From a virus, in IMG/VR virus record IMGVR_UViG_3300035704_000007, positions 1-64,000 of that record: DNA of 64,000 nt. The stretch is one strand, 5' to 3'. Positions 1 to 64,000 of the stretch are shown one piece after another (within the stretch, counting starts at the first letter, position 1; every line of letters begins with the position of its first letter). Below the pieces are notes generated by a model that did no database searches, was not told the origin of the DNA, and saw only the letters and a list, made by a program, of their open reading frames with translations. Both the position numbers and the translations under genes were made by a program.

Positions 1-550
1 CCCGCTTCCGCTCCTGCCAATAGCCCTGCCGGGCGTCTAGCACCGAGAAGGGCGGCACGCCGAACCGTTCCGCTAACGTCACCTTGGCAGCTTCCTGATC
101 GGGCGTGTTGCCGCTCCCCGGCTCCCCGCCTCCCTGCCCCATCTCCTCCAGCAGCGTCTCCAGGTCCTGCGCCTCCCACCCCGCCGGCAGCCCCGCCTCG
201 CTCGCCTGTAACTCTTGCAAGAGTTCAGCTAGCCGCTCGTCGTCTCGTTCAGCGAGCGAGCCTATGCGATCAAAGGAAGCAAGGATACGCTTCTCCTGCG
301 CTTCGGGCACGTCGATCACGCGGCAGGGAATGCGCTCATCACCGTTCTCCAGGGCCAACTCGACGCGGGCATGGCCGTCGAGGATGCGCCGGGTTTGCTT
401 ATTCCAGATCGGCGCTGCGAGCCAGCCATGCTGCTCAATCGATGCCTGCAGGGCGCTAGTTTGCACGGCCGGATGGCGCCGGAAGTTGAGCGGGTGAGGC
501 TGCAGCGATGCCGGGTCGAGGTATTCGATCACGAACTCAGGAGTAGTCAC
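1..550 (-). CDS. ParB-domain DNA methylase-like protein, N-terminal part (runs off left edge)
   Basis: About 183 residues are visible, starting at GTG 550 with GGAGG eight bases upstream. The first ~80 residues read as a ParB/sulfiredoxin-type domain (LQPHPLNFRRHP, then ILDGHARVELA). After an acidic linker comes LAERFGVPPFSVLDARQG, a block I associate with phage ParB-N/DNA modification methylase fusions. The catalytic methylase half would lie beyond the edge, so activity cannot be judged. The likely role is to protect phage DNA by adenine or cytosine methylation. It is the last gene of the leftward cluster and would be adjacent to the terminase region if the genome is circular. Confidence 0.75.
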   Translation of the reverse strand, partial: MTTPEFVIEYLDPASLQPHPLNFRRHPAVQTSALQASIEQHGWLAAPIWNKQTRRILDGHARVELALENGDERIPCRVIDVPEAQEKRILASFDRIGSLAERDDERLAELLQELQASEAGLPAGWEAQDLETLLEEMGQGGGEPGSGNTPDQEAAKVTLAERFGVPPFSVLDARQGYWQERKR

Positions 551-604
551 CGAGACAGCCTCCGGGGGAGACGGGTGCTGAGTAGAGTACAGCGAAACGG
601 GGAG

Positions 605-1108
605 GGCCTACCAGGAAAAATAGATTCCTCCCCTGTCTTTGGGTTCATCTCTGTTCGGCTCGCTCGGCGTCTCGCACTAGCATGAGGATCTGCTGCTCCT
701 GCACCCATTGTGCCTTCGCTTTGCGCTGTTCTTGCGCCAATGACAGGAGCCGCTTGCTGTCGGGATGCCGCTTCAGATGCTCCTCGATGGAGAGACATTC
801 GAGATTCTCGCGCCGGTTGTCCCAACGACAGCGGTTCTTGTGATGGACCTGCTGCCATGGTCCTGGCTTGGCAATCAGCCGGTGCAGGTAAAAGCGCTGG
901 ATCTTGCCGCCCTTTAGCCGGAAGTCGGCGCAGATGTATCCCTGGCTGTTCTGCCCCCACTTGAAGCCTTTCCAGGCTCGGTTGTCGTCATCGTCAACCA
1001 TGCTATACTGACCGGTGAAGCAATCCAGAAACTTCATGAATAGTCTCCCCTGTCAGTGATCTCCACTAACAGGGAATCCTTTTCGGCCTACCCTTCAGAG
1101 ATTCCTCC
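605..1108. repeat. Imperfect direct repeats flanking an HNH gene
   Basis: The paired words GGCCTACC and AGATTCCTCC occur at 605-612/622-631 and again at 1085-1092/1099-1108, on either side of the HNH gene. The spacing between the words is 9 and 6 bases. This looks like an old duplicated target around the inserted nuclease gene, but the copies are short and diverged. Confidence 0.4.
645..1037 (-). CDS. HNH homing endonuclease (130 aa)
   Basis: A compact HNH nuclease. The N-terminus (YSMVDDDDNRAWKGFKW) looks like the DNA-contacting strand region of phage HNH proteins. The core is LHRLIAKPG, then VHHKNRCRWDNRRENLECL, which holds the paired histidines and the asparagine of the HNH fold. A basic helix follows. 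It is a selfish gene expected to nick or cut at intron-less or variant alleles of its insertion site. It is collinear with its neighbours and flanked by short imperfect direct repeats, which fits insertion between the endolysin and methylase genes. Confidence 0.85.
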   Translation of the reverse strand: MKFLDCFTGQYSMVDDDDNRAWKGFKWGQNSQGYICADFRLKGGKIQRFYLHRLIAKPGPWQQVHHKNRCRWDNRRENLECLSIEEHLKRHPDSKRLLSLAQEQRKAKAQWVQEQQILMLVRDAERAEQR

Positions 1109-1126
1109 TTCATTTATTTTCAACGC

Positions 1127-1648
1127 TTACTCATCCGGCTCGCAATCGTCTGCTTCCTCGCCGTCTTCGCCGGGGACAGCGCCGGGCTGCGGGCGAGTAG
1201 GAATGGAAACGTGTAAGTGATTCGCATGGTTGACGCTCGTCTGGTTTAGCGTCGTGTTCGGGGGACCGAGCATCAGGCCAGGGAACGGGCCTCCCTCGTG
1301 AGTGCGCCAGCCGTTTTCGCGCAGGAAGGCCACGAGACGCAGAGCGTGCACGTTCTGCAGGGTGCTCCGGATCATGGGACCGTCCATGCTGCCGACCCGG
1401 TTGATGTCGGCGGCTCTGCCCGAGTAGTGGCGCGAGGTCGGGACGTGCTGGCCGGTGGTCAGGGAGTTGACGTTGATGGCAATTCGCAGGTGATCAACAC
1501 AGATTTTGAGGACGGCCCAGAGCGAGGCGTCACAGCCTTTCGGGTCGGGCTTCTCGACGGTGATCTGCCCTTGGGCTCGGTAGAGGCGGCCGCTCTCGTG
1601 GGCGTGGACGAGCTGTCCGGCAGCCCACAGGAAATCAGCGATTGGCAC
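1127..1648 (-). CDS. M15-family peptidoglycan peptidase (endolysin)
   Basis: 173 aa. Zinc-peptidase motifs of the M15/VanY type are visible: SRHYSGRAADI (H74, D81) and HANHLHVSI (H144, H146). It probably cuts the peptide stems of cell-wall peptidoglycan to release virions. No signal peptide is seen, so export would need a holin. The small membrane protein at 2711-3103 is the best local candidate. The C-terminal ~25 residues are acidic and Pro/Gly-rich. It overlaps the upstream gene by 14 bases, which suggests translational coupling. Confidence 0.85.
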   Translation of the reverse strand: MPIADFLWAAGQLVHAHESGRLYRAQGQITVEKPDPKGCDASLWAVLKICVDHLRIAINVNSLTTGQHVPTSRHYSGRAADINRVGSMDGPMIRSTLQNVHALRLVAFLRENGWRTHEGGPFPGLMLGPPNTTLNQTSVNHANHLHVSIPTRPQPGAVPGEDGEEADDCEPDE

Positions 1649-1913
1649 AATGCTCCTCCTCTTCCCGCCGGGTCAAGAGCGACATCTCGTCCATCAGCCC
1701 GGCCAGCCTTCGCCGGGTGCCGTCCAGGATCTTCCCCGCCGTCTGATAGCGGCCGTGAGCGCGCTGGTAGGCGATCTCCGCTAAGAGGAGACGCCGGCGC
1801 ACCTCGATCAGTGCGCCGGCGATCTCTTCGCGGGTAGCCACCAGATAGCGGGCTGCCTGATGGGTGGTCATGATCAACTGATCCGCGTCGCCGGGTGAGC
1901 GGGGATTTGCCAC
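1635..1913 (-). CDS. Small coiled-coil protein of unknown function
   Basis: 92 aa from GTG 1913, chosen because GAGGGGGAAC sits just upstream. An internal ATG at 1871 lacks a Shine-Dalgarno site. The middle is charged and helical (Arg/Glu/Leu-rich), with no recognised motif. It lies in the lysis region directly before the endolysin and overlaps genes on both sides, so it is probably part of the lysis operon. Confidence 0.5.
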   Translation of the reverse strand: MANPRSPGDADQLIMTTHQAARYLVATREEIAGALIEVRRRLLLAEIAYQRAHGRYQTAGKILDGTRRRLAGLMDEMSLLTRREEEEHCANR

Positions 1914-2071
1914 CGTTCCCCCTCGGCGTCGAAGATGATCTCCGGCACCGTCACCGTGCCGCCCGGCTCCGTTCCCTTGATCTGGGCGAAGACGGCCATC
2001 AGCTTCACGATCAGCCCTTCGTACTTCTCGACGAGATGGAGCAGATTGAGGACACTGAAGATGCTGCCCAT
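1874..2071 (-). CDS. Small hydrophobic-start protein in lysis region
   Basis: 65 aa. Start 2071 was chosen over an upstream in-frame ATG because AGGAGG precedes it at the normal distance. The N-terminus has an amphipathic, partly hydrophobic helix (IFSVLNLLHLVEKYEGL, then KLMAVFAQI), followed by a short polar tail. It could be a membrane-associated accessory of lysis. The family is not recognised. Confidence 0.55.
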   Translation of the reverse strand: MGSIFSVLNLLHLVEKYEGLIVKLMAVFAQIKGTEPGGTVTVPEIIFDAEGERWQIPAHPATRIS

Positions 2072-2084
2072 TATGGGCCTCCTG

Positions 2085-2456
2085 TCAGGGGGTGGGCGGG
2101 GTCGGTGGGACGGGTGCCACGTCGAGCCCCTGGACAGTTCCCGCCGCCGTAGCAATGTCGGAAGCCGCCTTCTGAACGCGGGCAACCTCAGCCGAGAGGT
2201 CGATGCTCGGACCGACCCGAGTCGCGATATCGTTCACCGCAGTCAGAATCTGCTGAATGCCGGTGTCCATTGCCGTGCCGAGGGAGTCCAATGCCGAATC
2301 GAGATCCGCTTGAGACTGTGCCATAGTGTTGATCAATGCCTCCAGCGCGTCAAAGCGCGCCTTGTCGGGGAGCTGTGATAGCTCCGTCTGCACGGCGCTC
2401 AACTGCGCCGCTATCTGTTCGATGAGGTGAGTTAAGTGTGCGATTCCGAAGGCCAC
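2085..2456 (-). CDS. Helical protein with Pro-rich tail, unknown function
   Basis: 123 aa, almost entirely predicted helix with heptad-like spacing (LIEQIAAQLSAVQTELSQL). It ends in a VPPTPPTP tail. No enzyme motif is seen. Proteins like this lie near lysis or tail-fibre genes in many phages, but I cannot assign a role. It is tightly packed between neighbouring minus-strand genes. Confidence 0.6.
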   Translation of the reverse strand: MAFGIAHLTHLIEQIAAQLSAVQTELSQLPDKARFDALEALINTMAQSQADLDSALDSLGTAMDTGIQQILTAVNDIATRVGPSIDLSAEVARVQKAASDIATAAGTVQGLDVAPVPPTPPTP

Positions 2457-2711
2457 CTACTCCCCTCCTTTCTTCTGCCGGCGTCCGGTCAGAAACTGTT
2501 CCAAAAACGTGAACCGCTCGTGCAGGAACAGGCGCCGGCAGTCCACTTCCTGCGGCACCCCCAAGCGGTCCAATTCTTCGTGGACCTCGGCCACCGGCAC
2601 CGTGCCGCAGGCGCGCTGCCGCAGCTCGTCGACTTCCGGCTGCGCTGCTTTCAGCTCGGTCTCCAGGGTGTCGAGCTGCGCTCTTCGGCGCACCGCTTCC
2701 GGGTTCGCCAT
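2457..2711 (-). CDS. Small charged coiled-coil protein, unknown function
   Basis: 84 aa. The N-terminal half is a charged helix (RRRAQLDTLETELKAAQPEV) and the C-terminus is basic (GRRQKKGGE). Its start codon overlaps the stop of the upstream membrane-protein gene by one base and its stop abuts the next gene, so it is clearly in the same transcript. No family is recognised. Confidence 0.55.
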   Translation of the reverse strand: MANPEAVRRRAQLDTLETELKAAQPEVDELRQRACGTVPVAEVHEELDRLGVPQEVDCRRLFLHERFTFLEQFLTGRRQKKGGE

Positions 2712-3103
2712 CAGTCGCCGGCCGCTTTCCGGGAGCGGGGCCGCTTCTCGTCGGCGAGCTGGCGCCGGATCTCCTCTAACTGCCGCTGCAGGTCGAGATT
2801 ACGGCTGGCGGCGTCCGCTTCCTTGCGCTCCAGCAGTGACACCGTGGCTGCCTGCGCTTCGAGGCGGATCATCAGCTCGTCGATCTGGCTCTCATACTGC
2901 TTGTGCTTCGCGCCGGCCTCTGCCACGTAGCGAGCGTGCTCCGTCTCCAGCACCGCGATCCGCTCGCCCCGCACTGCAGACAACTCCTTCAGCTCCTGCA
3001 GTGCGCCCTTGCGGACTTGGGCCACCACCGCCAGGCCGATCAGCGCGAGGGCGATCAGGTTGACCAGGCCGGCAGCGCCCGAGATCCACGGCGGCAGCGA
3101 CAT
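2711..3103 (-). CDS. Membrane protein with long coiled coil (holin or spanin-like candidate)
   Basis: 130 aa from ATG 3103, chosen for its GAGGAG site; a longer in-frame start at 3139 lacks one. One transmembrane segment spans roughly residues 8-28 (GLVNLIALALIGLAVVAQV). About 90 residues of coiled coil and a basic tail follow. A single-span protein next to an M15 endolysin suggests a lysis role (holin, spanin or regulator). It could equally be a structural membrane protein, since the coiled coil is long for a class III holin. Confidence 0.6.
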   Translation of the reverse strand: MSLPPWISGAAGLVNLIALALIGLAVVAQVRKGALQELKELSAVRGERIAVLETEHARYVAEAGAKHKQYESQIDELMIRLEAQAATVSLLERKEADAASRNLDLQRQLEEIRRQLADEKRPRSRKAAGD

Positions 3104-3141
3104 CGGCGCTCTCCTCGCCACGGCCAGAGTGGCTGACATCG

Positions 3142-4170
3142 CTAGATCGTCACCCGGCCGTTGGCGATCAGGCCCGAGGGCGTCGTCGCTTTCACCTCCA
3201 CGATGGTTCCGGGTGGAACGAACTGTCCCGTGGACATGTGAAGGCTCGCCAGCACCAGGCCGCCGTGATAGACGGCCGGTGCCGAAACCCCCAGGATCAG
3301 GCCCGGCTGCGGGAACGGCTGCGGCTGCGGCTGCGGGAACGGCTGCGGCTGCGGCTGCGGGAACGGCTGCGGTTGAGGCTGCGGCTGCGGAGTGGGCGTC
3401 GGGGCGGGAGTGTTCCCGGCGTCAATGGCTAGATAGGCAAACACATAGCCGTTTTGCATGTTTTGCTGCAAAATGTAGGACCAGAGCACTTTGCAGAAGC
3501 CGCCATTGCCGAAACTCGGCCCCCAGTTGTTGAGGATGATCGCATAGCCCTGGCCGTCCGGCGCCGCCTCATCCGCTGTCGATCCCACTAAAGTTTGCTG
3601 ATGATATCCCGTTGTGATCGATCCACGGCCGCAGACGGCGCCGAAATCGGACGGCAGCAGCATAGCGATGACACACGGATGGTTCGCCGCAACCGCTGCT
3701 TTCAGGGTGTCCTTAAACTGCTGCCCTACCTGCGGCGCGAACGAGTAAGAAGCGATCTTATTCCCATAGCCGCCCGCCAGGAGCGGCGTGCCCCGGCTCT
3801 GCAGCTCCTGCAGCGCGGCGCGGGAATCAATGCCGTTCGTTCCGTCACCACCGCAGTCTCGATAGAGCACGTGGCCGGCATACTCCGGTCCGCCGCCCCG
3901 ATCGATGCTGTCCTCCAGATCCTTCATCGCACAGGAACTGAAGGCCACACAACTGGGCTCGGCACCTTGATCGTACACCCGGCGAACAAATGAAGACAGG
4001 TCGCTGGCGGGTGGCGTTCCGGCTTGGAGAATGGCGCCGATCTCCGGAACTCGCTCCATGGACCGATCCCGCGCGTCCGGCTGCAGCCGGACTGCGCCAG
4101 TCCCCTTCCAGTCAGGATGAGGCTGTACCAGCGTATTCAGAAAAGCCAGGTGCTCAGGCGTGAGAATCAA
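3142..4170 (-). CDS. Papain-like (C1A) cysteine peptidase with QP-repeat linker
   Basis: 342 aa. Papain-family landmarks are in order and correctly spaced: QGAEPSCVAF (Q68 oxyanion, C74 nucleophile, six residues apart as in papain), GYHQQTLVG (H190) and LNNWGPSFGNGGF (N215, equivalent to the NSWG block). A Gln-Pro/Phe-Pro repeat linker (about residues 258-290) joins a C-terminal beta domain of ~50 residues. No signal peptide is apparent. Position beside lysis genes suggests a virion-associated or lysis-linked protease. Substrate unknown; papain-fold phage proteases are uncommon. Confidence 0.8.
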   Translation of the reverse strand: MILTPEHLAFLNTLVQPHPDWKGTGAVRLQPDARDRSMERVPEIGAILQAGTPPASDLSSFVRRVYDQGAEPSCVAFSSCAMKDLEDSIDRGGGPEYAGHVLYRDCGGDGTNGIDSRAALQELQSRGTPLLAGGYGNKIASYSFAPQVGQQFKDTLKAAVAANHPCVIAMLLPSDFGAVCGRGSITTGYHQQTLVGSTADEAAPDGQGYAIILNNWGPSFGNGGFCKVLWSYILQQNMQNGYVFAYLAIDAGNTPAPTPTPQPQPQPQPFPQPQPQPFPQPQPQPFPQPGLILGVSAPAVYHGGLVLASLHMSTGQFVPPGTIVEVKATTPSGLIANGRVTI

Positions 4171-4196
4171 GGATTACCCCCAGGAATTGACGAACG
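4171..4196 (+). promoter_or_regulatory. GGATT-N17-AACG leader element before HNH gene
   Basis: GGATT at 4171-4175, exactly 17 bases, then AACG at 4193-4196. The element belongs to the family described at 34309, 40859, 42631, 49520 and 51868. The HNH start lies only 7 bases downstream, so if this is a promoter the message would be almost leaderless. Confidence 0.45.
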
Positions 4197-4203
4197 AAAT
4201 AGT

Positions 4204-4806
4204 ATGAAATTCACCACCATCGAGCAAATATTGCAGCGCCTCGTCTCCCAGCCTCCGACGGTTCTTGAAACCGGCTGCATGGTCTGGCCAGGGGAGAGCG
4301 ATGGGGCCGGTTATGGTCGCGCCACGCTGAACGGCAGGCGGGCCCGCGTCCATATCCTTATCGTTGAATCTCTTGTCTGTTCCATTCCCCCCGGCCATCA
4401 TGTTCACCACCTGTGTAAGAACCGTGCCTGCGCTAACAGAGAACATCTCGAATTGGTCAATACCAAAGAACATGGTGAGCGCCACCGAAAGCTATTCTGC
4501 CCCAAGGGACATCCCTACGCCACGGAAGGCCGTCCGCACAATGGCTCTCGGGATTGTCTGACCTGTCATCGCGAGCGCGAATACCGTCGCTCCCAAAAAC
4601 AGAAGGAAACCCGTCAATATGTTCGAGGCCCCTATCAGATCAAGCAGCGACGGCGTCCCATGACACCCGAGAAGGTCCGCGAGGTTCGGCGCCTGGCGAG
4701 AACCGGGATGCGGTACACTGACGTTGGCCGCCTTCTCGATCTCTCGGTCAGCCATGTCAGTCAAATCGTCTCCCGTAAAAGTTGGGCTCATCTCAGCGAC
4801 GGCTAG
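4204..4806 (+). CDS. HNH homing endonuclease with zinc finger and C-terminal HTH
   Basis: 200 aa, on the strand opposite its neighbours. The order is an HNH core (HHVHHLCKNRACANREHLE), then a zinc-finger-like segment (CPKGHPY..., C..C), then a basic stretch, then a C-terminal helix-turn-helix (VGRLLDLSVSHVSQIVSRKSW). Start 4204 was chosen because the HNH domain begins there; upstream in-frame sequence is antisense to the protease gene. It is a typical free-standing mobile nuclease gene inserted between two phage genes. Confidence 0.88.
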   Translation: MKFTTIEQILQRLVSQPPTVLETGCMVWPGESDGAGYGRATLNGRRARVHILIVESLVCSIPPGHHVHHLCKNRACANREHLELVNTKEHGERHRKLFCPKGHPYATEGRPHNGSRDCLTCHREREYRRSQKQKETRQYVRGPYQIKQRRRPMTPEKVREVRRLARTGMRYTDVGRLLDLSVSHVSQIVSRKSWAHLSDG

Positions 4807-4833
4807 TTCTCTTCCCACCCCTCTCCAGGGGGT

Positions 4834-4869
4834 GCCGGCTGCCGGCGAAGGAGAACGCCGGCAGCCGGC
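4834..4869. terminator. Strong 14-bp hairpin between convergent genes
   Basis: Perfect GC-rich stem 4834-4847/4856-4869 with an 8-base loop, between the plus-strand HNH gene (ends 4806) and the minus-strand HTH gene (ends 4912). There is no T-run on either side, so it may be a two-way hairpin terminator or a processing site. Confidence 0.55.
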
Positions 4870-4911
4870 CGAGACGCGCCATCCAATCAGGGATTGCTAA
4901 TGAAACAGCGC

Positions 4912-5142
4912 CTAGATCGCCGTTCCGTTATCAGTGTGCCTGTTGATTACCCGTGTTGTCAAGTACCCGATCCCTGGATAGTGCTCTCGGGAAATGAGCT
5001 TTTGCATGGCACTATAGCTGCACCCTGCCTCCCGGGCGAGCGCCCTGATGGTGACACCCCCGGCGGCATAGCGCGCCCGGTACCGCTCCGCTTCCTCGGT
5101 GCCAAAGGAGGCGTTGGGAGCGTCCGCGCCGCACGGGTTCAC
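4912..5142 (-). CDS. Small helix-turn-helix protein
   Basis: 76 aa from GTG 5142, which overlaps the TGA of the upstream gene (GTGA). An ATG 12 bases earlier is an alternative. The core RARYAAGGVTIRALAREAGC and then YSAMQKLISREHYPGI reads as a helix-turn-helix of the kind found at the end of phage HNH proteins. It may be a small regulator or a remnant DNA-binding tail of a homing nuclease. No nuclease motif is present. Confidence 0.5.
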   Translation of the reverse strand: MNPCGADAPNASFGTEEAERYRARYAAGGVTIRALAREAGCSYSAMQKLISREHYPGIGYLTTRVINRHTDNGTAI

Positions 5143-5318
5143 CGCCAGCGCCGCCATTCGAGCGACAGCGGCCCCCAGTTGAAATCCCAGCCGTCCCGCC
5201 AGCGCGTTCGCTCCGTGAGCCAGTACAGCGGCGAGAACCAGATCACCAGCGTCAGCCCCCAGCGACCGCCGCTGACGTCTGCCGCCCACCAGCCGCGCCC
5301 GTGGTCATTGGCGATCAT
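5139..5318 (-). CDS. Trp-rich small membrane-associated protein
   Basis: 59 aa from ATG 5318 with AAAGGAG at good spacing. It overlaps the previous gene by 14 bases. It contains eleven tryptophans and a short hydrophobic stretch (LTLVIWFSPLYWL) between charged ends, so it is probably membrane-bound. No family is recognised. The coupling to both neighbours supports it as a real gene. Confidence 0.5.
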   Translation of the reverse strand: MIANDHGRGWWAADVSGGRWGLTLVIWFSPLYWLTERTRWRDGWDFNWGPLSLEWRRWR

Positions 5319-5502
5319 CGTTCTTCTCCTTTCGGCGTCGCATCTCGGCTCTGATTGCCGCTCGCCGCCGCCGCCGCCGCCGCAACTGCTGCCCGGAGAG
5401 CGGCCCGGTCGGGGCAGCCAGGGCCGCCAGCTCGTGGCGCAGGGCGTAATCCGATTTCTCGGTCAAGAGGTCGCGAGCCGTCCAGAGGCATTTTTGCGTC
5501 AT
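5305..5502 (-). CDS. Small basic protein, unknown function
   Basis: 65 aa with a long arginine tract in the C-terminal third (residues ~41-57), which suggests nucleic-acid or membrane contact. The start overlaps the stop of the methyltransferase gene by 4 bases (ATGA). No known family. Confidence 0.45.
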   Translation of the reverse strand: MTQKCLWTARDLLTEKSDYALRHELAALAAPTGPLSGQQLRRRRRRRAAIRAEMRRRKEKNDDRQ

Positions 5503-6290
5503 GGCGTCATTGCCTCACCAATGAAAAATGTGTAAGCAGGAGGAATCGCCTGAGCTAATTCGTCGCGGGTCATCCACGTAATATTCATTGCTCGCCGCCA
5601 GGCCGCAACCCCATCCTCGGGACGGCGGCGGATCAATTGCCCGTTAGTCCGGTCGCGAAGTCCGCTGTTACCCCCGCCCGCAACAGTCACGAAGCCGTCG
5701 CGGCCCACGCGCGCTCCTCTGGCCTGGCTTCGCTCTCCGTGTCCGTGAACGCTGACAAACCCTTCTTTGCCGATAACGGCGCCCCGCTCGGCCAGCGGTC
5801 TCCAGCAGCCTCCGGAGACGACGGTGCAGAACCCGTCGCTCCCCGCCTGATAATCGCCGTGCGCCAGATGAGGCGGCGCCAGGACCAGGCGGCTCGTCTC
5901 AAACAGCCGGTGCCGGAACACCTTGAGCCCGAACATCAACCCGCAGAGCATGACCGGGTTCTCCAGCGGCGCCCCGACGACGTTCTCGATCACCCAGGGG
6001 CAGCCGCTCGCCCGCAGCAGCGCCCGCACCGGCGCGACGAGATCGGGATACGTAAGACGCGCGGCGGCAGGCGTCGCGGCCGAAAACTTCTGACAGGGCG
6101 GTGAGCAGTGGATGAGATCGAAGTCGCCCGGCCTGACGGCCGCCAGAAACTCCAGGGCGTCCCCCTGCTGAAAACAGAATGGATAATTTCGCTGCGGGGC
6201 ATGATCGATGCCCAATATGTCAGTGAACCCGGCGCGATGGTACCCTACGGCGGCCCCTCCCGCGCCTGAAAAGCAATCAAGCAGTCTCAT
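5499..6290 (-). CDS. C5-cytosine DNA methyltransferase
   Basis: 263 aa. It transfers a methyl group from SAM to carbon 5 of cytosine in DNA. Visible motifs: I (LLDCFSGAGGAAVGY), IV with the catalytic cysteine (CSPPCQKF, C66), VI (WVIENV) and VIII-like (FRHRLFE). It is somewhat short, with a small target-recognition region. No restriction partner is adjacent, so self-protection against host restriction is likely. It is co-transcribed with the downstream small genes through 4-base overlaps. Confidence 0.92.
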   Translation of the reverse strand: MRLLDCFSGAGGAAVGYHRAGFTDILGIDHAPQRNYPFCFQQGDALEFLAAVRPGDFDLIHCSPPCQKFSAATPAAARLTYPDLVAPVRALLRASGCPWVIENVVGAPLENPVMLCGLMFGLKVFRHRLFETSRLVLAPPHLAHGDYQAGSDGFCTVVSGGCWRPLAERGAVIGKEGFVSVHGHGERSQARGARVGRDGFVTVAGGGNSGLRDRTNGQLIRRRPEDGVAAWRRAMNITWMTRDELAQAIPPAYTFFIGEAMTP

Positions 6291-7060
6291 AGCGCCACTC
6301 CCTCCCCCAAAAACCTCCGCAGGCGCCGGATGGCCTGTCGGTGATACTGGTGCGAGCGCGACTCCGAGCGGTCCAGCCGGCCGGCAATGGCTTTCAGCGT
6401 CAGCCCCTCCTCGTAATAGGCCCGAATGACCTCCCGCTCCGTCGCCGGCAGCCAGCGCACCGCCTGCCAGAGGATCTCGCTCTCGTTGTCCAAGAGGGCG
6501 ATCGCGTCGGGGCCGGGTGCCGGATCGGCCACCTGCTCGCCGACCCGCAAGGGGTCGAAGTCGGCATCCGGGTCGGCCTGGTTGATGAGCGCGTCGAGCG
6601 AGACCACGCTGCGACCCTTCGCCTGCCGCTGCAAAGCCTGGAGCGCCTCCAGGTCGAGCCCGAGGTGGGCGGCCGTCTCTGCGTCCTCGGGTTCCCTCCC
6701 GAGCGCGTGTACGAGGCTGTCAGCGGCTTGAGCGAGCACTTTCTGCTTCGTCCGCACCGAGCGGGGCGTCCAATCCTCCGCCCGTAAATATTCGAGCATC
6801 GCGCCCCGGATCATCGAGATACAAAAACTGCTGAACTTGACGCCCCGCGCCGGCTCGAACCTGTCGACCGCCCGGACGACGGCGATCATCCCTTCGGTCT
6901 GCAGGTCCTCCGGGTCGATGCGGACCGGCACGCGCGGGATCACGCGCGGGATCGTCAGGCGGACCAGGGGCAGGTGCGCCTCGATCAGCGTGGTGCGCGC
7001 CTGCTGGCAGTCGTGCGTTTTCAGGGCGTCCCAGAGGGGAGCGGTGTCAGCCGGTGTCAT
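6287..7060 (-). CDS. Phage sigma factor, sigma-70 family with regions 2, 3 and 4
   Basis: 257 aa from ATG 7060 (GAGG upstream; longer frames run into the previous gene). Region 2 lies at about residues 24-96 (DLQTEGMIAVVRAVDRFEP, VKFSSFCISMIRGAMLEYLR), region 3 at ~98-150 and region 4 at ~195-250 (LPATEREVIRAYYEEGLTLK, then AIAGRLDRSESRSHQYH). The arrangement resembles FliA/SigF/WhiG-type alternative sigma factors and lacks region 1.1. It would redirect host RNA polymerase to phage genes, perhaps the late virion operon. It overlaps the methyltransferase start by 4 bases. Confidence 0.88.
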   Translation of the reverse strand: MTPADTAPLWDALKTHDCQQARTTLIEAHLPLVRLTIPRVIPRVPVRIDPEDLQTEGMIAVVRAVDRFEPARGVKFSSFCISMIRGAMLEYLRAEDWTPRSVRTKQKVLAQAADSLVHALGREPEDAETAAHLGLDLEALQALQRQAKGRSVVSLDALINQADPDADFDPLRVGEQVADPAPGPDAIALLDNESEILWQAVRWLPATEREVIRAYYEEGLTLKAIAGRLDRSESRSHQYHRQAIRRLRRFLGEGVAL

Positions 7061-7292
7061 GATCCTCGAATTGCGAACACCATCTTCTGACGGTCGAAAG
7101 CGCGGCGCCATATTGCCGCGCTAGCTGCGCTTGCGTGCCTTCACCGAGCAGCCAGCGCAGGGCGACCTCCTGGCGCGTCTCCGCGGAGCGGGGCGGGGCC
7201 CAGTGCCGCGCCGCCCCCCCGGCCCGTCCCGCTTCCCGGTGCGAAAGGCCGCGCCTCCCTTTCGTCTGCCAGCGCCGGCCACCCTGCTGCAT
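7047..7292 (-). CDS. Small HTH protein upstream of the sigma gene
   Basis: 81 aa. The C-terminal half (LRWLLGEGTQAQLARQYGAA, then LSTVRRWCSQFE) is a homeodomain/transposase-like helix-turn-helix. The N-terminus is Arg/Gly-rich. Its 3' end overlaps the sigma gene by 14 bases. It could be a small transcription or packaging (TerS-like) DNA-binding protein; a TerS assignment is not supported by its position. Confidence 0.6.
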   Translation of the reverse strand: MQQGGRRWQTKGRRGLSHREAGRAGGAARHWAPPRSAETRQEVALRWLLGEGTQAQLARQYGAALSTVRRWCSQFEDHDTG

Positions 7293-7510
7293 CAGTCAGC
7301 CTCCTGCAGCGCCGCTTCCAGCGCTTTGATCGCTCGGCCGAGAACCGCGTCATTCTCGGCAACCTGTGCCTCCGTCATGTCGCGCCGCCGCCCGAAATCG
7401 CTGATAACATCCGCCATCCGCAGCCAGCCGAGCCATTCGAGCGCGTCCTCGGCGGCGTCCCGCAGCGCCTGGTCCGGACCGGTCCCAATGGCAGCTTCCG
7501 TCTCGGTCAT
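7292..7510 (-). CDS. Small helical protein, unknown function
   Basis: 72 aa. ATG 7510 was chosen because GGAGG lies 6 bases upstream. It is acidic and helical, with two tryptophans (LEWLGWLRMADVI) and an Ala-rich C-terminus. It shares one base with the next gene's start. No motif is recognised. Confidence 0.55.
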   Translation of the reverse strand: MTETEAAIGTGPDQALRDAAEDALEWLGWLRMADVISDFGRRRDMTEAQVAENDAVLGRAIKALEAALQEAD

Positions 7511-7520
7511 CACTTGCCTC

Positions 7521-7646
7521 CTAAATCCCACGCCAATCGTCCCCCTCCTCGTCTTCCTCCTCGTCCGCCAGCAGCCGGCCCAGCGCCGAGAGCAGCAGCG
7601 CCAGCACGATCAGCGCGAGGAGCGCGGCCAGGCAGAGGGTGGTCAA
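7521..7646 (-). CDS. 41-aa single-span membrane protein
   Basis: TTG start at 7646 with GGAGG and a further purine run upstream. The protein is a hydrophobic helix (residues ~4-26, rich in Leu/Ala) followed by a strongly acidic tail (DEEEDEEGDD). No other start fits. It is the kind of small phage membrane peptide usually missed by gene finders. Function unknown. Confidence 0.5.
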   Translation of the reverse strand: MTTLCLAALLALIVLALLLSALGRLLADEEEDEEGDDWRGI

Positions 7647-7702
7647 GGTTCTCCCTCCAGCGCCGCATAGCACCGGGCGCAGAGCGGCTGGGTAAAATTC
7701 AT
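7643..7702 (-). CDS. Possible 19-aa leader peptide
   Basis: ATG 7702 follows AAGGAG, and the stop overlaps the TTG start of the membrane peptide gene by 4 bases. The peptide contains one CxxC pair (CARC). It may be a translated leader that couples to the downstream gene, or a chance frame. Confidence 0.3.
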   Translation of the reverse strand: MNFTQPLCARCYAALEGEP

Positions 7703-7722
7703 TGCCTGCTCCTTATGTTTGC

Positions 7723-7992
7723 TCACTTATCGGCCAACCGCTCTCCCGCCGCGGCAATCCGCTCGCCCACCGCCGTCTGGGCTTCCACCGCCGCGGTCAG
7801 CTCCGCCAGCCCCGCCTCGATCCTCTGCTGCCCGGCCGCGAGCCGCTCACCCACCAGCGCCACTCGCTCCAGCACCCGCGCGATCTCCGGTAGCCCCTCG
7901 CCGTGCCAGGCGCCTTCCGCCGCGCTGGCGATGTCGGCGAGCGCCTCGGCGATCCACTCGGCGCCGCGCAGAGGGCGCTCTCGATCAGGCAC
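7723..7992 (-). CDS. Helical protein, unknown function
   Basis: 89 aa from GTG 7992, which overlaps the upstream stop. It is an Ala/Glu-rich amphipathic helix throughout, with repeats of the GERLAAGQQR and GERIAAAGERL type that suggest a coiled coil. No enzymatic motif. Confidence 0.5.
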   Translation of the reverse strand: MPDRERPLRGAEWIAEALADIASAAEGAWHGEGLPEIARVLERVALVGERLAAGQQRIEAGLAELTAAVEAQTAVGERIAAAGERLADK

Positions 7993-8245
7993 CGCTGCCT
8001 CGCTGGCGCTGCCGGATCTCGCCTTGCTCCGAGAGATGGAAGCGGGGCTCGCTGTCTCCCGCCGGCCAGCGGATCGCCAGGTCGCCCCGGTCGAACGCCT
8101 CGACCAGCCCGGCATCGATCCGCGCCTGGTGCAGCCAACCCGTGACGCGCTCGATTTCGTCCTCCTGCATCCCTTCCGGCGCACCGAGGATAACCTGATA
8201 AAGCAGTTCCTTGTGTTCGTCGTCGCTCATCCGTAGGGGTCTCAT
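7985..8245 (-). CDS. Small acidic protein, unknown function
   Basis: 86 aa. ATG 8245 is preceded by AAGGGA; an alternative ATG at 8230 (MSDDEHKELL) lacks a clear site. The sequence (APEGMQEDEIERVTGWLHQA) looks like a small helical domain. It is the first gene downstream of the iteron-like region on this strand. Confidence 0.5.
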   Translation of the reverse strand: MRPLRMSDDEHKELLYQVILGAPEGMQEDEIERVTGWLHQARIDAGLVEAFDRGDLAIRWPAGDSEPRFHLSEQGEIRQRQRGSGA

Positions 8246-8315
8246 GCTGGCTTCCCTTCTTCGTAATGCTTTAGATCGCCCCCAACCGGCCTACCGCCTC
8301 CCGGCTTCCCTTCAT

Positions 8316-8353
8316 GCGCGCGCGCGTACTTAGGCTCTACTATACGCGCGCGC
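8316..8353. repeat. Alternating CG inverted repeat (potential Z-DNA/cruciform)
   Basis: GCGCGCGCGTA at 8318-8328 and its complement at 8343-8353 make an 11-bp perfect stem with a 14-base loop. The arms are alternating purine-pyrimidine tracts. The repeat sits beside the iteron-like array, as expected of an easily melted or structured origin element. It could instead simply end transcription. Confidence 0.5.
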
Positions 8354-8370
8354 ACGTGCCACCCGAAAAC

Positions 8371-8500
8371 AGCGTACACAGCGTACACTCGTACACTCGT
8401 ACACGCAAAGCCCCCCCTGATTGCTTGAGTGTACGCTGTGTACGCTGTTCACGCTGTGTACGCTGTTCATCCTGTTGCTCCTGTTGACGCTGTGTACGCT
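8371..8500. repeat. Iteron-like array, candidate replication origin
   Basis: The right half is exactly eight tandem 9-mers (8429-8500): GTGTACGCT four times, plus GTTCACGCT, GTTCATCCT, GTTGCTCCT and GTTGACGCT. The left half (8371-8404) carries the inverse: AGCGTACAC twice, then TCGTACAC twice. A 24-base centre separates them. The array lies immediately past the 3' end of the RepA-like ATPase gene. Position and structure fit binding sites for a replication initiator. Confidence 0.6.
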
Positions 8501-8505
8501 TTTTC

Positions 8506-9771
8506 TCATTTCTCTCTCACCTCTCTCTCTTCTTCAGAGGGGAAAGCCAGATCGTAAGAGCCGTTCTTCCGCGTCAGGTCGCCGTCGCGGAACATTTTCA
8601 GCATGAGGCTGCGCGTCGTCCCGGCGTTCTTCTCCAGGATGTCGGCCACGTCTTTGGGCGGCAGGGCACCCTTGCGGGCAATCAGTTCGCGGATCTCGAA
8701 CCGCTCCGGGCTCCGCTGCGTGTCCTCGAACTCGCCCTCTAAAACCCAGATCATCGCCGCTTCGTCCCACTTCAGCGCCAGGTCGCAATCCTGTACGTCG
8801 CGCCCGGTTCCCCGCAGCCGCGCCTCAGAGGAACCCCGCGCCCGCTCAAAGAGCAGGGTCGCATCGGCCGCGCCCGTCAGTCCCACCGAACCGGAAACGC
8901 CGTGCGACCAATCGCCCCAGTCCTCTTTTTTATTGGTGTGGTGGGCGATCAGGAGAGAAATCTCGAAGTCAATGGCGATCCGCAGCAGTGAGCGGCCTAG
9001 CTCATAATCCTCCTGGTAGACGCCGCTGCTCTTTTGGCCCACCTGGCCACTACGGAACGCGGCGAGCGTGTCGATTGCCACGAGGCGCGTCCGCGGATGA
9101 TCTGTCAACCAGGCGCGCAGCTCCACCAGTCCACCCGCCGAGATTGAAGGCCATTCGGGGTAGATGTGCAGATCCTCCGGCGCCGGAGTGCCGCCGAGGA
9201 TTTCGAGAAGCCGCTGCTGCAGCCGCCGGTCGTTGTCTTCCAATGCCAGATACAGCGCCTCACCCTGCTCCACGCGGATCTTGCCGAGCGCCATGCCTCC
9301 CGACGCGACGGCGAGCGTCGTATCATAGAGGAACCGGGATTTGCCCTTCTTCTGGCCCCCAGCCAGGATCGTCAAGCCCTGCGGGACGATCCGGGGAACC
9401 GCCCATTTCTGCTCTGCGATCACCATCCGTTCCAGGTCCTTCGCCGTGTAGCCGCGTATCGCTGGCCGGAAAGCCTCTGACTCATCAGCTTTCCCGTTAC
9501 TCGGCGGCGGTGAGCGGGCCAGCGCTTTCGCTTGTGGTGCGGTGCTGTTAGGCGCCGCTCGTCCATTGCTGCCCAAAGCGATCCGCACCCCCTCACGGAT
9601 CGCTGCCTCACTGCAGTGGGCCGCGCAGATGGGCTCGAACGTGCTGCTCGTCAGGGGTTTCAGTTGCAGCGTCGGTCCGTGGCACGCGGGACAAGTGCCC
9701 CGCCATACCAACCCGTCGAAGTCCAGATCGTGAATAACGCTCTCGAATAGCGCGAGCTTGTCTGCCTTCAC
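8506..9771 (-). CDS. RepA-like hexameric AAA ATPase/helicase
   Basis: 421 aa. The N-terminal zinc-ribbon-like cluster (CPACHG ... ICAAHC, residues 27-53) resembles a primase-type metal site. The RecA-type ATPase core has Walker A GGQKKGKS (138-145), LALEDNDRRLQQRL and Walker B RLVAIDTLAAF (D234). The C-terminal ~100 residues look like a winged helix. Related to RSF1010 RepA-type replicative helicases found in phages and plasmids. It probably loads or unwinds at the adjacent iteron-like array. Confidence 0.82.
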   Translation of the reverse strand: MKADKLALFESVIHDLDFDGLVWRGTCPACHGPTLQLKPLTSSTFEPICAAHCSEAAIREGVRIALGSNGRAAPNSTAPQAKALARSPPPSNGKADESEAFRPAIRGYTAKDLERMVIAEQKWAVPRIVPQGLTILAGGQKKGKSRFLYDTTLAVASGGMALGKIRVEQGEALYLALEDNDRRLQQRLLEILGGTPAPEDLHIYPEWPSISAGGLVELRAWLTDHPRTRLVAIDTLAAFRSGQVGQKSSGVYQEDYELGRSLLRIAIDFEISLLIAHHTNKKEDWGDWSHGVSGSVGLTGAADATLLFERARGSSEARLRGTGRDVQDCDLALKWDEAAMIWVLEGEFEDTQRSPERFEIRELIARKGALPPKDVADILEKNAGTTRSLMLKMFRDGDLTRKNGSYDLAFPSEEEREVREK

Positions 9772-9773
9772 GC

Positions 9774-9977
9774 CTAATCACCCCCATCAGGCAACTCGCT
9801 CGCCGGCCGCGGCTTCGGACGGTGCGCCAGGAAGTTCATCAGCGCCGTCTTCGGGATCAACCACTTCCCCCTCACCTTCTTCCCCGGTATCTCCCCGGAA
9901 TGGAGCCAATCATAGACCGTCTGCACGTGGACTCCGAGCATCTCAGCGGCCTCGCTGGCGGTGAAAACCCATGGCAT
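9774..9977 (-). CDS. Excisionase-type MerR-like DNA-binding protein
   Basis: 67 aa from ATG 9977 with GGAGG nine bases upstream. FTASEAAEMLGVHVQTVYDW, then SGEIPGKKVRGKWLIPK, is the standard small excisionase/helix-turn-helix_17 pattern. It sits directly before the RepA-like gene, so it may regulate replication. It could also act with the serine integrase in excision. Confidence 0.8.
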   Translation of the reverse strand: MPWVFTASEAAEMLGVHVQTVYDWLHSGEIPGKKVRGKWLIPKTALMNFLAHRPKPRPASELPDGGD

Positions 9978-10226
9978 CGCGACCGGCCTCCGTGGCGAAA
10001 AAGGCTTGCTGATGAACCGTTCCCGAGGGGTAAATGGCAATTCCTCCTCGCGACTCGCGGCGACTCGGAACATCGATAAATCCCTGCAAATCCCTCAGTG
10101 TAAAAAAGATGGCTCGCTTGAGGAGGAAACGGGAGAGACGACGGCGAATGGCATCGCTGGCAACGATAAGCCGTCCCGCACGGCGCCCCGCCGGTTCCTC
10201 GCAAGACCCGGCGGGGCTTCCTCGCT
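9978..10226. other. 249-base intergenic region
   Basis: No convincing gene. It holds the hairpin at 10185-10217 and the leader of the excisionase-like gene. I see no clear -10/-35 pair on the minus strand. Confidence 0.4.
10185..10217 (-). terminator. Hairpin after the recombination gene
   Basis: Perfect 10-bp GC stem 10185-10194/10208-10217 with a 13-base loop, just past the stop of the minus-strand gene at 10227. No T-run follows, so efficiency is uncertain. Confidence 0.5.
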
Positions 10227-10844
10227 TTAGGCTTCGGCAGCCGCTTTCTCGCCGGCCATTCGGCCTTTCCCATCGGCCACGCACAAGACCACCCCGCCGA
10301 ACCTCTGGCGAGCGGCCGCCGCCACGCTCGCCGGCACCTCAAGCCCGCACTCCGCGCAGAACTGCGGCTCGGCCCCGTGCCCGGAGGCGGCGGCGTCACC
10401 GGGTGAGTCCGTGGTCCGCGCAACTCGTTCCTCGCGGTAGGTGTCGGCCTTGCCTTCGTGGCGGGCGAGGGGGCGAGCCGGCGACTCGTCGGCGTCAGGG
10501 CCGAGTTCATCGACCGAAGCCATCGCTACGTTTGTTGCAAAGCGTAGCATACGAGCGATCGCTCTAGTTTCCGCGTGACGGAGAAAAGCGCCCCGCATCT
10601 GGCTGTTGCTGGGGTTTGCATCTCCCACGGCGGAAAAGCACGCCATGCCGGCCTCGGTACAGAAAGTCCCCGTGGCCTGCACGACCCAGGACTGCTCCTT
10701 GGGATCACAGAACTCGGAGAGTATCTGCGTCTCGATCCCGTGCAGCCCCCGGTTGTGTCCGAGATCGAGTAGCCCGGCAAGTAGCACGAACTCCTTCGGG
10801 CCGTTTTTGGTGTTCAACTTGATGACAAAACGAGGATCGATCAC
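10227..10844 (-). CDS. Probable ssDNA-annealing/recombination protein
   Basis: 205 aa. FVLLAGLLDLGHNRGL, then a GDANPSN block, then RHAETRAIARMLRFATNVAM resembles a phage protein family with a conserved AETRA.AR.LR helix. That helix recalls Rad52/RedB-like annealing proteins; this is my inference, not an established match. A variable linker and a C-terminal CAEC...C motif follow. Its position among replication genes and upstream of RepA supports a DNA-metabolism role. Confidence 0.5.
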   Translation of the reverse strand: MIDPRFVIKLNTKNGPKEFVLLAGLLDLGHNRGLHGIETQILSEFCDPKEQSWVVQATGTFCTEAGMACFSAVGDANPSNSQMRGAFLRHAETRAIARMLRFATNVAMASVDELGPDADESPARPLARHEGKADTYREERVARTTDSPGDAAASGHGAEPQFCAECGLEVPASVAAAARQRFGGVVLCVADGKGRMAGEKAAAEA

Positions 10845-10870
10845 GATACTTCTCCTTGCTCTTCAGAAAT

Positions 10871-10905
10871 CGATTCTGACCGTGCAGAATCGCCCAACCT
10901 GGGCG
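10871..10905. promoter_or_regulatory. Twin inverted repeats in the leader of 10844
   Basis: CGATTCTG/CAGAATCG (10871-10878/10885-10892) and CGCCCA/TGGGCG (10891-10896/10900-10905) overlap by two bases, upstream of the minus-strand start at 10844. They could be an operator for the adjacent XRE repressor-like protein or an attenuator. Confidence 0.4.
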
Positions 10906-10965
10906 TTCAGGGCTCTCCCCGCGCTTTCGTGCCAACCCCGCCCAAAGCCCCGCTCATTCGGCGTC

Positions 10966-11259
10966 CTAGAACACCTCCGCCGAGAGCCAATCTGACAGTG
11001 ACTGCCACTGCTCCGCAGTCAGCCCGGAGAGCGCCGCCGGCACCGGGCGCCTGAGCCGCAGGAGCGTCACCGGATCGCAGGCCACCGCCCGCGCCAGCAG
11101 CACCACCGAGCGGCAGGAGGGCGGCTGCATCTCCCCGGTCTCCAATTTCGAGACGTAGCTGTGGCTCAAGCCGGCCGCGTCTCCGACAGCGCGCTGCGAC
11201 AGTCCCCGCGCGCGCCGCGCCTGGCGCAGCGCCGCTCCAAACCCCGTCGTCTCGCTCAT
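10966..11259 (-). CDS. XRE-family HTH regulator
   Basis: 97 aa from ATG 11259 with GAGGAG upstream. It has a classical XRE helix-turn-helix (LRQARRARGLSQRAVGDAAG, LSHSYVSKLETGEMQPP), then a short C-terminal helical tail. It is probably a repressor of early phage genes; the paired inverted repeats at 10871-10905 are a candidate binding site. It overlaps the upstream small zinc protein gene by 4 bases. Confidence 0.85.
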   Translation of the reverse strand: MSETTGFGAALRQARRARGLSQRAVGDAAGLSHSYVSKLETGEMQPPSCRSVVLLARAVACDPVTLLRLRRPVPAALSGLTAEQWQSLSDWLSAEVF

Positions 11260-11480
11260 CGCGCTCTCTCCTCGCTCTCGCGGACGGCGGCAATCGCCGC
11301 TGCCGCGGCCTCCAGGTATTCCGCCGAAGGGTCTTTGCGGATTTCCTGTCCGCGCCGGTAGGTGCGCCACACCTCGGCCTTCAGGGCCGCCGGCACGAGC
11401 CGCCAGTGGGCCAAACACATGAACATGCGCGCCGGGACCGGTTTCTGGCATCCGAGCGCGTGGCAGCGATGCTCGCTCAT
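11256..11480 (-). CDS. Small zinc-finger-like phage protein
   Basis: 74 aa. The cluster HRCHALGCQKPV ... MFMCLAHWRLVP (Cys/His at residues 4-25) looks metal-binding. RTYRRGQEIRKDPSAEYLEA follows. I recognise the overall pattern as a frequent small phage protein of unknown function, often next to early regulators. Operon overlaps of 4 bases on both sides. Confidence 0.75.
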   Translation of the reverse strand: MSEHRCHALGCQKPVPARMFMCLAHWRLVPAALKAEVWRTYRRGQEIRKDPSAEYLEAAAAAIAAVRESEERAR

Positions 11481-11695
11481 GGCTGTCTCTCCGGCGGCCG
11501 ATAGCCCAGCTCCTTGGCTCGCTCCTCGGTCAGCCCGAGCCAGCCGAGCCGCCGCTCCCAGTCCGCGGCCGCCCAGGCCCGCCGCCGCTCCCGGCCCTCC
11601 TCGGTCACCGGCGCTCCCGGTGGGCCGAAAGCGCGCAAGAAACCCCGCAAGAGCGCCAACTCACCCCGGTCGGCCGCCGATAACCCGCGCCTCAT
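11477..11695 (-). CDS. Small basic protein, unknown function
   Basis: 72 aa. ATG 11695 overlaps the upstream gene's stop by 4 bases (ATGA). It is Arg/Glu/Trp-rich and helical (RRRAWAAADWERRLGWLGLT). No known motif. Confidence 0.55.
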   Translation of the reverse strand: MRRGLSAADRGELALLRGFLRAFGPPGAPVTEEGRERRRAWAAADWERRLGWLGLTEERAKELGYRPPERQP

Positions 11696-11865
11696 CGGTT
11701 GTTCTCCTCGGCCGCCCGGTCGCGCTCCCGCCAATAGCCATCGATCTCCTGCAATTGCCGCACTCGCCGCAGCGCCTCATCAACGTCCGGCTCGAGCCCC
11801 GCCCGCCGCCGCCGCTCCTCGCTCGCGCGCTTCAACGCCGCGATCTCCGCCTGCTCTGTGGTCAT
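11692..11865 (-). CDS. Small charged helical protein
   Basis: 57 aa, too short for many gene callers. Start and stop both form 4-base ATGA overlaps with neighbours, which is strong evidence of coding. The sequence is charged and helical (ALRRVRQLQEIDGYWRERDR). Function unknown. Confidence 0.55.
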   Translation of the reverse strand: MTTEQAEIAALKRASEERRRRAGLEPDVDEALRRVRQLQEIDGYWRERDRAAEENNR

Positions 11866-11963
11866 CGTCGTTTCTCCTTCCGTTCGCTCGCCACCAGCAC
11901 CGCCGAGACCGCCGCGAACCAGAGGAAGAAGGCCAGGGCCAGCAGCCCGAGGAAGAGGGTCAT
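11862..11963 (-). CDS. 33-aa single-span membrane peptide
   Basis: ATG 11963 follows GGAGGAGGAGCG, and both ends overlap neighbours by 4 bases. A hydrophobic helix covers residues ~2-25 (LFLGLLALAFFLWFAAVSA), with a basic ERKEKRR tail on the cytoplasmic side. A small inner-membrane peptide of unknown role. Confidence 0.55.
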   Translation of the reverse strand: MTLFLGLLALAFFLWFAAVSAVLVASERKEKRR

Positions 11964-12136
11964 CGCTCCTCCTCCCGCACGAGCGCCAGCAGCTCCGACC
12001 GGGTGATCCGCAGGGCTTTGCCCTCCGGCGTCTCCCCCAGGTAGCTTGGATGCCGTGAGAGGAGGACCGCAGCCCGCAAGATGACGCGCTCCTCGCGTTC
12101 GCGGCGGGCCGCTTCTTTCAGGGATTGCTCTCTCAT
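11960..12136 (-). CDS. Small helical protein, unknown function
   Basis: 58 aa, with 4-base overlaps on both sides. Basic/acidic N-terminal helix, then SRHPSYLGETPEGKALRIT and a helical tail. It is coded in the same tight chain as its neighbours. Confidence 0.5.
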   Translation of the reverse strand: MREQSLKEAARREREERVILRAAVLLSRHPSYLGETPEGKALRITRSELLALVREEER

Positions 12137-12714
12137 GGCTTCACCAGATCGACGCTGAACCGGCCGAAGGGTCCGCTCTTGCTCGGTCGAAAGTCGCCGA
12201 CGCCGATAATGGCTCCCGCCAGGTCGAAGACCTGTTGGATCATCTCGGGGTTCAAGAGCATTGGTTCATATTGAAACTCAACCGTCGTCGCCCACTGCGG
12301 CAGCTTCGGACGGGATCGGCTGATCCCCTGGCGCTGCACGACGGCGCGGCGGATATCGATCTCATACTCCCGCAGCGGGTGCCCGGTTTCCGGGTGATAT
12401 AACGGCGCTGACTCCTCAATGGCGAACAGGGCTGCCGAGAGAATTAGCCGGGCAGCCTTCTTCTCGATCTTCTGCCCCGCCGCTGCCGCCAGGATCGCCG
12501 AGCGGAAATGCGTTGTCGGCAGATACAGTTGACCCGAGGGCAGCCGGTAGCAGCCTGCTTCCGCCTCCTCTTCCGGCGATGGAATGACCTTCGGACCGAT
12601 GCCGGTCTCTTTCCGCCGCGCCATTCCGGCGGGGTTGTGCATCAAGAGCCCCGCGCCGTGAACGCCCGTCACCTCGAACCGCACTAACCGCAGATCCCCA
12701 TAATGACTCGCCAT
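12133..12714 (-). CDS. Conserved phage protein of unknown function
   Basis: 193 aa. Distinct blocks: LLMHNPAGMARRK, VIPSPEEEAEAGCYRLPSG, QLYLPTTHFRSAILAAAAG, YEIDIRRAVVQRQGISRSRP and the C-terminal VGDFRPSKSGPFGRF. I recall similar proteins in other phage early regions but know no function. The beta-rich pattern and glycine-rich end are loosely reminiscent of RAMP/Cas7-like folds, which is speculation. It is the gene immediately downstream of the pentamer array on this strand. Confidence 0.65.
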   Translation of the reverse strand: MASHYGDLRLVRFEVTGVHGAGLLMHNPAGMARRKETGIGPKVIPSPEEEAEAGCYRLPSGQLYLPTTHFRSAILAAAAGQKIEKKAARLILSAALFAIEESAPLYHPETGHPLREYEIDIRRAVVQRQGISRSRPKLPQWATTVEFQYEPMLLNPEMIQQVFDLAGAIIGVGDFRPSKSGPFGRFSVDLVKP

Positions 12715-12745
12715 TGTTCACTCCTTGACTGGCTGAGAAGAAAAA

Positions 12746-13316
12746 GACCCTCACCTGACCTCGCCATGCCTCACCGCACCTCGCCATGCCGTAACCGACC
12801 TCGCCTGACCTCGCCTCACCAGACCCGGCCCCACCAGATGAAAGCGTTAGAAAGACCCTCACCCTGCCTCACCTTGCCGCGCCAGGCCCAGCCTCACCGG
12901 GCCTCGCCATGCCCGACCGAACCACACCTGACTAGAGCAAACCGGCGGCGGCCTCACCTCACCCTGCCTGGCCACACCCCGCCGGGCCTAACCGCACCCA
13001 ACCAAAGCAAGAAGCATGGAAAAAGAACCTCACCCTGCCTTGCCTCACCCGACCTGACCCGGCCCGACCAGGCAACGCCCCACCTGACCAGACCTCGCCC
13101 CGCCAGGCCTCACCCCACCGCGAGAAGTCGCTTGAAAGACCCTTACCTCACCGGACCAGACCGTACCCGGACTCACCATGCCACGCCTTGCCTTGCCCCG
13201 CCGTACCACAACAAAGCGGGAAAAAAGACCCTCACCCTACCGCGCCCCACCTGACCGCACCCGGCCATACCTGACCGCGCCTTGCCAGACCTCAGCTGGC
13301 CATCCCAAACCATGCC
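12746..13316. repeat. 99-unit pentanucleotide array in five blocks
   Basis: There is no gene between 12715 and 13320. Nearly every fifth position repeats NNNCC on the plus strand (GGNNN on the minus strand). Blocks by eye: 12746-12835 (18 units), 12854-13003 (30), 13025-13119 (19), 13138-13207 (14) and 13227-13316 (18). Common units are tcacc, tgacc, tcgcc, atgcc and agacc. Every block begins on the plus strand with GACCC or GAACC after an A-run, so on the minus strand each ends GGTRAGG(G/T)TCTTT. The spacers differ. A few units deviate (tgact, agagc, ggcgg, aggca, cggac, tcagc). Confidence 0.9.
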
Positions 13317-13320
13317 TTTA

Positions 13321-14013
13321 TCAAACTGCCGGTTCGAGCCGCTCGTCCAGCACCCGGTTGAGCACCTCGCGCAGCGTCTCCAGGCGGCCGACGAGCGCCT
13401 CGTTCCGCCAGTCCAGCAGATCCCCGCTGATCGCGTTCAGGACCTGATTGACGGAGAAGAGGACGGACATTCCGGAAGCCCGGTCGTTCGCTCGAAACTG
13501 CTCGCCGGTCAGTTCCCGGCCCGCCAGCGATGCCGCCGTGAACTTCAGGGGGACCAGGGCGGCCTCCGGTCCAATCGCCGTGCGCGTAAGGATGAGGCGC
13601 TCGACCGTCTCTACGGTGATTTGCAGCCGCGCCGCGGTTTCGATATCGGGGATGCCCAACTGCCGCGCCAGCGCGATGCAGCGCACCCGGTCATAGGTCG
13701 CCAGCACCTGCCCATGCCGCGAGTTCAGCAGCATCGCGTCGGCAAACAGCGCCGCGTCGGAAGGATAGTCGCGCCACTCCACGGAAATCAGCGCCTCCTC
13801 GCCCGCTTCCCGCAGTTCCGCCGCGATCCGATGGAACCCGTCCACCACCCGGTTCGTGTGCCGCTGTACGACGACAGGCGGCAGATCGATACCGGCTCGT
13901 CGCGCTTCCGCTAGTTGCCGAACGTGCGTATCGTCGATCCCATGGCGCGGATAGATCGATTCATCCAACACCAGATCCACCGCCCTGACCCGCTCGCCGT
14001 GTTCTCGTTTCAT
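13321..14013 (-). CDS. ParB/sulfiredoxin-domain DNA-binding protein
   Basis: 230 aa. The ParB N-terminal fold is visible: HVRQLAEARRAGIDLPPVVV, then VVDGFHRIAAELREAG, followed by a helical middle (LARQLGIPDIETAARLQITV) that resembles a ParB HTH. No ParA partner is seen. It may be a partition/centromere protein, a transcription regulator or a nuclease-like ParB. The pentamer array starts 5 bases after its stop, so the array could be its binding locus. Upstream gene overlap is 53 bases. Confidence 0.7.
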   Translation of the reverse strand: MKREHGERVRAVDLVLDESIYPRHGIDDTHVRQLAEARRAGIDLPPVVVQRHTNRVVDGFHRIAAELREAGEEALISVEWRDYPSDAALFADAMLLNSRHGQVLATYDRVRCIALARQLGIPDIETAARLQITVETVERLILTRTAIGPEAALVPLKFTAASLAGRELTGEQFRANDRASGMSVLFSVNQVLNAISGDLLDWRNEALVGRLETLREVLNRVLDERLEPAV

Positions 14014-14221
14014 CGTTTGCTCCTTGTGACAGCCCTTGCCGTCCGTGGTATACTAGAGACGGTTCGGTCTCTTGCTCGGCGGGCGCAGTGTGTCCCTCTA
14101 CGCTCGACCTTTTTTGTGCCTGCTCCTTGTCCCGCTGCCGCTGGCGCAGGTGCTCCAGCCAGGCGGCAAGCGGGGGCAGCGCCTCGGCAGGGATGGCGGG
14201 GCGGCTCGATTTGGGCTCCAT
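13961..14221 (-). CDS. Small Pro/Gln-rich protein, tentative
   Basis: 86 aa from ATG 14221. The N-terminal part (EALPPLAAWLEHLRQRQRDK) looks like a real helix; the C-terminus overlaps the ParB-like gene by 53 bases and is low complexity. No family. Possibly a true gene with a long overlap. Confidence 0.35.
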   Translation of the reverse strand: MEPKSSRPAIPAEALPPLAAWLEHLRQRQRDKEQAQKRSSVEGHTAPAEQETEPSLVYHGRQGLSQGANDETRTRRAGQGGGSGVG

Positions 14222-14234
14222 GGCGACGCTCTCC

Positions 14235-14570
14235 TCAGGCGAAGATGGCCAGTAACTCGGCATTGGTGAGCGGCGCTTCCGGCTCACGAAGGCCGCTCCT
14301 TGAACACAGGGCGCAGGGAATTGGCTCCATATTCGGGTAGCAGCAGCGCGGCTTCAGGAACCCCTCTCCGTGGCACAGGGCGCACTCTTTTTGTTCGTCC
14401 AAATACCGAGCGAGGGCTTCTCCATGACGGCAAAGGCTTCCTGGCTTATTAGCCAGGCGATAGGCGTAGTGGAGACAGTCACACTGCCCGGTCTCGGCGG
14501 AAACCAGATGCTCGTCGCCCGTCAGCCGCACCCGGTACATTCCCGGCTGACCTTCTACCGGCTCGATCAT
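14235..14570 (-). CDS. SWIM zinc-finger protein
   Basis: 111 aa from ATG 14570, overlapping the upstream HTH gene by 4 bases. The SWIM pattern CxC...CxH is clear (C30, C32, C47, H49: QCDCLHYA ... LCRHGEAL). Two further Cys pairs (CALCHGEG, CALCSRSG) form a probable DnaJ-type zinc site. SWIM domains bind DNA or proteins and occur in recombination factors. Confidence 0.75.
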   Translation of the reverse strand: MIEPVEGQPGMYRVRLTGDEHLVSAETGQCDCLHYAYRLANKPGSLCRHGEALARYLDEQKECALCHGEGFLKPRCCYPNMEPIPCALCSRSGLREPEAPLTNAELLAIFA

Positions 14571-14788
14571 ATCCGTGCTTTCAGGTAGTCCTCGGAGCGA
14601 AAATGGATCGTCCGCCGCACCTCGCCGCCCATTCGCAGCGTCCAGTTGAAAAGCGTGCCGCGCGTGACGCCCAGGTGCGCGGCCACCTCTTCCCAGTCCT
14701 TGCCCGACTCGATCAACTCGCGAATGAGGATCTCCAGGCACTTGCCGTGGGCGACTTCGATCTCCCGCATTTGCTTGGTCTTCTTCAT
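14567..14788 (-). CDS. Small HTH protein at the head of the leftward early operon
   Basis: 73 aa. The sequence DWEEVAAHLGVTRGTLFNWT is a helix-turn-helix, with a Cys-containing helix before it. It is the first gene after the minus-strand promoter at 14830-14859, so it may be a Cro-like early regulator facing the divergent XRE/integrase module. Confidence 0.7.
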   Translation of the reverse strand: MKKTKQMREIEVAHGKCLEILIRELIESGKDWEEVAAHLGVTRGTLFNWTLRMGGEVRRTIHFRSEDYLKARI

Positions 14789-14829
14789 CTCTCCCCAGCC
14801 CTTCCCGGCTCTTACACGCGTTATAGGTT

Positions 14830-14859
14830 ATTCTACACGATATGGGATGCAATAGTCAA
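14830..14859 (-). promoter_or_regulatory. Sigma-70-type promoter for the leftward early genes
   Basis: On the minus strand: TTGACT at 14859-14854, 18-base spacer, TAGAAT at 14835-14830. It drives the HTH gene starting at 14788. It overlaps the possible rightward promoter, as expected of a lysogeny switch. Confidence 0.65.
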
Positions 14860-14895
14860 TACAAACGTCTATACTGGGTGTGCGATTACCCCAGT
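14847..14895 (+). promoter_or_regulatory. Possible rightward promoter and operator of the integration module
   Basis: TATACT at 14870-14875 with a weak -35 (ATGCAA, 14847-14852) at 17 bases. It is followed by the inverted repeat ACTGGG/CCCAGT (14873-14878/14890-14895), a possible operator. The downstream gene is the XRE regulator at 14922. Confidence 0.4.
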
Positions 14896-14921
14896 CGTGG
14901 ATGGGAGGAAGAAGGGCTGTA

Positions 14922-15290
14922 ATGTCGCTGGAGTTCAAGGTCGAGTTAGGGCGGCGGTTGCGGACAGCCCGCGAGCGCGCCGGTCTTTCCGTCAAGGACA
15001 TGGCGCAAACCCTGGAGGTGGCGCTCAACACCGTCTACGCCTATGAGAACGGCCAGAACCAGGCTCCGACCGATGTGGTAGTGGCTTATGCTCGCGCGAC
15101 GGGTGAGAGCATGGGGCGGTTGGGCGGCCTCGAGCCGGACCCCAAGGAAACGATCAACTTGATTGCTGCGGCTGCGGAAGAGGTGGTAGCGCCGCCGCGC
15201 GATCTGTCCGGCCTTTCCGACCGCACTCTTTCCGCTTTGATCGTCAAGGCCGGCATCGAAGTCCATAAGCGGTTGCGCCGGCCCGAGTGA
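14922..15290 (+). CDS. XRE-family repressor-like regulator next to the integrase
   Basis: 122 aa from ATG 14922 (GGGAGGAAGAAGGG upstream). N-terminal XRE helix-turn-helix: RLRTARERAGLSVKDMAQTL, ALNTVYAYENGQNQAPTD. The C-terminal ~50 residues are helical (LSDRTLSALIVKAGIEVHKR) and may mediate dimerisation. It lies one base before the recombinase gene, divergent from the leftward early operon: a classic immunity-repressor position. Confidence 0.8.
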   Translation: MSLEFKVELGRRLRTARERAGLSVKDMAQTLEVALNTVYAYENGQNQAPTDVVVAYARATGESMGRLGGLEPDPKETINLIAAAAEEVVAPPRDLSGLSDRTLSALIVKAGIEVHKRLRRPE

Positions 15291-15291
15291 C

Positions 15292-16821
15292 GTGGAGGAA
15301 CGCGCCTGGCTGCACGTACGCAAGAGTCGTCATCTGGCCGATCCTGACGACCCGAAGCTCCTCGCCGCCCACAAGGAAACTCTCCTCCGTCTTGCCTTAG
15401 CCGATGGCGTCCCCATTCCCCCCGAGCACATCATCGCCGAAGTCGAGTCCGGCGAATTCCTCAGTCAACGTTCCGCCTTCCGCGCCTGGTTGGAAGAGAT
15501 CGAGCGCCTCCCCGAGGGCTCCGGCGGCATCCTCTATACCATCGCCGTGGATCGCCTCAGTCGCGGCCCGCTCTCCGAGCGCGCCCGCATTCAGGAGGCC
15601 CTCCAGCGCGCCGCCATCCTCATCCGCACTCCCGCCGGCACGACCGACCTCTCCGACCCGGATGAGGAATTGCTGGCCGAGGTGCGCGGCTCGCTCGCGC
15701 GGCAGGAGCTGCGCCGCTTCAAGGCCCGCCTGGCCCTGAAGCGCGTCGACAAGCTGCGCCGCGGCGAGATCCTCACCGGCGGCGTCCCTTACGGGTATCG
15801 GTGGAGCAAGGACACGGGCCAGCCCGAGCCGCGGCCGGACCAGTTTCCCATTCTGCAAGCCTGGTGCCGGGAGGTGCTCACCACCTCGGCCCAGCGGTTG
15901 AGCCGCCGCTACGGGGTCTCCGGCTCCATCGTCCTGCGCGCCCTCCACAGCCCGGTCCTTTGCGGCTGGAGCGCCCGGCGTTATGTCATGGGCGAGAACA
16001 GCGCCGGCAAGCGGGTCGCCCGCCTCCTCCCCCGCTCGCAGTGGGTATGGGCCGAGCAGCCGGGCGGCTGGGCCCCGGCCTGCACGCGGGCGGAGTGGGA
16101 GGCCATTCAGGCGGTGCTGGCGGCGCGGGACAGTCGCCCGGAATGGACGCGCGCGACGGAAGATGGCTGGTGTCGGGACGTGCTGCAGTTTCAGGGTGCG
16201 CCGGCCGGCGCCTGGGTGCGCCTGGAGACCGGCGGCGGAGGTCCGGTCTATGCCGGCGTCGATCCGGTCACGCGCAGGCGGTTCGCCTACGTGCCGCGCG
16301 AACAGGTCCACCGGGCGGCGACCGCGGCGCTGGGCCCTCTGATCGCCCGTCCTGACTTCCTGGCCGCAGTGGCGGCGGCGGTCCAGGAGCAGCAGCAGCA
16401 GGTCGCCGCGGCGCCGACCGCTCCCGATCTCCTGGCCCGGATCGCGGCGCTGCGAACGCAGTTGGAACGGGCCGTGCGCGACGGGCTGCAGGCCGCAGGT
16501 GAGGAGACCCGTCTGGCTCATCAGCGCGTTCAGCGGGAATTAGAGCAGGAGATCCAGTCCCTACGCCGCCAACTCGGCAGCGCGAACGGCGCCCGGACCG
16601 CCGATCTGGCGCCCCTCTTGCGCGAGGCCGCGGTCCTGCTCGGCGACTTCCCCGCCGGTTGGGAGACGCTCCCCGGCACCTTCAAGCGGGCCCTGGTGCG
16701 GGCGCTTCTGGTGGCCCTCCCCGTGGTCATCGAACCCGCCCCGGCCTACCATCCGCGCCGCCGGGAAGTCCTCGCTCCCGTCTGGCAGCCGTGGGTTCCG
16801 CAGTGGCTCGACACCTCGTAA
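15292..16821 (+). CDS. int: Large serine recombinase (phage integrase)
   Basis: 509 aa from GTG 15292. The resolvase domain has WLHVRKSR with the probable nucleophile S12, VESGEFLS, and YTIAVDRLSRG (D87, R88, R91). A recombinase domain follows (~150-280: RRGEILTGGVPYGYRW, RRYGVSGSIVLRALHSPVLC). A C-terminal coiled coil (~360-440) precedes the end. The usual cysteine zinc ribbon is not evident. It mediates attP x attB integration; attP is expected close by, either in the 38-base gap after its stop or upstream of the XRE gene. Confidence 0.88.
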   Translation: MEERAWLHVRKSRHLADPDDPKLLAAHKETLLRLALADGVPIPPEHIIAEVESGEFLSQRSAFRAWLEEIERLPEGSGGILYTIAVDRLSRGPLSERARIQEALQRAAILIRTPAGTTDLSDPDEELLAEVRGSLARQELRRFKARLALKRVDKLRRGEILTGGVPYGYRWSKDTGQPEPRPDQFPILQAWCREVLTTSAQRLSRRYGVSGSIVLRALHSPVLCGWSARRYVMGENSAGKRVARLLPRSQWVWAEQPGGWAPACTRAEWEAIQAVLAARDSRPEWTRATEDGWCRDVLQFQGAPAGAWVRLETGGGGPVYAGVDPVTRRRFAYVPREQVHRAATAALGPLIARPDFLAAVAAAVQEQQQQVAAAPTAPDLLARIAALRTQLERAVRDGLQAAGEETRLAHQRVQRELEQEIQSLRRQLGSANGARTADLAPLLREAAVLLGDFPAGWETLPGTFKRALVRALLVALPVVIEPAPAYHPRRREVLAPVWQPWVPQWLDTS

Positions 16822-16859
16822 ATCAACCCTGCCTATCAACACCCAGGAGTAATTTCGCT

Positions 16860-17315
16860 TCAACGGCGGCGGCAGCCCATCAGCGGCAGATCGCCATTCC
16901 TCGCCACACGGCCAGAGATACCCTTGAGGGCGATGCGGTCCCCGGCGTGCAGCCGCAGCAGGGACGCTTCCCGCTGCGGGCAGAAATAGCAGGCGACATC
17001 GTGCAAGCCGTCCTCGCTGCCGATCAGGGTCACACAGGCCACGCCGTCCCGGTCCCGGTCCAGGCTGCGGATGATCCCGTTCATCCGGAGGATCTTGCCG
17101 CAGACGATGGCCTCGACCGCCAGCGCGTTGTTCTCCAGGCCACGCCCGACCTCGGCGGCTTGCAGAACGATGGGCAGTAGATGGGCAGCGCCTACTCGCC
17201 GGTCCTGCTCCTGGTGCCGCCGCGCCACGTCGGGGGAAAGCGACGCCGACGCCGGCGGCGTCAGGGCCGGTGCCAACAACCCGAGAACGATCCACCCCAT
17301 CAATGCTCGATTCAT
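16860..17315 (-). CDS. Secreted OB-fold (tRNA_anti-like) protein, accessory
   Basis: 151 aa. The N-terminal signal peptide ends near PPASA (residue ~24). The second half (GVACVTLIGSEDGLHDVACY, then LHAGDRIALKGISG) has the strand pattern of the small OB-fold tRNA_anti-like family. It would be exported to the envelope. An accessory lysogenic-conversion or superinfection-exclusion role is possible. It has its own ECF-like promoter at 17356-17381. Confidence 0.6.
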   Translation of the reverse strand: MNRALMGWIVLGLLAPALTPPASASLSPDVARRHQEQDRRVGAAHLLPIVLQAAEVGRGLENNALAVEAIVCGKILRMNGIIRSLDRDRDGVACVTLIGSEDGLHDVACYFCPQREASLLRLHAGDRIALKGISGRVARNGDLPLMGCRRR

Positions 17316-17355
17316 CTATCTCCTCCCTACCGATCGCCTGTTTACTGATTACTGA

Positions 17356-17381
17356 GACGCCGGCCTTCCACGCCTCGTTCC
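17356..17381 (-). promoter_or_regulatory. GGAAC-N17-CGTC promoter-like element
   Basis: On the minus strand: GGAAC at 17381-17377, 17 bases, CGTC at 17359-17356, ahead of the secreted-protein gene (start 17315). It lies in a ~47-base segment repeated nearly unchanged at 17641-17697. Confidence 0.6.
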
Positions 17382-17404
17382 CTACCGACCGGGTGATTAT
17401 CCGC

Positions 17405-17617
17405 TCATCCCCAGGCAGCGATTTCGCTTGAGAACCCCGTTATGTCTTCCGGCAGGGGCTCGACCTGAGATCCCGAGCTGCGGCGCCGCTCCAGCGCGTG
17501 CGCCAGGCAGAGCGGGACCCGGCGATAGCCCGCTTCCGAGGGAGTGATCCCCGGAACGCTCGCATCCACGATACAGCCGGTGTGCGTCGCCTCATTCGGG
17601 CAATATTCGCAGCGCAC
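17405..17617 (-). CDS. Small zinc-binding protein
   Basis: 70 aa from GTG 17617 with AAGGAG upstream. MRCEYCPNEATH and PLCLAHAL give a CxxC...CxxH metal site; the tail is acidic. A single gene under its own promoter-like element. Function unknown. Confidence 0.6.
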   Translation of the reverse strand: MRCEYCPNEATHTGCIVDASVPGITPSEAGYRRVPLCLAHALERRRSSGSQVEPLPEDITGFSSEIAAWG

Positions 17618-17640
17618 CTTCCTTCTCCTTTGCTCTCTTT

Positions 17641-17666
17641 GACGCCGGTCTTCCGCGCCTCGTTCC
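17641..17666 (-). promoter_or_regulatory. GGAAC-N17-CGTC promoter-like element
   Basis: On the minus strand: GGAAC at 17666-17662, 17 bases, CGTC at 17644-17641, 24 bases before the GTG start at 17617. Near-duplicate of the element at 17356, including the adjacent words GGTGATTATCCGCTCATCCC. Confidence 0.62.
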
Positions 17667-17790
17667 CCATCGAGCGGGTGATTATCCGCTCATCCCCTCG
17701 CGTTTGCTACCGGAAAACAGCGGAGGAGAGCGCCGTTGGAATGGCGAACTGCGGCTCATTGCCCCTAAAGCGACCAGGGAGGCGTTAAGT

Positions 17791-17952
17791 ATGCCCGTGG
17801 GCCAGTGCCCGAACTGCCGGAAGCTCTACTTGTGGGAGGCGCGCTGCCGGCATCAGCGGCGCTGCCGGGAGTGCCGGCGGCGGCTGGAGGCGGTCTCGCG
17901 TGAGGAGATGTTGGCGCGGGTGCGGGCGCTGCGAGAGGAGAAGGCGGCTTAG
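17791..17952 (+). CDS. Small zinc-ribbon protein
   Basis: 53 aa from ATG 17791 (GGGAGG eight bases upstream; the longer in-frame start lacks a site). Two Cys pairs (CPNCRKLYLW, CRHQRRCREC) give a compact zinc ribbon, then a basic helix. It stands alone on the plus strand and its stop overlaps the opposing gene's stop by 4 bases. Confidence 0.6.
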   Translation: MPVGQCPNCRKLYLWEARCRHQRRCRECRRRLEAVSREEMLARVRALREEKAA

Positions 17953-18167
17953 GAGGAAGGAGCCTCGCTGTTGTCTGCCGCCGGCGCTGCGGGAGACTCG
18001 CCGGGACGCTCCCGGTCTACCAGGGTCGTCGAGCGCCAGTCATCCGCACGCAGTTCGACGATGGTGGCGAGGAAACGGCCGCGCGTAAAGCGGACGACGC
18101 GCTTCCCTTCCTCGTAAAGAGCCCACCCGTTGCTAAGGTAACACTCGCGCAACTCCTGCTCGGTCAC
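17949..18167 (-). CDS. Small protein, unknown function
   Basis: 72 aa from GTG 18167 (GGAGAGG upstream). LRECYLSNGWALYEEGKRVV followed by a beta-like segment. It shares an almost identical leader (CGTCTGATTGA...) with the next two genes, so the three are probably regulated alike. Confidence 0.55.
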   Translation of the reverse strand: MTEQELRECYLSNGWALYEEGKRVVRFTRGRFLATIVELRADDWRSTTLVDRERPGESPAAPAADNSEAPSS

Positions 18168-18221
18168 GTCCTCTCCTTCTCGCTTGCTTCTCTGCTCACC
18201 AATCAATCAGACGGCGGGCGA

Positions 18222-18560
18222 TTATTCGCTGTCCATGTCCACGATCGCCGGGTTCAGCGCGATAGCGAGCGCCTCCCGCACGTAATCATAACGGCTGGCG
18301 GCAACGCCGAGATGCGAGCCCGAGAGCACCAATTCTTGTTCGGCGCCGGAGAAAAGCACGCGCCAGAGTTCGCCATTGTTGGGCGCCAGCGCGATGAGGA
18401 CCGGCTTCAGGTGCAGCCGCACGCCCTCCAGCGCCCGCCGCGCCTCCTCCTGCGCGTCGCCGCGCTGTTTCGGCGCCCGCTCGCGCGCCCGCTCGATCAG
18501 CGCCGCCGCGCTCGCCAGGGAACGCGTTATCTGCTCGCGGTCGAGGATCTCTCGCTCCAT
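18222..18560 (-). CDS. Helical protein, unknown function
   Basis: 112 aa from ATG 18560 with AAGGAGGAAGC upstream. The N-terminal half is a long charged helix; the C-terminus is mixed. Its leader repeats CGTCTGATTGACAGG, but a matching GGAAC at 17 bases is not present here. Confidence 0.55.
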   Translation of the reverse strand: MEREILDREQITRSLASAAALIERARERAPKQRGDAQEEARRALEGVRLHLKPVLIALAPNNGELWRVLFSGAEQELVLSGSHLGVAASRYDYVREALAIALNPAIVDMDSE

Positions 18561-18620
18561 CCTTGCTTCCTCCTTCTCGCTTGATTCTCTGCTCACCTGT
18601 CAATCAGACGACTGGCGGGG

Positions 18621-18956
18621 CTAGTCCACAGCGGCGACGTTGGCCTCCCACCGCTCGACGGCCGCTCGCAGCGTGCTGCCCACCCCAATGGGCGCAAACC
18701 GCTCATAGTCCAGGCGCTCGCCAATGGCCGGCTGGTAATCGAGGCCCGGCAGGAGCGCCCAATTGCCGTTGTGCGTCAGCACGGCGCGGATCTGCAGCGG
18801 TTGATCGTCCCAGTTGATCGTTTGCACGAGGCGCTCGGCGACGATGACATGGACCGCCGCTTCTTCGCTGCAGCGGCCCTGGTAGTCCAACGTCTCGGCC
18901 CGTGTCGGCTCGCGGTGGACGCTCGCCATCAGCCCCTCTATCGTCAGTTCTTCCAT
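18621..18956 (-). CDS. Small protein, unknown function
   Basis: 111 aa. The second of two adjacent ATGs was chosen (18956), given GAGAAGGAG upstream. Alternating beta-like segments (VHVIVAERLVQTINWDDQPL, RAVLTHNGNWALLPG). No family recognised. A perfect GGAAC-N17-CGTC element precedes it. Confidence 0.55.
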   Translation of the reverse strand: MEELTIEGLMASVHREPTRAETLDYQGRCSEEAAVHVIVAERLVQTINWDDQPLQIRAVLTHNGNWALLPGLDYQPAIGERLDYERFAPIGVGSTLRAAVERWEANVAAVD

Positions 18957-18999
18957 CATCTTCTCCTTCTCGCTTGCTTCTCTTATTACCAATCAATCA

Positions 19000-19025
19000 G
19001 ACGGCTGGCTGGGCGACGGTGTTCC
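19000..19025 (-). promoter_or_regulatory. GGAAC-N17-CGTC promoter-like element
   Basis: On the minus strand: GGAAC at 19025-19021, 17 bases, CGTC at 19003-19000, then TGATTGATTGG. It heads the 18956 gene. Confidence 0.6.
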
Positions 19026-19042
19026 TTGTATTTCCTCAAGGA

Positions 19043-19861
19043 TTAGTTCTCTGCCTTCCGTCTGCGGTCCTGTATCTGCCGGTCCCGGTCAACATCCCAG
19101 GCGTCCAGATCCCGCTTGTAGACGAGCCGTGCGGCCTTCTCATCGCCGGCCCTCAGGAAAGGCAGGTGCCCGGCCTCGATGCGCTGATAGACTGCCTGGA
19201 CGCTGACGCCCTTATATTTAGCGGCATTGCGGATCGAGAATAGCTCTTCGTTCTTCAACTCGCGTGGCTTCTTCGCTGCTGGCATTCGCTTCCGTTCACT
19301 CACTGGCTTGGGTTCACTGATCCTGACCTGTTTAGGCTCTCTGATCTTGACTTGATTGCCCGTCGCTAACATGTTGCGCCTCCTTGTCTCCAACCCCTTA
19401 GCGGTCGCGGCAGGAGACCTGGGCCGCCGCATTTTGGCTTTTGACTCCTCCGTATGCTTCTTTCCTTTTCGGAATGCGGACAGCTTTGCTTTAGCTTGTT
19501 CCGTCAGGGTTTGTCCCTGCCGCGCGGCGGCGATCCTCGCCCGCGTCTCATCAGCGTGCATGAAACCCAGCGACCCCTCTCCTCCTGCTGTCAGATTGGT
19601 CAGCGGGGCTCCTCTATCGCGATAATGTTTGATCCAAAACTGCTCTCTCTGCAGAACCTCATCTGTCTCTTCGAGAATGGCCAGCACCGGTTCTAAGCCC
19701 AATCCAAACAGTACGCGTAGCCAGCATGATAGGTGCAGCCTGCTGCCCCGTGCGGCGGCGTGATAATGGTCTGAAAGCCGCTCATGGCCTCCTCTGTTGG
19801 TTTGTCCGATGTACCGAGTATCGCCGGTCCTGGGGTCGAGTAGAGCATAGACGATCCCCAT
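19043..19861 (-). CDS. GIY-YIG homing endonuclease with NUMOD and HTH modules
   Basis: 272 aa. The N-terminal GIY-YIG nuclease begins GIVYALLDPRTGDTRYIGQT, with downstream R and E-containing helices. In the middle are NUMOD3-like repeats (HADETRARIAAARQG, then HTEESKAKMRR). The C-terminal helix-turn-helix (IRNAAKYKGVSVQAVYQRIE, AGHLPFLRAG) is of excisionase type. A selfish phage endonuclease of the seg type. No split gene is visible next to it. Confidence 0.88.
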   Translation of the reverse strand: MGIVYALLDPRTGDTRYIGQTNRGGHERLSDHYHAAARGSRLHLSCWLRVLFGLGLEPVLAILEETDEVLQREQFWIKHYRDRGAPLTNLTAGGEGSLGFMHADETRARIAAARQGQTLTEQAKAKLSAFRKGKKHTEESKAKMRRPRSPAATAKGLETRRRNMLATGNQVKIREPKQVRISEPKPVSERKRMPAAKKPRELKNEELFSIRNAAKYKGVSVQAVYQRIEAGHLPFLRAGDEKAARLVYKRDLDAWDVDRDRQIQDRRRKAEN

Positions 19862-20205
19862 CTCTTACCTCCTCCTCCTTTCTCGTCGGTTCCTTCTTCT
19901 CGTTGAAATAGACGAACGTGCCAAGGAAGAAGTTTCCTCTTCCTTGGCTCTTGACCTTCCTCGCCCTAAACCGCTTGTAAAGCGACGTTAATCCGGTTCG
20001 GGAGGCTCTTAACGTTAGAGTCGTGAACGCTGCAACAAAGTTGCTCTTAAAGGCGGTAAGTCTTACCGGCTCAGTCTGAGACAATCGTTGAATATCGTCT
20101 ACGGCTAGCTACTGTTACTCAGACTGAGACTCTGGCGGACAAATGGAGCAACCTAGCCACCGTAAGCTGAGAAACAGAAGACTGCTAGTCGTTTAAGAAA
20201 AACAA
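19862..20205. other. 344-base regulatory gap with palindromes
   Basis: No credible gene. It holds a 10-bp hairpin (19921-19930/19938-19947) and the perfect palindrome CGGTAAG-T-CTTACCG (20054-20068). It also holds two copies of CTCAG(T/A)CTGAG at 20070-20080 and 20118-20128. It separates the leftward GIY-YIG gene from the rightward operon, so the palindromes are candidate operators. Confidence 0.45.
19911..19936 (-). promoter_or_regulatory. GAAAC-N17-CGTC element before the GIY-YIG gene
   Basis: On the minus strand: GAAAC at 19936-19932, 17 bases, CGTC at 19914-19911, followed by TATTTC. It matches the element family in spacing and -10-like word and lies 50 bases before the start at 19861. 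Confidence 0.45.
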
Positions 20206-20231
20206 GGAACACTTCCCTATCATCTAGCGTC
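20206..20231 (+). promoter_or_regulatory. GGAAC-N17-CGTC promoter-like element of the rightward operon
   Basis: GGAAC 20206-20210, 17 bases, CGTC 20228-20231, then TATAAG. It is the first of five such plus-strand elements in 20.2-23.3 kb. The segment downstream (GGAAGCAGACAAGAAGCCTC) recurs after the element at 21909. Confidence 0.65.
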
Positions 20232-20280
20232 TATAAGATGGAAGCAGACAAGAAGCCTCCCCCAACCCGAAGGAGAAGCC

Positions 20281-20700
20281 ATGAGCACCGCGACCCGCAC
20301 CCAGACTGACCGAGAGTTTGTGATCAGCCACGTCGATTACCGGCTGCCGGCGAGCGAGCAGAAGCTGACGGCCGCGCAGGAGCGCACGCTCTACTACATG
20401 GCAGACGGGTTCGGGAAGCGGACGCCAGCCGAGCTAGAGAGGATCAACGGCGGCTATGACTGGAGCCACTTCCGCGACAGCAGCGACGCGGCGTTCCGCG
20501 AGATGGCGGTAATGATCCGCTGCTGGCAGAATGACCGGGCCGTTGAAGCCATCCGCTTCCAAACGCTCGCTGAAGTGCGAGCCCAGGCAACCCGGAAGCT
20601 GCAGAACGCCCAGACCCGCTTTTATGACAACCCTTCGGCCGAGAACTTCATCCTCTGCCAGAAGGAAATGCTCGCTTACCAGGAACTGATCAAAGGCTGA
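20281..20700 (+). CDS. First gene of the rightward operon, unknown function
   Basis: 139 aa, with AAGGAGAAGCC before the ATG. Mainly helical, with a conserved-looking LTAAQERTLYYMADGFGKRT segment and a YDWSHFRDSSDAAF motif. No domain recognised. Probably expressed early or constitutively from the ECF-like element upstream. Confidence 0.65.
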   Translation: MSTATRTQTDREFVISHVDYRLPASEQKLTAAQERTLYYMADGFGKRTPAELERINGGYDWSHFRDSSDAAFREMAVMIRCWQNDRAVEAIRFQTLAEVRAQATRKLQNAQTRFYDNPSAENFILCQKEMLAYQELIKG

Positions 20701-20759
20701 AAACAGCCGCTAGAGAGTAAAGGGCGTCCCCCTTCCCTGACTTCAGGAGAACCGAAACG

Positions 20760-21860
20760 ATGACCGCTGCAATGATCCCGCTCGACGATCAGAAGACAGA
20801 AACCGAATCGCTCGCTGACCGCCGCCCGGCGCACCTTCCCTGGAACGACTGGGAAGCCCTGGAAGTGCAGCCGGTCGATCTGGCGCTCCTGCGCCTCCGC
20901 TGCCTGGACAACCAACTCGTCCTCGAGCTGCCCGGCGCCGCGCCTTACCGGGTCGCGCCTTCGTTTCTCGAAGGGCTCGGCGGCGAGACGACATTTCCGC
21001 CCGAGTTCGTCGGCAAGCTCTCACCGGGGCTGCAGGCGCAGATCCTCAACGAGCGGCTCGACCAGACCCCGCCCCGGATGATGAGCGTCGTCATGAGCGG
21101 CGAGACCTGCGTCCGCTTCCTGCCGGGCGACCGGGCGGTACTGGCTGCGCCCGCCGTCGCCGACCGGATCTATGACCGCCTCCTGACCCGCTACGGCGGC
21201 GTGGAGATTGACGAAGCAAAAGCGTACAACGGCGAGCACTGGCTGCGGCTGACGACCCCCTTCAAAAAGACCCTGACCGGAGAAGTCGTGACGGTCGAGC
21301 GCAGCCGGCACGAGATGCTCCAAGAGGACGTGCTGGCGCTCGGAGTGCAGGTGCGGCACGAGTTCCGCGAGGGGCTGCAAGTGGAACTGCACGTCAAGCG
21401 GCTGCTCTGCTACAACTCGGCGACGACGGCGGCGCACCGCTACTCCTGGCGGCTCAAAGAGGACCGGGGCGAAGCCGCGCAGCTCGCCTGGTTGGACGAC
21501 GTGCTGGAGCAGCTTCCCGACGAGTTTGACCGCTTCTTAGCCGGCGGGCGGCTGATGCAGGCCGAGAAGTTTGAAGGCCATCCCCGCACCGCCCTGCAGG
21601 CGGCCGCTAAAGCGATGAAGCTGCCGAAGCGCCTGCTGCCGGGACTGTTCGCCGCCTTCGATCAGGAACCGGGCGACAACCACTGGGCCATCGAGAACGC
21701 TATCACGCGCATGGCCACGCACGGCGACAACCTCTCTCCGGCGCTGCGGCGGGAATTGTCGAGAACTGCCGGAGAGTGGTGCCTGGATTTTGAAATGGTG
21801 AACTGCCGGCTGCCGCGCCCGCTGGCCACCGCCGCAGGGGCGCAGATCCTGGCTGACTGA
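20760..21860 (+). CDS. DUF932-like phage/plasmid protein (tentative)
   Basis: 366 aa with ATG 20760 after TTCAGGAG. Mixed alpha/beta, with TPFKKTLTGEVVTVERSRHE, LLCYNSATTAAHRYSW and a C-terminal HWAIENAITRMATHGDN block. The last two recall the DUF932 (phage/plasmid-like) family, but I am not certain. It is the largest gene of the operon and is followed by a strong terminator. Function unknown. Confidence 0.55.
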   Translation: MTAAMIPLDDQKTETESLADRRPAHLPWNDWEALEVQPVDLALLRLRCLDNQLVLELPGAAPYRVAPSFLEGLGGETTFPPEFVGKLSPGLQAQILNERLDQTPPRMMSVVMSGETCVRFLPGDRAVLAAPAVADRIYDRLLTRYGGVEIDEAKAYNGEHWLRLTTPFKKTLTGEVVTVERSRHEMLQEDVLALGVQVRHEFREGLQVELHVKRLLCYNSATTAAHRYSWRLKEDRGEAAQLAWLDDVLEQLPDEFDRFLAGGRLMQAEKFEGHPRTALQAAAKAMKLPKRLLPGLFAAFDQEPGDNHWAIENAITRMATHGDNLSPALRRELSRTAGEWCLDFEMVNCRLPRPLATAAGAQILAD

Positions 21861-21869
21861 CCGAGAGCG

Positions 21870-21896
21870 AAAGCGGGGAGAAATCCTCCCCGCTTT
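21870..21896 (+). terminator. Hairpin terminator after the 21860 gene
   Basis: Stem AAAGCGGGGA/TCCCCGCTTT (21870-21879/21887-21896), 7-base loop, extended by GACCG/CGGTC further out. It ends in CTTTCCC rather than a long T-run. Confidence 0.7.
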
Positions 21897-21908
21897 CCCG
21901 GTCAGCAA

Positions 21909-21934
21909 GGAACAAAACGCCTTCTTGGTTGGTC
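21909..21934 (+). promoter_or_regulatory. GGAAC-N17-GGTC promoter-like element
   Basis: GGAAC 21909-21913, 17 bases, GGTC 21931-21934, then TATTAC. The spacer core ACGCCTTCTTGG resembles the spacers at 22762 and 42631. Confidence 0.6.
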
Positions 21935-21986
21935 TATTACATGGAAGCAGACAAGAAGCCTCCCCCCAGCCGGAAAGGAAACGACG

Positions 21987-22175
21987 GTGCACGCAAACCA
22001 GAAGATCCGGATCGCTGAAGAACTGGGCGCTCGGGCCTTCACTTCCGGCGCTTCCGCCATCCCCGCCCTCGACAAAGCCCTGATCGCGCTGTTCGAGGGG
22101 CTCGCAACCGGGGAAGCAGCCTCGATTATTACCGCATGGCAGCGCGGGTTCATCAACGCGCCGCTGCCTGAATAG
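21987..22175 (+). CDS. Small helical protein, unknown function
   Basis: 62 aa from GTG 21987 (AAAGGAAACGACG upstream). Ala-rich helices (ASAIPALDKALIALFEGLAT). No motif. Own promoter-like element and leader. Confidence 0.55.
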   Translation: MHANQKIRIAEELGARAFTSGASAIPALDKALIALFEGLATGEAASIITAWQRGFINAPLPE

Positions 22176-22184
22176 GCAGCGAGC

Positions 22185-22210
22185 GGAACAAGGCGCCCGT
22201 CCGCTTCGTC
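22185..22210 (+). promoter_or_regulatory. GGAAC-N17-CGTC promoter-like element
   Basis: GGAAC 22185-22189, 17 bases, CGTC 22207-22210, then CTACTAG. It precedes the 22248 gene by 37 bases. Confidence 0.62.
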
Positions 22211-22247
22211 CTACTAGTAAGCAACCGAGTAAGCAAGGAGAAACGAA

Positions 22248-22445
22248 ATGAAGCAGATCATCATCCACGAGCGGAAAGACGAGCAGGGATGGCACGCCTG
22301 GGTGGAGCAGGCGAAGGGCAAGCAGGTGTTTCGGCTCACTGATATCTGCGCCGGCGCCAGCCGGGCCGAGGCCGCTGGCAAGCTGCTCCTGGGCTATCCC
22401 GAGATAACGGGGCTCACCGTGGGAACGATCTACCTGGACCGCTGA
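22248..22445 (+). CDS. Small alpha/beta protein, unknown function
   Basis: 65 aa with AAGGAGAAACGAA before the ATG. MKQIIIHERKDEQGWHAWVE followed by a helix and a final strand; a compact beta-alpha-beta fold is likely (HicB-like in outline, not provable). Confidence 0.6.
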   Translation: MKQIIIHERKDEQGWHAWVEQAKGKQVFRLTDICAGASRAEAAGKLLLGYPEITGLTVGTIYLDR

Positions 22446-22452
22446 AGAAAGC

Positions 22453-22470
22453 GGGGCTGGCAAGAGCCCC
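22453..22470 (+). terminator. Short hairpin between 22445 and 22500 genes
   Basis: GGGGCT/AGCCCC (22453-22458/22465-22470) with a 6-base loop GGCAAG, then TTC. A near-copy occurs at 23542-23559. Weak terminator or attenuator. Confidence 0.45.
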
Positions 22471-22499
22471 TTCACTCAAACAAGCAAGGAGAAACGAAG

Positions 22500-22761
22500 A
22501 TGAAGCTGACTCTGGCGACCGACGCGCTCCCTTGCCGAAGCATATGCCGAGTGGAAGCGCCACGGACAGCAGCGAGGCGCTCGGATCGTGCGGACGCCCA
22601 CTGGGAGTTACCTCGTGGCCGAGAGCACCCGCGCCCCGGCACTGCAGCAGCGCGCTGGATGGCAGATCGTCTGGCCAACCTGCAAGCGGTGCAACGACCC
22701 CCACGATGACGAGATGCTGGAATACTGCGCTGATTGCCGCACCTTGGAACCCGGCTATTAA
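22500..22761 (+). pseudogene. Zinc-finger gene with an apparent +1 frameshift
   Basis: ATG 22500 has a textbook AAGGAGAAACGAAG site, but its frame degenerates after ~10 codons. From about 22531 a different frame (+1) reads cleanly to TAA 22759-22761: SLAEAYAEWKRHGQQ, then CKRCNDPHDDEM and YCADCRTLEPGY, a CxxC...CxxC zinc finger of ~76 residues. That frame has no good start. Joined, the protein would be ~86 aa. The shift point is the run CTCCCTTGCC at ~22527-22536. It may be a real indel, a sequencing error, or programmed +1 frameshifting. Confidence 0.6.
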
Positions 22762-22787
22762 GGAACAAAGCGCCTGGTTGCTTCGTC
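22762..22787 (+). promoter_or_regulatory. GGAAC-N17-CGTC promoter-like element
   Basis: GGAAC 22762-22766, 17 bases, CGTC 22784-22787, then TATCAG. It begins one base after the stop of the frameshifted gene and precedes the 22829 gene. Confidence 0.65.
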
Positions 22788-22828
22788 TATCAGATAGAAC
22801 TGAGCGATTGGAAAGTAAGGAGAGCAAG

Positions 22829-23062
22829 ATGAGCACCCGAACCGAGACCAAAGCCCAGAAAGAACTGATGCGGATGACGCGCTGCTTCGTGGAAACACCC
22901 ACCGACTACTGGAAGCAAGAAGTGCTGCGGGCGGTTGGCGCGGTCGAAGAGGAGGCCCGGCTGGCATCCCAGGAGCGCGAAGCCCGATACATCGCCGCCC
23001 AGGCTGCCGAGCCGCTCTGGTGGGATGACGCGAGTTATGCCGCCTATCAGGCGCGGTCATGA
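22829..23062 (+). CDS. Small helical protein, unknown function
   Basis: 77 aa, with TAAGGAGAGCAAG before the ATG. Charged helix (YWKQEVLRAVGAVEEEARLA) and a Trp-containing tail (LWWDDASYAAYQA). Stop overlaps the next start by 4 bases. No family. Confidence 0.6.
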   Translation: MSTRTETKAQKELMRMTRCFVETPTDYWKQEVLRAVGAVEEEARLASQEREARYIAAQAAEPLWWDDASYAAYQARS

Positions 23063-23244
23063 GCGAAGAACAGGAGCCGAAGGAGGGACAGCCACTCAAG
23101 GCGGCCCGCTTCACGGTTTGCCTCCCCTTCGCCGATTGGGTCAACGCGACGGCGCTGGCCCGACGCCTCCGCCGGGAACACTACTGGGTCGAGGTGTGGG
23201 AAGGCGACCGGCTCGTCTCCCGGCGCGAATGGGGAGCCGACTAG
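23059..23244 (+). CDS. Small alpha/beta protein, unknown function
   Basis: 61 aa. FTVCLPFADWVNATALARRL, then HYWVEVWEGDRLVSRREW: beta-alpha-beta, reminiscent of a small peptide-binding or regulatory domain. Translationally coupled to the upstream gene (ATGA). Confidence 0.6.
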   Translation: MSEEQEPKEGQPLKAARFTVCLPFADWVNATALARRLRREHYWVEVWEGDRLVSRREWGAD

Positions 23245-23245
23245 C

Positions 23246-23271
23246 GGAACAAAGCGCCTTCTCGGTTCGTC
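23246..23271 (+). promoter_or_regulatory. GGAAC-N17-CGTC promoter-like element
   Basis: GGAAC 23246-23250, 17 bases, CGTC 23268-23271, then ATAATAAG. Spacer AAAGCGCCTTCTCGGTT is nearly that of 22762. Confidence 0.65.
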
Positions 23272-23315
23272 ATAATAAGCAAGCAACCTAGTTCTTGTAA
23301 GTAAGGAGAAAGACA

Positions 23316-23537
23316 ATGCGGATGAGCGCCAGCGTTTACACTGTCATTCTTAACGGCCAGCGGTTGGCCGACCACGACAGCCGAGCGGCGGCCGAGGCCC
23401 AGGCGGCGGCGATCGGGGGCACGGTGCGGCTGCTGGACCGGCGGGCGGTGAAGCAGGAGGTCAAGCGGCCGGTGGGTTACTCGGTCAAGCTGAGTGGGCC
23501 GCGAACGGACGCTGAGGCGCTGGCTTTCTTTGTCTAG
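23316..23537 (+). CDS. Small alpha/beta protein, unknown function
   Basis: 73 aa with AAGGAGAAAGACA upstream. SVYTVILNGQRLADHDSRAA and a second strand-helix unit (YSVKLSGPRTDAEALAFFV): two similar halves. No family. Confidence 0.6.
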   Translation: MRMSASVYTVILNGQRLADHDSRAAAEAQAAAIGGTVRLLDRRAVKQEVKRPVGYSVKLSGPRTDAEALAFFV

Positions 23538-23541
23538 CCAG

Positions 23542-23559
23542 GGGGCTGGCAACGGCCCC
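23542..23559 (+). terminator. Short hairpin, copy of the 22453 element
   Basis: GGGGC/GCCCC (23542-23546/23555-23559) with a TGGCAACG loop, then TTCC. Weak terminator or attenuator before the 23580 gene. Confidence 0.4.
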
Positions 23560-23579
23560 TTCCTTGAAAGGAGAAACCG

Positions 23580-23831
23580 ATGCGCGACGAGGACCTGGTA
23601 TTCATCGACGGCGAAGCCTGGCGTGCAGAGGCGTGCGAAGACGGCTATCTCTGCGAGGGTGGGCCCTTTCCCGACGAGTGTCCCGAGTGGGCGACTTTCT
23701 ACCTGCGCTCGGCCGAAGGAGAGGGAAGACGTTTCCTGTGCGACCATCATTTTGCGGCAGCGCGCGCTATCGGGGAGAAGCGCGGTTGCCGCGGTCAGAA
23801 GCTCGTCGTCAAGGGAGATCGGAAGCTATGA
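23580..23831 (+). CDS. Small Cys-rich protein, unknown function
   Basis: 83 aa, with GAAAGGAGAAACCG before the ATG. Five cysteines and a CDHHF motif suggest metal binding (CEDGYLCEGG ... FLCDHHFAAA). Overlaps the next gene by 4 bases; the next protein shares the pattern. Confidence 0.6.
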   Translation: MRDEDLVFIDGEAWRAEACEDGYLCEGGPFPDECPEWATFYLRSAEGEGRRFLCDHHFAAARAIGEKRGCRGQKLVVKGDRKL

Positions 23832-24076
23832 GCCAACTGACTGATCTTAAAGACATCAAGATCATCGAGCGCCACCCGGAGGCGAAGGTAGGCCCGGATT
23901 ATCAGCGCGCTATTGACGCGAACGGCGCTTGGTGGCATCGAGTCGTTGGCCATCCGGATTTTCCCCGACGTTGCCACCTCTGCGGCGAATCCGTGCCGCG
24001 CGGTTGGGCGCCGGAGGCCGGAGCGGTTACGGCCCTCGATTTCATCTGCGATAATCACTTTCTCGGCAGGGAATAA
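23828..24076 (+). CDS. Small zinc-binding protein
   Basis: 82 aa from ATG 23828 (ATGA overlap). WWHRVVGHPDFPRRCHLCGE and DFICDNHF give a C..C...C..H site like that of the preceding protein, so the two may be diverged duplicates. Confidence 0.6.
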   Translation: MSQLTDLKDIKIIERHPEAKVGPDYQRAIDANGAWWHRVVGHPDFPRRCHLCGESVPRGWAPEAGAVTALDFICDNHFLGRE

Positions 24077-24077
24077 C

Positions 24078-24563
24078 ATGGACATGGAAGAGCGACTGGA
24101 GCGCATTGCCACCGGTCATGCGGATGCGGCGGCGGCGGATCGCAGCGGCGAGACCGTCAGCGATCAGTGGGCAGAGGCGATGGGCTTCGAGGGGGACGAC
24201 TTCTTCTTCGAGGCAGAAAGCGCCGAGGAAGCACGCGCTAGAATGTCTCCCGAAGACGCGGAGGCAGACCGCCACTATTGCGCGAAGCTGGAGCGCGAGG
24301 CGGACGCGGAGCAGAGCCGGGAGGAGTGGCGCGCTGTGAAGCAGTGGCGCCACTATGTGGTTCTCGTGCCGGGCCTCGGCGGCTTCTGGATGCCCGACCG
24401 GGATCTCGGCTCCCAGGACCGCTACGAGACCCAAGAGGCCGCCCTGGAGCGGGCGGCCTGGCTCTATCACGAGCGGGCGGTTTCCGCCGTGCAGGTCCAT
24501 GAGAAGACCGATGCGATTATCGCGGTCTGGCCGGAAGAGGAGAAAGAGCGATGCAGCGATTGA
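24078..24563 (+). CDS. Acidic protein, unknown function
   Basis: 161 aa. Very acidic N-terminal two-thirds (EGDDFFFEAESAEEARARMS). The C-terminal domain contains HYVVLVPGLGGFWMPDRDLG and a helix-strand end. Could be a DNA mimic or protein-binding factor, given the charge; unproven. Overlaps the next gene by 13 bases. Confidence 0.6.
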   Translation: MDMEERLERIATGHADAAAADRSGETVSDQWAEAMGFEGDDFFFEAESAEEARARMSPEDAEADRHYCAKLEREADAEQSREEWRAVKQWRHYVVLVPGLGGFWMPDRDLGSQDRYETQEAALERAAWLYHERAVSAVQVHEKTDAIIAVWPEEEKERCSD

Positions 24564-24961
24564 AACCGGGAGGCAACCCTGACAACCCGCAGGACTGGGA
24601 GGCGTTCGATTACGTGCAGTTTGCGGCGGACCAGGCCGCGAACGCGAGCAAACGTGAAACGCTCACCGACACCCTGACGAACGAGCCCGTTCAGCCCTTG
24701 ACGGTGCGCCGTCTCTCCTGGCAAGAGTTTTGGCACCGTCGCCCGACGAAGATCCATCTCGTTGCCCTCACCATGCGCGGCTGGGACCTGGCCGACCGGG
24801 CGCTCTGCGGTCAGGTGGTTAACCACGAGGAGGCCCGAGAAGACACCGGAACGGGGACGCACTGGGTCTGCAAGCGGTGCCTGATTGCCTATGCGAAGCG
24901 ACAACTGGCTGAGCCGTCGACAGCGCCGCTTGATGATCCCTTTCTCGCGGCTCCCCGCTAA
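24551..24961 (+). CDS. Last gene of the rightward operon, unknown function
   Basis: 136 aa. WQEFWHRRPTKIHLVALTMR and an ALCGQVV ... HWVCKRCLIA Cys cluster suggest a small zinc site. It converges with the sigma-like gene; the two stop codons overlap, and no terminator separates them. Confidence 0.6.
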   Translation: MQRLKPGGNPDNPQDWEAFDYVQFAADQAANASKRETLTDTLTNEPVQPLTVRRLSWQEFWHRRPTKIHLVALTMRGWDLADRALCGQVVNHEEAREDTGTGTHWVCKRCLIAYAKRQLAEPSTAPLDDPFLAAPR

Positions 24962-25620
24962 CGGGCCGGGGCTTGCCGCGCCACCGCCGTCTTCCGCCGG
25001 TGCCAGCTCTCCCGGTGCTGGCGCCGGACACAGATGCGGCAAGCCCGCTTGCCGTTGGGGCGGTGATAGGTATTCTCTTCCGTCAGCCGATGCCCCTGCG
25101 GGCAGCAGCCATCGGTGCCGCGCGGCTGGCTCTTCTGGCCCGCGCCGCGGGCGCGCTGCCGGACGCGCTGGAGGGCGTGGCGGACCGTCGATGCGGGGAT
25201 CCGCAATTGCTCGCTGGCGGCGGCGCTGGAGAGCCCGGCGCCATAGACGGCGGCGAGGCAGCGGCGCTCCAGCCGGCTGCTGCCGGCCCAGACCGCCGCC
25301 CAGAGCCGCTCCGCTTCCCACTGATCGAGTAAGGGCCCGGTCCAGTCGTCGCTGACCCCCTCCTGCTCCAACGGCTCTTCGCGCGCCCGCCAGCGGCGGG
25401 CCCGGCGCAGATAGTCGCGCGCGGCCCAGCGGGCCGCCCGCATCGCCCACTGGTCTCGCCCGCAGCCCGTCGCCTCGCTCCAGGTGGACAGGCTCTCCCA
25501 CATCCGCAGGTAGCCCTCGGCCAGCATATCGTCCGCCTCCGCCGGGAACGCCTGGAGATCCGGCCAAAGCGCGCTCCGTACCCGCCGCATCAGCCGGCGC
25601 ACTTCGGCCTCCTCGATCAT
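24958..25620 (-). CDS. ECF-like sigma protein with C-terminal zinc-finger/HNH-like module
   Basis: 220 aa from ATG 25620, overlapping the upstream stop by 4 bases. Residues ~25-80 read as sigma region 2 (AEADDMLAEGYLRMWESLST, AARDYLRRARRWR). Residues ~115-160 read as region 4 (LERRCLAAVYGAGLSSAAAS, then LRIPASTVRHALQRV). Residues 172-205 form CCPQGHRLTEENTY ... CRICVRRQHRE, the same zinc-finger block found in the HNH protein at 4204. A fusion of a group IV sigma-like core to a DNA-binding finger is unusual. It might recognise the GGAAC-type elements. Confidence 0.65.
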   Translation of the reverse strand: MIEEAEVRRLMRRVRSALWPDLQAFPAEADDMLAEGYLRMWESLSTWSEATGCGRDQWAMRAARWAARDYLRRARRWRAREEPLEQEGVSDDWTGPLLDQWEAERLWAAVWAGSSRLERRCLAAVYGAGLSSAAASEQLRIPASTVRHALQRVRQRARGAGQKSQPRGTDGCCPQGHRLTEENTYHRPNGKRACRICVRRQHRESWHRRKTAVARQAPAR

Positions 25621-26900
25621 CGGGGGACGACCGAGAAGCCCCGGAAGACCACTGAAACGCCATCGGCCCGCGTTAGCGTCACCGGGAGCAGTGCGGGCAG
25701 CGGCGGCGGCGCCGGCACCGTGAACGCAATCTCGGTATCGCTCCACGCCAGGACGGGAAGCGGCGCTGCTCCGAGCAGCAATTGCCCCGGCGCCGCGCCA
25801 AAACAGGTTCCCTCCGCAAAGGCTGTTTGACCGCCCGCCAGATCCCAGTCCGGGCCGCTGCCTAACTGCCGCGCCGCGTTGAGGAAATTGGCCAGGAGCG
25901 GCAGCCGGCAGGGCACGAAGACCCCCGGCGCCGGTGGGGTCGGCGTTCCGTCAATCGTGAAATCTGCCGCCGCCGTGAGGAACGTCGTCGCTCCTGGCAG
26001 CGTGACCTGAACCGTCTCGTGGACGCGGGGCCCATCGCCCGGATCAGGCACCGTTCCGCTGATCTGCGTCGCCGTCCACTGACCGATCTTCGCGGGCCCG
26101 GTCGGATCGAACGCGACCTGTCCCGCCACGGTGCCCAGGCCGCTCCCGCGGATCACGAAGGACGCTCCGGGTAGAGCGTGCGCCAGCGGCGTTGCACCGT
26201 CTGCCGCGAACAGGCCGCTGATGGTGGCGCTCTGGCTGCCGCTGGTGATCGGGATCGGCGGCGCCACCATGACGAGCGGCTGCGGGGCGCCGCTGTTGCC
26301 CGCCTGCAGATAGAGCCGCACCGGATCGAGGCCCGCCGCGACCGGCTGCACGACGGCGGTGATCCGGGTATCCGTCCAGGTGAGCACTTTGGCGTCCCCG
26401 TCATTGATGATGAGGCGGCCGAAAGTGGGCGGGAGGGGCGTCGTAAAGCCAGTGCCCAGCACTGTGATCGTGTCGCCCGGCTTCGCGCTCGTCAGGGGCG
26501 CTCCCGCCGCGGACTGATAGCCGGTGATCGCGGCCGGGACCGGGACGGGGGCCGGGGTCGTCGCCGGCTCCAGGGTGATCTGCTGCAGCCGCGTCACGCC
26601 GGCCAGCGTGGCCCGGATCGTCAGGAAGCGGCGAGCTGTCGGGCTCTTTGTCTGCACCGCGAAACGGGCGAAGCTCTGCCCGGCGGGCACGAGGACCGTC
26701 CCCGGCAGCGTCGCCGTGGGATCGTCGGTGGAGAGCGCCACTGGCGTATCGACGGTCACGGCCGCAGTCAGGACCAGCTTGACCAGGACGAGCGTACCGC
26801 CGGGAACGCCGAGCTGGAGGGCCGACAGGCCGGGCGCCGTCGCGTGCGGGCGGCGGACGGCGGGTGGTGGCTTCGGAAGCGGCTGCGGCTGCCCAAACAT
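25617..26900 (-). CDS. IPT/TIG-domain virion or adhesin protein
   Basis: 427 aa. At least three Ig-like IPT/TIG repeats are visible (AITGYQSAAGAPLTSAKPGD, then TITVLGTGF; SFVIRGSGLGTVAGQVAFD; QLLLGAAPLPVLAWSDTEIA). The N-terminus is Pro-rich. Such domains decorate tails or bind host surface sugars. It lies at the distal end of the tail cluster, so a tail-fibre/adhesin role fits. Confidence 0.7.
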   Translation of the reverse strand: MFGQPQPLPKPPPAVRRPHATAPGLSALQLGVPGGTLVLVKLVLTAAVTVDTPVALSTDDPTATLPGTVLVPAGQSFARFAVQTKSPTARRFLTIRATLAGVTRLQQITLEPATTPAPVPVPAAITGYQSAAGAPLTSAKPGDTITVLGTGFTTPLPPTFGRLIINDGDAKVLTWTDTRITAVVQPVAAGLDPVRLYLQAGNSGAPQPLVMVAPPIPITSGSQSATISGLFAADGATPLAHALPGASFVIRGSGLGTVAGQVAFDPTGPAKIGQWTATQISGTVPDPGDGPRVHETVQVTLPGATTFLTAAADFTIDGTPTPPAPGVFVPCRLPLLANFLNAARQLGSGPDWDLAGGQTAFAEGTCFGAAPGQLLLGAAPLPVLAWSDTEIAFTVPAPPPLPALLPVTLTRADGVSVVFRGFSVVPR

Positions 26901-27728
26901 CTAGCTGGCCCTCCAGTGGAGCATGTTGAGATAGACCGGCGCCGTCACCGTGCCCCCGCCGTTCGAATTCGCGTAGATGCCGATCCGGGTGGGCGTGATG
27001 AACGTATTGCGGGCGACTGAGAACAGGGTCACGAAATTGACGCCGTCATTGCTGGCGTTGAACGTCCAGTTGGTATTGTCATCGTGGATCTGCAGCCAGA
27101 GCAGGCCGCTCGCCATATAGGGAGAGGCCGGCTGCGGGCTCGCGATCAGGACGAACTCGGCCGAGAAGGCGCTCGGGGAGGTCCATTTACTCACCGCCAT
27201 GGAGAGGCCGCTCCCCAGAAACGCGGTACGGGCGACCACGTCGAAGGTGATGACCCCGCCGCCGCTGCTGTCCCGCAGGCACATTCCTGCCGCTAAGAAG
27301 TTGGCGAACAGGACGGTGGGCAGCAGTCCCGCCGTCACCGTGTAGGGCGGCGTCGGCAGCGCCACGTCGAGGATGCGGAGCTGGTCGGTACTCGAGGAGG
27401 GCGCCGTCAACAGCACCGCGCCGTTCGTGGTGCTCATTGTCGCACCGCCCTGGTTGGTGAAGGCGAAAGCGGGAATGGTCGGGTCGGTCAGCGGGAAGAG
27501 CGGGCCGAACCTTGCGAAAGCGGAGCCGGAGTCACGCTGCAAGCTGTACCCGTCTGTGGGCAGGAAGAGGCGCCCGTTCCAACCCGCGGCGGGGCGAGTG
27601 GCGAAGGCGCCGCTGACGACCGTGGAGGCGGGCATCGCGTCAATGAGATCCAGGCTTTGATCGATAGGAGTTTCGGGCTGCGATTGTCCGCTGACGACAT
27701 ACGGCAGGCCCAGATGGGTGGTTGGCAT
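26901..27728 (-). CDS. Tail fibre-like protein with lectin-type domain
   Basis: 275 aa. The N-terminus (MPTTHLGLPYVVSGQSQPET) is typical of short phage fibre proteins that attach to a baseplate. The C-terminal ~180 residues (SGLLWLQIHDDNTNWTFNAS, NDGVNFVTLFSVARN) resemble a concanavalin-like or DUF1349-type sandwich. Probably a receptor-binding protein. Sits between the tail-tip protein and the TIG protein. Confidence 0.68.
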   Translation of the reverse strand: MPTTHLGLPYVVSGQSQPETPIDQSLDLIDAMPASTVVSGAFATRPAAGWNGRLFLPTDGYSLQRDSGSAFARFGPLFPLTDPTIPAFAFTNQGGATMSTTNGAVLLTAPSSSTDQLRILDVALPTPPYTVTAGLLPTVLFANFLAAGMCLRDSSGGGVITFDVVARTAFLGSGLSMAVSKWTSPSAFSAEFVLIASPQPASPYMASGLLWLQIHDDNTNWTFNASNDGVNFVTLFSVARNTFITPTRIGIYANSNGGGTVTAPVYLNMLHWRAS

Positions 27729-27738
27729 GAATGATCCT

Positions 27739-30700
27739 CTAGCCGACGAAGAAAGCGGGATAGCCGGCGCTCAGTGCTCCGGTCTGGGTAATGATGAAGC
27801 GAACGGAAGACTGCGGACTACCGAAGTCGGTGGTCTGCGCGCTGGCGAGATAGACCTGACTGGGGCTGGTCGGCGTGAAAGTGCGGAGCACCCGCTCGGC
27901 CGTTCCCCCGCTGACGTAGGCCGGCAAGAGATAGAGCGTGCTCACGTCGGACAAGGAAAAACTGTTGCTCAGTGCATTGCTCACCGTGCCGATCAGGCCA
28001 TTGACGCCCACGAGACCGATTACCCCCGTCAGATAGACCTTCTGCCCGTTGCTGAACCCGTGCGCGGTCGAGTTGAAGGTGGGAACGGACGCCGTCATGA
28101 TGGCGGTGATCGTTTTCGGCGCTCCCGAGAGCACGGACACGGCATACGCTTCCGTGGTCTCGCCGAGCGGTACCGTCGCGCCGGAAGGCAGCCCCGCCCC
28201 CGTCCGCGAGCGCCTGGTCCACGTTAAGGTGATGTCGCCGGCAAGCCGCGTGGCCGCCAAGTGGCACGGTGCATACGGCTTCGCCTCCTCGCCGCGGATC
28301 GACAGGGGCACGGGGGTTGCCGCCGCGATGGCGGTTCCCGAGGTGACCGCTTTGAGGATCACCTGCGAGGAGAAGGCACCGCCGCCGAGCACTTCGCGCA
28401 CCGCCGAGGCGTCCAACAAAGCGAACCGCTCGCCGACACGATGCTCAGACCATCTCCCGTCCGTGCCGCGCCGGCCGCGCAGGAGCCGCGAGAGGCGATA
28501 GGTAGTGCCGGTCAACGGCGTGACGGTGGCGAACTGGATCACCTCATCCCCGAGGATGGCCAGGTTCGCCCCCGCAGTCACGTCGGCATCGGAGGTCGAA
28601 GTGGGCGCGTCGCCGGCGATCAATGAAATATCGACTGTGTTCGTGGTGTCGAACGGCCCCGGCTCCGTTCCGGCGGCGAGCGCCGAGAGCGCCGTGCCGA
28701 TGGCTGGCCCGCTGTTGATGCTCCCGATCAACTGGTAGCTGGCGCCGGCGTCGAGGCTGAGATAGAGCGCGGCCCCCGGCCAGTACCCGGAGGCGCCGGC
28801 ATTGGCGACGGCATAGAAGCCGATGGAAGCGGCGTCGGCATCTCTCAAGGCGTTGCCGCTCCATGCCACCAGCGTGGTGGTCAGCGTGTCCATCACCGCG
28901 GCCGGCGGCGTCGTCAGCGCCCCACCCGCAGCGCTCTGCACCAACACGGCGGCGTCGTCCAGCACCCCGGTAATCCGGATCGGTCCCGGCAGCGCCAGGT
29001 CCATCTGCTGGATCCGCACCGACAGGCTGCCGGCGGGGGTTGGCAGTAGGACCGTATCACCAGGAGCGAGATAGAGGTAGCGCGGCCCCAGTACGATTTG
29101 CGGCGTCTCGCGCTCCAGCCAGCGCCGATAGAGGATCTTCTCCACGATCTGCCGCGCGTGGTCGTCGCTCAAAACGAGCGGCACTGTCACTGTCACCACC
29201 TGCTGGAGCCAGGTCTTCGTGACCCGGCTCGCTCCCTGCATCGATTGCAGGTAGTTGCGCGCCGGCAGCCCGTAGTACGTGAGTTCAGCGCGGAACGGCA
29301 AGTCGAGCTCCGAGAGGCGCGGAATGGTCAAGGTCAGCGGCGGGTCGCTCTCCGGCCCGTCCACCAACCGCGCCGCCAGGTCTCCCGCCGGGATCGTCGC
29401 CACACTGCCCGCGCCCCGCTTCAAGGCGAAAATCTTGCCGTCGACCTCCGTCAGGTAGGTATCGTACGCCTGGAGCAGCGGGTCGATCACGGAGCGGGCG
29501 TCAGAACGGTCGGCGATAATGAAGCCGTCCACCTTATCCACCGCTGCGCTGACATCGAACTGCCCGGCCGTCAGGCCCGCTTGCGTGAACAGGTCGGTCA
29601 GGATGGTGGAGAGAGCCACCTGGGTCGCCACCAGCAGCCCGGCCGAGAAATCATCGATCCGGTTGGTCGAGGCGCAGGAGAAGCCGTAGGAGGTCGCTGT
29701 CTGGTTGAAACTGTCGCTGGCCGTGCAGACCTGAAGGCCGTTGACATACCCCGTCACGGTCGCCCCGTTGAACGTGAGCTTCAGCACGTCTCCGGCGAGG
29801 GCCGGCTGCGTGGAGGTCGTGACAATGGTAAACGCGCCGGCGACCCGCTTGCCCAATTCGTAATTGCTCGAGTCGAAGGCCGATTGCCCGAACCACCAGT
29901 AATTGTCCTTGTCCGAGAGCCGCCCCAGTACGAAGCCGGCGCCGAGCCCGGAGCCGGTCCCGGTCGTCACGGTGAGCTGCGCGAAGGTGGCATCGCTGAC
30001 GCTGCAATCGATCCAGGTCGGATGGTCATTGCTGCCGGTCGTGTTCGCCTGGTTACTGACGACCTGCCCCGCCACGGTGCCGAACTGCCAGGTCTGCCCG
30101 CTGTCCGCCGTGATCAGGGTGCCATCCGCCCGGTTGAAGCTGTCGGAGGCCAGCAGGCCGCTGTCCGCTTTCACCACGTCGAAGCTCAGGGGGTTGGGAA
30201 AGGCGTTGTTGAAATCGACCAGGGGCAGGTCCTGAAAGACGACGTAGGCATCTCCTCGGTAGGCCGGCGTGGTCGCTCCCGCGGAAGCGACGATCAGCGG
30301 GTCCGGCATCTGCACCTCGTCGCCGAGGTAGATGCGGATCGTATAGGAGCTTTGCGGGCTGGCGTTGACATCGTAGATCACCCGGTCCCCGGCCCGGATC
30401 TTGCTCACCTGGGTGATCGGTCCCCGGCACAACAAGCAAGCAAACGACATGGTGAAGCTCGTGGTCGGGGGTGCGAAATCGGTGAAGTTGGCGATGTCGA
30501 AAGGCACCTGCGTCTTGGTCGTGATCGGGTTGCGCGGGTCGGCCCAGATGACGGTCCCATTTAACCTCATTGACCCCCAGACCTGGCTTATCGGCGTCCC
30601 GTAGGCCGAGCCCGTAATTCGCAAATCCGGCAACCTGGCTTGGTTGGGCTGCGGCTTATTAGCCGCGTCAAGCGCACCGCCTACAGCCACCCCGACGCTG

Positions 30701-30771
30701 TACCCCAGGAGCGGATTCCCAAAAGCCAGACCGATGGCCCCACCAACCAAGCCTAAGGCTATCGTAGCCAC
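27739..30771 (-). CDS. Tail-tip/baseplate hub protein (J/GTA-type) with inserted lectin domain
   Basis: 1010 aa from GTG 30771. The Gly/Ala-rich membrane-like N-terminus plus PDLRITGSAYGTPISQVWGS and VIWADPRN is the hallmark of long tail-tip proteins of the lambda J/GTA type. A concanavalin-like insert lies at about 205-390 (DSFNRADGTLITADSG ... YWWFGQSAFDSSNYELG). Fibronectin-like and SGTA-type repeats follow to the C-terminus, which contacts the host. Follows NlpC/P60, as in other siphophages. Confidence 0.82.
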   Translation of the reverse strand: MATIALGLVGGAIGLAFGNPLLGYSVGVAVGGALDAANKPQPNQARLPDLRITGSAYGTPISQVWGSMRLNGTVIWADPRNPITTKTQVPFDIANFTDFAPPTTSFTMSFACLLCRGPITQVSKIRAGDRVIYDVNASPQSSYTIRIYLGDEVQMPDPLIVASAGATTPAYRGDAYVVFQDLPLVDFNNAFPNPLSFDVVKADSGLLASDSFNRADGTLITADSGQTWQFGTVAGQVVSNQANTTGSNDHPTWIDCSVSDATFAQLTVTTGTGSGLGAGFVLGRLSDKDNYWWFGQSAFDSSNYELGKRVAGAFTIVTTSTQPALAGDVLKLTFNGATVTGYVNGLQVCTASDSFNQTATSYGFSCASTNRIDDFSAGLLVATQVALSTILTDLFTQAGLTAGQFDVSAAVDKVDGFIIADRSDARSVIDPLLQAYDTYLTEVDGKIFALKRGAGSVATIPAGDLAARLVDGPESDPPLTLTIPRLSELDLPFRAELTYYGLPARNYLQSMQGASRVTKTWLQQVVTVTVPLVLSDDHARQIVEKILYRRWLERETPQIVLGPRYLYLAPGDTVLLPTPAGSLSVRIQQMDLALPGPIRITGVLDDAAVLVQSAAGGALTTPPAAVMDTLTTTLVAWSGNALRDADAASIGFYAVANAGASGYWPGAALYLSLDAGASYQLIGSINSGPAIGTALSALAAGTEPGPFDTTNTVDISLIAGDAPTSTSDADVTAGANLAILGDEVIQFATVTPLTGTTYRLSRLLRGRRGTDGRWSEHRVGERFALLDASAVREVLGGGAFSSQVILKAVTSGTAIAAATPVPLSIRGEEAKPYAPCHLAATRLAGDITLTWTRRSRTGAGLPSGATVPLGETTEAYAVSVLSGAPKTITAIMTASVPTFNSTAHGFSNGQKVYLTGVIGLVGVNGLIGTVSNALSNSFSLSDVSTLYLLPAYVSGGTAERVLRTFTPTSPSQVYLASAQTTDFGSPQSSVRFIITQTGALSAGYPAFFVG

Positions 30772-30778
30772 GAGCGAC

Positions 30779-30862
30779 TTACCCCTTGCCTCTCGCGATA
30801 ATGATCAGCACAATCGCTATCGCCAGCGCGCACCATGTCAATTCGAGCGCATATTTACTCAC
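30779..30862 (-). CDS. 27-aa membrane peptide between NlpC/P60 and tail-tip genes
   Basis: GTG 30862 overlaps the TAG of the NlpC gene by one base, with GGGGG upstream. It has a single hydrophobic helix (WCALAIAIVLIII) and an RGKG tail. Small, but well placed and translationally coupled. Confidence 0.5.
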   Translation of the reverse strand: MSKYALELTWCALAIAIVLIIIARGKG

Positions 30863-31269
30863 TAATAGAGCCCCCGCCACCTATAGACGGCCGCCGTGTG
30901 CTCCTGCCAAAAAGCGTCGTAAGCGTGCTCGACCACGCAGCCGGCTCGCTCCCAGCTATGAATGAGTGTCCCTTCAGCCGTCGTCAAGCCCAGGTGAATA
31001 GCCTGCCCGGAGAACTGCAGCAGGACGACATCGCCGGCGTACGCCTCCCCGCAGACATGCTCCAGATGCTGCTGCAGATAAGCGAACACCTGTTCCGGGT
31101 GCACCGGCTGCGAGTAGCGCGGCATCGCGCCATCGGAGAGACCCACCGCCTGCGCGCAGGCCAGCAGTAAGCCGGCACAGTCGCAGCCGAGGCCCTTGAC
31201 CGGGACGCACTTCCTGAACGGCGTTCCCAGCCAGCTTCTCGCTTCGTCCACCAGATCCTGGCCGGTCAT
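30862..31269 (-). CDS. NlpC/P60-family tail assembly peptidase
   Basis: 135 aa. Catalytic motif GCDCAGLLLACAQ (C31), then QAIHLGL (H92) and LIHSWERAG (H104). In siphophages this protein acts at the tail tip, cutting cell-wall peptides or aiding tip assembly. Its first 17 codons have a diverged second copy at 32194-32244, on the far side of a plus-strand island, showing that the island entered at the 5' end of this gene. Confidence 0.87.
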   Translation of the reverse strand: MTGQDLVDEARSWLGTPFRKCVPVKGLGCDCAGLLLACAQAVGLSDGAMPRYSQPVHPEQVFAYLQQHLEHVCGEAYAGDVVLLQFSGQAIHLGLTTAEGTLIHSWERAGCVVEHAYDAFWQEHTAAVYRWRGLY

Positions 31270-31283
31270 CGACGAATCCCTAC

Positions 31284-31312
31284 TTGACGCGGCTGAATAT
31301 TTACGCTATAAT
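31284..31312 (+). promoter_or_regulatory. Consensus sigma-70 promoter of the plus-strand island
   Basis: TTGACG at 31284-31289, 17-base spacer, TATAAT at 31307-31312. This is the best host-type promoter in the window. It would transcribe the two island genes independently of the phage programme. Confidence 0.85.
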
Positions 31313-31352
31313 TCCCCTGTAAGCAGTGAGTAGTCAGCCAAGGAGAGAACCG

Positions 31353-31706
31353 ATGAGCGAGCATCTTTTGACCAGCCGGAGCCGGAACCTGGGCTATGGA
31401 TGGAGTAACCAGCCCTCGGGTAATGGCCCTCTGGCGATCTGCAAGCCGGCCGCGCCCGACGCAAGCGGCGGACTGCGCGCGGTCGAGAATGAGATCACGC
31501 GGGCGACGCGGTTCAACTCGGGCAACTTCCGGAGCGGCCAACTGTTTGTCGCTGGCAAGCCGGTCATCGCTCGCTGGGGCGCCTATGAGGATCAGACAGG
31601 CTGGCATCAGGGTTGGGTCTCGCTGGATCGCGGCTTTCTCGTCAATGAGTTGCTCGCCGAATTGCGCGACGGCGGCGCCGTGCGCGTGCGAACCAGAGAC
31701 GATTGA
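31353..31706 (+). CDS. Island protein of unknown function (anti-CRISPR-position candidate)
   Basis: 117 aa from ATG 31353 with AAGGAGAGAACCG upstream. No recognised domain; the middle has TRFNSGNFRSGQLFVAGKPV and WHQGWVSLDRGFLVNELLAE. Opposite in strand to all virion genes, it is driven by a host-type promoter and followed by a ribbon-helix-helix gene. This resembles the layout of phage morons and anti-CRISPR operons; function is inference only. Confidence 0.6.
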   Translation: MSEHLLTSRSRNLGYGWSNQPSGNGPLAICKPAAPDASGGLRAVENEITRATRFNSGNFRSGQLFVAGKPVIARWGAYEDQTGWHQGWVSLDRGFLVNELLAELRDGGAVRVRTRDD

Positions 31707-31707
31707 G

Positions 31708-32121
31708 ATGAAATTCCTTCCCTGGTTCCGCAAGGACCTGGAGGCGGCGCTGACGATCATCCAGGCTCGCGCTCCCGGTCGGGCGCATGAGATCCAACAG
31801 TTCCGCAAGGCGCTCGCGAATGAGAGCGGCATCCTGCCCAAGCGGTTCGAGGTGCTGCTTGGCAACGCGATGGGTGGCCATGAGCGACACGCCTTCACCG
31901 AGGAGGAGAAGCGCGAACTGGGACAAACGCTCGTTCGTCTCGAAGAATACTGCCGCGACGGTCGCCCCGGTCCCAAGGTGCGCGGCAATGAATATCGGCT
32001 CATGGTCTATCTCACGAAGGCAGAGAATGAGGCACTGGTAGAATACTGCGACCGCCAGAATACGACGCGCTCCGCGACGGTCCGCGCCGCTCTGCGCTGC
32101 CTGCTGGAGCGTGATCCTTGA
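31708..32121 (+). CDS. Protein with C-terminal ribbon-helix-helix (Aca-like position)
   Basis: 137 aa, starting one base after the upstream stop. The C-terminal ~45 residues (YRLMVYLTKAENEALVEYCD, then RQNTTRSATVRAALRCLLE) fit a ribbon-helix-helix DNA-binding domain. The N-terminal half is helical (KRFEVLLGNAMGGHERHAFT). Probably an autoregulator of the island; it could instead be the antitoxin half of a pair. Confidence 0.65.
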   Translation: MKFLPWFRKDLEAALTIIQARAPGRAHEIQQFRKALANESGILPKRFEVLLGNAMGGHERHAFTEEEKRELGQTLVRLEEYCRDGRPGPKVRGNEYRLMVYLTKAENEALVEYCDRQNTTRSATVRAALRCLLERDP

Positions 32122-32127
32122 GCCTTT

Positions 32128-32205
32128 CCCTTCCCCACCGCCGTGGGGGTGAACCGACCGTGCTCCCGATCCCGCTTCCTTCCCCACAACAGTGGGGTCG
32201 CCGAT
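32128..32205 (+). CRISPR. Two solitary CRISPR-repeat-like hairpins at the island end
   Basis: Unit 1 (32128-32156): TTCCCCAC-CGCC-GTGGGGG followed by TGAACCG, matching the shape and 3' end of type I-E repeats (C-run, stem, G-run, TGAACCG). Unit 2 (about 32177-32205): TTCCCCAC-AACA-GTGGGG, then a degenerate end. The period is 49 bases, too short for a normal I-E repeat-spacer, and there are no cas genes. They follow the island's last stop by a few bases and may also act as terminators. Confidence 0.45.
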
Positions 32206-32244
32206 CCATCGCCGCGCTTCGTCAACCAGATCCTGTCCGGTCAT
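32194..32244 (-). pseudogene. Displaced 5' end of an NlpC/P60 gene
   Basis: Starting at ATG 32244, which overlaps the upstream stop (ATGA), 17 codons read MTGQDLVDEARRWIGDP. They match the first residues of the intact NlpC/P60 protein (MTGQDLVDEARSWLGTP); about 38 of the first 50 bases agree by eye. The frame then runs into the CRISPR-like hairpins. It marks the original gene start before the island was inserted. Confidence 0.75.
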
Positions 32245-32738
32245 CTCCGGCCCCTGGCGCGCCGCACCGCCTGCCCCACCGCCGGCGCGGAGCGCCCCAG
32301 CGCCCGCGCGCACTCCGCCTGCGTCTCCTGCCGGTAGGCCAACCGCCGCAGAACCTGTCGCTGCAGCGGCGACAGCCCCGCCAGCAGCGCCTCTGCCTCC
32401 AGCCGGTCCAAGAGTGCCGCTTCAAACGACGGCGCGGCCGGCTCGAACGGCTCGGCCTCGTCGCCATCCTCCCTGCGACTCCCGATCTGCGAGAACGGGA
32501 TCGCCGCCGGCCGCGCCTCGCCCTGCCGGTACGCCTGCCCGAGCCAGCGGCGGAACCATTCCGTGGGCGCCCGCTCGGCGGCGAGCCACGCGCCGTGCAG
32601 GCCCGCGCGCTGGTAGCCACGCCACGCCTCCAGGTGGGCTTGGGATCTGATATCCTGCCATTCCGGGTGAGCACTCCAGCGCGGGCCGAGACAGGCCAGC
32701 ACCAGGTTCATGAGACGCGGCCCCGGATCCGCAGACAT
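32241..32738 (-). CDS. ECF-like sigma/region-4 protein
   Basis: 165 aa from ATG 32738 (TGATG overlap). WQDIRSQAHLEAWRGYQRAG resembles sigma region 2. LSPLQRQVLRRLAYRQETQA, then ECARALGRSAPAVGQAVRRA, is a clear region-4-type HTH. The linker is acidic. It lies within the tail cluster, just upstream of NlpC/P60. A second possible reader of the GGAAC-type elements; it could instead be a structural-region regulator. Confidence 0.6.
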   Translation of the reverse strand: MSADPGPRLMNLVLACLGPRWSAHPEWQDIRSQAHLEAWRGYQRAGLHGAWLAAERAPTEWFRRWLGQAYRQGEARPAAIPFSQIGSRREDGDEAEPFEPAAPSFEAALLDRLEAEALLAGLSPLQRQVLRRLAYRQETQAECARALGRSAPAVGQAVRRARGRR

Positions 32739-33172
32739 CAGAGACCCCGGTAGAAGCGCAGGAAGCCGGCATCGAAGCCGGGCGGCGGCGGGCGAGGAGC
32801 TTTGTGCCGGGCAGCCCCCGGCAGCGCCCGTACGGTCACGCTGACCAGCTTGACGCGGAAGGCCGAGAGGCAGTGCGTCCCATCTGCCGGCAGCACCACG
32901 AGCGGCGCTTCCCCGCTCTCCATCCCCGGTGAGACTTGACCCGCCACCGCATCGATGCGCGTGTCCGACCACTGCAGCACGCCGTCCCTGCCCCAGCAGT
33001 GGGTGACGCTGCCCACGGTCGAGCCGAAGCCGGATCCCAGGATCGCAAAGTGATCGCCTTCGTGCAGAGAGCGGACGGGCACGCCGCTGCTGTTGATACA
33101 CTCCGTCACGTTGAAGTTCCAGCCCACCGGCAGGGTCGCCAGGGAGAGCGCGAGGAATAAGGAAGCGAGCAT
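32738..33172 (-). CDS. Small secreted TIG-like protein
   Basis: 144 aa. The N-terminus is a signal-peptide-like helix (MLASLFLALSLATLPVGW). One IPT/TIG-like domain follows (HFAILGSGFGSTVGSVTHCW, WSDTRIDAVAGQVSPG), similar in style to the 25617 protein. Odd for a tail operon; possibly an exported envelope or virion-attached protein. Confidence 0.55.
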   Translation of the reverse strand: MLASLFLALSLATLPVGWNFNVTECINSSGVPVRSLHEGDHFAILGSGFGSTVGSVTHCWGRDGVLQWSDTRIDAVAGQVSPGMESGEAPLVVLPADGTHCLSAFRVKLVSVTVRALPGAARHKAPRPPPPGFDAGFLRFYRGL

Positions 33173-33186
33173 TATTAGCCTTCTTT

Positions 33187-34293
33187 CTAGCCACGGCCTC
33201 TTAAAAATATACTGTCAAGACCTGGAATTAAATTCTCCGCTCTATAATTTATGCTGTTGGCAAACCTGCTATCACACACCCCCAGAGTGCGGTCACAGCC
33301 GGCCGTCAGGAGCGCCGTGTCGCCCGGCGCGCAGGCAAACGGAAACGCCTCCTGCAGGTCGAGGGTCGCCTGGCCAAAGATCGGGACCGTGTGCGCCTTC
33401 ACCTCACGCGAGATGCCGGCATTGAGGCCGCTCGTGAAGCTGACGGTCCCGTAGGAGTAGAATCCTGGGGGCGTAATGTCGCTGTTGAAGACGAGCCGCT
33501 GCGAGGTCGAGCCGGGCGTCAGACCGGCGCTCAAGAGCGGGCGCGTGAACTGGTAGCCGATGAACCCCGCCCCGCCAAACACCGGGTAGGCGCTCGTGTC
33601 GATCTGCACCGCAAAGGTGGTGCTGGTCGGCGCGGGAGACGCCAGCACGGGCTGCACCTGCCCATTCAGCAGCACCATTCCGGTCACGTCGGTAAAGAAC
33701 GCCCCGTCTCCTGCTATCCGTCCGTGTGCCGTCGCGGTGGTGATGACCGCCGGGTTGGTCTGGGTGATGGCCGAGATGGCTACCGCCGTCAGCTTCACTT
33801 TGCATCTGGTGTCACCGAGTGCAAAGACGCGACAGGTGCCCGATGTCTGCTCGCCGATCTGCTGGGTGAGCCGGCTGGAGAGCGCGCGGATCTCGGCGGT
33901 GTAGCCGCCGTCGCTGTATTGAAGATTGCCAATGTAGCCCGTGCAGAGAAGAATTCTGCTGACCAGCGGGCTTTCAGCCCAATTCACCTGAAACAATTCG
34001 ACGCTCGCCTGGTCATAGAGGCCCGCCAAAAGATCGGCGTCCCGAATGAACGAGCTGCTCAACGTGCCGTCGATACTCAAATTGTCCACGCCCGACCCTT
34101 GTGACACGCGAAGCGCCGTCGCGTCGATGCCGTCCAGGGTGTGATAGACCGTGCCCGCGAAGGTCAGATCCCGGTCAAAGGTCGTCAGGCCCAACACCAC
34201 GCCCGCGTTCGTGGTGATCTTCATGCAAGTGGCTAGGGTGAGCACACTACCGCCGATGTGCGTCAGTAACGGGGAGGGGATTGTCCTGCTCAT
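33187..34293 (-). CDS. DUF2163/BR0599-family tail protein
   Basis: 368 aa. The N-terminus (RTIPSPLLTHIGGSVLTLAT, CMKITTNAGVVLGLTTFDRD) is diagnostic of phage tail proteins with DUF2163, and the C-terminus (CDRTLGVCDSRFANSINYRA) of the BR0599 family. An inserted segment lies at ~175-235. In GTA-like and siphophage tails this protein sits between the distal tail protein and NlpC/P60. Confidence 0.85.
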   Translation of the reverse strand: MSRTIPSPLLTHIGGSVLTLATCMKITTNAGVVLGLTTFDRDLTFAGTVYHTLDGIDATALRVSQGSGVDNLSIDGTLSSSFIRDADLLAGLYDQASVELFQVNWAESPLVSRILLCTGYIGNLQYSDGGYTAEIRALSSRLTQQIGEQTSGTCRVFALGDTRCKVKLTAVAISAITQTNPAVITTATAHGRIAGDGAFFTDVTGMVLLNGQVQPVLASPAPTSTTFAVQIDTSAYPVFGGAGFIGYQFTRPLLSAGLTPGSTSQRLVFNSDITPPGFYSYGTVSFTSGLNAGISREVKAHTVPIFGQATLDLQEAFPFACAPGDTALLTAGCDRTLGVCDSRFANSINYRAENLIPGLDSIFLRGRG

Positions 34294-34308
34294 GCCGTCC
34301 CCCAGGAA

Positions 34309-34334
34309 GGAAAAGCGCGGCTGCTTGGAGAACT
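34309..34334 (+). promoter_or_regulatory. GGAAA-N17-AACT leader element before an HNH gene
   Basis: GGAAA 34309-34313, 17 bases ending CTGCTTGGAG, AACT 34331-34334. The HNH start is 18 bases further on. Shares CTGCTTGG with 42631. Confidence 0.5.
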
Positions 34335-34352
34335 AGTCAGCGGGGGAAGTTG

Positions 34353-35252
34353 ATGAGAACACTGTCTGAGACGCATGTCGCCCGCTTCTGGTCTCGCGTT
34401 GATATTCATTGCCCGAACGGCTGCTGGCTCTGGACTGCCGGGAAAACGGTCGACGGGCATGGACGCTTCTTTGACGGTGTGAGTGAGCGCATGTCCCATC
34501 GCATAGCATGGGAGATGATGCGCGGGGAGATTGAGCCGGGACTTCTTGTTTGTCACGACTGTCCAGGTGGAGACGTGCCTGCCTGTGTAAACCCGTCTCA
34601 CATGTTCTTGGGCACGATATCGGAAAATACCATGGACCGCTGCCGCAAAGGAAGGACAGCACGAGGAGACCGCAACGGCTCTCATCAGGCGGCGGTCAGG
34701 CGCAGGCTGGGGCTGCCACCACAGCCGCCAGGGCGCGGACGCGGATGGAACCGAAAGCTGGCTCCTACGGAGGCTGACGTTCAACGCTTTTGGGAGAAGG
34801 TGGCCGTCGGGGATGTTGATGATTGCTGGCAATGGCAACCTGTGACAGACAGCGACGGCTACGGACGGATGCGCTGGGATGGCCATTACGTTCGAGCGAA
34901 CCGAATCGCGTGGATGATTGCCAGAGGCGCCATTCCTACCGGTCTCTGGGTCTTGCACCGCTGTGATAATCCCCCCTGCTGTAATCCGTCGCACCTCTTT
35001 CTTGGCACGTCTCAAGATAACGTCGCCGACAAAATGTCTAAGCATCGCCAATCGCGAGGTGAACGGCACCGTTCGAGTTTTAGACCGGGTCATAACCAGG
35101 GCGAGCGGAATGGAAGAGCCAAGCTCACGCCTGAAGACGTAGCGAATATTAGGTGTCTGGCCAACCTGCTGAGTGCGCCAGAGGTCGGCAGGATCTACGG
35201 AATTGCCAAGCCGAATGTCTATCGGATCTGGGATGGCAGTGGTTGGAAATAA
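34353..35252 (+). CDS. Double-domain His-Me finger (HNH_3) homing endonuclease
   Basis: 299 aa from ATG 34353 (GGGGGAAG upstream). Two tandem HNH_3/zinc-bound homing domains: LVCHDCPGGDVPACVNPSHM, then FLGTISENTMDRCRKGR (first copy); VLHRCDNPPCCNPSHLFLGT, then SQDNVADKMSKHRQSRG (second copy). A C-terminal helix-turn-helix follows (LTPEDVANIRCLANLLSAPE, VGRIYGIAKPNVYRIW). The tandem form suggests internal duplication. It is antisense to the flanking tail genes. Confidence 0.88.
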   Translation: MRTLSETHVARFWSRVDIHCPNGCWLWTAGKTVDGHGRFFDGVSERMSHRIAWEMMRGEIEPGLLVCHDCPGGDVPACVNPSHMFLGTISENTMDRCRKGRTARGDRNGSHQAAVRRRLGLPPQPPGRGRGWNRKLAPTEADVQRFWEKVAVGDVDDCWQWQPVTDSDGYGRMRWDGHYVRANRIAWMIARGAIPTGLWVLHRCDNPPCCNPSHLFLGTSQDNVADKMSKHRQSRGERHRSSFRPGHNQGERNGRAKLTPEDVANIRCLANLLSAPEVGRIYGIAKPNVYRIWDGSGWK

Positions 35253-35254
35253 CA

Positions 35255-36118
35255 TCATCCCTTCAACTCGATTATCCTGACCGAACTCATACTTCTGATG
35301 GCCACGTCCTCAAGAGTAAATCCGCTCAGGTCCTGGTCGAAGCGCACGGGAATATCAAACTGAAAAGAGGCATCGGTGGCGTCCGTGCTGGCCAGATACT
35401 TGGTTGCCGCGCCGCCGCTGACGTAGGCCGAGAAAGTCGACGTGTTCAGGCTGGTAGTGACTGAAGAACCGCCCACGGAAGTTACCTGCGCGACCAGTCC
35501 ATTAGCCGCCGTCATTCCGCTGATGCCGGTGAGGAATAGCAGATCGTTGGTCGCGAAGACCGGCGTCGTGCCAAACTGGATCGTTGCTGTGGCCGAGACG
35601 TTGATCCCGGTAATCGCCTGCGTCGAGACCGCATTGAGCGTGACAATCCCCGTCGTCGTGTCGATGCTGCTATAAGGCAGGTTGCTGCCGTTCTTCCGCA
35701 GAGTGACGGCGGGACTGGCACTGAGCGGTTTATAGATGTTCCGAATGTAGGTATTGCCAGCATCACCATAACCGCGGACCAATTGAGCCGTCGCGCTGCC
35801 CTTGACTGGATTGAGAGGGCTCTGTGCCGCCGGATAGAGCGGTTCATTGGTCGCCACGTAATCGGACCAGTCTTTGAACCGGAAGCCCCGTGCGCGGCCG
35901 CTGCGGGCGTACCAGAAGGCAAGGAGTGCGGTGAAGCCGGCCGTATCGCGCTGATCGAGAGAGATGGTCCATTCCGCGCGCGGGTCGGCCCACTGCTGAA
36001 CGCGCTGCTCCTGGCCGCCGGCAGTGGCGACTACCACGGTACGCCAGGACGGCCCACCTTGCGCTCCGCGCGAGATAAGCGGGCTCATCTGGATCTCGTC
36101 TATGGAGGGAGCAGCCAT
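35255..36118 (-). CDS. DUF2460-family distal tail protein
   Basis: 287 aa. The N-terminus (MSPLISRGAQGGPSWRTVVV) and WADPRAEWTISLDQRDTAGF, then FWYARSGRARGFRFKDWSDY, match DUF2460 phage tail proteins. An inserted Ig-like segment lies at about 160-245. Coupled to the tape measure gene by one-base overlap. Probably the distal tail/hub ring protein. Confidence 0.82.
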   Translation of the reverse strand: MAAPSIDEIQMSPLISRGAQGGPSWRTVVVATAGGQEQRVQQWADPRAEWTISLDQRDTAGFTALLAFWYARSGRARGFRFKDWSDYVATNEPLYPAAQSPLNPVKGSATAQLVRGYGDAGNTYIRNIYKPLSASPAVTLRKNGSNLPYSSIDTTTGIVTLNAVSTQAITGINVSATATIQFGTTPVFATNDLLFLTGISGMTAANGLVAQVTSVGGSSVTTSLNTSTFSAYVSGGAATKYLASTDATDASFQFDIPVRFDQDLSGFTLEDVAIRSMSSVRIIELKG

Positions 36119-39100
36119 CAGCTTCCCCTCCGTGCTGCTAGCATCGCCGAACGATTTGCGTCAGCCAGTATTTGGCCCTGTGATTGCCTGAATGCCTGGG
36201 GATTAGGCGTCTGGATAATGAACGTCTGGTGCACCGTGGTTCCCATCCCCTGCGTCGTCGCTCCGTGCGGCAGGATCATCCCCGGCGTCGGCGGGATGAA
36301 CGTCTCGCTCCCCCCTTCGCCCACGGTGATCGGCACGCCGGCCTGGACGTAGCCCCCGGAGGCGAAGTGACTGCCGTAGGAGTTGTCATAAGAGCCGCCG
36401 CCTCCTGCGGAACTGCCCCCGCCTAAAGCACCGACTCCGAGATTGATGAGTTCGCCCACCAGCCCGGCGCTGCTGCCACTACTGCTGCCGCCTGGCGTCG
36501 GGGTCAGCGCATCGGTGATCTTCTTCCGGATCGCCGAGCGGATGATCTCCAGCGCAATCGATTGGAACAGGTTTTTGAAGCCGTCGATGATGTTCGCGAA
36601 GAACCCTTTGAAGCCGTGCTGCCAGATATTATTCAGCGTATTGGAGAGGACATCGGCGGTGCCGGTAGCCACGCTCTCGATCAGTTTCTTCTGCTGAGCG
36701 ACGTTCTTCGCCAGGGTATCATTGGCTTTAGTCGCCGCCTCCACTCCCTCCAGATACATGATCAGCGCGTCATCGCCCTCGACGAAGGCCTGGTTCAGCG
36801 CTGCCTGCACTTCCGTCAATACCTTTGTCGTGCCGGTCAATTCCGCGTGCCGCTGTCCCTGCGCCACCGCTAGCTTTCCCGCGTCATCCCACAACTTATT
36901 GTTCGCCTCCATGGCAGCCTGGGCGTCCTTCTGGCTCTGTGCTAGTTTTTCGTTGGCTTTGGTGGCGTCTTCCAGCCCCTGCGCCCAGAGGATCAGCAGC
37001 GGGTTGCCCGTATTGTAGGCGTCGTTCAGCAGCGTCTGTGCCTCGGTGAGCGTCTTACTCGTGCCGGTCAGCTTCGCGTGCTCGGTCCCTACCTCTTTGG
37101 CACCTTCCGCTAGCCGGTGCAGGAGGTCTTCCTGCGCTTTGGCATCCGCTTTCGTGGCCGCTGCCGCCGCCTCGCGGATGGCTTTCTCGGCATTGTTGGT
37201 CTGCACCAGGGCAGCGAGTCGCGCTTTCAGCGCGATCTGCAGCGCGTCGGTGGTCGGCTGGTTCTTGTCCTCGCCCCGCCCGGCGCGGATCTGGCCCTCG
37301 ACGGTGGCGATCTGCTGCCGCAGGCTCTGCACGGCATGGAGACGAGCCGCGGTCGCCGCTTCTTCGGTCGCCGCAGCCACGGCGCTGGCACGCGGGCCGG
37401 GGTCCGCGCCCGCAAACTGGGCCGACACCTGCTCGGCCGCGCTTTTAGGCGCTCCGCGGATCTGGGCGTTCATCTCGGCGATCTTCGCCCGCAGTTGCTC
37501 GGTGGTCTGCGTGGCGCGCTCGTTGGCGCTGTTCTTTTTCTCCAGCGCCTTGTCCGCGGTCGTGAGGTCGATCAACTCCTGAACGCGGGCATCATGGAGC
37601 AGATGGAAGCGGCCGGCGACCTGGGCCGCGACGTTGCCTTCCCCGGCGATCAGTTGGGTGTGCCGCTCGCGCTCCGCGTCCAGGGCAGCATCCAGCGACT
37701 TGCTTTCCTGCTGTGCGGGCGTGAGCTTTGCGGCGCCCGCCCCCGCTTTCGCGAGCTTATCGCGGATGTCGGCATCGCTCTCGCCCGTGCCGCCGCCCTT
37801 GGAGGTGAGCGAGTTCAGGCGGGCCAGCGTCGTCTTGTAGTCAGCCAACACCTTATCGAGGGCGCTTTCGGCGGCGCCCTTCGGCTTCGTCGCGCCCGGC
37901 TGCTGGAAGTAGGACGGCCCGAGCTGCTTGTCGAGCGCGCGCTCGTCGCCCGCGGCCTCACCCAGGGCCTGCTGGTAAGCGCCGCCGAGGCCCACGCGTG
38001 GCGCTCCCGGCTTGAAGAGGTCGAACACCTTGCCCGGCAGCTTCTCGGCGGCGCCGCCGAGGATGCGCGTGCCCCGCACGGCATCATCGGTGATCCCGTG
38101 CCAGTTCGTCTGAAAGGCTGCCGCCGCGATGCCCATGGCGGCGAACACGCCCACCCAGAGCGCCCCGAGCGCGATGGCCGCGAAGCCGATCTTTGCTAGA
38201 CCGCCCACCACCCCACCGGCACCCGTGCCCGTGGCTACCTGCGTCACGACTGACAACTCCAGCGCCGCTTTCTTCATGTCGATGACGGTCTTGACGAACT
38301 CGCCCATCTTGACGGCCGCCGGGCCGAGAAGCGCGGCAGCGGCGGCAATCCCGAGGATGGCCTCCTGGCCGCCCGTCGAAAGCTGGGAAAACCAGTCGAT
38401 CCCGTCCTTCACGAGGTCCAAAAGTGGTTTCAGGCCGTCCAGGATCTGCGCCGCCACCTTCAGCAGGATCAAGCCCAGCGGCGCCAATGCCACCTCAACC
38501 TGATTACGGAACTCGCCGAAGACGACCCCGAACGTGCGGGTCTGCGCCGCTGCTTTGGCGATGGTGTCCGAGCCGTCCGTGAGCGCCTTCTCCAGCCCTT
38601 CCAGGCTGAGCTTGCCGCTGCGGATGTCCTGCACCAGGTCATTCCCGACGCGCGCCCCAAAGAGCCGCGTCGCTTCCTTCAGCGCGTCCATCGGCGTCTT
38701 CGCGTGCTCGATGTCGGCAACGATGATCTGGAACGCCCGGTGAGCATCCGTCACGCCCGCTTTGGCCAGCTTCGACATCTCCTGGGTGAGGCCGCGCATG
38801 ACTACCGTGGGCGGGATGCCGGCCTTCTCAAACGAGGCCAGCAGTGCCACGGAATCGACGATGCCGAGGTTCATCGTGTGGAACACCGGGCTAAAGCGCG
38901 TTAGCTCTTCAGCGAGCTTCTGGGCGCTGACGCCGGTCTTCTCGTGCGCCCGGTTCAACAGGTCGAGCACGGGGATCTGATCGCGGGCGCTGATCCCCCA
39001 GGCGGTGAACAGTTGCGTGGTCGCTTTGATGAGCGGGGCGACCTGCGAGTCGGTGATCCGCGCGAAGTCGAGCTCCGTCTTCGTCAGGTCTTCCAGCGCC

Positions 39101-39753
39101 TTGCCGGTCAACCCGGTGCGCGCCGCCACGTCGCCGATGGCTTCGCCCACCGTCTTCATGCTCTGCGGCACGCTGACGGCAACTTTTTTGAGGCTCTCGT
39201 CCAGGCCGGTGAGTTGGCTGCCCTGCGCGCCGGTGCGAGTGCGGATCTCCGCTTCTGCCCCCTGCACGTCATAGCCGGAAGCAGCGGCGGCCGCGCCGAG
39301 ACCCAGGAGCGGCACCGAGACGGCCGAGGTGAGACCGCTGCCCACCGTCTGCAGGTTGCGCGCCGCGTTCCGCTTCGCCACGGCCAGCGCCTCATAAGCG
39401 GCCGCCTGCTGCTTGACTTCGACCAGCTCGGCCCGGCGCGCGTTGGAAAGCCCGCTGTAACGAGCGCCGACCTGGGCGACCAGCTTATCTTCCCCCGCCA
39501 GCATCTCGGAGAGCTTCGCCCGCGCCGCCGTCAGCTCCCGGTCGAGGGCGATCTCCTGCCGCTTCACCGTGGCGCTGCGGGCGGCTGAAGCCGTGGCTTC
39601 CGCTTCCACCTTCAGGTGCGCGGCCAGGCCCGCCGCCATCTTCTGCGTCTCGGTGGTGGCCGCTTTCATCGCCGTGATCGACTCGGCCAGGGAGGCTTTG
39701 AACTGCGTGGTGTCCAAAGCGAGGACCGAGCGCAGGCTAGATACGTCTATCAT
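36118..39753 (-). CDS. Tape measure protein
   Basis: 1211 aa, by far the longest gene. A TP901-type core (about 160-480: VQGAEAEIRTRTGAQGSQLT, VGEAIGDVAARTGLTGKALE) is followed by two hydrophobic stretches (AAALLGPAAVKMGEFV; IGFAAIALGALWVGVFAAMG) and long coiled coils. Near the C-terminus are near-repeats of an LTGTxKxLTEAQ segment. It sets tail length, roughly 180 nm at ~0.15 nm per residue. Ends in a Gly/Ser-rich region. Confidence 0.9.
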   Translation of the reverse strand: MIDVSSLRSVLALDTTQFKASLAESITAMKAATTETQKMAAGLAAHLKVEAEATASAARSATVKRQEIALDRELTAARAKLSEMLAGEDKLVAQVGARYSGLSNARRAELVEVKQQAAAYEALAVAKRNAARNLQTVGSGLTSAVSVPLLGLGAAAAASGYDVQGAEAEIRTRTGAQGSQLTGLDESLKKVAVSVPQSMKTVGEAIGDVAARTGLTGKALEDLTKTELDFARITDSQVAPLIKATTQLFTAWGISARDQIPVLDLLNRAHEKTGVSAQKLAEELTRFSPVFHTMNLGIVDSVALLASFEKAGIPPTVVMRGLTQEMSKLAKAGVTDAHRAFQIIVADIEHAKTPMDALKEATRLFGARVGNDLVQDIRSGKLSLEGLEKALTDGSDTIAKAAAQTRTFGVVFGEFRNQVEVALAPLGLILLKVAAQILDGLKPLLDLVKDGIDWFSQLSTGGQEAILGIAAAAALLGPAAVKMGEFVKTVIDMKKAALELSVVTQVATGTGAGGVVGGLAKIGFAAIALGALWVGVFAAMGIAAAAFQTNWHGITDDAVRGTRILGGAAEKLPGKVFDLFKPGAPRVGLGGAYQQALGEAAGDERALDKQLGPSYFQQPGATKPKGAAESALDKVLADYKTTLARLNSLTSKGGGTGESDADIRDKLAKAGAGAAKLTPAQQESKSLDAALDAERERHTQLIAGEGNVAAQVAGRFHLLHDARVQELIDLTTADKALEKKNSANERATQTTEQLRAKIAEMNAQIRGAPKSAAEQVSAQFAGADPGPRASAVAAATEEAATAARLHAVQSLRQQIATVEGQIRAGRGEDKNQPTTDALQIALKARLAALVQTNNAEKAIREAAAAATKADAKAQEDLLHRLAEGAKEVGTEHAKLTGTSKTLTEAQTLLNDAYNTGNPLLILWAQGLEDATKANEKLAQSQKDAQAAMEANNKLWDDAGKLAVAQGQRHAELTGTTKVLTEVQAALNQAFVEGDDALIMYLEGVEAATKANDTLAKNVAQQKKLIESVATGTADVLSNTLNNIWQHGFKGFFANIIDGFKNLFQSIALEIIRSAIRKKITDALTPTPGGSSSGSSAGLVGELINLGVGALGGGSSAGGGGSYDNSYGSHFASGGYVQAGVPITVGEGGSETFIPPTPGMILPHGATTQGMGTTVHQTFIIQTPNPQAFRQSQGQILADANRSAMLAARRGS

Positions 39754-39939
39754 TTAGCTTTTCTTCGCTCGCTGCATCGCTTCGTTTTCCGCCCAGTTCT
39801 CAGCAGAGATCGCCACGAGGGCGCGGTCTCTCCAATACGCCGGCAGTTCCTCCAGATCCAGTACGCTCACGCCGAGCCAAACCGCTGCCTTCTGGTCGAG
39901 GAACCATTCCGGGCATTCCCCCCGCACGCCGCCAGACAC
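39754..39939 (-). CDS. Tail assembly chaperone, second part
   Basis: 61 aa from GTG 39939, overlapping the upstream TAG by one base (TAGTG). CPEWFLDQKAAVWLGVSVLD and LEELPAYWRDRALVAIS are typical of the small Trp-rich C-terminal half of tail chaperone pairs between tube and tape measure genes. Made by re-initiation; a -1 frameshift product is possible, but no slippery heptamer is obvious. Confidence 0.7.
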   Translation of the reverse strand: MSGGVRGECPEWFLDQKAAVWLGVSVLDLEELPAYWRDRALVAISAENWAENEAMQRAKKS

Positions 39940-40298
39940 TAGGTAAAGCTTGAGCTGGCGGCCGGTGCTTCCGGGGATTGGCTCGGGAACAGATCGGCGA
40001 CTATCTCCTTCACCACCGCATTGAGGAACTGCGGCGGCAATTCATCGAGCGCCTCTTTGGTAAGTGGATACGGCTCCTTTCCGTCTAAAACATCCCACTT
40101 CACGATAATGCGTGAGAGGACGGCGACTGAGAACTCATCATCGACCGTCTCGCCCTCGCCCTTGCTGCGGCTGCGGATCTCGCGCCATTCCCGAGTGCTC
40201 AAAGCGTTCTGGTTGTAGGTGACGCCCGCTTTCTCGTCGCCATAGCTGACGGTGACGGAGCTTTGCTTGTCGCGGACCCTATTGACGTGAATGGGCAT
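39939..40298 (-). CDS. Tail assembly chaperone, first part
   Basis: 119 aa. Acidic alpha/beta protein with VKWDVLDGKEPYPLTKEALD and LPPQFLNAVVKEIVADLF, the usual signature of the first tail assembly chaperone, which coats the tape measure protein during tube assembly. Ends in an Ala/Ser tail just before the overlapping downstream frame. Confidence 0.78.
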   Translation of the reverse strand: MPIHVNRVRDKQSSVTVSYGDEKAGVTYNQNALSTREWREIRSRSKGEGETVDDEFSVAVLSRIIVKWDVLDGKEPYPLTKEALDELPPQFLNAVVKEIVADLFPSQSPEAPAASSSFT

Positions 40299-40330
40299 GG
40301 GTTCTTTCTAAAGAGCCGTGACAGCGCAAC

Positions 40331-40837
40331 TTATGGGGGCCATGTTTCAGCCCGGATTATCCGACAAATAGATGAGACTGTTACGCCGTAGCGAACGGCT
40401 AACTGGCCCCGTGATGCATCGCCAGCCGCATGGCATCGGCGTATTTCAGCGGCCAATTCATGGTTGAGCTTGCTTGTCGGTGTATGACGCAGCCTGTCTC
40501 CTTTGGCCTGGCGCCCCTTACGATTTCTGTCCTGGTTGTTCTGGGCTCGGGTGCCCAAGAAGAGATGATCCGGCCGACAGCAAAGACGATTGTCGCACGT
40601 GTGGCACACGTCGAGATGAGCAGGAAGAAAAGAATGTGTGAGTTTCCATACAACCCGGCTCGCCTTTGTGCCCCGCTTTCCCGCCCACGTTGTCAGCCCG
40701 TAACCGCCGCTCGTACCTGCCGTCCAGTTCCAGCAGCCGCCGCCGAAAGTAACGTCAATATGACGCCAGAAACGCTGTTCCTCGCTGGCTGTCCGCCGCC
40801 GATAGGGTCGTTTGACGCCTGGATTTCCCTTTGGCAT
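40331..40837 (-). CDS. HNH_3 homing endonuclease
   Basis: 168 aa, preceded by AGGAGG. Single His-Me finger domain (VCHTCDNRLCCRPDHLFLGT, then RAQNNQDRNRKGRQAKG) and a C-terminal helix-turn-helix (LAVRYGVTVSSICRIIRAET). Unlike most of the others it lies on the same strand as the tail genes, between tube and chaperone genes. The DNA-binding ends of this protein and those at 34353 and 49576 are similar. Confidence 0.88.
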   Translation of the reverse strand: MPKGNPGVKRPYRRRTASEEQRFWRHIDVTFGGGCWNWTAGTSGGYGLTTWAGKRGTKASRVVWKLTHSFLPAHLDVCHTCDNRLCCRPDHLFLGTRAQNNQDRNRKGRQAKGDRLRHTPTSKLNHELAAEIRRCHAAGDASRGQLAVRYGVTVSSICRIIRAETWPP

Positions 40838-40858
40838 GATGAATACCTCCTGTAAGAT

Positions 40859-40884
40859 AGTTCATCAAGTAGCCTTCCGTATCC
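40859..40884 (-). promoter_or_regulatory. GGATA-N17-AACT leader element before an HNH gene
   Basis: On the minus strand: GGATA at 40884-40880, 17 bases ending TTGATG, AACT at 40862-40859. It is in the same orientation as the HNH gene it precedes (start 40837), which shows the element follows the nuclease gene, not the host operon direction. Confidence 0.5.
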
Positions 40885-40885
40885 T

Positions 40886-42154
40886 TCACAGAGCGGTTAT
40901 TCCACAACTTACGTCCGCCTGCATGAAGCCGGCAAAAGTTGGATCGTAGATGGCTGCCAGCGTGTAAGTCGAGGAGTAGACCCCGGCGGCGTCCGCGCGC
41001 GTATTCGTAATGTATTTGAAGGGGAAGGTGAGCGAGAAGCGGTTCGGGAACCCGGCTTCCACTGCTGGCCCCCGGCAGAGGATGCGGCAGTAGCGCGTGT
41101 TCCGGGCCCGCAGGTCAGCCATCAGTGCCGCCGCGGCCGAGTCATGCTCAAGGATCATCGTCGCGCGCGGCTCGACCGCTTTTGGGATAACGTAGCTAAA
41201 GGACGGGTCCGCATCGTTCAGGGTCATCGGGAACACGTACCGCTCCGGCATCGCGAACTCAAAGGAGGAGACACGGGAGAGCTTCGTCAGCCCGCCCGGT
41301 GTGGTCGTGGTGATCGTCGGCGGGCCGCCGGTGAACCCGGAGACCACCAGCGTGGAGGCGTCGATGCCGGCCAGGTCGCCGGTAAAGGTGATGACATAGT
41401 TCGTGCCGGCGACGCCGGTCACGGTGGCATTATTAGTGCCGACGGTCGAGAGCCCCTGAAGAGCGGTCTGCAGGTTGGCCGTCGTGACCGCTACCGCCTG
41501 CGCCGCCGTCGACTGGCCTTCGTACGTGAGCACGAAGGTTCCGGTCGCGCCGTTGATCAAGAGCGTCTGCACCTCATTGACCGAGGTGCTGCTCCCGACG
41601 TAGACCGAGGCCGATTTCGGGTCTACCGGCAGCGCGGCAATGTCCGTTGGCGTCGGCGTGATCGTAATGCTCTCGCTTAACACCTGCCCCTGAATGGTGC
41701 CCGTCAGGCTGGCTTCGACATCCGTCCAGCGCATCGTCAGCGCGTTCACCACCGCATAGACCAACTGCTCTGCCTGCGCCGCCGTGCCCTTCTGGAGGGT
41801 GTAGGTCTGGAAGGCGTCGATGGCCCCGACCGAGGGCTTGAACGACCACAGCCGCGTCAGCGAAGCGCCGGCGGGCGTCGTCGGCGAGGTCGTCTTTAGC
41901 AGGGAGGAGAGCAAGTAAGGGAGGTCATTAAAACATATAGTGCTATTAGATATCGACGCGGTACTCGATTCTTTCCCCTGAACAGCCGTCGTCGGGGCAA
42001 GAAACCCGATGGGGGTATAAGGAGTCGTAGGAATCACCGGCGACGGGTCAAACCCGGTGCATAAAAGTCTGCGGTTACATGGGACAGCAACGCCTGGCGT
42101 GCTTTCCACACCCCACTGCCCCACATTAAGTGCGCTTGGTCTCTCTCCGGCCAT
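40886..42154 (-). CDS. Major tail tube protein
   Basis: 422 aa. Its position between the tail terminator and chaperones identifies it. The N-terminus (NVGQWGVESTPGVAVPCNRR) and the SFEFAMPERYVFPMTLNDAD region fit siphophage tube proteins. A beta-rich insert at ~190-300 (TTANLQTALQGLSTVGTNNA) looks like an added Ig-like surface domain. The C-terminus (ISLTF-type strands, YTLAAIYDPTFAGFMQADVS) closes the tube fold. Confidence 0.8.
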   Translation of the reverse strand: MAGERPSALNVGQWGVESTPGVAVPCNRRLLCTGFDPSPVIPTTPYTPIGFLAPTTAVQGKESSTASISNSTICFNDLPYLLSSLLKTTSPTTPAGASLTRLWSFKPSVGAIDAFQTYTLQKGTAAQAEQLVYAVVNALTMRWTDVEASLTGTIQGQVLSESITITPTPTDIAALPVDPKSASVYVGSSTSVNEVQTLLINGATGTFVLTYEGQSTAAQAVAVTTANLQTALQGLSTVGTNNATVTGVAGTNYVITFTGDLAGIDASTLVVSGFTGGPPTITTTTPGGLTKLSRVSSFEFAMPERYVFPMTLNDADPSFSYVIPKAVEPRATMILEHDSAAAALMADLRARNTRYCRILCRGPAVEAGFPNRFSLTFPFKYITNTRADAAGVYSSTYTLAAIYDPTFAGFMQADVSCGITAL

Positions 42155-42171
42155 CTATATGCTCGCTTTCT

Positions 42172-42621
42172 TTAACTAATCGCCGTGCAGAAACCGCGAT
42201 AGCGACCACCGAGGTGGTTGTATCTGATGCCGCTGGCGTCGACTTCTACGTAACGGATGGGCTCCTCACGGAACATTCCCATCACCTGCAAGTTGGCGCT
42301 CGGGATAGAGCCGCTCGCGCCCATCAAAAGTTGGTCGATCCGGTCGGCGATAGGGGCGGCGGAAGCAAAAGAGTTCGTCTTGGTAATCGCTCGGCAACTA
42401 AACAAGATTCTGGTGAAGGCTCGCCGGTCCCCGCCAATCACGTTCACGTCCGGTGAAGAGATAAATGCCCAGACAACTACGGGCTCGATAGCACCCTCGG
42501 GTGCCTGCTCGGGATAGCACTTTGTGCCCCCTAGCAAGCTAAGCATCGTCGCATCGGTAGACAACCGCTGGAAAATGAATTGGTCGAAAGCTTGTAGCTC
42601 ATTCCCGGTCATGTCAGGCAC
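42172..42621 (-). CDS. Tail terminator/completion protein
   Basis: 149 aa from GTG 42621. FDQFIFQRLSTDATMLSLLG, PVVVWAFISSPDVNVIGGDR and ADRIDQLLMGASGSI are typical of the DUF3168-like tail terminator group, which caps the tail before joining to the head. Gene order supports this. Its 5' leader is shared with the divergent nuclease cassette. Confidence 0.75.
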   Translation of the reverse strand: MPDMTGNELQAFDQFIFQRLSTDATMLSLLGGTKCYPEQAPEGAIEPVVVWAFISSPDVNVIGGDRRAFTRILFSCRAITKTNSFASAAPIADRIDQLLMGASGSIPSANLQVMGMFREEPIRYVEVDASGIRYNHLGGRYRGFCTAIS

Positions 42622-42630
42622 AATCCTGAA

Positions 42631-42656
42631 GGAAAATCGCGCCTGCTTGGCGAACT
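42631..42656 (+). promoter_or_regulatory. GGAAA-N17-AACT leader element before the Vsr-like nuclease
   Basis: GGAAA 42631-42635, 17 bases containing GCGCCTGCTTGG, AACT 42653-42656. Gene start at 42680. The spacer core matches that at 22762 and 21909, linking this nuclease set to the accessory-operon set. Confidence 0.55.
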
Positions 42657-42679
42657 TTCAGGTAAGGAGTAAGCGTGCA

Positions 42680-43582
42680 ATGGGAAGGCCAAAGGGCTCT
42701 AAGAATGGGGTGCTTACGCTCGTTTGGATTGACTGCGAACGGTGCGGCACGCCGTTCAGTCGCCGTCCCGGTCACGCCCCAGGAGCAAAGTATTGCTCTC
42801 GCAAGTGCTATCGGCCCCCACGCCCGGACTATGTTTGCGAGACGTGCGGCAAAAGCTATCCGTACCATGCTTCCGTGCGGGGCCGCTTTTGCTCTTCGCT
42901 GTGCAAGCGGAACCGGGTGCAGAAATGCTGCCCCGAGTGTGGAAAGACTTTCGAGCCAACCGTGAGCAAAGCGGCAAAGTTCAATTACTGTTCGATTGGC
43001 TGCCGTCGCATCGCCGCAGAACGCGCTCGGGTGAAGATCACTTGCGAGACATGCGGAAAGCATTTCGAGCGGGTTCCGTCGCAGCCTGTCACAGGGAGGT
43101 ATTGCTCCAACGAATGCCTGTATGCCAGAGGTCGGGCGACAATCGTCTGTGCCTACTGCGGCAAAGAGCGGACGGTCAAGAAATATCGCGCCGAGGAGGG
43201 GCAGCGATGCTGTTCCAACCGCTGTGCAACGCTCTTGCGGATGCGAGATGGGTTTGAGCCCGGCGACTTCGGGAACAAGCGCCGGTCGGGTTATCGCACG
43301 GACATCGAGCGGTTGACGGAGGCCGTGCTGCTTGAACTCAACATCATCTATCTCTTCGAGCACAAGGTTAGTCGCTATTCGGTCGACTTTGCTTTGCCGC
43401 TTCACGGCATCGCGCTGGAATGTGACGGCTGGCAGCATTTGACCCTGGAGGGCCGCGAGCATGACAAAACCCGTGACGCATTTCTTGAGTCGCAAGGCTG
43501 GAGGGTCGTCCATGTGCTTGACCGCGAGATCCGCACGGATGCCGGAACAGCGATCCGGCGGGCTCTGGGAATCAAGAAGTAG
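42680..43582 (+). CDS. Five-zinc-finger protein fused to a Vsr-like PD-(D/E)xK nuclease
   Basis: 300 aa from ATG 42680 (AAGGAG ten bases upstream). Residues 15-185 hold five CxxC...CxxxC fingers (C19/22/39/43; 53/56/71/75; 84/87/104/108; 122/125/142/146; 157/160/178/182). Residues ~205-300 form a Vsr/DUF559-type nuclease (YSVDFALPLHGIALECDGWQ, D236, E247, D249, H253; SQGWRVVHVLDREI). The antisense insertion between tail terminator and HK97-gp10 genes suggests a homing endonuclease with modular DNA recognition. Confidence 0.82.
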   Translation: MGRPKGSKNGVLTLVWIDCERCGTPFSRRPGHAPGAKYCSRKCYRPPRPDYVCETCGKSYPYHASVRGRFCSSLCKRNRVQKCCPECGKTFEPTVSKAAKFNYCSIGCRRIAAERARVKITCETCGKHFERVPSQPVTGRYCSNECLYARGRATIVCAYCGKERTVKKYRAEEGQRCCSNRCATLLRMRDGFEPGDFGNKRRSGYRTDIERLTEAVLLELNIIYLFEHKVSRYSVDFALPLHGIALECDGWQHLTLEGREHDKTRDAFLESQGWRVVHVLDREIRTDAGTAIRRALGIKK

Positions 43583-43587
43583 GTGAG

Positions 43588-43992
43588 TCATGGTGCGGGT
43601 GGTTCCTTCGGCTGCCCCTTGCCGCCCGATGCCGACGCTACTCGTTCCACGGCGGAGGCTACTACGCCCGGCAACCGTCCTTCGGCAGCGTCGATAGCAG
43701 CGCCTAAAAATGGCCGGCCAGCGCGACCACGGGCACCCTCGTGAACGTACTGGCCGTATTCGACCCCATCATGGAGCGTCACTTCTAACGGCCCGGTTTC
43801 GGTAGCAGCGAGCGAGTCGCGCAGAGTGCCCGGCGGGTTGCCGTGGCTGCCATCCTGCGAGACAGGGCAGCGCGTCTTCGCGTCATCAATGACCGCCTGT
43901 CCGTAGGCCAGCAGCGCCTCTTCCAGCCCGGCATCCACCGCCAGCCCGAGCTTCTCCAGCACACTGACATCGAGGGTCACACTGCTCGGCAT
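43588..43992 (-). CDS. HK97 gp10-like head-tail/tail completion protein
   Basis: 134 aa. AVIDDAKTRCPVSQDGSHGN, then a GTLRDSL block and EYGQYVHEGARGRAGRPFLG, are the standard landmarks of the HK97 gp10 family. Joins the capsid connector to the tail. Overlaps the upstream gene by one base. Confidence 0.85.
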   Translation of the reverse strand: MPSSVTLDVSVLEKLGLAVDAGLEEALLAYGQAVIDDAKTRCPVSQDGSHGNPPGTLRDSLAATETGPLEVTLHDGVEYGQYVHEGARGRAGRPFLGAAIDAAEGRLPGVVASAVERVASASGGKGQPKEPPAP

Positions 43993-44387
43993 CAGACCGC
44001 CCCTCCGTAGACGCTGGGCAAGATGGTGAGAAACCCGCGCGCGAGCGTCCAGATATCGCCGCTGCCATCCTTGCCGCGCAGATCGCAGAAGAGTTTCAGC
44101 GGCACGTTGGCGAGCGCGCTGGTATCTGCCTCGGCGATAGACACCTGCAGCAGCCCGGAGAGGGGCGTCGTCTTCGTGATGCCGGCACTGCCCCCGGTCA
44201 GCGTCTTCTGGAACACCGCCGCGCTGTCCGGATCCCCGACCCGCTTCTTCGCCGTGAACCAGAACTGCGTCCAGGCCGTGACATCCGTCGCCACGCCGTC
44301 GATCTTGACCGTCACTGCCAGTAAGAACCTGTCGCCGTGTGAGAAGGTCGATGAAAAATCAGAAAAGGGACCTGCGGCTGCCATCAA
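43992..44387 (-). CDS. Beta-sandwich virion protein, BppU-N-like
   Basis: 131 aa (or 130 from the second ATG). VKIDGVATDVTAWTQFWFTA and then QVSIAEADTSALANVPLKLF resemble the small Ig-like module seen in phage baseplate/head proteins. Probably structural; exact role unknown. Confidence 0.6.
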   Translation of the reverse strand: MMAAAGPFSDFSSTFSHGDRFLLAVTVKIDGVATDVTAWTQFWFTAKKRVGDPDSAAVFQKTLTGGSAGITKTTPLSGLLQVSIAEADTSALANVPLKLFCDLRGKDGSGDIWTLARGFLTILPSVYGGAV

Positions 44388-44665
44388 CTCTCCACCACCG
44401 TTCCCGTCCGCACCCCAGCCGTGCCCACAGAACCGCCTCTCGCGCCCGGAGGCGCTTCCGAGCCGCTGCGATGGCCTGCCGCCCCAATGCCGCCCAATCG
44501 CACGCCCAGGGCCGCCTCCGTGCCCGCGTGGACCGAGAGCGCCAGCACCGTGCCGCGCGGGTTGCCCAGTGCCGCGGCCAGCGCGAACCGCTCCAGCCGC
44601 ACCACGAACGGTGGCCCGAGTTGCTTGCCCGTCCGCAGGGCCGGAGCGTGATAGCGCCAGGGCAT
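44384..44665 (-). CDS. Small Gly/Arg-rich protein, tentative
   Basis: 93 aa. It shares 4 bases with the next gene and 1 with the previous. PFVVRLERFALAAALGNPRG looks coding, while the C-terminal third is low complexity. Possibly a minor virion protein. Confidence 0.4.
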   Translation of the reverse strand: MPWRYHAPALRTGKQLGPPFVVRLERFALAAALGNPRGTVLALSVHAGTEAALGVRLGGIGAAGHRSGSEAPPGARGGSVGTAGVRTGTVVES

Positions 44666-45447
44666 TAGCTGACTCTCGCGACGGAGCTAGTCAGAAGGTT
44701 GCCGCTCCCATCGAAGGTATTAGTCACGTCGTACCGGTGCAGGACACCCGTCGCCCCATCATTCGTCTGAGCATGAAGCAGGCTATCGTAAAGAAAAAGA
44801 GAATAGCTGGCCAGCCCGCCGCCGCTGTACACGGTATTCCGCAGGCCCGAGTTTTGGCCGAGCAGCCCGTGCACCTCGGTCAACTCCAGCGCCGCGCTGC
44901 CAATCGTCGCGTTGTCCGGCGCCGTGTAACTCACCGCCGCCAGCCGGGTCGAGGTCGCCGCGTCGACGTTCGTCTTCACCTGCAGCCCGATACTGGACGC
45001 GGCCGAGACCGACGCGGCCAGCACGTCCCAAACCGCCTGACCGAGCGCCGTGGAGAAGGCCGTCAGCGTGCGGCTGGCGCTCGTCCACACCTTATCCGCC
45101 GCGCTCTGGAGAATGTCGACCGTGAAAGCAAAGGCAGTGAGGGTACGGGTGGGCACTGTCCAGACCGAGGCCGGCACCGCGGACGTGCGAGAATCAGCGT
45201 TCTCCGACTCGGCTGCATTCAGCGCCGCGACCGCCTTGACCACTCCCGAGGCCGAAAACACCACGCAGCCCTGCTGCCCGTCAATGATGCTGCCGGTCCA
45301 CTCGTAACAGCCGCCGCCCAACTCCACGAAGCCACTGGTGACGGCGGCCCCGACGTTCGTGCCGCTCACATCTTTGGTCTGTGCGGCCAGCGTCAGGCTC
45401 GTATTGCTGGCACCGAGAGCCAGCGCGAAGGTGAGAGAGTGAGCGAT
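44665..45447 (-). CDS. Virion protein, apparent ATC start
   Basis: 260 aa if started at ATC 45447, 234 aa from GTG 45369. Frame and composition continue upstream of the GTG (AHSLTFALALGASNTSLTLA, a natural protein start). GGGGAG lies 7 bases before the ATC, but no ATG/GTG/TTG exists there. Repeated SRTLTAF/TRTLTAF motifs and a YSLFLYDSLL tail suggest a fibre-like or decoration protein. Confidence 0.6.
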   Translation of the reverse strand: MAHSLTFALALGASNTSLTLAAQTKDVSGTNVGAAVTSGFVELGGGCYEWTGSIIDGQQGCVVFSASGVVKAVAALNAAESENADSRTSAVPASVWTVPTRTLTAFAFTVDILQSAADKVWTSASRTLTAFSTALGQAVWDVLAASVSAASSIGLQVKTNVDAATSTRLAAVSYTAPDNATIGSAALELTEVHGLLGQNSGLRNTVYSGGGLASYSLFLYDSLLHAQTNDGATGVLHRYDVTNTFDGSGNLLTSSVARVS

Positions 45448-45477
45448 GGCTTTGCTCCCCGGAGGTGGGGCGTGGAC

Positions 45478-46371
45478 TCACGCCGTCGCGGCCAGCAGCC
45501 CGTTCGCCGCTAACGACGCCCGGATAACGGTCAGCGCCGCCTTCACTGCGACCATATCGGCCTGGGCATAGGCGGCGCCCGCCGCGATGCCGGAGACGCC
45601 AGCCGCCGAAGCGTTGGCCTGGCGGACGACGGGGTCAACGCCGAAGAAGCTCACCTTATCCGGCTGAAAGTCCATCAGCGTGACACTGGACCCATTGACT
45701 CTGATCTGCAAATCCTGCCCGGACAGCGCGCCGGTGTCGTCTACCAATGCGAGGCCGATGATGTCGGCGATCAGCCCTACTCTGCTGCCGACTGGCGCTG
45801 CGGCGTTCAGGGTGAAGTACTGCAGAAACCCCCCCGCTCGGCTGGCCCCGTCAACCTGTAACCCCACAAAATCCATGTTGCCGCCGGTGGGGGTGATGGT
45901 AACAATAGCGTCGAAACTGTCGCCCCAGTCCGCGGAGAAGGCTTCATATTGCTCGGCCGTCGTCCCAGCCAGTCCGATGAGCCGGTTGGCGAACAAGTCG
46001 CCATTCGGCCGGCTGTAGACGAGATCCGCGCTGCCGGCAGCGTTCTGCTGCAGGAGCACCGGGCTCGCCTGCGCGTCGGAGAATGGCTTGAGAGTCAGAT
46101 CCGCGGCGTCCGCCGTCGCCTCGATGACGTTGGTCGTCGAAAGCGCCGGCGCCAGCGACACAAAGGCCCCGCCGCCCCCGGAAGGCGTCTCCCACGTCGG
46201 ATCAACCCCCGGCCCGTGAGTAGTCAGTACCTTGCCGTCCGTGTCCGGCGGCAGGGCGGTCCAGAACGTCGCCGATTTGTAGAAGACGGCTCCTTGCGCG
46301 GGTGTGGCGCCGACGTTCACATCAGCGGCCAGATCATTGAGCCCGGCTGGTACGAACACTGCCAATGGCAT
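45478..46371 (-). CDS. Virion protein with fibre-like N-terminus
   Basis: 297 aa. Short N-terminal attachment-like segment, then a Gly-rich hinge (PSGGGGAFVSLAPALSTT) and a mixed beta region (YSRPNGDLFANRLIGLAGTT). The C-terminal Ala-rich helix is probably a trimerisation segment. Unusual position inside the head-connector block, as are its neighbours. Role unknown. Confidence 0.6.
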   Translation of the reverse strand: MPLAVFVPAGLNDLAADVNVGATPAQGAVFYKSATFWTALPPDTDGKVLTTHGPGVDPTWETPSGGGGAFVSLAPALSTTNVIEATADAADLTLKPFSDAQASPVLLQQNAAGSADLVYSRPNGDLFANRLIGLAGTTAEQYEAFSADWGDSFDAIVTITPTGGNMDFVGLQVDGASRAGGFLQYFTLNAAAPVGSRVGLIADIIGLALVDDTGALSGQDLQIRVNGSSVTLMDFQPDKVSFFGVDPVVRQANASAAGVSGIAAGAAYAQADMVAVKAALTVIRASLAANGLLAATA

Positions 46372-46539
46372 TTAGTCCTTCTCTTCCTCGGCGTCATCCA
46401 ACGCCGCTAACGCCGCTTTGGCCTGCCGATAATCCAGCCACGCCGAGTGCACCCGCGCCGCCGCCTGCACCCGCGCCTGCTGCTGCAAACTCGCCTGCTG
46501 TTCCGGGGTCAGGTGCTTCAAGTGAGTTTCTTTGGCCAT
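46372..46539 (-). CDS. Small helical protein, unknown function
   Basis: 55 aa from ATG 46539. Its TAA is followed directly by the ATG of the next gene. Gln/Ala-rich helix (TPEQQASLQQQARVQAAARV). No motif; convincing because of the tight packing. Confidence 0.5.
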   Translation of the reverse strand: MAKETHLKHLTPEQQASLQQQARVQAAARVHSAWLDYRQAKAALAALDDAEEEKD

Positions 46540-46541
46540 GA

Positions 46542-46904
46542 TTAGTGGATCAACCGCAGGGAGACCCGGAGGCTGGCACCGTCCGTGCTGGCATCCGAGT
46601 GCTCCACCACCTCGAAGACAAAATTATTGATCGTCAGGGTATCGGTCGGCAGCACGCTGGTGCCGTGCGGCAGATAGGCGGTCCACGTCGTCTGCGCCAC
46701 CACGCGCCCGCCCTCGACGCGCTCCGTCGACGTGAAGGGCCGGCCCTCCAGCCGCACCGGATACGGCCCGAAGGTCTCGAAGCTGTCCGACTCACCGCCC
46801 GAGCTATCCTGGCCGTGGGTGGTGCGCGTGAGCAGGGCTTGATCCGTCATCAGCCGAAGCTGGCGGCTGGTCAGGAGCCCCAGGCGGCGCGTTGCCGTGG
46901 CCAT
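46542..46904 (-). CDS. Head closure / head-tail adaptor protein
   Basis: 120 aa from ATG 46904 (one-base overlap with the upstream stop). PYPVRLEGRPFTSTERVEGG, VAQTTWTAYLPHGTSVLPTD and INNFVFEVVEH fit the stopper/head-closure family (SPP1 gp16/HK97 gp9-like). Expected between connector and tail genes. Confidence 0.72.
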   Translation of the reverse strand: MATATRRLGLLTSRQLRLMTDQALLTRTTHGQDSSGGESDSFETFGPYPVRLEGRPFTSTERVEGGRVVAQTTWTAYLPHGTSVLPTDTLTINNFVFEVVEHSDASTDGASLRVSLRLIH

Positions 46905-47362
46905 CAGCGAGCGCGTCCCCCGCCCCGCGCCAGCCACACGGAGGGCAGGGGCGTCACCGTGCCGCGCAGGTTGATGGCGTCGTTCAGGTAGGCGCTCAAC
47001 TCCCGGTTGGCCATGCTTCTTAGAGTGGCAGACCTTTGTAGCAAGTCCGGTGCCTTCAGAGACAAGTGATAATCACCGAGCGCCTCACTGACTAGATTAG
47101 GAAGCGCCGGGCAGATCCTGGCTGCGGTCAACAGAATGACTGCCCGCGTTACGAACGCCCAGCGCACCGGGTCGGTCGCCTCATAGGTCAGCGCCAGCGG
47201 GTCGCGGGACAGCACTTCACTCTCGGCAGCGGGCCCGTAGACGACGCTCTCGATGATGCTATCAGGCAAGCTATTGCTATCCAGGGAAGAATCAATCGCA
47301 GACCTGATCTGATCGTAATAGACCGGCTCTAAGATTTGGAGGAGCAGGCTGGCGGCTGGCAT
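46904..47362 (-). CDS. Head-tail connector (adaptor) protein
   Basis: 152 aa from ATG 47362. All-helical, with ALTYEATDPVRWAFVTRAVI and ALGDYHLSLKAPDLLQRSAT. Place in the order suggests the gp6/gp15-type adaptor ring below the portal. The motif match is weak. Confidence 0.55.
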   Translation of the reverse strand: MPAASLLLQILEPVYYDQIRSAIDSSLDSNSLPDSIIESVVYGPAAESEVLSRDPLALTYEATDPVRWAFVTRAVILLTAARICPALPNLVSEALGDYHLSLKAPDLLQRSATLRSMANRELSAYLNDAINLRGTVTPLPSVWLARGGGRAR

Positions 47363-47673
47363 CAGGCGCCCTGCAATGACAGCATGTCCAAGAGGGCGCT
47401 CGTGGCCGATTCTATTTGTGCATCGGTGGCGGCAGCGAGGGTCGTCTGCGCCGCTACGGTGGCATCCACGGCGACCAGCACGGCGCACCGCTGTGCGTAG
47501 CCGCTCGGGTTGGCCAGGATGCGGCCCACGAGCAGGAGCCGCACCGCGTGGTTCGTGGTGCCCGCTGCCTCATTCTGGATGGCCGGACATGCCTTCAAAA
47601 GAGCCGCCTTCACCCTCGCCACGTGCAGCGCGTCCGTGTCCGACTGGCCGGCGGTCAGATCATTAGTTGCCAT
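47362..47673 (-). CDS. Small helical connector-region protein
   Basis: 103 aa. Ala-rich helices (ALHVARVKAALLKACPAIQN; VDATVAAQTTLAAATDAQIE). One-base overlap with the next gene. No confident family; virion assembly likely from position. Confidence 0.5.
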   Translation of the reverse strand: MATNDLTAGQSDTDALHVARVKAALLKACPAIQNEAAGTTNHAVRLLLVGRILANPSGYAQRCAVLVAVDATVAAQTTLAAATDAQIESATSALLDMLSLQGA

Positions 47674-47675
47674 CG

Positions 47676-48719
47676 CTACTTTAGCTCCGAAACATCGAGA
47701 CGGTAGGTGAAGCTGGGAGTGGTGCCGCCGAGCGTGGAAACGAGCCGATAACTGCGGGGGAGTTGACCGTTATATTGCTTGCCGGTCGTGGTCAGCTTCT
47801 CGACGATGCCGGGGCAAATCTTCAGGGTATCACTGCCAGTCGTAGTCTTCTGCGCGAAGGCGACGGCATTCCCGGCTGAGTCGGTGAGATCAAAGAACGT
47901 GCCCGCGCCGTCCGCGATCTGGACTTTGACATCGAGGGTCGGCGTCGTGCCGGAGGCGGCGGTGATGTTCAATGTCAGGATGGCGCCGGCGTTGTTGTAG
48001 TTGGTTTGCGGGGTGTGGTTGGTGGCGCCGACCGTCGTGTTCGTGCCATTAAACTGGTTGGTGGTGACGTTGTTCCGCACCCGGTCCCAGGTCGTGCCGT
48101 TATAGGAGCCGCCATAGGTCGCGACCTGCAATGCGGCAAAAGTGGTGGCGGCCGCGTCGCTGCTTCCCTGGATACCCGCACCGATCAGGTTCACGCCGCT
48201 GTACAGGGAGGTGCGGAGGTTCGGGGTGGCGGCGGACTGCACCTGTAGACTGTTCACGGTCGTGCCACCCGCCGGATCGACGCCGCCGTTCAGGATGGGA
48301 TTTCCCGCCGGGACGGCGCCCGCTGCCGCCGTTCCCTGCACGTTCAGCGTGGCCGCCTCCACCAGCCCCTGTCCCGCGCGCAAAGTCGCGGTGATCGGTC
48401 CCGAGGTAAAGGCCGTGCAGCGCACCCGCACCCGCGCCAGGCCCGCCCCCGAGACGAACCGCCGCCCCGCCGCCGAAAGCGTCGCCGTCGCCACGGTCAG
48501 CGAAGCGTTGAGCGCCACTGGCGTGAACCAGTCCGCCCCCGCCGGCCCGGCCTCCGCTATCGCCTCGATGACCAGGGTGGCCGTAAACGCGCCTTCCAGG
48601 TCCAGCGAGACGGCCGGATGGTCCTCGACGCCGATGTCGAGAAACGAGCCGGCCGGCGGATTGACGCCGCCGGTGCCGTCGACCAGGGTAATGCTGCCGC
48701 TGTTGACGAGATCAGGCAT
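47676..48719 (-). CDS. Large beta-rich virion (decoration) protein
   Basis: 347 aa. Repeated Ig-like strands; the C-terminal domain (LDVKVQIADGAGTFFDLTDS, then AGNAVAFAQKTTTGSDTLKI) is common in capsid-proximal phage proteins. Probably a capsid or neck decoration. Confidence 0.58.
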   Translation of the reverse strand: MPDLVNSGSITLVDGTGGVNPPAGSFLDIGVEDHPAVSLDLEGAFTATLVIEAIAEAGPAGADWFTPVALNASLTVATATLSAAGRRFVSGAGLARVRVRCTAFTSGPITATLRAGQGLVEAATLNVQGTAAAGAVPAGNPILNGGVDPAGGTTVNSLQVQSAATPNLRTSLYSGVNLIGAGIQGSSDAAATTFAALQVATYGGSYNGTTWDRVRNNVTTNQFNGTNTTVGATNHTPQTNYNNAGAILTLNITAASGTTPTLDVKVQIADGAGTFFDLTDSAGNAVAFAQKTTTGSDTLKICPGIVEKLTTTGKQYNGQLPRSYRLVSTLGGTTPSFTYRLDVSELK

Positions 48720-48731
48720 CGCTGGCTTTCT

Positions 48732-49196
48732 TTAGCTGGGCGTGAACGTCAAAATGGCCACCGGCTCGGTGACGGTGTTGGCCAGGGTGCCGGTCGCGCT
48801 GGTCTGAAAGGTAATGACATCCCCGAGCGCCACGACCAGGTTGGCCGGCGTAGCGGACAGCGCCAGCACGCGGCGCCCGTAGGCCGCGAGCGCCGCGCCC
48901 CCCGTCACCTGGGTTGTCTGGCCGGTCGCCGCCAGCATCACCGCGTTGCTGTTGCTTTTATTGGTCACGGTGAAGGTCAGGAAGTTGGTGTCACTGGCCG
49001 CCAGCGCGTCCTTCGCCGCGAGCGCCGCCCCGGCGAGCGTGCCGGCGCAGGGGGCGACGAAGAGGATCTCCTGGCTGCCCGTCGTGGCAATCGTCGCCAT
49101 CAGGTGCGAGCGCGAGGTCGCCAGCGCGTTGCTGCTGAGGTTCGCGGCCGTGATCGGCGTCGTCACCTGAATTTGATCTAAGTTGGTGACCCCCAT
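48732..49196 (-). CDS. Beta-rich virion protein, unknown function
   Basis: 154 aa from ATG 49196 (overlap with the upstream stop; an alternative GTG lies 9 bases earlier). Ser/Thr/Ala-rich strands (LMATIATTGSQEILFVAPCA, NLVVALGDVITFQTSATGT). Likely a capsid decoration protein. Confidence 0.55.
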   Translation of the reverse strand: MGVTNLDQIQVTTPITAANLSSNALATSRSHLMATIATTGSQEILFVAPCAGTLAGAALAAKDALAASDTNFLTFTVTNKSNSNAVMLAATGQTTQVTGGAALAAYGRRVLALSATPANLVVALGDVITFQTSATGTLANTVTEPVAILTFTPS

Positions 49197-49501
49197 CAGT
49201 CCCACGCACCTTTGGCCGGGGCGGTGGCCACCGCCCCGAGCTGAGCCTCGCGCTTACTGATCTCCTCGGGCGTGGCCTCGCGCAGTTCGCCCATCCGCAG
49301 CTTGGCGTTCACCTCCGAGGTCAGCGCTGCTTTAGACGGCACCTTGCCGTTGAGGTAGAGATCGGTGTCAGGGTGGTCGGTGTCGCGCTCCCACCAGCCG
49401 CGGTCATCCGAGCGGGTCAAAACCACCCAGACCGTTTTGGGCTTCGAGGCCGGCGCTTCCTGGCCCTGCGCGTCGGTTTTCGTTGTCGTCGGATCGGGCA
49501 T
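49196..49501 (-). CDS. Small capsid-region protein, unknown function
   Basis: 101 aa. TVWVVLTRSDDRGWWERDTD followed by a charged helical tail. First gene downstream of the HNH insertion after the major capsid gene. No family. Confidence 0.55.
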   Translation of the reverse strand: MPDPTTTKTDAQGQEAPASKPKTVWVVLTRSDDRGWWERDTDHPDTDLYLNGKVPSKAALTSEVNAKLRMGELREATPEEISKREAQLGAVATAPAKGAWD

Positions 49502-49519
49502 TGTTAGCCTCCCTCAAAA

Positions 49520-49545
49520 GGAACAACCGGTCGCTTGGTCGAATC
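49520..49545 (+). promoter_or_regulatory. GGAAC-N17-AATC leader element before an HNH gene
   Basis: GGAAC 49520-49524, 17 bases ending CTTGGTCG, AATC 49542-49545. HNH start at 49576. It has the -35-like word of the accessory set and a -10-like word between the two sets. Confidence 0.5.
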
Positions 49546-49575
49546 TAATTACGTGTGTGCGAGAGGAGAAACAAG

Positions 49576-50565
49576 ATGGCATCTAGGGCGCGACGATCGC
49601 TCGAAGAGCGGTTTTGGGAGAAGGTTGAGATTGCCGGCCCGGATGACTGTTGGGAATGGATGGCGTGCCGCGATTTCCGTGGCTATGGCCGGCTCGGCTT
49701 TGGCGGCCACAATGGTGGCGTCGGGTGGGCTTATCGGATCGCCTACCAACTGACCAAAGGACCGATCCCCAAGGGCTATGATGTCCGTCACTTTGTTTGC
49801 CACCATCCCCCGTGCTGCAATCCGAAGCACCTGATCCTGGGAACCAGAGTCGATAACGTCAGTGACATGGTGGCGGCTGGTCGCTGGAAGAACGCGCCGG
49901 TCGCGCCGCCTGATCCGAACCGGGAGCGCTGGGAGCGTCCGCCCGACCCCGAGTACGTCTGTCACACTTGCGGGTTGATCTTCTCCCGGTCCTTCGGCCG
50001 CACTCAAATCGGCAAGCACACCTATTGCTGCCGGGAGCACTACTTCGCCGCTAAGGAGTTTCGGCTGGCAGAGCGTTTCTGGGAGAAGGTCGACAAACGC
50101 GGGCCTGATGAATGCTGGCCGTGGTTGGCGGCGCTTGGGCCGAATGGCTATGGTGTGATTGGGAAGCCCGGCGGCGGCGGTCTCCAGGCTCACCGGGTCG
50201 CCTGGGAGTTGGCTCACGGATCTATTCCCGCCGGGCTGATCGTGCGTCATTACGTCTGCGATAACCGCCCCTGCTGCAACGTCGCGCATATGAAGTTGGG
50301 CACCCGGCGACAGAACAGCGAGGACATGGTTCGAAAGGGACGCCAAGCTACCGGCGACCAAAGCCCGCGCAACCTTCACCCGGAAAGCTATGCCGTGGGC
50401 GAGGCGCATGCCAACTCCAAGCTGGTGCCGGAACAGGTGCGAGCGATTCGGCAGGAGTATGCCCGAGGAGGCATCTCCTTCAGATCGCTCGCCCTGCGGT
50501 ATGGCGTCTGCGCTGGCGTGATTGATCGGATCGTGCATCGCGAAACCTGGAAGCATATCGAGTAG
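49576..50565 (+). CDS. Double-domain HNH_3 homing endonuclease with zinc finger
   Basis: 329 aa from ATG 49576 (GAGAGGAGAAACAAG upstream). Two His-Me finger domains: VRHFVCHHPPCCNPKHLILG, then TRVDNVSDMVAAGR; and VRHYVCDNRPCCNVAHMKLG, then TRRQNSEDMVRKGR. Between them is a CHTCGLIFSR zinc finger, and at the end an HTH (RSLALRYGVCAGVIDRIVHR). Antisense cassette beside the major capsid gene. Confidence 0.88.
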   Translation: MASRARRSLEERFWEKVEIAGPDDCWEWMACRDFRGYGRLGFGGHNGGVGWAYRIAYQLTKGPIPKGYDVRHFVCHHPPCCNPKHLILGTRVDNVSDMVAAGRWKNAPVAPPDPNRERWERPPDPEYVCHTCGLIFSRSFGRTQIGKHTYCCREHYFAAKEFRLAERFWEKVDKRGPDECWPWLAALGPNGYGVIGKPGGGGLQAHRVAWELAHGSIPAGLIVRHYVCDNRPCCNVAHMKLGTRRQNSEDMVRKGRQATGDQSPRNLHPESYAVGEAHANSKLVPEQVRAIRQEYARGGISFRSLALRYGVCAGVIDRIVHRETWKHIE

Positions 50566-50575
50566 AAAGCAAACT

Positions 50576-51844
50576 TCAGGCAGAAAGATTGAGGACACGG
50601 CAAGCAAGCTGATCGAAGACGATAAAACCATCCTCGTACGACATAAAAATTGTCGAAGCCTGGCGTTCCATGAAGCGTTCCATTTCCTGGATCTCGGAGC
50701 CGATCTCGGTGACGTGCTCAATGGCGAAGCGCGAGTCGAAGCCGACGATGCGGGAGGCGGGCGCGTCGCTCGTGAGCCCGACAGTGACGCCTTCTCCGAG
50801 TTGCGGCTGTTGCAGGTTGAGTTGACCGAGGCCCGAGGCGGCGTTGATAGCGACCATGGGAATGTTCGCGGAACCCAGGTTCAGCAGTTCGAGCTGGACC
50901 ACTGGCCCCGATTGAGCAAGGACATGGTCGAGGCGGTAAGGGTTAACGAACAAGGCTTTGAACGACAACCAGGCTTTGGCCGTCAGGGTGCCCACCGTCG
51001 CCGCCGGATCGAGGGTGGTCAGGTTAGAGACCGTCGCGGCCGTGTTGGCGTTGCCGTCGCCGTTGACGAATACATCGATGGCGGCGGCAACCTTATCGAT
51101 TTCCGTCTGCACCTGCATCCGCGCCAGGTGCAGGCCGATCAGATCGATCCGCGCCCGGCGCAGGATCTCGTAAGTCATGTCGAGACCTTTGCCGTATTTG
51201 TGCAGCCTCACCGTCCGGTCCGCGCCCAGGAGCTTCGCACGAGGGATCTCAGCGCCTTGCGCCACGCGGTTGAACCGCTGGCTCGGCGCGTCGTTGACCA
51301 GGTAGAAGGCGCGGTAGGCGTCACCCTGGATCGGCGTCGTCATGGCGACCAGGTCCGCTAGCATGATCGCCGGGGCAATCTGCGGATAACGCGCCTGGGC
51401 GGCGTTCGCGAACGGCTCGATGACCGAGCCGACTGGCTGATCGGTCGAGGCGTAGAGGGCGCGGGTGTTCGGGTTGCGCCCGGAGGCGCGCTTGCAGACG
51501 CGCATCGCCCACTCGTAACCCAGCGCCCGCGTGTTCACGTCGCGGTCGAATGCCTCCCAGCTATCCGAACAATAACCGGTGTCCGCGTCCGACATGACGG
51601 AAATACCGGCGACCTGAAGCTGTCGCTGGAAGGCATCGAAGCCATCCCGATACTGCGAGGAGGGGTCGTGCACCTCCAGGTAGGCCGACAGCCCCATCCC
51701 GCGCTCGCCCGCCTCGCGGATGAACTGGTGGCTGTTGAGCGTGCGGAACAGTTCCGCCGGTCCCGGTCGCTGGCCGTGCGTCACGGCGCGCGGATCGGGA
51801 GGAAGCCCTGGGTTCGGGGGTGCAACGGGTGCGGCGGCTGCCAT
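50576..51844 (-). CDS. Major capsid protein (HK97 fold)
   Basis: 422 aa. LARMQVQTEIDKVAAAIDVF, GDAYRAFYLVNDAPSQRFNR, MTYEILRRARIDLIGLH and the C-terminal SEIQEMERFMERQASTIFMS, then EDGFIVFD, fit HK97-type capsid proteins. An extended acidic/proline N-terminus (~70 residues) may be a delta-like segment. Located after decoration and protease/scaffold genes, as expected. Confidence 0.85.
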   Translation of the reverse strand: MAAAAPVAPPNPGLPPDPRAVTHGQRPGPAELFRTLNSHQFIREAGERGMGLSAYLEVHDPSSQYRDGFDAFQRQLQVAGISVMSDADTGYCSDSWEAFDRDVNTRALGYEWAMRVCKRASGRNPNTRALYASTDQPVGSVIEPFANAAQARYPQIAPAIMLADLVAMTTPIQGDAYRAFYLVNDAPSQRFNRVAQGAEIPRAKLLGADRTVRLHKYGKGLDMTYEILRRARIDLIGLHLARMQVQTEIDKVAAAIDVFVNGDGNANTAATVSNLTTLDPAATVGTLTAKAWLSFKALFVNPYRLDHVLAQSGPVVQLELLNLGSANIPMVAINAASGLGQLNLQQPQLGEGVTVGLTSDAPASRIVGFDSRFAIEHVTEIGSEIQEMERFMERQASTIFMSYEDGFIVFDQLACRVLNLSA

Positions 51845-51867
51845 ATTAAAACCTCACTTGGATCGAA

Positions 51868-51893
51868 GGAAAACGTCTCTTGTTTGGTGAACT
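51868..51893 (+). promoter_or_regulatory. GGAAA-N17-AACT element before an ORF-less RNA-like region
   Basis: GGAAA 51868-51872, 17 bases ending TTTGGTG, AACT 51890-51893. No gene follows on this strand; the structured non-coding element does. Confidence 0.45.
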
Positions 51894-52200
51894 TACAGTC
51901 AGCGGTCTGCAACCAACGGCGCCTTCGGGATGCCTCTGCACCGGACCGCTGTTTCTTGTCCGGTGAGGCATGGTGTTCCGCAAGGGACCGTGCGGGTTGA
52001 GGGACCTACCGTACCCCTCGCCGGGCAGGCTGATAAGACAAGCCCAGAGGCTTGCGCCCCTTGGTCGGGGGCAATCACCCAGCCCAACGCGCTGCGGCGG
52101 TCCGCAAGTAATGCGTCGGGAGTGGTTCTCATGGAACGGAACCTGTCTTCTCCTGGGCGCAAGCCCCCAGGCTAAAGCCTTCGGGTAGGTGATATTCGTC
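51894..52200 (+). ncRNA. Orphan omega-RNA-like element (possible IS200/IS605-type remnant)
   Basis: No gene on either strand fits 51845-52202. The region is dense in short inverted repeats. It ends in a hairpin with a C-run, 4-bp stem, TAAA loop, 4-bp stem and G-run (52164-52185: CCCCC-AGGC-TAAA-GCCT-TCGGG). The same plan is seen at the right end of the TnpB element (56446-56468) and at 62463-62483. This suggests a non-autonomous TnpB-type element or a solo guide-RNA scaffold between capsid genes. GTGA words lie at both edges. Confidence 0.5.
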
Positions 52201-52202
52201 TC

Positions 52203-52637
52203 CTATTTGCGGACCACGACGGCTGTCGGGTCGGATGCGTCCCAAATCTGACCGCTGCCCTTGACCAGCTCAGCGGCGGTGCCGGAGGCCGTGGTGCGGA
52301 TGAACCCTTTGGCGGAGGCCGCTCCCAGCGCCCCGACGATGGTCGTGCCGTCAGTCAGCGTCGCCGACGCGCCGCCCGGCAGGCTCATACACCCGCCGAC
52401 CTGAACTGTGGCTTTGTTGTCCTGCTCCACCAGCACCAGCTTGCCGACGATGGCCTCGCCGTCCGAGGCAAGCTGAATGGTTTTGTCCGTCGACAGCGAG
52501 ACCGCTTTATTGAGGGTTGCCGCTGCCGTGCCGCCGGCCAACGTCGAGTCAAAAACAATCGTGACGTTATCGATGATGAAGGTAGTAAATACCTCATCGA
52601 TGCCTTCAAACCCGATGACGTTACGGGGGTCAGCCAT
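52203..52637 (-). CDS. Head decoration protein
   Basis: 144 aa. Beta-rich with NKAVSLSTDKTIQLASDGEA, IVGKLVLVEQDNKATVQVGG and CMSLPGGASATLTDGTTI, the pattern of DUF2190-like capsid decoration proteins. Sits directly before the protease/scaffold gene product in the head operon. Confidence 0.72.
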   Translation of the reverse strand: MADPRNVIGFEGIDEVFTTFIIDNVTIVFDSTLAGGTAAATLNKAVSLSTDKTIQLASDGEAIVGKLVLVEQDNKATVQVGGCMSLPGGASATLTDGTTIVGALGAASAKGFIRTTASGTAAELVKGSGQIWDASDPTAVVVRK

Positions 52638-52651
52638 AATTGCTTACTCCT

Positions 52652-53119
52652 CTATCCAGCGTAGGCGCCTTTGGGCGTCCAGTCATTCTTGCCCACGACC
52701 GGCGCCGCATTCGGGTCCGGCTCGCCTTTATCCGCCGAGACGCGCCCGCCGGCCAGGGCCGCCTGCGCCTGCTGCTCGTAAGCCGCTTTCAGCGTTTTGA
52801 GCTGATCGAGCGTGGCATTGGCGAGTAAGGCCCGCTGCGTCTCCAGCGGAAAGCCGTTTCCCTGCGCCCGCACGCCCTCGGCCAGGGTCGCCTCCAGCAG
52901 ATCGACGTGATACTGCCGGCCCATATCAGCCAGCGGCGTCAGGCGCTTCACCTCGTCGGCCAGGGGCAGCAGCTGGTCGCGCTCGGCCCGCAGCGTCGTC
53001 ACCTCGCGGATCTGGGGCGCCATCTCCAGCACGTGAGCGACCGGATCGATGGAGGGGTCCTGCATCTCCAGCAGCCGGCGCAGATCGCGGCGCACGTCGT
53101 CCAGGGTCATTTCTGGCAT
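52652..53119 (-). CDS. Possible nested in-frame scaffold protein
   Basis: An internal ATG at 53119 with AAGGAAACC upstream would yield the C-terminal 155 residues as a separate scaffold, as in lambda C/Nu3. It begins exactly at the domain junction (MPEMTLDDVRRDLRRLLE). Inference only. Confidence 0.35.
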   Translation of the reverse strand: MPEMTLDDVRRDLRRLLEMQDPSIDPVAHVLEMAPQIREVTTLRAERDQLLPLADEVKRLTPLADMGRQYHVDLLEATLAEGVRAQGNGFPLETQRALLANATLDQLKTLKAAYEQQAQAALAGGRVSADKGEPDPNAAPVVGKNDWTPKGAYAG

Positions 53120-54361
53120 AGTGGTTTCCTTGTCGGGTATGAAGCCGTCAGCATAACGGGCGCGCTCGCACTCTTCAAGAGTGTCCAGGGCGAGTTGACG
53201 GGCGTTCTCCAGCGATAGGCTGCTGACGCTGTTGCTACCTTTGAGGTCCGCGCCGCTCCAGGCGCGATGGGAAGCAGGTAAAGCGATCCGATATTGAGCT
53301 TCGAGCAGCCGCGCCGTCTGCGGTTCTAGCAGCCCCGCTTCGCTAGCGCGCTGAGCTTTCAGGACGCCAGCGCCCGGCGTCGCGCCATCATAGACCGCGC
53401 TCAGTTCGCCCATGTGCGCGCCGTCGATGCCAGCGGTCGCCATCACCGGCTCTTTGCGGCCTTCCACGGGATAGCGAATGCCGGGGAAGTGATTGCACTC
53501 GTTCAGGTCCCGGTTGCAGATGTCGCAGATATACCGGCCGTCCGTGCCCAGGTAAAACCCAACCGAGTTGTCATTAATTAAGCCGGATCGGATGCCCCGG
53601 ATCAGATCATCCGTCGGCACGCCATTCAGGTTGAGACCCGGCAAGGTATAGAAGTCGCCTTCAGCGCGCGCGACCCCGTTGCCGCCGCCGCCCACGAACC
53701 GGCCGTCGAGGCTGTGCCCAAAGCCCAACTCGTCCGTCTTATGGCTGTTCTGGAAGTTGACGCCCGCCTGCATATCGGCCGCGAAGTTCCGCAGCGTCGA
53801 AGGCAGCATGTGCGTCATGTAGGCGTCCATGCGCGAGGAGGAGGCTTCAGAAGACCAGAAGAAGGGCGGCGTCTCGTCGAAGATTGAGGGATCGGCGGCG
53901 GCGGCGCGGACCTTGGTCAGCAGCGCTGCCGTGTCCCGAGCCCGGACGACACGCATAGGGAAAGCGAAGGGTGCCGTGCGTCCCTTGTCGTCGGCATCCG
54001 GTTCACTACCCGGATCGGGATTGATCTTGTCGAAATAGGTATCGAGGACGGCGCGCGCTTGAGCCCGCACATCGTCGGGGAGTCCATCTTTTTGTGGGAG
54101 GCGACTCGCGGCTGCCCGCAGGCCGGAAGCCAGTGCAGTCAGCTTGCCCTCTTTCACCGCTGCGAACGGCAGGGAATACGAGCCCTTGAGATCCGCCGCG
54201 CTGCTGTCGTAGCAGAGAAACGCGCGTTTGGCCTGATCGGGCTTCGGGTTGTCCGGCCAGCCGTAGGCGCTGAACACACTGTCCTGGGCGGCGGCACCAT
54301 CCCATGCTGACTCTTTGTCGAGCGGCAAAGAGTCGGACGCGGCACAAGTCCAATCAGCCAT
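52652..54361 (-). CDS. Capsid maturation protease-scaffold fusion
   Basis: 569 aa. The N-terminal ~120 residues (SLPLDKESAWDGAAAQDSVF) form a domain seen in phage prohead proteins. Residues ~125-400 include an apparent protease region with a Cys/His block (RYICDICNRDLNECNHFPG). The C-terminal ~150 residues are helical scaffold (DDVRRDLRRLLEMQDPSIDP, ETQRALLANATLDQLKTLKA). It would assemble and then process the prohead. Catalytic residues not assigned. Confidence 0.7.
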   Translation of the reverse strand: MADWTCAASDSLPLDKESAWDGAAAQDSVFSAYGWPDNPKPDQAKRAFLCYDSSAADLKGSYSLPFAAVKEGKLTALASGLRAAASRLPQKDGLPDDVRAQARAVLDTYFDKINPDPGSEPDADDKGRTAPFAFPMRVVRARDTAALLTKVRAAAADPSIFDETPPFFWSSEASSSRMDAYMTHMLPSTLRNFAADMQAGVNFQNSHKTDELGFGHSLDGRFVGGGGNGVARAEGDFYTLPGLNLNGVPTDDLIRGIRSGLINDNSVGFYLGTDGRYICDICNRDLNECNHFPGIRYPVEGRKEPVMATAGIDGAHMGELSAVYDGATPGAGVLKAQRASEAGLLEPQTARLLEAQYRIALPASHRAWSGADLKGSNSVSSLSLENARQLALDTLEECERARYADGFIPDKETTMPEMTLDDVRRDLRRLLEMQDPSIDPVAHVLEMAPQIREVTTLRAERDQLLPLADEVKRLTPLADMGRQYHVDLLEATLAEGVRAQGNGFPLETQRALLANATLDQLKTLKAAYEQQAQAALAGGRVSADKGEPDPNAAPVVGKNDWTPKGAYAG

Positions 54362-54382
54362 AAGGTTTCTAGCGAACCAACT

Positions 54383-54453
54383 AAAAAAGCAAAGAGCCCC
54401 GGCGGGCCAACCACGGATCAGATGATCCTGGCGGGCTCGTCGGGGCTCTTTGC
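54383..54453 (-). terminator. Intrinsic terminator inside the morphogenesis cluster
   Basis: 13-bp stem (54389-54401/54441-54453) with an inner GGATCA/TGATCC stem. On the minus strand it is followed by six T residues (54388-54383). It lies just upstream of the protease/scaffold gene, so it should cut transcription between packaging/accessory genes and capsid genes unless antiterminated. Confidence 0.8.
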
Positions 54454-54516
54454 CAGTAAGGAAGGAACTATTCAGTTATGAAACACGCACAGCGAGAGGT
54501 ATTCTCGCCCATCAGT

Positions 54517-54756
54517 TTAGCGCAAGTTTGCAAAAGTCGCAACTGCGCCATCTACTGGTTCCTGCCCCAGGCACAGGCGCAGCCGCTCCATGTGCGCCCA
54601 GGAGACGGTATGCTCGCTGCGGCACATTGAGCACCAAACGTGCAGACCGTAGACCGTAAAGCGAGCGAGTAAGCGATGGTCATAGCGGCCATCCACACAG
54701 CAGCAAACCCGAGCTTCGCTGTCCGGCGCGACCAGGGAAACGCGGGCCTCGGTCAA
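54517..54756 (-). CDS. Small Cys-rich protein, unknown function
   Basis: 79 aa from TTG 54756, which overlaps the upstream TGA (TTGA). Cys pairs in VCCCVDG and WCSMCRSEHTV suggest metal binding. Last gene before the terminator at 54383. Confidence 0.5.
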   Translation of the reverse strand: MTEARVSLVAPDSEARVCCCVDGRYDHRLLARFTVYGLHVWCSMCRSEHTVSWAHMERLRLCLGQEPVDGAVATFANLR

Positions 54757-54986
54757 GGAGCGGGCTCTTCCCTGCGCCGTCCCGTTCCCGCGCAATCCGG
54801 GCAGAGGATCGGCTTGACGATGCCCAGGCGCACGGCGACAGCGGAGGCTTCCGGCAGCGCTTCCCAGACACGCCACGGCTCACCGGCCTCGCTATTGGCG
54901 ATCCGGCCGCAGCCGTCGCAGCGCGGGCAGGGTTCGCGAATGACGGCATCGCCGAAACCCGTTTCGGCGTTGATGCTGTGTTTCAT
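54753..54986 (-). CDS. DnaJ-type zinc-finger protein
   Basis: 77 aa from ATG 54986 (ATGA overlap). CPRCDGCGRI and CPDCAGTGRR are two halves of a DnaJ-like CxxCxGxG zinc site. Small accessory protein in the packaging-to-capsid interval. Confidence 0.6.
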   Translation of the reverse strand: MKHSINAETGFGDAVIREPCPRCDGCGRIANSEAGEPWRVWEALPEASAVAVRLGIVKPILCPDCAGTGRRREEPAP

Positions 54987-55204
54987 CCCTCGAGTACCTC
55001 CTCGACTTTGGCCTCCGGCAGTGACAGCAGCCGGCTGCAGACCGGGCAGCGCTTCAGGAGCGCGGCCGGCGGAGCAGGCGGGCCGCTCTGCACGCCCACC
55101 AGCGAGGCGCGGCCGTGGATGTCGCTGACGATCCAGCCGTTGCCGGTCCAGGACCAACGGCAGCCACACCCGCAAGCGCCCGAGGGCAAGAGATGTTCAG
55201 GCAT
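54983..55204 (-). CDS. Small Cys-rich protein, unknown function
   Basis: 73 aa. CGCGCRWSWTG near the start and RCPVCSRLL near the end form a possible zinc site. Its Shine-Dalgarno lies inside the remnant gene end upstream (GAGGAGAAATAG). Confidence 0.55.
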   Translation of the reverse strand: MPEHLLPSGACGCGCRWSWTGNGWIVSDIHGRASLVGVQSGPPAPPAALLKRCPVCSRLLSLPEAKVEEVLEG

Positions 55205-55206
55205 TG

Positions 55207-55263
55207 CTATTTCTCCTCACCCATCAGCGGCGATCCATCGCGCGGAACCCACGCCAATTCATT
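55207..55263 (-). pseudogene. Separated 3' end of the gene interrupted by the TnpB element
   Basis: On the minus strand the frame ELAWVPRDGSPLMGEEK ends at TAG 55207-55209, where a downstream gene's ribosome site overlaps it, a normal gene-end arrangement. No start exists. It probably was the C-terminus of the protein now starting at 56737, cut off by the insertion. Confidence 0.5.
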
Positions 55264-55283
55264 GGCAGTGGAGGAGCGCGATA

Positions 55284-55313
55284 CCTGCTTGTCTGAAGGA
55301 TTGGTGCTATAAT
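55284..55313 (+). promoter_or_regulatory. Extended -10 promoter of tnpB
   Basis: TGCTATAAT with TATAAT at 55308-55313, ten bases before the ATG at 55323; a poor -35 is compensated by the TGN extension. The message would be near-leaderless. Confidence 0.6.
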
Positions 55314-55322
55314 AATGGTGGT

Positions 55323-56459
55323 ATGACGAAAACACTGGTGGTCTCCTTGCGGCCTACTGAGCAGCAGTTACCGGATTTATTCCTGGCAATGGAAGCGTTC
55401 AACGCTGCCTGTAATTGCGTCTCAGCGATTGCCTGGGAGACGCAGGAGTTCAATAACTATCGGCTCCGTCGGCTCGCCTATCGAACGATCCGCGAGCAGT
55501 TTGGACTGCCGGCACAACTGGCGCAGCAGGCCATCGCTAAAGTCGCCAATGCCTACAAGGTCGCGAAGCATCGGCGCGCCGAGTTCGAGCCGCATGGCGC
55601 TGTCACCTATGACTGCCGCGTGTTCCGGCTGTTGGGTGTTTCTGCCGTCTCCATGACGCTGCTCTCCGGTCGCGCTAAAATCGCTCTCTCGCTGGGCGGC
55701 TATCAGGCAGAGCGTCTGCGAGGGGCGAAGGTGGGTGAGGTCGATCTGTGCTATCTTCCCGAGAAGCATCGTTTCCGGCTGCACCTCTCGCTCAAAACCG
55801 AGACGCCGCCGGTCGCCGAGACGGAAGAGTTTCTCGGCATCGACATGGGCATCAAGAACATCGCCGCCGACAGCGACGGCACCCTCTACGCGGGCGGCAA
55901 GCTGCGCCGGCTGCGAAAGGTGGCCCGGCGGGTGCGCCGCCGTCTGCAAAAGCTCGGCACTCGCGGCGCTCGTCGCCTGCTTGTTAAACGACGCCGCAAG
56001 GAACAGCGGCGGGTTGCCCATATCAATCACTGCATCTCCAAACAGATCGTTCAGGCTGCCAAAGGCACCGGGCGTGGGGTCGCGGTCGAAGACCTGACCC
56101 ACATCCACGACCGGATAACGGTTCGCCGGGCAGACCGGGCTGAGCATTCGGGCTGGGCTTTCCACCAACTGCGCTCCTTTATCGAATACAAGTGTGTCAA
56201 CGCCGGCATTGCCTGCATCGCCGTCGATCCCCGGAACACCTCCCGCACCTGCCCCCGCTGTGGGTGCGTCGATAAGCGGAACCGCCCATCCCAGTCCGAA
56301 TTCCGCTGTGTCAAATGTGGAGAGACCGGTCATGCGGATCTCTTCGCCGCGCGAGAAATTGCGCTCAGGGGCCGCTCGCTAAGCCGGCCAAACTGCTCGG
56401 AGGGGAATGCCGCTGAAACCGGCTCCGCTGTCCTTCAGGGCAAAGCCACACCCCTTTAG
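55323..56459 (+). CDS. tnpB: TnpB RNA-guided nuclease
   Basis: 378 aa. The RuvC triad appears intact: GIDMGIKN (D174), VEDLTHI (E256) and GHADLFAA (D339). The zinc ribbon CPRCG...CVKCG (C310, C313, C329, C332) is intact too. N-terminal recognition domain at ~1-165. TnpB cuts DNA next to a short motif, guided by an omega RNA transcribed from its own 3' end. The stop codon lies within the terminal hairpin, as in active elements. Probably functional. Confidence 0.92.
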   Translation: MTKTLVVSLRPTEQQLPDLFLAMEAFNAACNCVSAIAWETQEFNNYRLRRLAYRTIREQFGLPAQLAQQAIAKVANAYKVAKHRRAEFEPHGAVTYDCRVFRLLGVSAVSMTLLSGRAKIALSLGGYQAERLRGAKVGEVDLCYLPEKHRFRLHLSLKTETPPVAETEEFLGIDMGIKNIAADSDGTLYAGGKLRRLRKVARRVRRRLQKLGTRGARRLLVKRRRKEQRRVAHINHCISKQIVQAAKGTGRGVAVEDLTHIHDRITVRRADRAEHSGWAFHQLRSFIEYKCVNAGIACIAVDPRNTSRTCPRCGCVDKRNRPSQSEFRCVKCGETGHADLFAAREIALRGRSLSRPNCSEGNAAETGSAVLQGKATPL

Positions 56460-56476
56460 GGGCTGTGGTCGCTTAC
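56446..56476 (+). ncRNA. 3' end of the TnpB omega RNA (scaffold end)
   Basis: Hairpin CCACA-CCCC-TTTA-GGGG-C-TGTGG (56446-56468) followed by GCTTAC. The guide would begin at ~56477 and run into the interrupted phage gene. The RNA's 5' extent inside the ORF cannot be set by eye. Confidence 0.55.
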
Positions 56477-56737
56477 AATCTTGATCGCCATCTCTTGTAT
56501 ATCAATGCCTATCCGCTGTCCGGCTTTCCTGGACAATTCCTCTGTGAGGAGTTGACGCGGCGTCTTCGGTTTCGCTTTAGCGATCTCCCACTGCTCGGTC
56601 AGCAACTCACCCCACGCCTTCAGCCCCTTGTCCCACCAGTCAGGCGGATCGATCCAGGGACAGTCGCAGGGGATCGTCGCGGTCTCGCCATACTGCTTGA
56701 GCCGGATCGAAGCGATAGACTCCGTGGCTTCAGGCAT
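56456..56737 (-). CDS. Small protein truncated by the TnpB element
   Basis: 93 aa. CDCPWIDPPDWWDKGLKAWG in the middle. The last residues and stop (TAA 56456-56458) come from the element's right-end hairpin, so the natural C-terminus is lost or replaced. Unknown function. Confidence 0.6.
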   Translation of the reverse strand: MPEATESIASIRLKQYGETATIPCDCPWIDPPDWWDKGLKAWGELLTEQWEIAKAKPKTPRQLLTEELSRKAGQRIGIDIQEMAIKIVSDHSP

Positions 56738-56739
56738 CG

Positions 56740-56802
56740 CTACTCCTCAATCTCGCCGCCGGCCGTCTGTTTGAAAATACGAATGCGGTCTACCAGCGCC
56801 AT
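56740..56802 (-). CDS. 20-aa peptide, tentative
   Basis: ATG 56802 with GGAGG six bases upstream; ends two bases before the next start. MALVDRIRIFKQTAGGEIEE. Possibly a leader peptide. Confidence 0.35.
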   Translation of the reverse strand: MALVDRIRIFKQTAGGEIEE

Positions 56803-56804
56803 TG

Positions 56805-57017
56805 TCAGCCTCCGTGCTTCCGGCGCCGCTCCTGCTCCGCCGCCGTGAACTTTAGCCTTGGATCGCGCCGCCTGGCCTTGACGGTCGGCTGCTGCGTGTC
56901 CGAGCCGCAGGATGGGCAAAAAGCTGGGATCGTCATCGCTCCCGGCGGCGCGAGGTTCTTGCCACAAACGGGACAGGTGGGCGCTTCGGTAAAGCTCTTG
57001 TCATCGACCGGCATCAA
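56805..57017 (-). CDS. Small zinc-ribbon protein
   Basis: 70 aa. CPVCGKNLAPPG and CPSCGSDTQQ form a rubredoxin-like zinc ribbon; basic C-terminal helix. ATGA overlap with the upstream gene. Confidence 0.65.
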   Translation of the reverse strand: MMPVDDKSFTEAPTCPVCGKNLAPPGAMTIPAFCPSCGSDTQQPTVKARRRDPRLKFTAAEQERRRKHGG

Positions 57018-57322
57018 CCCTTCCCCACTTTCGCCGCCGCGCGGAGGAAGAGGCGCAGCGCGTCGCGCTTGCGGCGGCCCGGCGCATCATTGTAGAGCCC
57101 GAGCGTCACGTACGGCGCCGGTAGGCCACTCTCCACGAGGCGGCGCAGCGCGATCCACGTCGCGTCGTCCTGCAACCGGGATCGCTCCAAGAACGCCCGT
57201 TTCAGAGCGGTGATGGCGCACTCCGCATGTCCTTTCGCCGGCAACAGGCCGTGGAACCAGGGCGCTCCATCCAGCAGTGCGTAGGCCAGCGCCAGCACAT
57301 CGAGCGTTTGCGCTTCGTTCAT
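57014..57322 (-). CDS. Helical protein, unknown function
   Basis: 102 aa from ATG 57322. LDVLALAYALLDGAPWFHGL and CAITALKRAFLERSRLQDDA: helical, no motif. Overlaps both neighbours by 4 bases. Confidence 0.55.
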   Translation of the reverse strand: MNEAQTLDVLALAYALLDGAPWFHGLLPAKGHAECAITALKRAFLERSRLQDDATWIALRRLVESGLPAPYVTLGLYNDAPGRRKRDALRLFLRAAAKVGKG

Positions 57323-57540
57323 GGTCGTTTCTCCTCCAGTGGCCAGCCCACTGTCTTCCTCGTCTCCTCCACGGACCGGACCTGCGCCGCCATCAGCCAG
57401 CGCAAGAGCGGCTCGCGGAACGCCGTGATGATGAAGCCGCCCTGGCCGTCCTCGTGCGCCAGGGAAAGGCCGTGCATCCGGCAAAGGCTGTCCAGATCCG
57501 AGAGAAAGCAGGCCGCTTGTTCTGGCGTCGGTTGGCTCAA
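57319..57540 (-). CDS. Small helical protein, unknown function
   Basis: 73 aa from TTG 57540 with AAGGGG upstream; no ATG/GTG alternative begins the coding-looking region. PTPEQAACFLSDLDSLCRMH then GGFIITAFREPLLRWLM. Directly downstream of thyX. Confidence 0.5.
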   Translation of the reverse strand: MSQPTPEQAACFLSDLDSLCRMHGLSLAHEDGQGGFIITAFREPLLRWLMAAQVRSVEETRKTVGWPLEEKRP

Positions 57541-57553
57541 GGAAGTTTTCCCC

Positions 57554-58303
57554 TTAATACGGATACCGGCTCGTCGCCGCCTCGGAGCCGTCCGGCAGCG
57601 AGGCGATCGCGTAGTCGCCGAAGACGGCCGGCGCTTCCCGCTGCAGCTCGCGCAGGAGGGCAATCGCCAGAGCGCGGATCTCGCGGTCGGCGTGCTCGCT
57701 GCCCCGCATGTGGATAAACCAGCGCCAGGCCCGGAAGTTGCCGGTCACGACAATCTTCGTCTCGGTGGCGTTCGGCATCACACTCCGCGCCGCCTGCCGG
57801 GCCAGCTTGCGCCGCAGAGTCCGGTCCTCTACGTCCGCGTACCGTGCCGTGAGCTTCTCCAAAAGCTTATCGTACGCCGCCTGACACGTCTGCACTGTCT
57901 CCAGGAACAGCGCGTGCAGCTCCGGGCCCGCCGCGATCGGCTCCGGCTCGATGAAGCTGGCGTCGGTCTCGGGGACATAGCGCTGGCTCTGCTGGGAAAA
58001 ACTCAAATGCCTGTGCCTGACCAATTCGTGGGTTAGCGAGCGGGAGACGCCGGAGATGAAGAAGGTCGCGTTGGCGTGCTCGATCACGCTTAGGTGTCCG
58101 TGGTCGAGCATGTTGGCAATGTATTCGGCGTTGGTCCGCCCCGCCGGATTGGACCAGCTCTGATAGCACGTCCGGCCGGCGAACTCGATCAGGAGCTGGC
58201 TCTGAATCTCCGTGTCGCTGGTCCACTGCGCCGCGACAGCGGGCGGCGCGGCAAACCGGGTGAGCGCCACGAGGGCAACACGCGGGGCGGTGATGATCTC
58301 CAT
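57554..58303 (-). CDS. thyX: Flavin-dependent thymidylate synthase
   Basis: 249 aa. It methylates dUMP to dTMP with FAD and methylenetetrahydrofolate. The ThyX signature [14 protein letters not shown] is intact (residues 96-109), with GRTCYQS near 43 and [20 protein letters not shown] near the end. A usual phage nucleotide-metabolism gene; host ThyA status unknown. Confidence 0.95.
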
Positions 58304-58312
58304 CGTTTCTCC

Positions 58313-58513
58313 TTAACCGAGCGAGCAGCCATTCCGCTCCCGGAGCCAGTAGTCGCCCGGCCGCAGCACCACGCGATCCAGGCTGTCCGCCAGCGTGAAC
58401 ACCGCTTCGATCTCGCGGTCGGCCAGCTTCGAGGCCGCTTCCACGGTCACCGGCAGATCGCCGTGAATGGCACGCAGGCTCTCCAGGCGGCGGCAGAGGT
58501 CGCTGATGGTCAT
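58313..58513 (-). CDS. Small protein, unknown function
   Basis: 66 aa from ATG 58513 (ATGA overlap). [20 protein letters not shown] then [15 protein letters not shown]; alpha/beta, resembling a small DUF seen beside phage metabolism genes. Not assigned. Confidence 0.55.
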
Positions 58514-58878
58514 GGAATTGCCGCCCCCTCGCTGGATGGCCAGCGCCCGGTCCAGCGGCTGACCCACGGGTTGTGCCCCGCGCAGTCGTCGGTCAGCCGC
58601 TGCCCGCCGCAGACCGAGCAGCGCTCCACGTCGCAGCCGACCTCGTGCGGCTCGCCCACGGGCACGTTGCAGTCAGGACAGCGCGGCATCACCGGCTGCG
58701 GCTCGGCGGCGTAAAGCAGCAGGGCGCTCATGTTCGCCTCGGTGCAGTGCGAGACCGCCATGAACAGGTGCAGGGCCACCCGGGCCCACTCCTGCCGCTG
58801 GATGGCCAGGGCGGCGTCTAGGAGCGCCTGCTGAGCGTGGGCGTGATACCGCTGCAGCGTATCGAGGGCTTCGCTCAA
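58510..58878 (-). CDS. Helical protein with C-terminal zinc finger
   Basis: 122 aa from TTG 58878, overlapping the upstream TGA. N-terminal Ala-rich helices, then [36 protein letters not shown], a four-Cys/His metal site widespread in small phage proteins. Function unknown. Confidence 0.6.
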
Positions 58879-59087
58879 GGCCCTGACTTCGCTTTCTCGC
58901 CGCGATGAATGACCACCTCGCCCGCCGATTCGCCAGCGCCGCGCGGTGAACGCCATTCAAAGACACCCAACAGCCGCTCGAACGCCGCATCCAGGGTGAG
59001 AAACACCTCCGTCCACCCGTCGGTGCTCGATGTCTCGGTGACAATATAGCCATTGTTCGCTTGCTCGATCTCCAGCCGGCGGTTCAA
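58875..59087 (-). CDS. Small protein, unknown function
   Basis: 70 aa from TTG 59087. [20 protein letters not shown] and [20 protein letters not shown]: compact alpha/beta. Coupled to the next gene. Confidence 0.5.
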
Positions 59088-59100
59088 GGCGCTTTGCCCA

Positions 59101-59325
59101 TCAGCGCCACCCCTCCAACCGGATCTTCTGCCGCGTCGGTTGCCACGTCGCCCCGCCGTCGGTCGAATACTCCGAACACTCCTTCCGCGCTCCCCGCGCC
59201 GGGCCGCCGGCGATGGCCCGCGCCAGTCCCTGATACGCCTGCCACTCCTCGGCGGTGAGCGTGCCCGGTATCTCGGGAGAAGGCGGCGGCTCCGGCTTCG
59301 GACGCCGGCCAAAGAAGAGGCTCAT
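59101..59325 (-). CDS. Small protein, unknown function
   Basis: 74 aa. Pro-rich N-terminus then TAEEWQAYQGLARAIAGGPA. ATGA overlap upstream. No family. Confidence 0.5.
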   Translation of the reverse strand: MSLFFGRRPKPEPPPSPEIPGTLTAEEWQAYQGLARAIAGGPARGARKECSEYSTDGGATWQPTRQKIRLEGWR

Positions 59326-59510
59326 CCCTTGTTCCTCGTTTCCTTCTGCCAGTGCAGGAGCCGGGCCAGCTCAGCCTGTTCCGCGCGCCCGAGGAAGATG
59401 ACGAACTTCTGGCCTTCGCGCGTGAATCGCAGGTGAATGCCTGCTTCGCCTGAGGGGGCGGTGGCCGCATAGAGATCGAGAGTCCAATCTTTCTCTGCAC
59501 CCACCTTCAT
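59322..59510 (-). CDS. Small beta-rich protein, unknown function
   Basis: 62 aa. GIHLRFTREGQKFVIFLGRA then a C-terminal helix. Overlaps both neighbours by 4 bases. Confidence 0.5.
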   Translation of the reverse strand: MKVGAEKDWTLDLYAATAPSGEAGIHLRFTREGQKFVIFLGRAEQAELARLLHWQKETRNKG

Positions 59511-59701
59511 TCTGCAGCCCTCGGCTCATCGTCGGCAACGACGATGAGCCAATCCACCAGGTAGCGGCAGAGCGCCAGCCAGTCGTCCCGCTCGGCCGCC
59601 GTCCAGCTCTCTCCGGGACCGGGGAGCAGTATCATCAGCCCCGCGAAGAAGTGACGCTGCGCCTGGTTCGTGATGACCCGGGTCTTCGCAAAGCGGCTCA
59701 T
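59507..59701 (-). CDS. Small helical protein, unknown function
   Basis: 64 aa. Trp-containing helix DDWLALCRYLVDWLIVVADD. Overlaps both neighbours by 4 bases. No family. Confidence 0.5.
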   Translation of the reverse strand: MSRFAKTRVITNQAQRHFFAGLMILLPGPGESWTAAERDDWLALCRYLVDWLIVVADDEPRAAE

Positions 59702-59919
59702 CCCTCACCCCTGGGCTCGCACCAGCGCTCATCCACCGCCAGCACCGCCTCCCGGTCGCGGGCATCGGTATCGGCTACCCGCGCCCGCGTGCGGATCAGC
59801 CGGCAGAGTTCCTCGGCCTCGGCTTCGGTGATCACCACCGCGCCGACCAGATTCCAGAGGCGGCGCTTCACCTGGGCAAAAAGCTCGGCGTGAATCTGAG
59901 CGTAGAGGTCCCCCGCCAT
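59698..59919 (-). CDS. Small helical protein, unknown function
   Basis: 73 aa. LFAQVKRRLWNLVGAVVITE, AEAEELCRLIRTRARV. First gene after the portal remnant; its start overlaps the remnant's stop by one base (TGATG). Confidence 0.5.
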   Translation of the reverse strand: MAGDLYAQIHAELFAQVKRRLWNLVGAVVITEAEAEELCRLIRTRARVADTDARDREAVLAVDERWCEPRGEG

Positions 59920-60063
59920 CAGCCCTCACCCCTCCCGTTCCCGTTGCGCGTCCCGGCCAGCGGCATTCCCTTGTTGCTCCCCGGTTCTGGTTGCACGGCA
60001 GGATTGTCAGCCACAAACGGCGAACTAAAGAGTGCGGGGCGCAGCGTCACCTGCCCCCGCTTC
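59919..60063 (-). pseudogene. Displaced portal C-terminus
   Basis: The minus-strand frame ends PEPGSNKGMPLAGTRNGNGR, closely echoing the end of the current portal (PEPGQNKAGPLTVPGNGKGG). It has no start and abuts the HNH cassette. It is probably the portal's old 3' end, left downstream when the HNH gene entered with a substitute terminus. The right limit is approximate. Confidence 0.55.
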
Positions 60064-60092
60064 GGCACCGAGAAAGGACCTGGTGTTCCCCG

Positions 60093-60677
60093 ATGCAACT
60101 TGATTCTATCGAAGTCTGGATGCCCGTGCCCGGCTATGAAGGGCTGTACTGTGTCTCCAGCCTGGGGAGGGTCCGCACCAACGCGTCCTCGCCCCGCATA
60201 TCTCCCGACCGCATTCTGCGGAGCCACCCAACCGGCACTGGCGGCTATTTGACTGTTTGGCTCCAGGGAAACGGCGCTCCCAAGAATCGCATGATCCACA
60301 TTCTGGTTGCGGCGGCTTTCATCGGGCCCAAGCCACCGGAAATGAGCGTCAACCACATCGATGGGGTAAAGACGAACAACCGTGCTTCCAATCTTGAATA
60401 TCTGACGCGCGAGGGACAGATGCGACACGCTCAGGACATGGGGCTGACTCGACGCCGGTCCGAACTGCAACCCCCTGCGCGTCGGCCCTATCCCGCGCAG
60501 TCGGTCCGCAAGGGAGCGGCGCACCACAACGCGAAGTTGACTGATGCGCAGATCGAAGAGATCAGGCGCCGCCGCGTCGCTGGCGAAACCGGCGTTGCCC
60601 TGGCCCACGAGTTCGGTATTCATCCTCGCCATCTGCGAGCGATTGTCAATGGAGGACGTTGGGATCATCGGGAGTGA
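60093..60677 (+). CDS. NUMOD4-HNH homing endonuclease
   Basis: 194 aa. NUMOD4 motif VWMPVPGYEGLYCVSSLGRV at the start; HNH core SVNHIDGVKTNNRASNLEYL; C-terminal HTH (LAHEFGIHPRHLRAIVNGGR). The 3' end overlaps the portal stop by 13 bases on the other strand. A typical free-standing cassette; GGACC-N16-AACT overlaps its start, so the leader element is doubtful here. Confidence 0.9.
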   Translation: MQLDSIEVWMPVPGYEGLYCVSSLGRVRTNASSPRISPDRILRSHPTGTGGYLTVWLQGNGAPKNRMIHILVAAAFIGPKPPEMSVNHIDGVKTNNRASNLEYLTREGQMRHAQDMGLTRRRSELQPPARRPYPAQSVRKGAAHHNAKLTDAQIEEIRRRRVAGETGVALAHEFGIHPRHLRAIVNGGRWDHRE

Positions 60678-62191
60678 AGTCCTCCCTTGCCATTTCCCGG
60701 CACAGTGAGCGGACCTGCTTTGTTTTGCCCAGGTTCCGGATTCGTTGTCCCAGGCTCCTCGATCTTCGAGCCGGTAATAGAGATCGGCTGCGTCGGCGTC
60801 CGCGGTTCCGGCACGTCGGCGCGATCCTTGCCGGTCGCATAGAGCGCCGCCTCGTCCTGGCTGATATACCCGGCGGAGTAGTTGAACAACGCCGTCTGCG
60901 CGCGCAGCGATTCTACCTGCGCGTCGCGCAAAAGCTCGGCGGCCCGGGCCTCCCCGAAGCGAAACTCGGTGCGCGCCTGCAGCCCTTGCGCCTGAAGAGC
61001 CAGGGTCAGGAGGTGTTCCAGCATCCCCTCGCAGAGGTGCTGAAGGCTCTTGACCCCTTGTATATATTGCTCGTACTGCCTGTTTGCTTGCGTCTCGTTA
61101 CTTGAGCCTGCTAACCCCATCAGTAAGGGGTTGCTTTTCAGCGCTCTTTGGAGCATCCTTTCGAGTGCTTCAATCAAGCCGCCAATGCCCGACAGGCTGC
61201 TGGCATCGGCTGTCCCGATGGGCCGGTTCAACTTGACTACATCTGTATGCACATAGCTGTCTTCCGGGCTCAGAGCCGCGAAACTTGCGCCAACTTCCCT
61301 TACTACCTCATTCAGCCACTGGTTCATTGACACCGGATCGGCCGCCAGATCCGGCGGCATGCTCTTCACTAACTCCTCCAGCGACACTTCCACGTCGATC
61401 CGCGGGTAGCCCTGCTGCGCCACCACCCTGGCCAGGTCGTGCAGCAGCCGCAAGGTGAACAGCGCCGTGAACAACGCGGGCGTCGCCATCGGCCGGCCAT
61501 ACGGAGACGCCGGCAGCGGGTCCACCGGCACGTAGCGGATGGTCGGCACCATCAGCGAAACGGCGAGCCCGCGCTGAAACTGATACGGCTCCCAGATCGG
61601 CCCTACCTGCGGATCGAGATAGATCCTGAAGTAGGTCCACACGGCGTCAGGAACCGCGATATCCAAGGGCATCCGCCCGGCGTTGTCCAGCACCAGTTCG
61701 GCCATAAAGGCGCCGCGCAGGAAGGCCAAGACGAAGAGGCGATTGATCACCACATCCGCACTGCCGTGGCGCTCTTTCAGCACGTCGAAGAAGGCATCCA
61801 AGGCCGCCTGCGCCCGCGTGTCCGGCACGTCGTCCCCGGTGAGGCTGTATGCCTTGCACTCCCAGCCGGGATTGCCGAGCCGCAGGAGGTTCCAGAGCGC
61901 GAGGCTGATCTCCGGCGACAGATCGGCCAGCAGCTCCATCAGTTGCGGCGTGCCGATCTTGTCGAGGGTCAGCTCGTCCAGATCGAGACCGCGGAAGCGC
62001 CTTTCCGGGTCGAAGGGGGCGAGCAAGGTCAGGCCCTGGAGGTAGGAAATGTTCGGATTGTCGCTGCTGATCCTCAACCTTTTGCCGGCGGCGGCGTGCG
62101 TGGGTGGGCGCAGGCCGGCGGGGCTTTTCGGGCTGGCGGGTGGGGCGGGCTGGATGCCGAGCCAGCTTCTCGCTCTGTCTTTGAGGGTCAA
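60665..62191 (-). CDS. Portal protein
   Basis: 508 aa from TTG 62191 with GGAGGAACGG upstream; the ATG-started frame further upstream is antisense/other-frame to the previous gene. ELLADLSPEISLALWNLLRL, RGAFMAELVLDN, YQFQRGLAVSLMVPTIRYVP and LLMGLAGSSNETQANRQYEQ fit HK97/DUF935-like portals. It forms the dodecameric DNA channel at the capsid vertex. The C-terminal tail appears to have been exchanged by the adjacent HNH insertion. Confidence 0.82.
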   Translation of the reverse strand: MTLKDRARSWLGIQPAPPASPKSPAGLRPPTHAAAGKRLRISSDNPNISYLQGLTLLAPFDPERRFRGLDLDELTLDKIGTPQLMELLADLSPEISLALWNLLRLGNPGWECKAYSLTGDDVPDTRAQAALDAFFDVLKERHGSADVVINRLFVLAFLRGAFMAELVLDNAGRMPLDIAVPDAVWTYFRIYLDPQVGPIWEPYQFQRGLAVSLMVPTIRYVPVDPLPASPYGRPMATPALFTALFTLRLLHDLARVVAQQGYPRIDVEVSLEELVKSMPPDLAADPVSMNQWLNEVVREVGASFAALSPEDSYVHTDVVKLNRPIGTADASSLSGIGGLIEALERMLQRALKSNPLLMGLAGSSNETQANRQYEQYIQGVKSLQHLCEGMLEHLLTLALQAQGLQARTEFRFGEARAAELLRDAQVESLRAQTALFNYSAGYISQDEAALYATGKDRADVPEPRTPTQPISITGSKIEEPGTTNPEPGQNKAGPLTVPGNGKGGLHSR

Positions 62192-62192
62192 C

Positions 62193-62369
62193 TTACCGTT
62201 CCTCCTCCTGGGATCGCAGGAAGGCTTCAATCGCGGGAGCGAGAGGGCGCGGGCCCTCATACTTCTCGGGGTGGCAGCGGGGGCAGGGCCGCGTCCAGCC
62301 GCCGGGCGCGAGCAGCCCGGTCCCGCCGCACCACTCGCACGGGGGCGGGTAGACCTGTTTCAGAGACAT
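62193..62369 (-). CDS. Small zinc-finger protein
   Basis: 58 aa from ATG 62369. CEWCGGTGLLAPGGWTRPCP, RCHPE: a CxxC...CxxC site of DnaJ type. TAA lies one base before the portal TTG start. Confidence 0.6.
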   Translation of the reverse strand: MSLKQVYPPPCEWCGGTGLLAPGGWTRPCPRCHPEKYEGPRPLAPAIEAFLRSQEEER

Positions 62370-62392
62370 TCCATTCTCCTCCTGCCTCTCAC

Positions 62393-62490
62393 GGAAAACC
62401 CTTTCTTGTTCGTCGTCAGTGGGTTCCGCAAGTCCCCAGACCCTGCGCAGGCGGGCTCAATGCCCCCTGCTTTAGCAGCGGGGATAGCTT
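62393..62490 (+). ncRNA. Second ORF-less omega-RNA-like end
   Basis: About 120 bases without a gene. A GGAAA...CGTC leader-like start (62393-62417, spacing 13 or 16) is followed by the hairpin CCCC-CTGC-TTTA-GCAG-C-GGGG (62463-62483) and AGCTTAC. Same loop and stem plan as the TnpB right end. A short remnant or solo guide scaffold on the strand opposite the operon. Confidence 0.4.
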
Positions 62491-62491
62491 A

Positions 62492-62734
62492 CTACTTGCC
62501 TGCTTTCTTCGCGTCTCGCTGCGCCCGCAAGGTGAGCGCGTTCACCGCGTTCGCCAGCTCATGGACCCGCTCTTCCAGCTTCGCCAGGTCGCTCCCCATC
62601 ACCTGCCGCTCAGCCTCGCCGTGGTGGCAGAAAGGGCACACCAGCGCCACCACGGGCGCTGTCTGCCCGCTGTAGTCCATCCGCGCGTGGAAGAGCCCGC
62701 AGGCCAGGCAGCGATAGGAGGGCGGGAGGGTCAC
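62492..62734 (-). CDS. Zinc-finger/coiled-coil protein
   Basis: 80 aa. RCLACGLFHA and VCPFCHHGEAE give a four-ligand zinc site; the C-terminal half is coiled coil (LAKLEERVHELANAVNALTL). Between terminase and portal. Confidence 0.6.
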   Translation of the reverse strand: MTLPPSYRCLACGLFHARMDYSGQTAPVVALVCPFCHHGEAERQVMGSDLAKLEERVHELANAVNALTLRAQRDAKKAGK

Positions 62735-63159
62735 GCTGCTTCCGGCGTCTCGGGCCGTCCCAGCCAGTCATGCTCCTCCCCGTCGCGCGCGTAATGCTTG
62801 TTCCAGATATAATCACTGACCTCTTGCCGCAGATCGTGATAATACTCCCGCGCCCGGGCTCGCGCTTCGTCCCGCTCCCGCACTGCCCGGGCGTAATCCT
62901 CCCGCCAACGATGCTCGGTTCCGTAGCTGCCGTGGAGAGCGTCGGCGAGCAGGTTCGCTCGCTCTGCCTCGGCCCGCTGCGAAGCCCGCGCCTCATCCCG
63001 CTCCTGCCGCGCTTCATCGCGCTCCTGCCGCGCTTCATCGCGCTCCCGCGTCAGCGCGGCGATGACGCCGTGCGCTACCGCGCTCACGCCGGGATCGCGC
63101 GCCGGCCGCGCTCCCGGCGGCGGGTCGGTTTCTGCCGCATAGCCCTGCCTTCCTTTCAC
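62731..63159 (-). CDS. Coiled-coil protein with RQERDEA repeats
   Basis: 142 aa from GTG 63159 (GTGA overlap). A 21-base repeat encodes tandem RERDEARQERDEA units at ~48-70, giving a continuous coiled coil; the C-terminus is mixed (YYHDLRQEVSDYIWNKHYAR). Possible scaffold or packaging accessory. Confidence 0.55.
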   Translation of the reverse strand: MKGRQGYAAETDPPPGARPARDPGVSAVAHGVIAALTRERDEARQERDEARQERDEARASQRAEAERANLLADALHGSYGTEHRWREDYARAVRERDEARARAREYYHDLRQEVSDYIWNKHYARDGEEHDWLGRPETPEAA

Positions 63160-63329
63160 CCGCTCGCCGCGCCCTTCTCGGCCGCCCCGTCCGCCTGCAG
63201 GAGCAGATGCCGCGCCAGCCGCCGCGCCGCCCGGGGCGAGAGGCGCAGGCGCACCTGATCGACGTAACTCTGCCACGTCAGCTCGCCCGGCGCGGCGTCC
63301 AACACCACTTCAATCAACGGCTCCCGCAC
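63156..63329 (-). CDS. Small helical protein, unknown function
   Basis: 57 aa from GTG 63329 (GGGGAGG upstream). LTWQSYVDQVRLRLSPRAAR, RLARHLLLQADGA. Coupled to the downstream coiled-coil gene. Confidence 0.5.
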   Translation of the reverse strand: MREPLIEVVLDAAPGELTWQSYVDQVRLRLSPRAARRLARHLLLQADGAAEKGAASG

Positions 63330-63385
63330 CCGCTCGCCTCCCCGCCCGCCGGCTCTTCGTGACACTCGCCGCAGTAATCCAGCAT
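63314..63385 (-). CDS. 23-aa Cys-containing peptide after terL
   Basis: ATG overlaps the terL stop (TGATG), and the frame ends inside the next gene's start region. CGECHEEPAGG could bind metal. Small but well placed. Confidence 0.35.
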   Translation of the reverse strand: MLDYCGECHEEPAGGEASGCGSR

Positions 63386-63912
63386 CACCAACCTCTCGCT
63401 TTCGCGTGCGCCACGATGCCGGCCAGAGGGTTGACCGGTTGCTCTGACAGCACCAGGAAAGCAGACGAACAGGCGTCAACAATGTCGTCATGGATGCCTG
63501 CTGACGGGAAGCTGCACATCTCGTCCACCAGCTTTTGGTTCCACGCTCCCTGAACAAGCAGCACGTTGCCTGCCTCCATCTGCGAAGCCAGCGGCCCGGC
63601 GCGCGTGATCTTGTCGCCGGTGGAGCGCCGCCCCGAGACGCGGTAGCCGGCGAGCATCGCCACGAGTTGCGCCACCTGGGCGACGCCGGCCGAGCCGGGC
63701 TCCTGTTCGATGACCACCTCCACGGCGCGGCCGTCCACTTGGGCCGTCTGCAGGATGATGTCATTCCTTGGACCAGGCGACCAGCGGCCGTGGACCAGAT
63801 CCTCTATGTAGAACTTCGTGCCATCGCGGGACATCTTGACGCCGGCACTCGCGTCTGCGTCCGGCGTTGCTGTGGCGGCGAGGTCCCAAAACCTTACTCG
63901 TCTGCAGGGCAT
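63385..63912 (-). CDS. terL: Terminase large subunit, C-terminal nuclease part
   Basis: 175 aa visible. RVRFWDLAATATPDADASAG is the start of the terminase RNase-H-like nuclease; VEVVIEQEPGSAGVAQVAQL, KITRAGPLASQMEAGNVLLV and the C-terminal HDDIVDACSSAFLVL complete it. The ATPase half is absent: the same frame has an in-frame TAG 15 bases before the ATG at 63912. The gene is therefore interrupted (intron, intein-less insertion or true split) rather than simply cut by the window edge. Confidence 0.82.
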   Translation of the reverse strand: MPCRRVRFWDLAATATPDADASAGVKMSRDGTKFYIEDLVHGRWSPGPRNDIILQTAQVDGRAVEVVIEQEPGSAGVAQVAQLVAMLAGYRVSGRRSTGDKITRAGPLASQMEAGNVLLVQGAWNQKLVDEMCSFPSAGIHDDIVDACSSAFLVLSEQPVNPLAGIVAHAKARGW

Positions 63913-63934
63913 TCCTGATACCGTCGCCTACCGG

Positions 63935-64000
63935 TCACCGATTTGCCTCGTCAGCAATGCAGCGCCTCTGATGCTCAAGCATGCACGCTTCGCCCGCTTT
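63935..64000 (-). CDS. 3' end of an ORF entering from the right edge
   Basis: A frame (KAGEACMLEHQRRCIADEAN) runs in from the edge to TGA 63935-63937, only 23 bases before the terL fragment. It may be the end of an endonuclease inserted into terL. Too short to identify. Confidence 0.35.
   Translation of the reverse strand, partial: KAGEACMLEHQRRCIADEANR

Follow-up and report, generated by a model that had tools for sequence, protein, structure and literature searches.

Phage morons are small, unrelated and independently promoted accessory genes that are exchanged between related phages. Repeated elements ahead of phage genes are described for Cluster K mycobacteriophages, whose start-associated sequences are 13-bp elements located 3-7 bp from the start codon (PMC3203893, accessible text). 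Phage-encoded sigma factors are the subject of a study of sporulation sigmas (PMC9429907, accessible text). For RpoE-type (ECF) promoters, accessible text gives GGAACTT(TT) and GTCAAA as the sigma-E boxes of E. coli and Salmonella (PMC1804206) and spacers of 16-19 bp for sigma-E of S. coelicolor (PMC10771440). Listings from the literature searched, which covers few of the subscription journals, showed no phage described as having a family of ECF promoters.

The locus analysed here shares features with each of these systems. As in morons, the genes are small and unrelated and have their own putative promoter, but the promoters are of ECF form and common to many genes, and terminator-like sites are not in excess (7 versus 9.6 expected). 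With RpoE-type promoters, the phage sites share a GGAAC -35 element, a GTC-containing -10 element, a spacing of the 16-19 bp class and a short leader, as far as these are described in the accessible text (PMC1804206, PMC10771440). They differ in that the pair sits in a phage and is repeated eight times over 6 kb. The E. coli site upstream of rpoE reads GGAAC-N18-TCTAA and is one base shorter than the GGAAC-N19-TC of the phage. Like the start-associated sequences of Cluster K, as presented in the accessible text (PMC3203893), this is a repeated non-palindromic element ahead of many small non-structural genes; it consists, however, of two boxes and lies 23-52 nt off rather than at 3-7 bp. Sigma-like proteins are encoded by this phage, as in phages with a sigma of their own (PMC9429907, accessible text), while the cognate promoters are here candidates from sequence only. 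We consider it likely that the block of this presumably temperate phage holds small accessory genes, several of which stand behind their own ECF-type promoter.

All eight sites listed in an earlier note on this DNA were found again at their positions and on their strands, seven with CGTC and one with GGTC. Three of these ECF-type promoter-like sites are on the minus strand: 17356..17381, 40 nt from the start of the 16860-17315 gene, the product of which has a signal peptide (by eye) and is tRNA_anti-like; 17641..17666, 23 nt from the start of the 17405-17617 gene; and 19000..19025, 40 nt from the start of the 18621-18959 gene. The latter gene is followed by two further minus-strand genes. The spacers of the 17641 and 17356 copies are identical at 15 of 17 positions. 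Genes 18222 and 17949 of the minus-strand group have the downstream leader in common, but without GGAAC. Five sites are on the plus strand: 20206..20231 (GGAAC-N17-CGTCTATA, 49 nt to the start), 21909..21934 (the GGTC form, 52 nt before the 21987-22175 gene), 22185..22210 (37 nt before the 22248-22445 gene), 22762..22787 (41 nt before the 22829-23062 gene) and 23246..23271 (44 nt before the 23316-23537 gene). The 20206 site heads 20281-20700 and then 20760-21860, and the 22762 site starts on the base directly after the stop of 22588-22761. All eight fall in intergenic gaps between genes taken as real. No Rfam match was found, and seven of the eight leaders lack an unusual RNA fold, the eighth (17617-17666) having a z of -1.79.

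The block is flanked by an integrase at 15-17 kb and by the tail operon, which occupies the minus strand from 25 kb on. The bordering gene (15292..16821, plus strand; PF00239, phrog_95 integrase) codes for a serine-recombinase integrase. Among the genes of the block, no protein similarity was found. Its one strongly shared gene is a 366-aa gene (20760..21860, plus strand), which is 79% conserved in a relative and has a weak match to phrog_1362, a family of unknown function.

In the window, that is the whole stretch of 64,000 nt, GGAAC-N17-CGTC occurs seven times, counting both strands together, while 100 shuffles, the control proposed earlier, gave a mean of 0.81 (sd 0.92) and at most 4. The GGTC variant at 21909 is the eighth copy. 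Outside the window, the 66,945-base phage record has a further 2,945 bases, which contain no match. When the spacing was varied from 8 to 29 bases over the full record, 17 bases gave the seven matches and the 21 other spacings between 0 and 5; the best of these (n=29 with 5 and n=23 with 4) are dispersed across the genome. With one mismatch permitted the excess is nearly gone (32 versus 22.2). The GTC is followed by TA in just three of the eight sites.

When the variable base is dropped, GGAAC-N18-GTC has ten matches in the whole record. Eight of them, identical to the listed sites, lie 23-52 nt 5′ of an ORF that is led by a ribosome site and has at least 45 codons; the other two, at 3995(-) and 60712(-), are within called genes. 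The equal numbers inside and before genes that would have spoken against a promoter family were not found. As 9.35% of 4,000 random positions also precede a start by this definition, the binomial P for eight of ten is 2e-7. With 16, 17, 19 or 20 bases between GGAAC and GTC there are 5, 0, 1 and 1 matches, and none of these seven precedes a start. Because the copies share spacers by duplication, the effective number of observations is about 4 in the phage and 2 in the relative; collapsed to four spacer groups, four of six matches are before starts (P 0.001). In a de novo dyad search of the upstream regions of this phage, GAAC-17-CGTC came first of 83,407 four-base dyads (7 versus 0.23 expected). 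With the relative included, GAAC-18-GTCT came first of 105,991 (7 versus 0.15 expected). The orientation and upstream position claimed for the sites stand, while the distance of 20-60 bases to the start is corrected to 23-52 nt, counted from the -10 element.

Viral scans with five queries (the 20281-20700 gene, the 366-aa gene, the integrase pair, the FliA-type sigma and the tail protein pair) led to a single near relative, each time the same contig (G001/L015), which is a 26.9-kb fragment. Its corresponding block has GGAAC-N18-GTCTAT ahead of unrelated genes and with spacers that differ from those of the phage. The pair occurs there at 7503(+), 9709(+) and 6836(-), each ahead of a reading frame. 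Of the six GGAAC-N18-GTC matches in this contig, only two are followed by an ORF that reaches 45 codons, and in a de novo dyad search on this contig alone the pair is absent from the top-ranked dyads. As the relative keeps the pair with different spacers and genes, the conserved unit is the -35/-10 pair, of ECF (RpoE-like) form by its sequence, and not the spacer. The earlier note had regarded the conserved spacers as a special feature, but spacer comparison and a repeat search showed that spacer likeness is restricted to local duplicates, where it is a sign of duplication. Its proposal of an ECF-type promoter family is supported: the pair is found de novo, is placed before genes and recurs in the relative with other spacers and genes.

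In 79 other loci, taken from distant tail-protein relatives, 37 N18 matches were found, one of them before a start, which is no excess. A search with the conserved-spacer pattern gave 12 viral loci; all 12 contexts looked coding-like by eye and lacked the leader, so they were treated as chance matches. The promoter-plus-leader pattern returned the relative again and a further contig (L100); there a 542-codon ORF encloses the match, which was likewise attributed to chance. Genome scans for a host turned up nothing related to the 366-aa gene and, for the tail protein, a single distant match in a Rickettsia endosymbiont bin, which was not taken to indicate the host.

We give a host ECF sigma about an even chance of being the reader of these promoters, which makes it the most likely one; the genes would then join a stress or envelope regulon of the host. 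Next comes an ECF-like protein of the phage itself (24958..25620, minus strand), as a somewhat weaker candidate. The earlier note had counted two ECF-like proteins. The 24958-25620 protein is indeed ECF-like, with sigma regions 2 and 4 (query started one codon upstream, at 25623; TIGR02937 46.8 bits, cut-off 42.9; PF04542 27.6, cut-off 24) and a C-terminal HNH-associated tail (phrog_826). The 6287..7111 protein (minus strand) is of FliA/WhiG-type and not ECF (TIGR02479 177 bits, cut-off 189.6; PDB FliA chains). A third protein, encoded in the tail operon (32241..32738, minus strand), matches region 4 (PF08281 30.0, cut-off 25.7), with region 2 not detected. For the two proteins taken as ECF-like, modelling gave structures with low confidence (mean pLDDT of 54 for one and 61 for the other).

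That the phage protein, expressed late as the tail operon's last part, reads the promoters as a private regulon is a sub-case of the preferred explanation in which only the reader differs, and we regard it as possible but rather doubtful. Its regions 2 and 4 are above the superfamily cut-off and its gene adjoins the block. However, region 4 is weak in Pfam (22.4 bits, below the cut-off of 25.7), and no relative of the protein was found in the phage collection. Among all before-start matches in the record, none heads any of the three sigma-like genes; autoregulation by an own promoter motif is common, not universal, among ECF sigma genes. The fragment of the relative, of which only 26.9 kb are known, has the promoters but no match to sigma region 2 or region 4. 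A private regulon, raised as an option in the earlier note, is thus weakly disfavoured.

It is improbable that the pair is instead a bipartite operator for a phage regulator, such as the HTH_31 protein (XRE-type regulator) encoded near the block at 14880-15290. Such a regulator is at hand and the upstream sites recur, but the pair is asymmetric, is invariably directed toward the gene from a promoter-like 23-52 nt, and resembles ECF boxes. Moreover, a sigma-70 scan of 14-26 kb, the only other promoter type scanned, found 4 matches versus 1.2 expected, and none of them serves the motif-headed genes; the one at 23272-23301 belongs to the other strand.

Even less likely is that the sites are a duplicated intergenic repeat that lacks promoter function, such as a cassette border, or that they arose by chance. 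Spacer likeness does indicate duplication, but the boxes and their spacing are all that persists between spacer groups and between the two phages (one relative only), and the shuffles fall short of the observed count. We dismiss, as least probable of all, promoters for the complete group-3 sigma (FliA/WhiG-type) that the phage encodes, as the consensus of the FliA (sigma-28) family, TAAA-N15-GCCGATAA, is unlike GGAAC/GTC and a search with it gave five rows with two mismatches, none at these sites and none convincing.

According to the preferred explanation, ECF-type promoters ahead of accessory genes, each promoter would consist of a -35 GGAAC, 18 bases and a -10 GTC(TA), with the sites of either strand directed outward. 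The transcript would begin a few bases 3′ of the -10 element with a short leader ending in the ribosome site, and the gene would start 23-52 nt past the -10. Local duplication probably multiplied the promoters, whereas the genes that they head are unrelated to one another and would be turning over. The comparison of this phage with its relative suggests that accessory genes are exchanged behind a common promoter switch. We are more hesitant about an extended version, in which a plug-in promoter is copied ahead of each newly gained gene and the 24958-25620 sigma commands a private regulon, so that unrelated genes could be exchanged under one phage switch; this we consider somewhat unlikely.

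If the preferred explanation is true, the phage has a way to bring unrelated new genes under one control, where the promoter stays or is copied while the gene changes. Its accessory genes would be tied to a stress-type sigma, either that of the host or its own, and the promoter pair would provide a sequence handle to find such gene sets.

The window covers bases 1-64000 of a virus record 66,945 bases long. Because terminase, portal, head and tail genes are present together with a ParB-like protein, a serine integrase and an HTH regulator, this is a tailed phage, probably with a temperate lifestyle. Its terminase large subunit (record bases 63385-64962) is seemingly split, with about 200 bases between the N-terminal part (64123-64959) and the C-terminal part (63385-63912, named by eye). 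The sites of interest are found in the block of small genes bounded by the integrase (15292-16821) and the tail operon, whose genes point away from about 20 kb on either side; genes were called from ORFs and ribosome sites.

All eight sites proposed in the earlier note are present (17356, 17641 and 19000 on the minus strand; 20206, 21909, 22185, 22762 and 23246 on the plus strand), seven as exact GGAAC-N17-CGTC and the eighth (21909) with GGTC. The seven exact matches compare with a mean of 0.81 and a maximum of 4 in 100 shuffles. When the spacing was varied from 8 to 29 over the full record, 17 gave 7 matches and the other spacings 0-5. With the variable base dropped, GGAAC-N18-GTC has 10 matches in the record. 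Eight, exactly the proposed sites, lie 23-52 nt ahead of an ORF that is led by a ribosome site and has 45 or more codons, while those at 3995 (-) and 60712 (-) are inside called genes. Since only 9.35% of 4,000 random positions are so followed, and none of the 7 matches at spacings 16, 17, 19 and 20 precedes a start, matches are not as frequent within genes as before them, the outcome that the earlier note had named as refuting its proposal. Two results count against this picture: with one mismatch allowed there are 32 matches versus 22.2 expected, which leaves little of the excess, and the copies are related through duplication, which weakens their independence. Counted once per spacer group, 4 of 6 precede starts (P 0.001).

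A motif-free search took the 90 bases ahead of each of 95 RBS-led ORFs and compared all pairs of 4-base words separated by 10-24 bases; the P values of this search ignore overlap among upstream regions and serve for ranking only. GAAC-17-CGTC ranked top of the 83,407 pairs seen in the phage (7 ORFs versus 0.23 expected). When 28 ORFs from the near relative IMGVR_UViG_3300025625_000040 (L015; 26,879 bases) were added, GAAC-18-GTCT led 105,991 pairs (7 versus 0.15), and GGAAC-18-GTCTA reached 5 versus 0.025; in the relative alone no such dyad was prominent. With 5-base words in the phage only, the motif pair is outranked by pairs from a three-copy minus-strand leader (18.2-19.0 kb). This 51-base leader (GTCTGATTGATTGGT...AAGCGAGAAGGAG) occurs at 18169-18219, 18566-18616 and 18959-19009, ahead of three genes, and only the first of these genes in reading direction has GGAAC 17 bases ahead of CGTC.

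The earlier note recognised the shape of ECF sigma promoters; by sequence, the boxes and spacing are those of the RpoE kind. Enterobacterial sigma-E has published boxes GGAACTTTT and GTCAAA (PMC1804206), the RpoE -35 is given as GGAACTT (PMC8103513) and, for Streptomyces coelicolor sigma-E, the literature gives a -35 likewise fitting GGAACTT and spacers of 16-19 bp, most frequently 18 (PMC10771440). Ahead of rpoE in E. coli the site reads GGAAC-N18-TCTAA; the phage spacing is one base longer. The partly conserved spacers, previously considered special, are accounted for by local copies ({17356, 17641} and {21909, 22185, 22762, 23246}; {7503, 9709} in the relative).

A few bases after the -10, ATGGAAGCAGAC occurs at three sites (window 20239-20310 and 21942-22020; L015 9745-9790). 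It opens a short frame overlapping the real gene start, MEADKKPPP... twice and MEADERQRKGETR in the relative. This frame is possibly a leaderless leader peptide, or may merely reflect a conserved transcript start.

Three sigma-like proteins are encoded by the phage. Of the two described earlier as ECF-like, the one at 24958-25620, with an HNH-associated tail, keeps that assignment, but 6287-7111 belongs with FliA/WhiG (regions 2, 3 and 4; 177 bits, just below the 189.6 cut-off). The third (32241-32738) shows sigma region 4 only. FliA/WhiG-family promoters differ in appearance from GGAAC/GTC, and a scan for them gave no convincing match. As the motif precedes none of the three sigma-like genes and no sigma was found in the relative's incomplete fragment, we lean slightly, as a matter of judgement like all probabilities here, towards a host ECF sigma as the predicted reader.

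Distant relatives show no excess of the motif: 79 loci hold 37 N18 matches, one of them before a start. The near relative shares the 366-aa block protein (79% identity) and has an integrase at 49%. Its equivalent block carries GGAAC-N18-GTCTAT before genes at 7503 (+) and 9709 (+), GGAAC-N18-GTCTTA before a short reading frame at 6836 (-) and a one-base-shorter form before a 164-codon ORF at 6015 (-); its three further N18 matches are not ahead of a qualifying start. Its spacers are identical to those of the phage at 1-7 of 17 positions, versus 9-15 of 17 inside the phage's local groups. In the relative's block a 15-base unit is also repeated in tandem (L015 10258-10577) and codes for a pentapeptide-repeat-like protein. 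A GIY-YIG/NUMOD3 homing-type endonuclease occurs in both phages (window 19043-19861 (-); L015 8930-9724), differing in position and orientation within the block, and the site at 9709 overlaps its stop codon.

Among 18 block proteins searched, of which all but 18621 and 23830 were translated in frame, counterparts were found for the 366-aa protein, the endonuclease (117 residues at 44%) and 15 residues from the beginning of the 20281 gene, and for none of the others. The 20281-type gene of the relative (L015 7440-7490) stops after 16 codons and is directly followed by a promoter-type site with a new gene behind it, which looks as though a cassette had taken the place of the original gene. Because the relative has the motif before different genes and with different spacers, the comparison indicates that the promoter type is retained while the genes turn over.

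Follow-up and report, generated by a model that had tools for sequence, protein, structure and literature searches.

Island in the Tail Operon

Between approximately positions 31270 and 32196 of the window (the whole stretch of 64,000 nucleotides analysed here, which makes up most of a virus record of 66,945 bp), a plus-strand island interrupts a minus-strand tail operon, as a sequence-only reading of this DNA had already described. Within it lie the strongest sigma-70 site of the whole phage, two small genes, and two CRISPR-like units. The features of the island and its flanks are:

30862-31269 (-), intact NlpC/P60-like tail gene, next in the tail operon (Pfam NLPC_P60, E = 1.8e-6; PHROG tail)
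31284-31312 (+), sigma-70 promoter, TTGACG-17 bp-TATAAT (11/12 match)
31353-31706 (+), gene 1, an orphan of 117 aa (codon usage), candidate anti-defence protein, a putative function
31708-32121 (+), gene 2, 137 aa (codon usage; weak profile matches), with a weak C-terminal ribbon-helix-helix, candidate operon regulator
32129-32156 (+), CRISPR unit 1, a complete type I-E-type repeat: hairpin CCCCAC-CGCC-GTGGGG followed by the handle GTGAACCG
32157-32177 (+), spacer of 21 nt, ACCGTGCTCCCGATCCCGCTT
32178-32197 (+), CRISPR unit 2, repeat hairpin CCTTCCCCACAACAGTGGGG with the handle missing, 49 bp after unit 1 (repeat-like unit as a whole 32178-32205)
32198-32244 (-), remnant at the other flank of the island, duplicating the NlpC/P60-like tail gene at its 5' end (aligned with 31269-31226)

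The phage has a GC content of 64.4%. Besides capsid, portal, tape-measure, and tail genes it has an integrase gene and a sigma factor of its own, which marks it as a temperate, tailed bacteriophage. A phage-encoded sigma-70 family factor with regions 2, 3, and 4 is found at 6287-7060 (-), and a further protein, which has sigma region 4 and is encoded at 32241-32711 (-), adjoins the island within the tail operon. The same operon holds a second plus-strand insertion at 34281-35252 (+), a 323-aa HNH_3 homing-endonuclease-like gene.

Judged by its sequence, the island is an insertion into the tail operon. The remnant is a diverged second copy of the first 44 bases of the NlpC/P60-like gene (gene start 31269), and it overlaps the end of the gene upstream in ATGA, a stop/start overlap of the usual tightly packed kind. 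In alignments, homology to the remnant stops at the base of the unit 2 hairpin, which fixes the right edge of the island there. The NlpC-like gene of a relative (L002) overlaps its upstream tail gene with nothing between the two. The diverged duplicate of the NlpC/P60 5' end (31226-31269 and 32198-32244), absent from the sequence-only description, is a footprint of moron acquisition. Relatives of the island itself were not found in the collections searched.

Promoter and Genes of the Island

The near-consensus promoter proposed earlier holds up well: it is the sole site of the 11/12 level in 2.7 kb, where shuffled sequences give 0.3. Both genes behind it score as coding. Gene 1 has no match in Pfam, PADLOC, NCBIfam, PDB, or viral contigs and none of significance in PHROGs, in keeping with its earlier description as an orphan. 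The ribbon-helix-helix end ascribed to gene 2 is present as a resemblance, albeit a weak one, with the C-terminus reaching E = 0.075 against Pfam RHH_1, below the cut-off, and E = 1.3e-3 against a PHROG repressor and E = 4.6e-3 against NCBIfam aCcr1. No relatives of gene 2 were found in viral contigs or plasmids. A search for known acr or aca homologues, which had been suggested as a check of an anti-CRISPR role, returned no match for the island genes in Pfam, PADLOC, or NCBIfam. AlphaFold models of the two proteins have pLDDT values of 42 and 51, too low for a fold search. From their layout, genes 1 and 2 were probably inherited together, as an anti-defence moron and the regulator that goes with it.

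A Complete Type I-E Repeat

Unit 1 reads CCTTCCCCACCGCCGTGGGG|GTGAACCG, the bar marking the expected cut, which we take to be made by Cas6e at this position as in type I-E systems. It is intergenic (coding statistics do not pick the long antisense ORF that spans it), has the same orientation as the operon genes, and starts 7 nt beyond the gene 2 stop. When up to 3 mismatches are tolerated, TTCCCCACNNNNGTGGGGGTGAACCG occurs once in the window and in none of 100 shuffles, and the chance expectation for unit 1 in the phage is ~8e-9 by an order-1 Markov estimate. When 2.9 million viral contigs were scanned for CCCCACNNNNGTGGGGGTGAACCG, 22 stretches were recovered, roughly half of which are arrays that have the type I-E period of 61/62 bp; a control pattern with a scrambled handle had no matches in the same contigs. 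Unit 1 is identical to repeats of 61/62-bp arrays at up to 24 of 27 positions. One sequenced genome carries 34 repeats with the same stem and handle, with a Cas6e gene on the same contig. The loop of unit 1, CGCC, is unlike that of every array seen. That unit 1 is a true type I-E repeat is well supported by these sequence comparisons, and the hairpin shape noted in the sequence-only reading is, for this unit, confirmed by the I-E stem and 8-nt handle.

The exact 24-nt core was not found in any host array among 84,980 species genomes. Its sole match there was rejected as a host repeat: it lies inside a coding sequence, a transporter-like gene of a Methanomethylophilaceae MAG (L044, 3209-3232, minus strand), and is probably a chance match. 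The 34 repeats with Cas6e mentioned above, a true I-E array with the same stem and handle, are on another contig of this MAG (G001 C130).

The Second Hairpin and the Spacer

The repeats had been called solitary, which proves wrong: they form a doublet around a 21-nt spacer. The earlier placement of the hairpins a few bases from the last stop, with a period of 49 bases, is accurate, and of the two I-E-type repeats then proposed unit 1 is whole and unit 2 is a hairpin only. Over the first 19 nt, unit 2 agrees with unit 1 at 16 positions, with a perfect stem and a different loop, and the GTGAACCG handle is absent. A second TTCCCCACNNNNGTGGGG within 100 nt is expected by chance at only ~4e-7 (order-1 Markov estimate). 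Taken together with the I-E identity of the repeat, this leads us to read the pair as a real, truncated one-spacer array. The spacer is 11 nt short of the I-E standard of ~32.

Unit 2 retains exactly the part that forms the 3' hairpin of a crRNA, and what it lacks is what Cas6e would remove. Hairpins kept and handle bases lost are likewise seen in the last repeats of other viral mini-arrays (L022, L025/L043, L027, L038), a pattern expected of a functional terminal repeat; the truncation may also be simply a recombination junction. The full RNA of 98 nt folds no better than its shuffles, its best fold pairing the spacer with the 3' arm of hairpin 2, while in the processed 49-mer the predicted fold retains hairpin 2.

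No spacer target was found above shuffled spacers in the phage, for which reason self-targeting or autorepression by the spacer was rejected. The 2.9 million viral contigs contained no target either, in a search that left every sixth base free.

That doublets with short spacers form a common class was rejected, as none with full stems was found. A looser match to the short period came from L034 only, with a period of 54 bp on a contig with several other CRISPR-like repeats. I-E-type units are scattered over that 86-kb 'viral' contig (IMGVR_UViG_3300022562_001969; L034, L035), one pair having the 54-bp period; in L030 and L035 a unit stands 9 nt ahead of a start codon. The viral contigs L022 (8636-8730) and L025 and L043 (minus strand) have one intact I-E repeat and, 61-63 bp on, a unit whose hairpin is whole and whose handle has decayed. 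These pairs are possibly of the same kind as the phage doublet, with a spacer of full length.

Cas Genes and Host

A search of the phage for Cas6e was negative, and no CRISPR-cas effector family was matched among the ~30 phage ORFs searched in Pfam and/or PHROGs; to this extent the earlier statement that cas genes are missing is correct. A TnpB-like gene of the phage (OrfB_IS605; 55323-56459, plus strand) matched the Cas12f1-like TNB domain. Cas6e was likewise unmatched in all 13 viral records tested, 12 of which carry I-E-type units.

The terminase TerL is 50% like those of Methanothermobacter phages. An archaeal host, suggested by this likeness, was rejected because the phage carries its own sigma factor; 292 genomes of the phylum to which the Methanomethylophilaceae MAG belongs gave no match to the phage capsid protein. 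Close phage relatives that could point to the host were not found above 60% identity.

A Putative Decoy crRNA

The doublet is, we think with moderate confidence, a phage-borne fragment of a type I-E array acting as a putative decoy crRNA, in the manner of a Racr. The elements follow one another on the operon strand as genes, repeat, 21-nt spacer, and half repeat. From the island promoter a single transcript would run through both genes and end in the repeat, spacer, and half repeat as its 3' end. Host Cas6e would then cut after both hairpins and release a crRNA of 49 nt (8+21+20), made up of the 5' handle GUGAACCG, the 21-nt spacer, and a 3' hairpin that would hold Cas6e. With both crRNA ends present, Cas5e, Cas7e, and Cas6e could be loaded, and a short crRNA with no target in the phage would be expected to yield small, aimless Cascades, drawing host Cas proteins off their real guides.

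Cascades of E. coli with short spacers are reportedly capable of interference, to go by a 2016 title by Kuznedelov, so shortness alone may not disarm the decoy. In one type I-B system, interference and priming are lost once spacers shrink to 24 nt or fewer, and binding is still possible (PMC10989794). Two I-E Racrs inhibited a type I-E system, and a plain non-targeting crRNA already lowered interference (PMC10651486). A decoy best explains the doublet because a targetless crRNA would compete with guides, and interference was lowered by a non-targeting crRNA and by I-E Racrs.

The main functional rival is a targeted guide that does not cut, in which the short crRNA would take host Cascade to a host sequence, such as the promoter of a cas or other defence gene, for repression like that by CreR or CreA, or would exclude a rival phage. 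Both crRNA ends are present in the doublet, unlike in the RacrIF1 product, which has no 5' handle (PMC10651486); type I-B spacers of 21-24 nt repress well with no cutting (PMC10989794), and cas operons are repressed by CreR RNAs (PMC12737573). Both target searches, in the phage and in the viral contigs, came back empty, and we regard a targeted guide as quite unlikely. A non-functional passenger, a leader-distal scrap of a host array brought along with the moron, its spacer shrunken and its last repeat cut at the junction, is another reading that we consider rather unlikely, if somewhat less so. It would account for the odd spacer length and for the start of the remnant homology at the base of hairpin 2, where the joining may have cut unit 2, and the last repeats of arrays decay anyway; it sits poorly with the intact stem and handle of unit 1, with a perfect stem in unit 2 despite a different loop, and with the position of the doublet on the coding strand, immediately past the last stop of the operon.

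Two further readings take the hairpins out of the CRISPR context. The sequence-only reading had set ordinary bidirectional terminators against itself, and two GC-rich hairpins closing the island would indeed stand at the end of a moron, the usual place of a terminator. Neither hairpin has a T-tract on either strand, however, for which reason this reading was rejected as highly improbable; a terminator scan finds nothing, and the GTGAACCG handle, specific to CRISPR hairpins in viral DNA, is left unexplained. Operator sites for the ribbon-helix-helix protein are even harder to credit: the units are inverted repeats that resemble each other and neighbour a gene whose product may bind DNA, but they lie ~820 bp downstream of the promoter, and no copy occurs near the promoter.

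If the decoy works as proposed, short but complete crRNAs are a further means by which phages disarm type I-E immunity, and the neighbouring orphan gene becomes a new anti-CRISPR candidate. A bolder proposal, which we put forward tentatively and consider doubtful, is that complete crRNAs with short spacers form a class of phage anti-CRISPR RNA between Racrs and mini-arrays, which would leave host Cascade undersized, either a dud or a non-cutting cas repressor, and would be carried on one message with a protein anti-defence gene.

Relation to Known Systems

Racrs are solitary repeat units, among them RacrIE1, RacrIE2, and that of the acrIC5-racrIC1 operon (Camara-Wilpert et al. 2023, PMC10651486). 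The doublet is like them in being phage mimicry of a repeat, intergenic in unit 1, a few nucleotides after a co-directional small gene, and with no Cas6e gene. In acrIC5-racrIC1, a proven Racr, the RNA follows the acr gene at 11 nt (PMC10651486), against 7 nt past the protein gene in the island. This bicistronic operon is also a precedent for an RNA sharing the promoter of a protein gene; in the island the operon promoter lies ~820 bp upstream of the doublet and not within 250 bp of it. The differences are that a Racr is one unit whereas the doublet has two units 49 bp apart, that its product would have a 5' handle plus a 3' hairpin, and that no known acr gene stands beside it. Solitary repeat units (SRUs) are defined by at least 90% identity over at least 90% of the length, with no second repeat-like match (>70%) within 100 bp; unit 1 reaches 24/27, or 89%, against the best of 10 array repeats, and unit 2 follows at +49 bp with 16/19 identity over the hairpin half. 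RNA anti-CRISPRs are a recent discovery, and doublet-shaped elements would probably be missed by the published finder, because it was written to discard matches that have another partial repeat no more than 100 bp away (PMC10651486).

Mini-CRISPR arrays borne by viruses (Medvedeva et al. 2019, PMC6858448; reviewed in PMC11656645) share with the doublet two repeats, one spacer, and no Cas6e gene. They differ from it in that its spacer has 21 nt instead of ~32, its second repeat is truncated, and no leader is seen. Mini-arrays should have a spacer of normal length between complete repeats and, typically, a spacer match to a related virus; for the doublet, the search gave 0 matches in 2.9 million viral contigs, from which close relatives may be missing. 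CreA and CreR (PMC9458426, PMC12737573) resemble the doublet in having one or two repeats, ectopic and in part degenerate, by which Cascade could be guided. Their spacers match a promoter next to a PAM; the doublet is in a phage and matches no promoter of that phage's genome. The first repeat is the more degenerate in CreA, the second in the phage doublet.

Like an acr-aca operon, the island places a small orphan gene and one for a likely DNA-binding protein behind a single strong promoter; it differs in having no known acr and in a regulator that is ribbon-helix-helix-like at best, not helix-turn-helix, the type of protein as which known Aca regulators are described (PMC9410906). Of the anti-CRISPR island first proposed, the CRISPR-repeat reading and a layout like that of acrIC5-racrIC1 therefore stand, and the acr operon stays putative, its orphan matching no family. 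Being neither solitary nor equipped with a full spacer or a viral target, the doublet appears Racr-like in its putative action and would take a place between the Racr and mini-array classes.
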